A stretch of 12,885 bases of DNA. Source: Candidatus Omnitrophota bacterium. GTDB lineage: Bacteria > Omnitrophota > Gorgyraeia > 1-14-0-20-64-10 > JACQQZ01. The notes under the pieces are model-generated. The model had not been told where the DNA came from and did not search any database. It saw nothing but the letters and a program-made list of their open reading frames with translations. How positions within the stretch are numbered: the stretch's first letter is position 1; each line of letters starts with the position of its first letter. A program made the translations under genes and the position numbers. Where the stretch lies: the NCBI GenBank assembly GCA_016206755.1, contig JACQQZ010000133.1:1-12885 (forward strand). Reading direction: 5' to 3'. Below are positions 1-12,885 of this stretch, one piece after another.

Positions 1-21
1 AATAAGAATAAGAATAAGAAT
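1..21. repeat. AATAAG hexanucleotide tandem repeat
   Basis: Three and a half copies of AATAAG open the window, encoding alternating Asn-Lys in the frame of the partial gene. The repeat may extend beyond the window edge. A short tract like this could vary in length without breaking the frame, because each unit is six bases. Confidence 0.75.
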
Positions 22-591
22 GTCCTTTCCGCAATCCAAGCTCTTGGTCCGGCTGCTGCTACCCCCGAAATTCTAGAAGGTCTAAGGCTTATTAGGTCTT
101 TCACTCGTGACAAAGACAAAGACATCGATACAATCCTCCGTGCTGTTGCCTCGGCTCTTGGTCCTGTTGTTTACTTGCCAGGTCAATTTGAAAAGGAAAT
201 TGAACCCCTTATGCCAGAAGGCACTGATATTCCTGAGGAAGCAACGGAAGCCGTGGTGTTACCTGCGCTTCCTTTGCTTGCCTACCGGTCGGCAGAACAA
301 GCTTCTTTTATTGACCCACTTATTTCCTCTCTAGAAATGGTTCAAGTGGTAACCCTTACGGATTCTATAATGCCTCCTGCGATTGTGCTCCATTTGGGGG
401 AGGCTCGACCGAGGGCAGAATCAGGATTTACATTTGTTCGAATGGATGATCTACCTGATGAACCCCTTCAAAGACGGTGGATTTTTCTGCGTCGAATGAT
501 GCCAGGAGGTTCTCCTGTGAGCTCGGTTGCGGTTGGAATTGTTGCTGAGCAGCGCTTGACGGATGGTCGGCTCGCAGTTTTCTTCGCATAA
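1..591 (+). CDS. Unrecognised protein, C-terminal 196 residues (5' end outside window)
   Basis: The frame is open from base 1 to the TAA at 589-591, so this is the 3' part of a longer gene. I do not recognise the family. The visible part starts with an Asn-Lys run from a hexanucleotide repeat, then a stretch that looks helical (about residues 8-55, including a DKDKD segment). A hydrophobic and acidic middle follows, and then a tail with several beta-like hydrophobic stretches ending in VFFA. I see no catalytic motif, signal peptide or clear membrane segment. It is visibly more AT-rich, with many T-ending codons (gct, ctt, cct), unlike the GC-rich, C/G-ending codons of the operon after it. A terminator follows it, so it is probably a separate transcription unit unrelated to hopanoids. 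An internal ATG at 175 exists, but the reading frame and codon style continue upstream of it, so I do not use it as the start. Confidence 0.7.
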   Translation, partial: NKNKNKNVLSAIQALGPAAATPEILEGLRLIRSFTRDKDKDIDTILRAVASALGPVVYLPGQFEKEIEPLMPEGTDIPEEATEAVVLPALPLLAYRSAEQASFIDPLISSLEMVQVVTLTDSIMPPAIVLHLGEARPRAESGFTFVRMDDLPDEPLQRRWIFLRRMMPGGSPVSSVAVGIVAEQRLTDGRLAVFFA

Positions 592-617
592 ACCTGTAGT
601 AAATTTCTGGTAATTTC

Positions 618-653
618 AAACGCCCGCTGCGGACAACAGCGGGCGTTTTGTTT
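618..653 (+). terminator. Rho-independent terminator after the upstream gene
   Basis: A perfect 12-bp inverted repeat (618-629 with 637-648), GC-rich in its core, closes a 7-nt loop and is followed by a T-rich tract broken by a single G. It lies 27 nt after the stop codon of the partial gene and before the promoter of the next operon, so it insulates the two units. The rest of the 139-nt gap (592-730) holds the promoter and a short leader and no gene. Confidence 0.92.
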
Positions 654-674
654 GTCATTTTCCTTAGAAAATTC

Positions 675-703
675 TTGCCGATCCGCCTCCTCCACGCTAC
701 AAT
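675..703 (+). promoter_or_regulatory. Sigma70-type promoter of the hopanoid operon
   Basis: TTGCCG at 675-680 and TACAAT at 698-703 are separated by exactly 17 nt, a near-consensus -35/-10 pair. Transcription would start near 710, leaving a leader of about 20 nt before the ispA start. It sits directly after a terminator and before a long run of tightly packed + strand genes, which supports its role. I see no clear operator or riboswitch; the leader is too short for one. Confidence 0.75.
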
Positions 704-730
704 ACGAAAATCTTACAAAGCGAACCAGCC

Positions 731-1579
731 ATGAGCGTTAGGATGTCTCGACGCACGCCACCACTGTCTGCCTATTTCAAGAAGCGCCAGGCGCTTGTCA
801 ACCGCGCTTTGGAGCGTGTTCTGCCCAAGGCAGATGCGTATCCCAACGTGATTCATGAAGCCATGCGTTACGGCGTTCTGGGGGAAGGTAAGCGCGTCCG
901 CCCGATCCTGGCGCTGGCTGCCTGCGAGGCGGTCGGCGGGGCCCTCGAAGAAGCGCTGCCGGCCGGCTGCGCCATCGAGCTGGTCCATGCCTATTCTCTC
1001 GTTCACGATGATCTGCCTGCGATGGACGACGACGATTTCAGGCGCGGAAGGCCTTCCTGTCATAAGCAATTCGGCGAGGCCATCGGGATCCTGGCCGGCG
1101 ACGCGCTTTTCACTTTGAGCTTTCAGGTCATTTCCCGGCAACGGTCTCATCCTGCGCGTTGGCTTCAGATCAACCAGGAGTTGGCCCAGGCCGCCGGTAC
1201 TTTCGGCATGATCGGCGGGCAAGTCGCCGACTTGCAAGGTCCGGAAGCTGCTGCAAAAACATCAACCCTGGAGTATATTCTTGAGCACAAGACAGGGGCG
1301 TTGATCGCCGCTGCCGTGCGTATGGGCGCTTTGGCGGGAGGGGCAACGCCCAAGCAGTTGGCGAAGCTGACCCGTTATGGCGAGTGCGTCGGCCTTGTTT
1401 TTCAATTGGTGGATGATTTGCTGGATCGCGACGGCGTGGTGAAGGTCTGGGGGGAATTGGTCACGCGCCAGCGCGCGGAAAATTTGACCGCTCAAGCGAA
1501 GGCAGCGCTGGCTTCCTTTGGGTCCAAAGCTCAACCGCTTCGAGACATTGCGGATTTTCTGAACTCCCGGGAGCATTAA
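731..1579 (+). CDS. ispA: Short-chain polyprenyl (farnesyl/geranylgeranyl-type) diphosphate synthase
   Basis: This enzyme condenses dimethylallyl or geranyl diphosphate with isopentenyl diphosphate, most likely to farnesyl diphosphate, the squalene precursor. The first aspartate-rich motif is DDLPAMDDDD at residues 93-102, preceded by HAYSLVH as in bacterial farnesyl diphosphate synthases. The second is DDLLD at 228-232. The GEGKRVRP segment (51-58) binds substrate phosphate. At 282 residues it is slightly short: after the second motif the usual GK...KATYP region is replaced by a compact DGVVKVWGE stretch. ATG 731 is used; an in-frame ATG at 743 is an alternative, and neither has a strong Shine-Dalgarno. 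It is the first gene of the operon, 3 nt before the DXS gene. Product chain length (C15 or C20) is inferred, not proven. Confidence 0.9.
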   Translation: MSVRMSRRTPPLSAYFKKRQALVNRALERVLPKADAYPNVIHEAMRYGVLGEGKRVRPILALAACEAVGGALEEALPAGCAIELVHAYSLVHDDLPAMDDDDFRRGRPSCHKQFGEAIGILAGDALFTLSFQVISRQRSHPARWLQINQELAQAAGTFGMIGGQVADLQGPEAAAKTSTLEYILEHKTGALIAAAVRMGALAGGATPKQLAKLTRYGECVGLVFQLVDDLLDRDGVVKVWGELVTRQRAENLTAQAKAALASFGSKAQPLRDIADFLNSREH

Positions 1580-1582
1580 ACC

Positions 1583-3499
1583 ATGGCAGGACTTTTGGAT
1601 AAGATCGACACCCCTCAAGACCTTCGAGCGTTGCGTCAGGATCAGCTTCCGCAGGTGGCGCAGGAGATTCGAGAGGCGATCATCGATACGGTTTCTCAAA
1701 CCGGCGGTCATTTGGGCGGCGCCATCGGCGCGGTCGAGCTGGTTCTTGCGCTGCATTACGCTTTCAACACCCCGGAAGACCATCTGGTCTGGGACGTCGG
1801 TTATCAGGCCTATGCCCACAAATTGATCACAGGCCGGCGCGACCGGTTTAAGACGCTGCGCCAGTACGGCGGCATCAGCGGTTTTCCTCATCGGGATGAA
1901 AGTCCCTACGATCTGTTCACCATCGGCCATGGCTGCACTTCCATTGCAACGGCATTTGGTTTGGCGCGCGCCCGCGACCATCAGGGCAAGAATCATCATG
2001 TCGTCGCGATCATCGGCGACGGTTCTTTGCCGGGGGGGTTGGCGTTGGAAGGACTCAACAATGCCGGACACTCTAAAACCAATTTCCTCATCGTTCTCAA
2101 TGACAACGACATGGCCATTGCGCCGGCCACCGGGGCGCTCAATCGCACGCTCAATCGAATCATCAGCGACCCGCTCTACAACCGCATTCGGCGCAAGATC
2201 ACCGAGCGCGTCCAGCGCTTGCCCCATCTGGGATTCGGCATTCTTCGTTTGGCGCACCAAATTGAAGAGCATTTGAAGAGTTTTCTGGTTCCCGGAATTG
2301 TATTCGAAGAGCTGGGCTTGCGTTATTTCGGACCGGTCGACGGCCACAACGTCGGCGAGTTGATCAAGACGTTCAACAACATCAAAGACCTCCCGGGACC
2401 GAAAATTTTGCACGTGCGCACCGTCAAGGGCAAAGGGTTGGCGTATGCCGAAAAAGAGCAGTGGAAGTACCATGGCGTGACCCCGTTCGATCCGGGCACG
2501 GGCGAGCTTAAGAAAAAACCGGCCCCGGAAACTTTTACCCAGCGGTTCGGAAAAACGGTGATTGATTTGGCGGAGAAAAACCCCGCCGTTGTGGCCATCA
2601 CGGCGGCCATGCCGGACGGAACGGGTTTGGTGGAGTTTTCCAAGAAGTTTCCGGACCGTTTTTACGACGTCGGCATGTGCGAGCAGTACGCCGTCGCATT
2701 TGCCGCGGGATTGTCGAAAGCGGGGATGAAGCCGGTCGTCGCCATCTACTCTACTTTCCTGCAGCGGGCGTACGATCAGGTGATTCATGATGTTTGCATT
2801 CAGCGCTTGCCGGTCATTTTCTGCATGGATCGTGCCGGTCTGGCCGGGGATGACGGCATTACGCATCACGGGGAATTCGACATCTCTTATCTGACGCCGC
2901 TTCCGAACATCGTTTTGGCGGCGCCCAAAGATCTCGACGAATTTGAAGCGATGCTGCATTTCGCCGCCAATTACACGGCAGGCCCCATCGCCATTCGTTA
3001 TCCGCGCGGCGGCGTTCTGCGCACCGAGGCCCCCATCATTCCGTTCGATGACCGGAAAAATCCGATTGCCGTCGGGAAGGGCGAATACTTGGCGCGCGGG
3101 ACGGATGCCGCCATCTTTGCCCTCGGCAGCATGGTGTACCCCTCTCTCGAAGCGGCGGCGTTGCTCAAGCAGGAAGATTTGAGCGTTTCCGTCCTCAATG
3201 CGCGTTGGGCAAAGCCGTTGGATACCGCGCTCATTGACGACGCCGTCCAGGCGCACCGCGTGCTGGTGACCGTGGAAGAGGGAACCAAGCGCGGCGGTTT
3301 TGGAAGCGCCGTCCTCGAATACTTGGAATCCAAAGGAATCAACCGGCTGCGATTGCGGGTGATTGGATTTTCAGACCGGTTTTTCGAACATGGCAAACGC
3401 GAGCTTCTCCTTGAGAAACAAGCGGGCTTAACGCCGGAAGCCATTGCAGCCCATGTGAAGTCGGTGTTGGCCCAAACGCCGGAGCTGCATTCCGTTTGA
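1583..3499 (+). CDS. dxs: 1-deoxy-D-xylulose-5-phosphate synthase (divergent)
   Basis: DXS condenses pyruvate and glyceraldehyde 3-phosphate with ThDP, the first step of the MEP isoprenoid pathway, in the cytoplasm. The 638 residues cover the whole family: GGHLGG (41-46), the ThDP motif GDG at 145-147 with NDN at 173-175, FEELGLRYFGPVDGH, YSTFLQRAYDQ, the catalytic Glu in EQY (E367), THHG with H428, RYPRGG, and a DRFFEHG C-terminal signature. Two normally conserved histidines are tyrosine here: WDVGHQ reads WDVGYQ (Y74), and the EQH after the catalytic Glu reads EQY (Y369). GHSS reads GHGC. A GGGAG ribosome site at 1569-1573 lies 9 nt before the ATG. Its place in the cluster suggests a pathway-dedicated copy boosting precursor supply. 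A related transketolase-like function is possible but less likely. Confidence 0.87.
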   Translation: MAGLLDKIDTPQDLRALRQDQLPQVAQEIREAIIDTVSQTGGHLGGAIGAVELVLALHYAFNTPEDHLVWDVGYQAYAHKLITGRRDRFKTLRQYGGISGFPHRDESPYDLFTIGHGCTSIATAFGLARARDHQGKNHHVVAIIGDGSLPGGLALEGLNNAGHSKTNFLIVLNDNDMAIAPATGALNRTLNRIISDPLYNRIRRKITERVQRLPHLGFGILRLAHQIEEHLKSFLVPGIVFEELGLRYFGPVDGHNVGELIKTFNNIKDLPGPKILHVRTVKGKGLAYAEKEQWKYHGVTPFDPGTGELKKKPAPETFTQRFGKTVIDLAEKNPAVVAITAAMPDGTGLVEFSKKFPDRFYDVGMCEQYAVAFAAGLSKAGMKPVVAIYSTFLQRAYDQVIHDVCIQRLPVIFCMDRAGLAGDDGITHHGEFDISYLTPLPNIVLAAPKDLDEFEAMLHFAANYTAGPIAIRYPRGGVLRTEAPIIPFDDRKNPIAVGKGEYLARGTDAAIFALGSMVYPSLEAAALLKQEDLSVSVLNARWAKPLDTALIDDAVQAHRVLVTVEEGTKRGGFGSAVLEYLESKGINRLRLRVIGFSDRFFEHGKRELLLEKQAGLTPEAIAAHVKSVLAQTPELHSV

Positions 3500-5457
3500 T
3501 GAGCCCAGAGATTTTTGAGGCGCAACAGCTTAAAACTTTCGCTTCCTCCGCTCAGGATGCGTTGACGCGCACCATTGTTCAAGCGCGCTCCGGGCTTTTG
3601 TCCATGCAGGATGTTTCCGGTTACTGGTCCGGCGAATTGGAAGCGGACACGACACTCGAATCCGACACCATCAAGTTCTGGCACTTTTTGGGCCGCGTGG
3701 ACCGCGCCCGGGAACAGAAGCTTGCCGCCTACATTCTCAGCAAGCAATTGCCCGCCGGCGGATGGAACATTTATGAAGGCGGGCCGGCAGAGCTCAACGC
3801 AACCGTCAAAGCTTACTTTGCCTTGAAGTTGGCAGGGCACAAACCGGAAGAGCTTTTGATGCGCAAGGCCCGCGAGGTCATTTTGCGCTTGGGCGGATTG
3901 GGCCGGGTCAACAGTTTTGAAAAAACATACCTGGCCGTTTTTGGGCAGTATCCGTGGAGCCAGGTCCCGTCCCTTCCTCCGGAAATTATTCTTCTGCCGA
4001 ACTGGTTTGTTTTTAACGTCTATGAAGTCTCGGCTTGGTCGCGGACCATTCTCATTCCATTGACTCTCCTGAATGCTTTGAAGCCACGGGTCGAAGTGCC
4101 CCCGGGATGCACGCTGGATGAGCTTTGGCCGGATCCTTCCCGGAAGGTCAGCGTGGTGACCAATGTTCAATCGAAAGGCGCCGCATGGCGGCGCTTCTTT
4201 CTGGCCGTCGATCGCATGCTGAAAATTTGGGAGGCGACGCCTTTCAAGCCGTTCCGGCGCAAAGCCATTCGCGAAGCCGAGCGCTGGTTGCTGGATCACC
4301 TGGTTGATTCCGACGGGCTGGGAGCGATTTATCCGGCGATGATCAACGCCGTCTTTGGTTTAAAGGCATTGGGCTATCAGGATGGCGACCCGATCCTCGA
4401 ACGCCAAATTCAGGAAGTGGATCGCTTGGGAATTGAAGAAAATGGCGCCGTTCGTCTTCAGCCGTGCTTTTCACCGGTATGGGACACGGCCATTGCTGCT
4501 TACGTGTTGTCTGGAACGGGTGCGGCCGCAAATTCCGAATCGTTGACGCGCGCCAATCGCTGGCTGCGCTCCAAAGAGGTGCGCCGCTACGGAGATTGGG
4601 CGGTGAAAAATCCGGGCGTTGCGCCTACCGGTTGGTACTTCGAGCATCTCAACGTGTTGTATCCGGATGTGGATGACACCGTGATGGTCGGTCTGGCCCT
4701 GGAGCGGTTGCGCTCGGTGGATGCCGAGGCGACGCAACATGCGATCGATCGCGCCCGCGCTTGGACATTGTCGATGCAAAATGACGACGGCGGATGGAGC
4801 TCCTTCGACAAAAATAACAACTGCCGGGCGCTCACCTATTTCCCGTTTGCCGATCACAATGCCATGCTGGATCCTTCTGCCTGCGACATCACGGGCCGCG
4901 TGCTGGAATTTTTGGCCACGCAGGGGATGACGACACGTGATTTGCCCGTTCAAAAAGCAATCCGATTCCTCTTGGACAGACAAGAGTCGGACGGAACCTG
5001 GTTTGGCCGCTGGGGTGTGAACTATATTTATGGGACCTGGCTGGCGTTGCGCGGCTTGCGGGCGGTCGGCGAGCCATTGGCCCAACCCCGCTATCAGCGC
5101 GCAATTCAATGGCTTGCGGATCATCAGAATTCAGACGGTGGATGGGGGGAAACAATCGCCACCTACGACGACCCTTCCTTGCGCGGCACCGGAGAGAGCA
5201 CCGCTGCTCAAACGGCATGGGCGATCTTGTCCTTTTTGGCGCTGGGGCAATCGGATCATCCTGCTGTGGCCCGGGGTGTCCAACGCCTGATTCAAACGCA
5301 GCAGCCGGACGGAACGTGGCAGGACCGTTCTTGGACGGGCACCGGTTTCCCAAAAGTCTTTTATCTCAAGTACCACTTGTACGCGGCTTATTTCCCGTTG
5401 CTGGCGTTGTCGGAATTCCAATGCCAGCAGTCGAATCAAGGCAATGACATGCCGTAG
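3499..5457 (+). CDS. shc: Squalene-hopene cyclase
   Basis: This membrane-associated class II terpene cyclase turns squalene into hopene/hopanol, the committing step of hopanoid synthesis. The protonating motif DVDD is at residues 390-393, inside YPDVDDTVMVGLALE. QW-type repeats of the alpha/alpha barrel end at W433 (NDDGGW), W501 (ESDGTW), W549 (NSDGGW) and W607 (QPDGTW). QPCFSPVWDTA and the C-terminal GTGFPKVFYLKYHLY are also family hallmarks. The length of 652 residues is normal for bacterial enzymes. The ATG at 3499 shares one base with the DXS stop (TGATG), so the two are translationally coupled; a TTG one codon earlier is a less likely start. The next gene is hpnH, the standard downstream partner. 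Confidence 0.97.
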   Translation: MSPEIFEAQQLKTFASSAQDALTRTIVQARSGLLSMQDVSGYWSGELEADTTLESDTIKFWHFLGRVDRAREQKLAAYILSKQLPAGGWNIYEGGPAELNATVKAYFALKLAGHKPEELLMRKAREVILRLGGLGRVNSFEKTYLAVFGQYPWSQVPSLPPEIILLPNWFVFNVYEVSAWSRTILIPLTLLNALKPRVEVPPGCTLDELWPDPSRKVSVVTNVQSKGAAWRRFFLAVDRMLKIWEATPFKPFRRKAIREAERWLLDHLVDSDGLGAIYPAMINAVFGLKALGYQDGDPILERQIQEVDRLGIEENGAVRLQPCFSPVWDTAIAAYVLSGTGAAANSESLTRANRWLRSKEVRRYGDWAVKNPGVAPTGWYFEHLNVLYPDVDDTVMVGLALERLRSVDAEATQHAIDRARAWTLSMQNDDGGWSSFDKNNNCRALTYFPFADHNAMLDPSACDITGRVLEFLATQGMTTRDLPVQKAIRFLLDRQESDGTWFGRWGVNYIYGTWLALRGLRAVGEPLAQPRYQRAIQWLADHQNSDGGWGETIATYDDPSLRGTGESTAAQTAWAILSFLALGQSDHPAVARGVQRLIQTQQPDGTWQDRSWTGTGFPKVFYLKYHLYAAYFPLLALSEFQCQQSNQGNDMP

Positions 5458-5512
5458 TGGGTGGCTTGAGCAGGCGTAGAACTTGTGAGCAAGTCAACAG
5501 AGGGGTTTGTTC

Positions 5513-6682
5513 ATGGCGGTTTCTTTTCGTCAAAGCATGGCGGTGGCGCGGTACATTTTCGAGCAGAAGCGCAAGGGGGTAGGGCGTTACCCGTTGGTGC
5601 TCATGCTCGAGCCGTTGTTCCGGTGCAATCTCGAATGCGCCGGCTGCGGCAAAATCCAATATCCGGAAGAGATTCTTAAAAAACGCCTCTCCCCCGATGA
5701 ATGCGAACAGGCGGCTTTGGAATGCGGCGCGCCGGTCGTCTCGATTCCGGGCGGCGAGCCGTTGCTGCACCCGGAGATCGGCGAGATCGTTCGCCGCCTG
5801 ATCAAGCACAAAAAATTCATCTACCTCTGTACGAACGCGCTGCTGCTTGAGAAAAAGCTCAAAGAATTTACGCCTTCACCTCATCTGACCTTCAGCGTTC
5901 ATCTGGATGGTCTGGAGGCCACGCACGACAATGCCGTTTGCAAAGAAGGCGGTTTCCGTTTGGCGATCAACGGCATCAAGGCCGCCAAGCGGGCCGGTTT
6001 TAAGGTAACCACCAACACCACCATCTACAACAAGGCCAACCCCGAAGAATTCCGGACCTTTTTCGATTACCTGATGGAGCTGGGCGTGGATGGGATGATG
6101 CTTTCTCCGGGGTATCCTTACGAGAAAGCTCCCGACCAGGAGCATTTTTTGCAGCGCACGCAAACGCAAGAATTGTTCCAGAAAATCCTGGGGAATCCCA
6201 AGCCGCATTGGGAATTCAACCACTCCACATTTTTTCTCGAATTCCTGCAGGGAAAACGCAATTACCAGTGCACGGCCTGGGGCAACCCGACGCGCAACAT
6301 CTTTGGCTGGCAGAAGCCCTGCTACCTGATGTCTGATGGGTATGTTCAGACGTTCAAGGAGCTGATTGAAGAGACGCCGTGGGATCGCTATGGGACTGGA
6401 CGCGATCCGCGCTGCGCCGACTGCATGGTGCATTGCGGGTATGAGCCGACGGCGGTCAACGATGCCACCGGCAGCTTGAAGAACATGCTTTATTCTCTTC
6501 GGAAAGACATGCTTCGTCCCAGGCGGAAGCATCCGCCCAATCTGGATGTTGTTGCCCCTGCTGCGCCCATTCAGTTTGGAACAGGCGCTGCTTTGGCGCC
6601 TTTGGCCAAAGGCCAGCGACCGGAAGAAGTCCCCGTGGGAGAGGCCATGGTGCGGCTTCCATCTGCCGCAACCAAAAATTAA
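5513..6682 (+). CDS. hpnH: Radical SAM adenosylhopane synthase HpnH
   Basis: HpnH joins a 5'-deoxyadenosyl radical to hopene, giving adenosylhopane, the first C35 hopanoid. The radical SAM CxxxCxxC motif is C38, C42, C45, in the family context [33 protein letters not shown] is the SAM-binding GGE region. The C-terminal half keeps the family's conserved cysteines ([33 protein letters not shown]), probably metal ligands. The start is ATG 5513, with AGAGGGG at 5499-5505 as ribosome site; a TTG two codons upstream is less likely. The gap after shc is 55 nt, the largest in the operon. The last 50 or so residues form a Pro/Ala-rich tail of no recognised fold. Confidence 0.95.
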
Positions 6683-6697
6683 CCAGCGGAAAGGCGC

Positions 6698-7222
6698 ATG
6701 GGGACAGGAACTGCCTCACAAGATTTTGCCCGGAATGTTCTAGCGACTCTCGAAGCCGAGGGGTTTAATTTTTTTACCGGCGTGGCCGATTCGCTCGTCG
6801 GGCCATTGATCGCCCGCTTAAGCGATGGTCCTAACCCGCGCTATGTTCCTGCCGTTCGGGAAGACACCGCTGTTGGGCTTGCCGCCGGCGCCTATCTGGC
6901 AGGACGCTGGCCCTGCGTTCTGATGCAAAATTCCGGCGTCGGTTATTCACTCAATGCACTGACCAGTCTGAATCTGATTTACGAAATACCAACCCTGCTG
7001 ATCATCGGATATCGGGGGTACCAAGGGAAAGACGCCCCTGAGCACATCGTCATGGGACGCAGTTGCGAAGCGCTCCTGAAAGAAATCGGCGTTCCCGTGC
7101 AGATCCCGGATGCCGATCAATTGCTGGAAACCATCGCCGATGCGAGCCGGTGGATGAAAGAACACCGGACGCCTGCCGCCATTTTCATTCGCCCCGGAGT
7201 CCTCAACAGTGAACACGCGTGA
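6698..7222 (+). CDS. ThDP-dependent decarboxylase, alpha (PYR-domain) subunit; phosphonopyruvate/sulfopyruvate type
   Basis: This is the pyrimidine-binding half of a 2-oxo-acid decarboxylase such as phosphonopyruvate decarboxylase (Ppd/AepY) or the alpha subunit of sulfopyruvate decarboxylase (ComD). The Glu that activates ThDP is E55, in VREDTAVGLAAGAYLAG. QNSGVGYSLNALTSL (77-91) and IIGYRGYQGKDAPEH (102-116) match both families. KDAPEH resembles the KDEPQH of Ppd, while two separate subunits of about 170-190 residues resemble ComDE. The partner is the next gene, which overlaps it by 14 nt. A purine-rich GGAAAGG lies just before the ATG. The product would be phosphonoacetaldehyde or sulfoacetaldehyde, the substrate class of the aminotransferase two genes on. 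Family assignment is firm; substrate is not. Confidence 0.85.
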   Translation: MGTGTASQDFARNVLATLEAEGFNFFTGVADSLVGPLIARLSDGPNPRYVPAVREDTAVGLAAGAYLAGRWPCVLMQNSGVGYSLNALTSLNLIYEIPTLLIIGYRGYQGKDAPEHIVMGRSCEALLKEIGVPVQIPDADQLLETIADASRWMKEHRTPAAIFIRPGVLNSEHA

Positions 7223-7769
7223 AGCGCTCGATCAGATCGTCCCGCTGCTTGGGGATGAGCTTGTCATCCATACGACCGGGTTTATCTGCCGGGATTCCTG
7301 CGCCGCGGCCGACCGCCCAGGAAATTTCTACATGATCGGATCGATGGGGCTGGCCCCCTCCATCGGCTTGGGGCTTGCCATGTCGCGCCCCCAGCGCCGC
7401 ATCGTTGTTTTTGACGGCGATGGGGCGCTTTTGATGGCCATGGGAACTCTGGCAATGGTGGCCCGGGAGAACCCGAAAAACTTTTATCATCTGGTTTTTG
7501 ACAATGAGGCATATGCTTCGACAGGGCATCAGCCCACCCATTCCCGGCACGTCGATTTGGATAAAATTGCTCTGGCCAGCGGTTATGCTCACGTGTTGCG
7601 TGCCGACAAGCCGGAGCAGCTCAAGGCGGGATTTTTGAATCTTGTCTCCAAACCTGGGCCGGGATTCCTCCTGATCAAGTGCATCAACCGTTCCCCTCAG
7701 CCCGGCGCACGCATCGTTCACGAACCTTCGATGATTACGCGGCGGGTTCGTGAGGCGGTCGGGACATGA
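7209..7769 (+). CDS. ThDP-dependent decarboxylase, beta (PP-domain) subunit; phosphonopyruvate/sulfopyruvate type
   Basis: This is the diphosphate-binding half of the decarboxylase begun by the previous gene. The ThDP/Mg motif runs from GDG at 70-72 to N99 in VFDNEAYASTGHQPT, closely matching phosphonopyruvate decarboxylase and ComE. SMGLAPSIGLGLA (45-57) is the usual segment preceding it. The start is GTG 7209, inside the end of the alpha gene, with GGAG at 7196-7199 nine nt upstream. That site and the intact N-terminus (NTREALDQI) argue for a true two-subunit enzyme rather than a broken gene. The 186-residue length fits ComE. It ends in a 4-nt ATGA overlap with the aminotransferase, so the three proteins are probably made in coordinated amounts. 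Confidence 0.87.
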   Translation: MNTREALDQIVPLLGDELVIHTTGFICRDSCAAADRPGNFYMIGSMGLAPSIGLGLAMSRPQRRIVVFDGDGALLMAMGTLAMVARENPKNFYHLVFDNEAYASTGHQPTHSRHVDLDKIALASGYAHVLRADKPEQLKAGFLNLVSKPGPGFLLIKCINRSPQPGARIVHEPSMITRRVREAVGT

Positions 7770-8842
7770 AACCCAGGCAGTATGTTCTGTTGTGTCCCGG
7801 ACCCGTCAATGTCACTTCAGCGGTCCGTAAAGCCGCCGTCAGCGTTGATCTGTGCCACCGCGAACCGGAGTTCTCGGACCTTCAGGAAGGCGTTCGCCGA
7901 AAACTTCTTACAATTTTTGGAATTTCAAAGACGCACACAGTGGCTTTGGTCGGCGGTTCAGGCACCGCCGCGCTTGAAGCGATGATTTTGTCGGCTGTCC
8001 GGCCCGAGGAAAAGCTCCTGGTGGTCGACAACGGTATTTACGGCGAGCGCATTTACAAAATCGCCGCCATTCACAACATCCCCGCCGTGCGGCTTCAGTC
8101 GTCCATTTTGGAACAGCCCAATTTAGAGGTTCTGGAAAACGCGCTCCGCCGCGATGCTCGGATCGGCGCTGTGGCGATGGTGCAGCACGAGACCTCCACG
8201 GGGCTGCTCAACCCTGTCGAAAAAATCGCCGCTTTGACCAAGCGTTACGGCAAAACTTTCGCTCTCGATGGCATCAGCAGCTTGGGCGCAGAAGAGCTGT
8301 CTTTTGACGGCATTGGCCTGTGCGCCGGATCGGCAGGGAAATGCCTGCATGGGTTTCCGGGGTTTTCGTTCGTCCTGGTTTCCAAGGCGCACCGCCGCCG
8401 CTTGTCCTCGATGACGCGGCGATCGTTTTATCTCGATTTGGCCGCTTTACTCGATTCGCAGGAACAAGGCGAGCCGCTTTTTACGCCTGCGGTGCAATTG
8501 ATCTTGGGACTGAATGCCGCGCTGGATGACCTGCTTCGCGAAGGCCTTCGCAACCGCATCCGAATGTACCGCATGCGCTCCCGGTATTTGCGGGACGGTT
8601 ACGACCGGTTGGGATTCGTTCCTCTGTTGGTGCGCCCGCTGCAATGCCATACATTGACGGCGTTGCGGTTGCCCAAACGGGTCAGCTACGAAAAAATTCA
8701 TGACCGGCTGAAAAAAGACGGTTTTGTGATTTATGCGGGGCAGAGCCGCCTGCGCCGCGAGATTTTTCGCATCTCGCACATGGGACAAATGACCATTCAG
8801 CGGATGGATGGTTTGCTGCATTCTCTGGCCAAGGTGATTTGA
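7766..8842 (+). CDS. Class V aminotransferase, 2-aminoethylphosphonate:pyruvate transaminase (PhnW) type
   Basis: This PLP enzyme of the PhnW/alanine-glyoxylate aminotransferase family would interconvert phosphonoacetaldehyde and 2-aminoethylphosphonate with an amino donor. The PLP lysine is K192 in AGSAGKCLHGFPGFSFV, close to the SSANKCIQGVPGFAF of PhnW. D168 (ALDGISSLG) would bind the pyridine nitrogen. GGSGTAALEA (63-72) and MVQHETSTGLLNP (138-150) are family-typical, and R335 (FRISHMGQ) matches the carboxylate-binding arginine. The N-terminus starts LLCPGPVNV, as in PhnW LLTPGP. At 358 residues it is full length. Placed right after the decarboxylase, it would run toward amine formation rather than catabolism; no phosphonatase (PhnX) is nearby. 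Taurine from sulfoacetaldehyde is the main alternative product. Confidence 0.85.
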   Translation: MKPRQYVLLCPGPVNVTSAVRKAAVSVDLCHREPEFSDLQEGVRRKLLTIFGISKTHTVALVGGSGTAALEAMILSAVRPEEKLLVVDNGIYGERIYKIAAIHNIPAVRLQSSILEQPNLEVLENALRRDARIGAVAMVQHETSTGLLNPVEKIAALTKRYGKTFALDGISSLGAEELSFDGIGLCAGSAGKCLHGFPGFSFVLVSKAHRRRLSSMTRRSFYLDLAALLDSQEQGEPLFTPAVQLILGLNAALDDLLREGLRNRIRMYRMRSRYLRDGYDRLGFVPLLVRPLQCHTLTALRLPKRVSYEKIHDRLKKDGFVIYAGQSRLRREIFRISHMGQMTIQRMDGLLHSLAKVI

Positions 8843-8843
8843 A

Positions 8844-9467
8844 ATGACCCATCCAATTGGTTTTATACGATTCAACCGGCGCTGCTCCTCCTATGTGATC
8901 CGCGCGTTGGCCAAATTGCCTGTGACTCCGAATCAGGTGACCCTGTTTAATCTGGGCGTCGGTTTGTTGGCCATGCTGGCATTGGCGCAAGGAAAATGGT
9001 GGAGCGCGATTTTAGGCGCTTTTTTCCTTGAGGTCAGCTATATCTTGGACAACTGCGACGGGGAATTGGCGCGCATGCGCGGGATGGTTTCTCTGCTGGG
9101 GCGGCAATTGGATACGCTGGTCGACACCGTCATTCACGTCGGCCTTTTTCCGGCGATGGCGATCGGCGTTGTTCGTCAAGGATGGCACGGACCGTTTACC
9201 TGGGTCGGCTGCATCGGGGGGTTGGCCACGCTTGTGATTTACATCATCACGCTCATGCAAGAAGGTGATCAGAGTGCGGCTTCCGTCAAGGCGCTTCCGG
9301 CTTGGCATGGTTTTAAGGATGCCGCGCGCACGGATTATGCGCTTTTGGTCTTGCTGTGCGCTTCTTTGGGATGGCTGCCGGGACTTTTGTGGGTCAGCGT
9401 CATCGGTGTCGTGGTTTTGTGCGCGGCCATTTTGATCCACGTTGTCCAGGGAGGCCGGATCATCTGA
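8844..9467 (+). CDS. CDP-alcohol phosphatidyltransferase family membrane enzyme
   Basis: The family exchanges CMP in a CDP-linked alcohol or lipid for another alcohol, building phospholipid head groups at the membrane. The full signature D-x2-DG-x2-AR-x8-G-x3-D-x3-D is present: D69, D72-G73, A76-R77, G86, D90, D94. These aspartates bind two metal ions. The 207 residues carry several hydrophobic segments, roughly 33-66, 95-110, 118-140, 160-178 and 180-203. The N-terminus (RALAKLPVTPNQVTLFNL) is typical of the family. AAGG-type ribosome site AAGG at 8831-8834 lies 9 nt before the ATG. Next to the aminoethylphosphonate-type genes it could attach that amine, as a CDP derivative, to a lipid alcohol. 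Nothing in the sequence fixes the acceptor, and an ordinary phosphatidyl-inositol or -glycerol role remains possible. Confidence 0.87.
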   Translation: MTHPIGFIRFNRRCSSYVIRALAKLPVTPNQVTLFNLGVGLLAMLALAQGKWWSAILGAFFLEVSYILDNCDGELARMRGMVSLLGRQLDTLVDTVIHVGLFPAMAIGVVRQGWHGPFTWVGCIGGLATLVIYIITLMQEGDQSAASVKALPAWHGFKDAARTDYALLVLLCASLGWLPGLLWVSVIGVVVLCAAILIHVVQGGRII

Positions 9468-10441
9468 TGCTTCTCCGGCGCGTCGGCGTCATTGTTGGAA
9501 TCGGACTGTTGATTTGGATTGTCCGGTCCGTCGGCTTGGAGGCGATTTGGCAGGAATTTTGCAGAATGGGTTGGCGGCTCCTGCTGATTTTGGGATTCTA
9601 TTGGGTCATCTTCGCTTTGGACACCTTGGGATGGTATTACTCTTTTACTCAGGGTTACAACCAAGCTTCGGTCGGCTCGCTGTTTTTAATACGCTTGGCG
9701 GGCGAGGCGATCAACTACGTGACCCCTTTCGCGCAAATGGGCGGGGAACCGGTCAAAGTCCTCTTGCTCAAACAAAAGCATGGCATTCCTGTCCAAGAAG
9801 GGTTTACCTCCGTGGTGATCGCCAAAACTGCCATTACGGCGGGTTTATTCTTCTTTGCTGCATGCAGCGCCGCGGCGGCATTGCTGTACGGTCATCTGTC
9901 GAGCGTCTTTGCCCGGGTGGTCTGGATCGTCTTGATCTCCATGGGTATTTTAACTTTTCTATTTGTCCTTGCCCAGCGCCACGGAATTTTTGAACGCGCC
10001 GTTCCCATGCTGGAAAAAATGATGGGCGCGCGCAGTGTGAGCATCGAAGGCGCCGGCCAAGAAATTGATGCCAGCATCCGGAATTTCTACAGATCGCAGC
10101 GCAGCCGGCTTTTTTTGTCGGTGCTGTTTCATGCATTGGGCTGGGCGGCAGGGGTGGTCGAGGTTTGGCTGATCCTCCATTTCCTGGGTTTGGGCGTGAG
10201 TTTCGTTCAGGCCTGGATGATCGAGGGTTTGTGGCAGCTGCTCAAGGCCGGCGCTTTTATGATTCCGGGGGCGATCGGTGCGCAAGAGGGCAGCGTTCTC
10301 TTTATTTTTTTGAACATGGGCCTTTCCTCGCCCGCAGCGGTGGTTTTGGCATTGGTCCGGAGAATCCGGGAAATTTTTTGGGCCGGTATCGGTCTGGCCG
10401 TCTGGTCGGGCTACGAGTACGGATCTGCAAAGGCGCTCTAG
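9467..10441 (+). CDS. hpnL: HpnL-like polytopic membrane protein (lysylphosphatidylglycerol synthase TM / flippase-like family)
   Basis: The 324-residue protein has about seven or eight hydrophobic helices (approximately 4-20, 37-57, 115-141, 150-168, 214-240, 262-284, 288-312). It carries the family motifs NYVTPFAQMGGEPVKVLLL (83-101) and IPGAIGAQEG (256-265). These place it in the LPG-synthase transmembrane/YbhN-type family that includes HpnL of hopanoid clusters. HpnL has no proven activity; related proteins act in lipid translocation or head-group presentation, so a role in moving a modified lipid is an inference. ATG 9467 shares a base with the preceding stop (TGATG), with AGGGAGG at 9448-9454. 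A longer upstream frame from 9356 lies inside the previous gene and is rejected as the start. Confidence 0.82.
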   Translation: MLLRRVGVIVGIGLLIWIVRSVGLEAIWQEFCRMGWRLLLILGFYWVIFALDTLGWYYSFTQGYNQASVGSLFLIRLAGEAINYVTPFAQMGGEPVKVLLLKQKHGIPVQEGFTSVVIAKTAITAGLFFFAACSAAAALLYGHLSSVFARVVWIVLISMGILTFLFVLAQRHGIFERAVPMLEKMMGARSVSIEGAGQEIDASIRNFYRSQRSRLFLSVLFHALGWAAGVVEVWLILHFLGLGVSFVQAWMIEGLWQLLKAGAFMIPGAIGAQEGSVLFIFLNMGLSSPAAVVLALVRRIREIFWAGIGLAVWSGYEYGSAKAL

Positions 10442-10442
10442 G

Positions 10443-11438
10443 ATGAAGCCGGAAGTTTTGGTAACGGGTGCTTCTGGATTTATAGGGAGCCATGTGGTTC
10501 GACGCCTGGCAGCCCGGGGAATTCCTGCGCGCGTTTTGGTGCGTCAGACCAGCTCGATGAAAGCGCTGGCGGGATTGCCGGTAGAGGCCGTTTATGGCGA
10601 TCTCGCGGATTCTTCAAGCATTCGCAACGCCGTCCGCGGTTGCCGGTTCGTCTATCATGTCGCAGCCGATTACCGTTTGTGGGCGCGGAACCCTCAAGAG
10701 CTGTACGCCAGCAATGTCCGCGGAACCACCCATGTTTTGGAGGCGGCCTGGGCGGAAAAAGTGGAGCGCATTGTTTACACCAGCAGCGTGGGCGCCCTGG
10801 GGCTCTGCAGCGATGGATCCGCAGCCACCGAAGAAACCCCTGCTGTCCTGGAAGCCATGGTCGGCCATTACAAGCGATCGAAATATCTGGCCGAACAGGA
10901 AGCGCTGCGATTGGCCAGGCGGGGATGTCCCGTTGTGATCGTCAATCCCTCAACGCCGGTCGGTTCTTGGGATGTGAAACCGACGCGCACGGGCCAGATC
11001 GTCGTTGATTTTCTCAAAGGCAGGATGCCGGGGTTTGTCGATACCGGCCTGAACCTGGTCGATGTGGAAGATGTCGCAGAGGGGCATCTGTTGGCCATGG
11101 AAAAAGGGCGGGTGGGTGAGCGCTATATCTTGGGCTCAAAAAATATGCCGCTTCGGGAGATTCTGGAGGTTTTGGGGCGTCTGAGCGGCCGTCCCGCTCC
11201 CAAAATGCAAGTGCCTTGGGCGGTTGCCTACGCGGCGGGGTGCGTCAGCTCGGCGACGGCTTGGCTGACCGGCCGGCCTCCCGCCATTCCTTTGGACGGC
11301 GTGCGAATGGCGCGCAAAAAAATGTACTTTGATGCGGGAAAAGCCGTGCGTGAGCTTGGGCTTCCCCAACATTCCGTAGAGGTTGCTTTGGAGAAAGCGG
11401 TGGAATGGTTCCGCCAACACGGCTATGTTGCTGCTTAA
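10443..11438 (+). CDS. hpnA: HpnA-type NAD-dependent epimerase/dehydratase (extended SDR)
   Basis: HpnA is a hopanoid-cluster sugar-nucleotide-like epimerase/dehydratase. Its exact reaction is not established. It may act on the ribosyl or other polar end of the hopanoid. The Rossmann motif GASGFIG is at residues 9-15. The catalytic YxxxK is Y143-K147 (YKRSK), with upstream TSSVGALG holding the active-site serine. NPSTPVGSWDVKPT and LNLVDVEDVAEGHLLA are strong HpnA-like segments. The 331-residue length is normal. AAAGG at 10429-10433 is its ribosome site, and it begins one base after the HpnL stop. Its pairing with hpnG downstream is seen in other hopanoid clusters. Confidence 0.9.
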   Translation: MKPEVLVTGASGFIGSHVVRRLAARGIPARVLVRQTSSMKALAGLPVEAVYGDLADSSSIRNAVRGCRFVYHVAADYRLWARNPQELYASNVRGTTHVLEAAWAEKVERIVYTSSVGALGLCSDGSAATEETPAVLEAMVGHYKRSKYLAEQEALRLARRGCPVVIVNPSTPVGSWDVKPTRTGQIVVDFLKGRMPGFVDTGLNLVDVEDVAEGHLLAMEKGRVGERYILGSKNMPLREILEVLGRLSGRPAPKMQVPWAVAYAAGCVSSATAWLTGRPPAIPLDGVRMARKKMYFDAGKAVRELGLPQHSVEVALEKAVEWFRQHGYVAA

Positions 11439-11444
11439 AGTCCA

Positions 11445-12170
11445 ATGATCGGAGTTCTGGCAGCCCATTCCATTGAGCTGGCCATGCTCAAGCGTTCCTT
11501 GACGAAAAAACGCAGCTCTCATGGCGTGGTGTACGGACGGTTGCGCGGCGTCTCTGTCGCCCTGGTCAGTTTGGGTCAGGGAAGCAAGCGCGCGGAAAAA
11601 ACGCTGATCCATTTTCTGGAAACGCATCAGGTCCGCGGCGTCATCATTGCAGGTTTTGCGGGAGCAACGCATCCGGATTTGGTGGTCGGAGATATTCTGA
11701 TTCCGGAAGAAATCGTCGACTTAAGAGAAAGCGAAGAGGCGCGTGAAGCGGTCAGTTTCCAGCCGCCGATTCGCTTGAATGATCTCCGGGGAATTGTTTC
11801 CGGCCGCGCGGGGGTTTTGGGGACAGTCAGCAGCGTTGTGATTGAACCGTGGGACAAAGAACGCATCGGTGAGCAAGCCCGCGTGATTGCGGTGGACATG
11901 GAAACGGTGGCGCTGGCCGCTCAGGCGCAGGTGAGCGGCTTGCCGTGGATCGTGGTCCGCGCGGTTTTGGACCCGATGGACCGCCCCCTGGGCGTTGTTT
12001 CTTGGACCCACGCCTTGATTCTCTTGATTTCGGTTCGAGGTTGGGGACGGTTGGCGCGTTTTGGGATTGATCTTGTGACTGCACAACGCCGGTTGGGCGA
12101 AAGTGTGGCTGTGATCGTTGAATGGATGCAACGCATGTTGGACAAAAGGACATCGAGCCATGAAGAATGA
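11445..12170 (+). CDS. hpnG: HpnG, adenosylhopane nucleosidase/phosphorylase
   Basis: HpnG belongs to the purine nucleoside phosphorylase/MTA nucleosidase superfamily and removes adenine from adenosylhopane, leading to ribosylhopane. The conserved VDMET, with the ribose-binding Met-Glu, is at residues 150-154. The phosphate/ribose-side segment GFAGATHPDLVVGDILIP (70-87) and the motif RAVLDPMD are also seen. The 241-residue length is typical. The gap after hpnA is 6 nt, with only a weak ribosome site (AAAG), so translational coupling is likely. Its last 11 nt overlap the start of the next gene. It acts directly after HpnH, though the two genes are separated here by six others. Confidence 0.92.
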   Translation: MIGVLAAHSIELAMLKRSLTKKRSSHGVVYGRLRGVSVALVSLGQGSKRAEKTLIHFLETHQVRGVIIAGFAGATHPDLVVGDILIPEEIVDLRESEEAREAVSFQPPIRLNDLRGIVSGRAGVLGTVSSVVIEPWDKERIGEQARVIAVDMETVALAAQAQVSGLPWIVVRAVLDPMDRPLGVVSWTHALILLISVRGWGRLARFGIDLVTAQRRLGESVAVIVEWMQRMLDKRTSSHEE

Positions 12171-12885
12171 TCGGTTGGTGGAATGGGTGGAGTCGGAGTA
12201 TCGATTTCTGCAGAGTGAGCATGCCCGCTGGAGTTTGACGAAGAAAGATCAGGACATGGAGCTGGTGGCCCATGCCCTGCGCGTCATTCTGCACATCGGA
12301 AAAGCCAAAGAATCATTGCCGGAGTATTTGGCAGTCATTCAATCTCAACATGCCGACGGCGGCTGGGGCCGGGAATCGCAGGAAAAAGAATCGGCGGCTT
12401 GGGTATCGGCTTTTCTGGGCTTGATGCTGATTCGCGCCAACGCCGAATTGAAGAATCCGGCCGTTGAGGAAGCCGTTTGGAAATCGATCCGGTACTTTTT
12501 AGATACGCAGAAAAAGGACGGGCGCTGGGTGGACAGCGAGTGGGGCGATTTGGACACTGTTTCCCATCCGGTCAGCTTCTTCAACGTGGCGCTGATCCTC
12601 GGAACGCCTGAAATGAAAAAGGCCGTCAAGGATTCCTGGCGCAAAGGGCTGCAATTCATCCTCGACGGCCAGTCTGCGGACGGCGGTTGGTACGATCCGG
12701 TGTTTCAGCCTTCCGGCGTCGAAACGACGGCCCATTTGGTGCAGGATGCCGTGATCGCTTCGCTGGTGCTTCCGGATGCTCCGCAAGTCAAAGCCGCGTG
12801 CGAAAAAGGTTTGACCTGGATCCTCAATCATCAAGAAGCGGAAGGTTCTTGGGATGAAAAGAACATGGATCACACGATGGATTGC
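12160..12885 (+). CDS. Terpene-cyclase/prenyltransferase-repeat protein, N-terminal 242 residues (3' end outside window)
   Basis: The frame opens at ATG 12160, inside the end of hpnG, with AAAGGA at 12145-12150 nine nt upstream, and runs off the window. Four QW-like repeats are visible, ending at W69 (SQHADGGW), W123 (TQKKDGRW), W177 (GQSADGGW) and W231 (HQEAEGSW), spaced exactly 54 residues apart. Each is preceded by the usual helix (SIRYFLD, GLQFILD, GLTWILN). This is the alpha/alpha toroid of squalene/oxidosqualene cyclases and prenyltransferase beta subunits. No DxDD acid motif appears in the visible part; the sequence ends in DHTMDC. It is not a duplicate of shc. It may be a small accessory cyclase-fold protein acting on the same lipid, but its function is unknown. 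Confidence 0.85.
   Translation, partial: MKNDRLVEWVESEYRFLQSEHARWSLTKKDQDMELVAHALRVILHIGKAKESLPEYLAVIQSQHADGGWGRESQEKESAAWVSAFLGLMLIRANAELKNPAVEEAVWKSIRYFLDTQKKDGRWVDSEWGDLDTVSHPVSFFNVALILGTPEMKKAVKDSWRKGLQFILDGQSADGGWYDPVFQPSGVETTAHLVQDAVIASLVLPDAPQVKAACEKGLTWILNHQEAEGSWDEKNMDHTMDC

Follow-up and report, generated by a model that had tools for sequence, protein, structure and literature searches.

We propose that, in an uncultured Omnitrophota bacterium, a block of genes between hpnH and hpnL is probably central to a pathway for 2-aminoethylphosphonate (AEP) tailoring within a C35-hopanoid operon, and that AEP would go onto an extended hopanoid. The same gene combination recurs in several distant bacterial groups, which makes it probable that there is a membrane lipid of a kind not yet described. 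Hopanoids, which correspond in bacteria to sterols, leave molecular fossils. Judging by open reading frames and their translations, the block consists of split phosphonopyruvate decarboxylase genes, a PhnW/AepZ-type aminotransferase gene, and a CDP-alcohol phosphotransferase gene. The decarboxylase alpha and beta genes overlap by 14 nt and the beta and aminotransferase genes by 4 nt, with 1 nt between the aminotransferase and CDP-alcohol phosphotransferase genes. The original prediction had placed these genes, overlapping or at most 1 nt apart, between hpnH and hpnL-hpnA-hpnG, and both the coordinates and the family matches agree with it (Table 1). The window, meaning the whole 12,885-nt stretch of DNA that was analysed, was scanned with NCBIfam and Pfam, and the operon's proteins were scored against curated cut-offs. 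SHC and HpnH of C35 hopanoid synthesis both exceed theirs; HpnG does not reach its NCBIfam cut-off, despite a clear phosphorylase domain. Full dxs open reading frames 62-68% identical to that of the window occupy the equivalent position in seven relatives. At the other end of the operon is the SHC-like single-domain protein, relatives of which adjoin genes for AEP in genomes of Nitrospirota and of the Binatia type; genes with 53-57% identity to the L026 copy lie in loci L096 and L138/L169.

Table 1. Genes of the window and the family matches behind their names.
Feature	Position	Strand	Family match or basis
ispA-type farnesyl diphosphate synthase	731..1579	+	NF045485 297 bits, cut-off 275
dxs, 1-deoxyxylulose-5-phosphate synthase	1583..3499	+	named from translation alone
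shc, squalene-hopene cyclase	3499..5457	+	TIGR01507 677 bits, cut-off 431
hpnH, adenosyl-hopene transferase	5507..6682, first ATG 5513	+	TIGR03470 527.8 bits, cut-off 225
ppdA, phosphonopyruvate decarboxylase alpha subunit (TPP N domain)	6698..7222	+	TIGR03297 122.5 bits
ppdB, phosphonopyruvate decarboxylase beta subunit (TPP C domain), GTG start	7209..7769	+	TIGR03297 172.7 bits
phnW/aepZ-type 2-aminoethylphosphonate aminotransferase	7766..8842	+	TIGR03301 318.7 bits, cut-off 360.8
CDP-alcohol phosphotransferase, proposed AEP-lipid transferase	8844..9467	+	PF01066 48.8 bits, cut-off 22
hpnL-like membrane protein (flippase-like, LPG_synthase_TM)	9467..10441	+	TIGR03476 183.4 bits, slightly below cut-off 195.65
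hpnA, hopanoid-associated sugar epimerase	10443..11438	+	TIGR03466 474 bits, cut-off 368
hpnG-like phosphorylase	11445..12170	+	TIGR03468 82.7 bits, below cut-off 187; PNP_UDP_1 clear, 72.6 bits
SHC-like single-domain protein, cut by contig end	12160..12885	+	PF13243 40.3 bits

In the pathway that we infer, together with its substrates, acceptor and transport step, a PEP mutase encoded on another contig of the window genome would convert PEP to phosphonopyruvate, which PpdA/PpdB would decarboxylate to phosphonoacetaldehyde. The PhnW-type enzyme, running in the synthetic direction, would turn this into AEP, and a PntC-type nucleotidyltransferase would activate AEP as CMP-AEP. The CDP-alcohol phosphotransferase would then move AEP from CMP-AEP to a hydroxyl of an extended hopanoid supplied by Shc, HpnH and HpnG, and HpnL (HpnN in other lineages) would handle or flip the product. 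Genes suited to each of these steps are present, conserved and linked in relatives.

The window itself encodes the decarboxylase, with its TPP sites, and the aminotransferase of AEP biosynthesis (PepM-Ppd-AEPT). Both decarboxylase halves score best against the phosphonopyruvate decarboxylase model (TIGR03297), ahead of the sulfopyruvate decarboxylase (ComDE) models TIGR03845 for alpha (113.6 bits, cut-off 147.95) and TIGR03846 for beta (160.3 bits, cut-off 221.5), neither of which reaches its cut-off; each half also lies below the full-length TIGR03297 cut-off of 312.5. The two subunits match chains A (2.8e-31) and B (1.3e-29) of PDB 9iz3, respectively. Alpha residues R54-E55-D56 and Q77-N78-S79-G80 are invariant (alignment A1), and the TPP motif GDG...(D/N)N is present in all 92 open reading frames homologous to ppdB in the fetched loci, duplicates counted. 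PhnW-AepZ is the best model for the aminotransferase, whose top PDB match is the AEP transaminase 9kk8 (3.8e-56), with SAGKCLHG aligning to SANKCIQG of that enzyme. That the decarboxylase halves and the aminotransferase all fall below NCBI equivalog cut-offs counts against our reading. The CDP-alcohol phosphotransferase has both the motif and the fold of its family. It matches AF2299 (4o6m) at 1.6e-14; D69, D72, G73, A76, R77, G86, D90 and D94 are invariant (alignment A3), and the motif DxxDGxxAR...GxxxDxxxD recurs in 37/40 such open reading frames from the fetched loci, again with duplicates counted. Its structural model (pLDDT 86) has AF2299 (5.9e-6) and IPCT-DIPPS (3.2e-4) as best Foldseek matches.

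The window genome's candidate for the first step is a PEP-mutase-type gene that lies beside ispH at the end of contig C74 and runs into a nucleotidyltransferase domain, of which only the first residues precede the contig end. In relatives this gene is longer and lies beside their operon. The protein's best NCBIfam model is TIGR02320 (271 bits, below the cut-off of 319.55), and it clusters with PEP mutases, away from lyases, with 100/100 support. We do not claim a canonical PEP mutase because the diagnostic motif EDKxxxxxNS is absent: the window genome reads EDNLFPKRCS, and the order relatives inspected have EDATFPKRCS, EDSTFPKRCS or EDNLFPKRCS, with one canonical sequence (G002). The candidate may still act like the canonical enzyme. 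A nucleotidyltransferase-CDP-alcohol phosphotransferase fusion is found in all ten order and family relatives, and in G001, G005, G008 and G009 it adjoins, or is one open reading frame away from, the PEP mutase-nucleotidyltransferase fusion. In the window's genome, which is 80% complete, neither a full PntC gene nor the nucleotidyltransferase-CDP-alcohol phosphotransferase fusion was detected. In linked relatives, the candidate PntC enzymes match LicC and Treponema denticola PntC as well as sugar nucleotidyltransferases, and the best NCBIfam models for one of them are of the sugar type, far below cut-off.

Searches of other genomes bore the original prediction out. In all ten family and order relatives searched, ppdA directly follows hpnH, and across 193 Omnitrophota genomes, the window's included, the decarboxylase is found in six of seven hpnH carriers and in 12 of the 186 others (Fisher p 1.9e-6, kinship ignored). 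We rejected chance linkage on the strength of the ten relatives, and an assembly artefact on that of identical gene order in MAGs from separate studies. The block also occurs alongside hopanoid genes in a second lineage of Omnitrophota, in Planctomycetota (one of them Brocadiales), in Binatia-type MAGs and in a cultured Roseomonas. Five loci have the order HpnN-Ppd-PhnW-PntC-HpnK/I/J, with the HpnN of L098 and L063 scoring 598 and 594.5 bits, below the cut-off of 751.85; the Brocadiales MAG reads HpnJ/K/I-Ppd-PhnW-PntC-CDP-alcohol phosphotransferase. On a plasmid of R. marmotae, PntC, aepX, aepY, a flippase, PhnW and CDP-alcohol phosphotransferase genes adjoin ispH, hpnH, hpnG, shc, hpnE, hpnD, hpnC and hpnA, giving candidate genes for every proposed step.

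Among the 80 loci kept, which are those closest to the window's own protein, 36 have both decarboxylase and PhnW, and in 22 of these a hopanoid gene, in every case hpnH, hpnI or hpnN, is no more than about 1.1 kb away. Eight of the other 14 come from genomes that encode SHC or HpnH at another locus, five from genomes where neither was found, and one was outside the test. A module found mostly in loci or genomes lacking hopanoid genes would have refuted the original prediction, and the counts go the other way. Two sets of loci were left out of the linked count. The ppdA/ppdB genes of Nitrospinota and some Nitrospirae, beside an HpnA-like gene, were at first taken as hopanoid-linked and then dropped, as they lack PhnW and their HpnA-like protein shows no more than 23-33% identity; in Rokubacteria L091 a fused decarboxylase lies some 3 kb from hopanoid genes, without PhnW. 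In G083, the block and hpnL are missing together between hpnH and hpnA, which resembles the behavior of a cassette, and this retention of hopanoid genes without an AEP block counts against our reading. A further point against it is that hpnH was not found in 12 of the 18 Omnitrophota genomes with the decarboxylase, so that AEP synthesis operates in the absence of hopanoids too.

A further set of carriers may conceal a new enzyme. In ten carriers from three phyla the decarboxylase is directly preceded by a gene for a 286-residue, all-helical family with conserved His, Asp and Glu, which we call MDW and for which neither Pfam nor NCBIfam gave a significant match. PEP mutase was found in none of these ten, which keep decarboxylase, PhnW, PntC and CDP-alcohol phosphotransferase as far as the contig extends; no MDW was found in 27 carriers with PEP mutase, and neither was found in four more. 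We tentatively suggest that, beyond a class of aminophosphonate hopanoids not yet described, the pathway may have a second, PEP-mutase-free entry, with MDW as a non-homologous replacement that would either form carbon-phosphorus bonds or supply the decarboxylase with another substrate.

Some alternatives concern the acceptor. Diacylglycerol is the normal acceptor of CDP-alcohol phosphotransferases that use soluble CDP-alcohol donors, and the module could be making a phosphonoglycerolipid, AEP on diacylglycerol as the phosphonate twin of phosphatidylethanolamine, with the hopanoid genes merely co-regulated membrane-lipid genes. The weaker fold matches of the modelled transferase include cholinephosphotransferases and CEPT1, its predicted fold also suits CDP-diacylglycerol-using enzymes, linkage cannot separate a hopanoid from a diacylglycerol acceptor, and the Omnitrophota without detected hpnH imply a non-hopanoid acceptor somewhere. 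We nevertheless consider this rather unlikely: the block lies inside, not beside, a run of hopanoid side-chain genes, it is near hpnH, hpnI or hpnN in every linked locus, and in G083 it is absent together with hpnL while shc, hpnH and hpnA remain. It is less probable again that AEP goes onto a surface glycan, or onto the sugar of a glycosylated hopanoid, instead of directly onto the hopanoid chain. Bacterial AEP tailoring is described mainly for cell surfaces, on glycans and lipids (PMC6697681), and the block is linked to the BHT-glucosamine and cyclitol-ether genes hpnI/K/J in G003, G007, Binatia-type loci and Planctomycetota; however, NCBIfam and Pfam recognised no glycosyltransferase in the window's operon, and the transferase belongs to a membrane family that acts on lipids or small alcohols.

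Other alternatives concern the chemistry of the head group. Carriers without PEP mutase might start from 3-phosphohydroxypyruvate and proceed through phosphoglycolaldehyde, phosphoethanolamine and CDP-ethanolamine to a phosphoethanolamine hopanoid, as the MDW-type carriers with their otherwise retained pathway genes would allow, and the window might do likewise. We consider this very unlikely, as the window's genome and order carry the PEP-mutase-type gene fused to a nucleotidyltransferase. The original prediction had allowed for a lipid, possibly a C35 hopanoid, bearing either aminoethylphosphonate or a taurine-like group. Its phosphonate half gains from the PEP-mutase-type gene and the nucleotidyltransferases, and nothing found favors taurine. 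The sulfonate version, in which sulfopyruvate decarboxylase and the aminotransferase make taurine for a sulfonolipid, draws on the matches of both subunits to sulfopyruvate models, but both score higher as phosphonopyruvate decarboxylase, and CMP activation is unnecessary for taurine. The presence of PEP-mutase-type and phosphonate-type cytidylyltransferase genes in the order favors phosphonate, and we set the sulfonate version aside as highly improbable on these grounds, with ComA-type genes outside the search. Degradation is the best-known context of PhnW, and a control locus in Azospirillum lipoferum (L174) has PhnW-PhnX with AEP transport genes. The window has no PhnX or AEP transporter, and order relatives pair PhnW with a decarboxylase that catabolism does not need; AEP catabolism was thus set aside as scarcely credible here.

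An AEP-tailored hopanoid would have partial precedents. A 2021 paper (PMC8776678) describes hybrid hopene-cyclase/PEP-mutase clusters of Roseomonas and suggests an undiscovered terpene-phosphonate in Acetobacteraceae, naming R. aerilata DSM 19363, R. nepalensis and R. oryzae as carriers. Those clusters, like ours, link a PEP-mutase-type gene to hopanoid genes, but the account of them names mutase, decarboxylase and aminotransferase in one alphaproteobacterial family; to this we add a candidate cytidylyltransferase, the CDP-alcohol phosphotransferase, HpnL, a conserved Omnitrophota gene order and further phyla. Phosphonyl tailoring (Pnt) pathways, by which bacteria decorate their cell surfaces with AEP (Rice et al. 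2019, PMC6697681), would share with ours a PEP mutase fused to a PF12804 nucleotidyltransferase, an AEP aminotransferase and CMP activation. Those studied there are proposed to act in cell-surface tailoring like the P-choline (lic) pathway, whereas the genes described here are interspersed among those for hopanoids and conclude with a CDP-alcohol phosphotransferase. That survey chose its enzymes by a motif that our candidate PEP mutase does not have and that it reports absent from 22 of the 905 PEP-mutase fusions it found. Because the motif here is unusual, motif-based genome mining would overlook such clusters.

Hopanoid tailoring offers its own parallels. HpnI, HpnK and HpnJ, as described for BHT glucosamine and cyclitol ether (PMC12583986), likewise place an amine-bearing polar group on a C35 hopanoid, and their genes share an operon with our block in G003 and G007. 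In that system, as described, the amine is sugar-derived, and there is no carbon-phosphorus bond and no CMP-activated donor. HpnO, which makes aminobacteriohopanetriol (PMC12583986), is also an aminotransferase of hopanoid synthesis; the window's enzyme is PhnW/AepZ-like and linked to a decarboxylase pair. Our literature search returned no report of a phosphonate-bearing hopanoid in the titles or abstract openings among the matches listed, which is no proof of absence.

If our reading is correct, lipids whose head group combines a primary amine with a carbon-phosphorus bond would form a class that may escape standard hopanoid work-ups, and aminophosphonate hopanoids would add a new reservoir to the phosphorus cycle. 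The locus in cultured Roseomonas makes this reading directly testable.

The 2-aminoethylphosphonate (AEP) block of this operon, in which genes for a split phosphonopyruvate decarboxylase (ppdA, ppdB), a PhnW/AepZ-type aminotransferase (phnW) and a CDP-alcohol phosphotransferase (CDP-OH) lie between hpnH and hpnL, is a real, conserved and recurrent feature, and it most likely marks a hitherto undescribed pathway to aminophosphonate hopanoids, one partly anticipated for Roseomonas. ORFs, translations and family models confirm the genes and coordinates originally predicted for the module (6698..9467), with phosphonopyruvate decarboxylase as the best model for the decarboxylase halves and PhnW/AepZ for the aminotransferase, all below curated cut-offs. 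Intergenic spacings from shc onward to hpnG are 49, 15, -14, -4, 1, -1, 1 and 6 nt, and the last gene of the window, encoding a protein like squalene-hopene cyclase (SHC), is truncated by the contig end of this 1.05-Mb, 80%-complete genome.

Coordinates of the features discussed (L, fetched loci; MDW, the family preceding ppdA)
Feature	Location	Strand
Gene order ispA, dxs, shc, hpnH, ppdA, ppdB, phnW, CDP-OH, hpnL, hpnA, hpnG, SHC-like	window 1-12885	+
AEP block and hpnL absent between hpnH and hpnA	L164:2145-6078 (G083)	
SHC-like single-domain protein	window 12160-12885; L026:15057-16169; L096:3080-4147; L075:8706-9686; L138 and L169:7902-8876	
PEP-mutase-like enzyme with ED(N/A/S)xFPK(R/K)CS, not EDKxxxxxNS	L001:1447-2391	
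MDW	L043:9124-9981; L053:9106-9978	
PhnW-free loci, Nitrospinota/Nitrospirae	L057-L062, L064, L066, L068, L069, L071-L074, L076-L078, L082-L086 and others	
Fused ppdA-ppdB, Rokubacteria	L091:9980-15081; L089:158-5381	

PpdA homologues (59-72% identity) occur in 10/10 searched genomes of the same family or order, and gene maps place ppdA beside hpnH in all ten relatives; in G004, G008 and G009 an overlapping ORF hides the PpdA frame in the map, and its position was set from homology-search coordinates. The usual order, within contig reach, is ispA-dxs-shc-hpnH-ppdA-ppdB-phnW-hpnL-hpnA-hpnG-SHC-like. A small CDP-OH gene like that of the window separates phnW from hpnL in G003, G007 and G009 also, and 10/10 relatives encode a nucleotidyltransferase-CDP-OH fusion; in G002 and G004-G009 this fusion shares the operon's contig, beyond the SHC-like gene. 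In G003 and G007, hpnJ, hpnK and hpnI are inserted between phnW and hpnL, those of G003 all exceeding NCBIfam cut-offs. SHC-like single-domain proteins, with a conserved WSLTxGxQDxELVAHA stretch, accompany AEP genes in Omnitrophota, Nitrospirota and Binatia-type genomes, their genes lying between pntC (PntC-type nucleotidyltransferase) and CDP-OH in Nitrospirota and immediately after the PEP mutase in Binatia-type genomes.

Beyond these relatives, named genomes were scanned with a PpdA alignment, and the best 80 of at least 575 loci, a sample biased toward the window's kin, were compared; the closest named matches among them are Candidatus Omnitrophota MAGs (nearest 70% identical in PpdA). PhnW is present in 36 of the 80. 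The original prediction tied the module to hopanoid genes, and the comparison agrees: 22 of the 36 loci include hopanoid genes, in 22/22 with the closest no more than about 1.1 kb away, and the genomes of eight of the 14 unlinked loci encode SHC or HpnH (6 Nitrospirota, 1 Binatota, 1 Actinomycetota). Neither was found in the genomes of 5 of those 14 (13 searched); 18 of the 25 genomes searched for the pair have at least one of them. Eight linked loci belong to the window's order. Six more represent a second lineage within Omnitrophota (family f36 in the case of L043 and L067); their order, within contig reach, is shc-hpnH-(MDW)-ppdA-ppdB-phnW-pntC-CDP-OH-hpnL-hpnA. Five are Binatia-type, one labelled Desulfurellaceae (hpnN-ppdA-ppdB-phnW-pntC-hpnK-hpnI-hpnJ), one is deltaproteobacterial (hpnN-ppdA-ppdB-phnW), and two are Planctomycetota, one of them Brocadiales, with hpnJ, hpnK, hpnI, MDW, ppdA, ppdB and phnW, plus a nucleotidyltransferase, either separate or fused, and CDP-OH. 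NCBIfam checks covered linked loci L098, L053, L063 and L037/L020, the two HpnN falling below cut-off. On a 37-row PhnW tree the linked state requires five changes, at least three forced by supported branches, so on this phylogenetic evidence the AEP-hopanoid link is not a single recent event.

Among the 44 of the best 80 loci without PhnW, five also have hopanoid genes, and the contigs of two of these (L052, L056) stop short of the PhnW position. In Nitrospinota and some Nitrospirae, ppdA-ppdB occurs without PhnW; next to it are an SDR gene with weak HpnA similarity and, in many cases, a conserved ORF about 580 residues long, an arrangement that may represent decarboxylase use without the aminotransferase. 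In Rokubacteria a fused ppdA-ppdB adjoins an apparent inositol-3-phosphate synthase (judged by eye) and an HpnN-like MMPL transporter (36-37% identity), with hopanoid genes some kb away in L091. The run ppdA-ppdB-phnW is found in six loci of Nitrospira and other Nitrospirota (L094, L096, L097, L075, L079, L090), in most cases accompanied by pntC, CDP-OH and an HpnL-like gene; other contigs of these genomes carry shc and/or hpnH.

An independent, cultured case of the linkage is a Roseomonas marmotae plasmid, where AEP and hopanoid genes lie within about 22.5 kb and the PpdA homologue is 42.5% identical. This region encodes an MMPL transporter, a polyprenyl synthetase and a cytidylyltransferase of phosphocholine type, together with aepX and aepY, a flippase-like protein, PhnW and a CDP-OH protein with intact motif; it also carries ispH, hpnH, hpnG, shc, hpnE, hpnD, hpnC, a glycosyltransferase gene and hpnA. 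The 550-residue aepX product matches the PEP mutase (PepM)-nucleotidyltransferase fusion across 526 residues and has canonical EDKLFPKTNS. In Roseomonas, the linkage of PEP mutase to hopene cyclase was noted by a 2021 paper, which suggested that a terpene-phosphonate awaits discovery there (PMC8776678). No hopanoid genes are among the annotated features of the plasmid decarboxylase loci of Azospirillum thermophilum and Rhizobium etli or the A. lipoferum PhnW locus; the R. rhizoryzae plasmid locus is unannotated.

The supply of phosphonate appears to be encoded as well. The single PEP-mutase-type gene of the window's genome lies beside ispH on another contig, C74, its frame continuing into the opening residues of a nucleotidyltransferase domain before the contig breaks off. 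In G005, G008 and G009 a PepM-nucleotidyltransferase fusion, 62-64% identical to the C74 gene over the shared part, is oriented convergently to the nucleotidyltransferase-CDP-OH gene that ends the hopanoid operon (adjacent in G008 and G009, one intervening ORF in G005); G001 has this pair on a separate contig. By analogy with these genomes, we infer that the C74 end faces that of C95, the window's contig, and that the missing piece would carry the remainder of both genes. A published survey reports that PEP mutases are most often fused to such domains (59.5% of 1485; PMC6697681). Elsewhere the nucleotidyltransferase either stands alone beside phnW or is fused to it, and its solved-structure matches include LicC and T. 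denticola PntC, but also sugar nucleotidyltransferases.

The window genome's PEP mutase reads EDNLFPKRCS where EDKxxxxxNS is expected; the order relatives examined have EDATFPKRCS, EDSTFPKRCS or EDNLFPKRCS, G002 alone among them being canonical. In a 47-row tree (L134 removed for length, three identical copies counted once), 21 KRCS and 17 NS rows together are separated, at 100/100, from eight lyases and one unclassified row. The best tree does not unite the KRCS rows in a single clade, though they may have a single origin. Since 16 of 17 carriers of a PEP-mutase-type gene (E <= 1e-40) among 193 Omnitrophota genomes also have the decarboxylase, the KRCS-type enzyme probably feeds the same pathway. 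Filters based on EDKxxxxxNS would discard such enzymes. The variant occurs also in L025, L034, L040, L050, L130-L132, L138-L141, L153, L155-L161 and L166, and most of the open frames have room for a fused nucleotidyltransferase.

MDW is a 286-residue all-helical family with conserved His/Asp/Glu and no significant match in Pfam or NCBIfam. Its gene immediately precedes ppdA in 10/10 loci (L043, L053, L041, L042, L045, L049, L052, L055, L056, L067), which come from the second Omnitrophota lineage, from three Planctomycetota and from a single Nitrospirae MAG. PEP mutase was found in none of ten distinct MDW draft genomes (nine searched at E 1e-10, G044 at 1e-40), against a PEP-mutase-type gene in 27 of 31 other decarboxylase genomes searched for both (>170 bits; Fisher p 9e-7, uncorrected for kinship). 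G213 falls inside the MDW lineage by PhnW phylogeny, but MDW was not found in it; instead it has a canonical PEP mutase, encoded on a different contig in an unrelated gene context. Counting against MDW as a replacement for PEP mutase, neither was found in the draft decarboxylase genomes G223, G224, G230 and G235, and a gene missing from a draft assembly may still exist in the organism.

In the proposed pathway PEP would be converted in turn to phosphonopyruvate, phosphonoacetaldehyde, AEP and CMP-AEP, and the CDP-OH protein would then pass AEP to a hopanoid hydroxyl. Its weakest link is the acceptor, and the main rival holds that AEP is attached to diacylglycerol rather than a hopanoid. The window's CDP-OH protein has a confident predicted structure (pLDDT 86) whose fold best matches AF2299 and bifunctional IPCT-DIPPS, then CDP-diacylglycerol-using synthases. 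Gene context points to a hopanoid acceptor: unrelated lineages have the block amid their hopanoid side-chain genes, hpnI/J/K accompany it, and it is absent together with hpnL. That absence is seen in G083, the sole decarboxylase-negative genome among seven with hpnH (of 193), where shc, hpnH and hpnA are contiguous at spacings below 25 nt; MDW and the decarboxylase were not found genome-wide, nor the other block genes (through CDP-OH) and hpnL within the 16.7-kb stretch. The joint absence supports a single functional cassette running from MDW to CDP-OH and including hpnL, and the presence of shc, hpnH and hpnA indicates that hopanoid genes can dispense with it. AEP tailoring is already known; with a hopanoid as acceptor, what would be new is the class of lipid that bears it.
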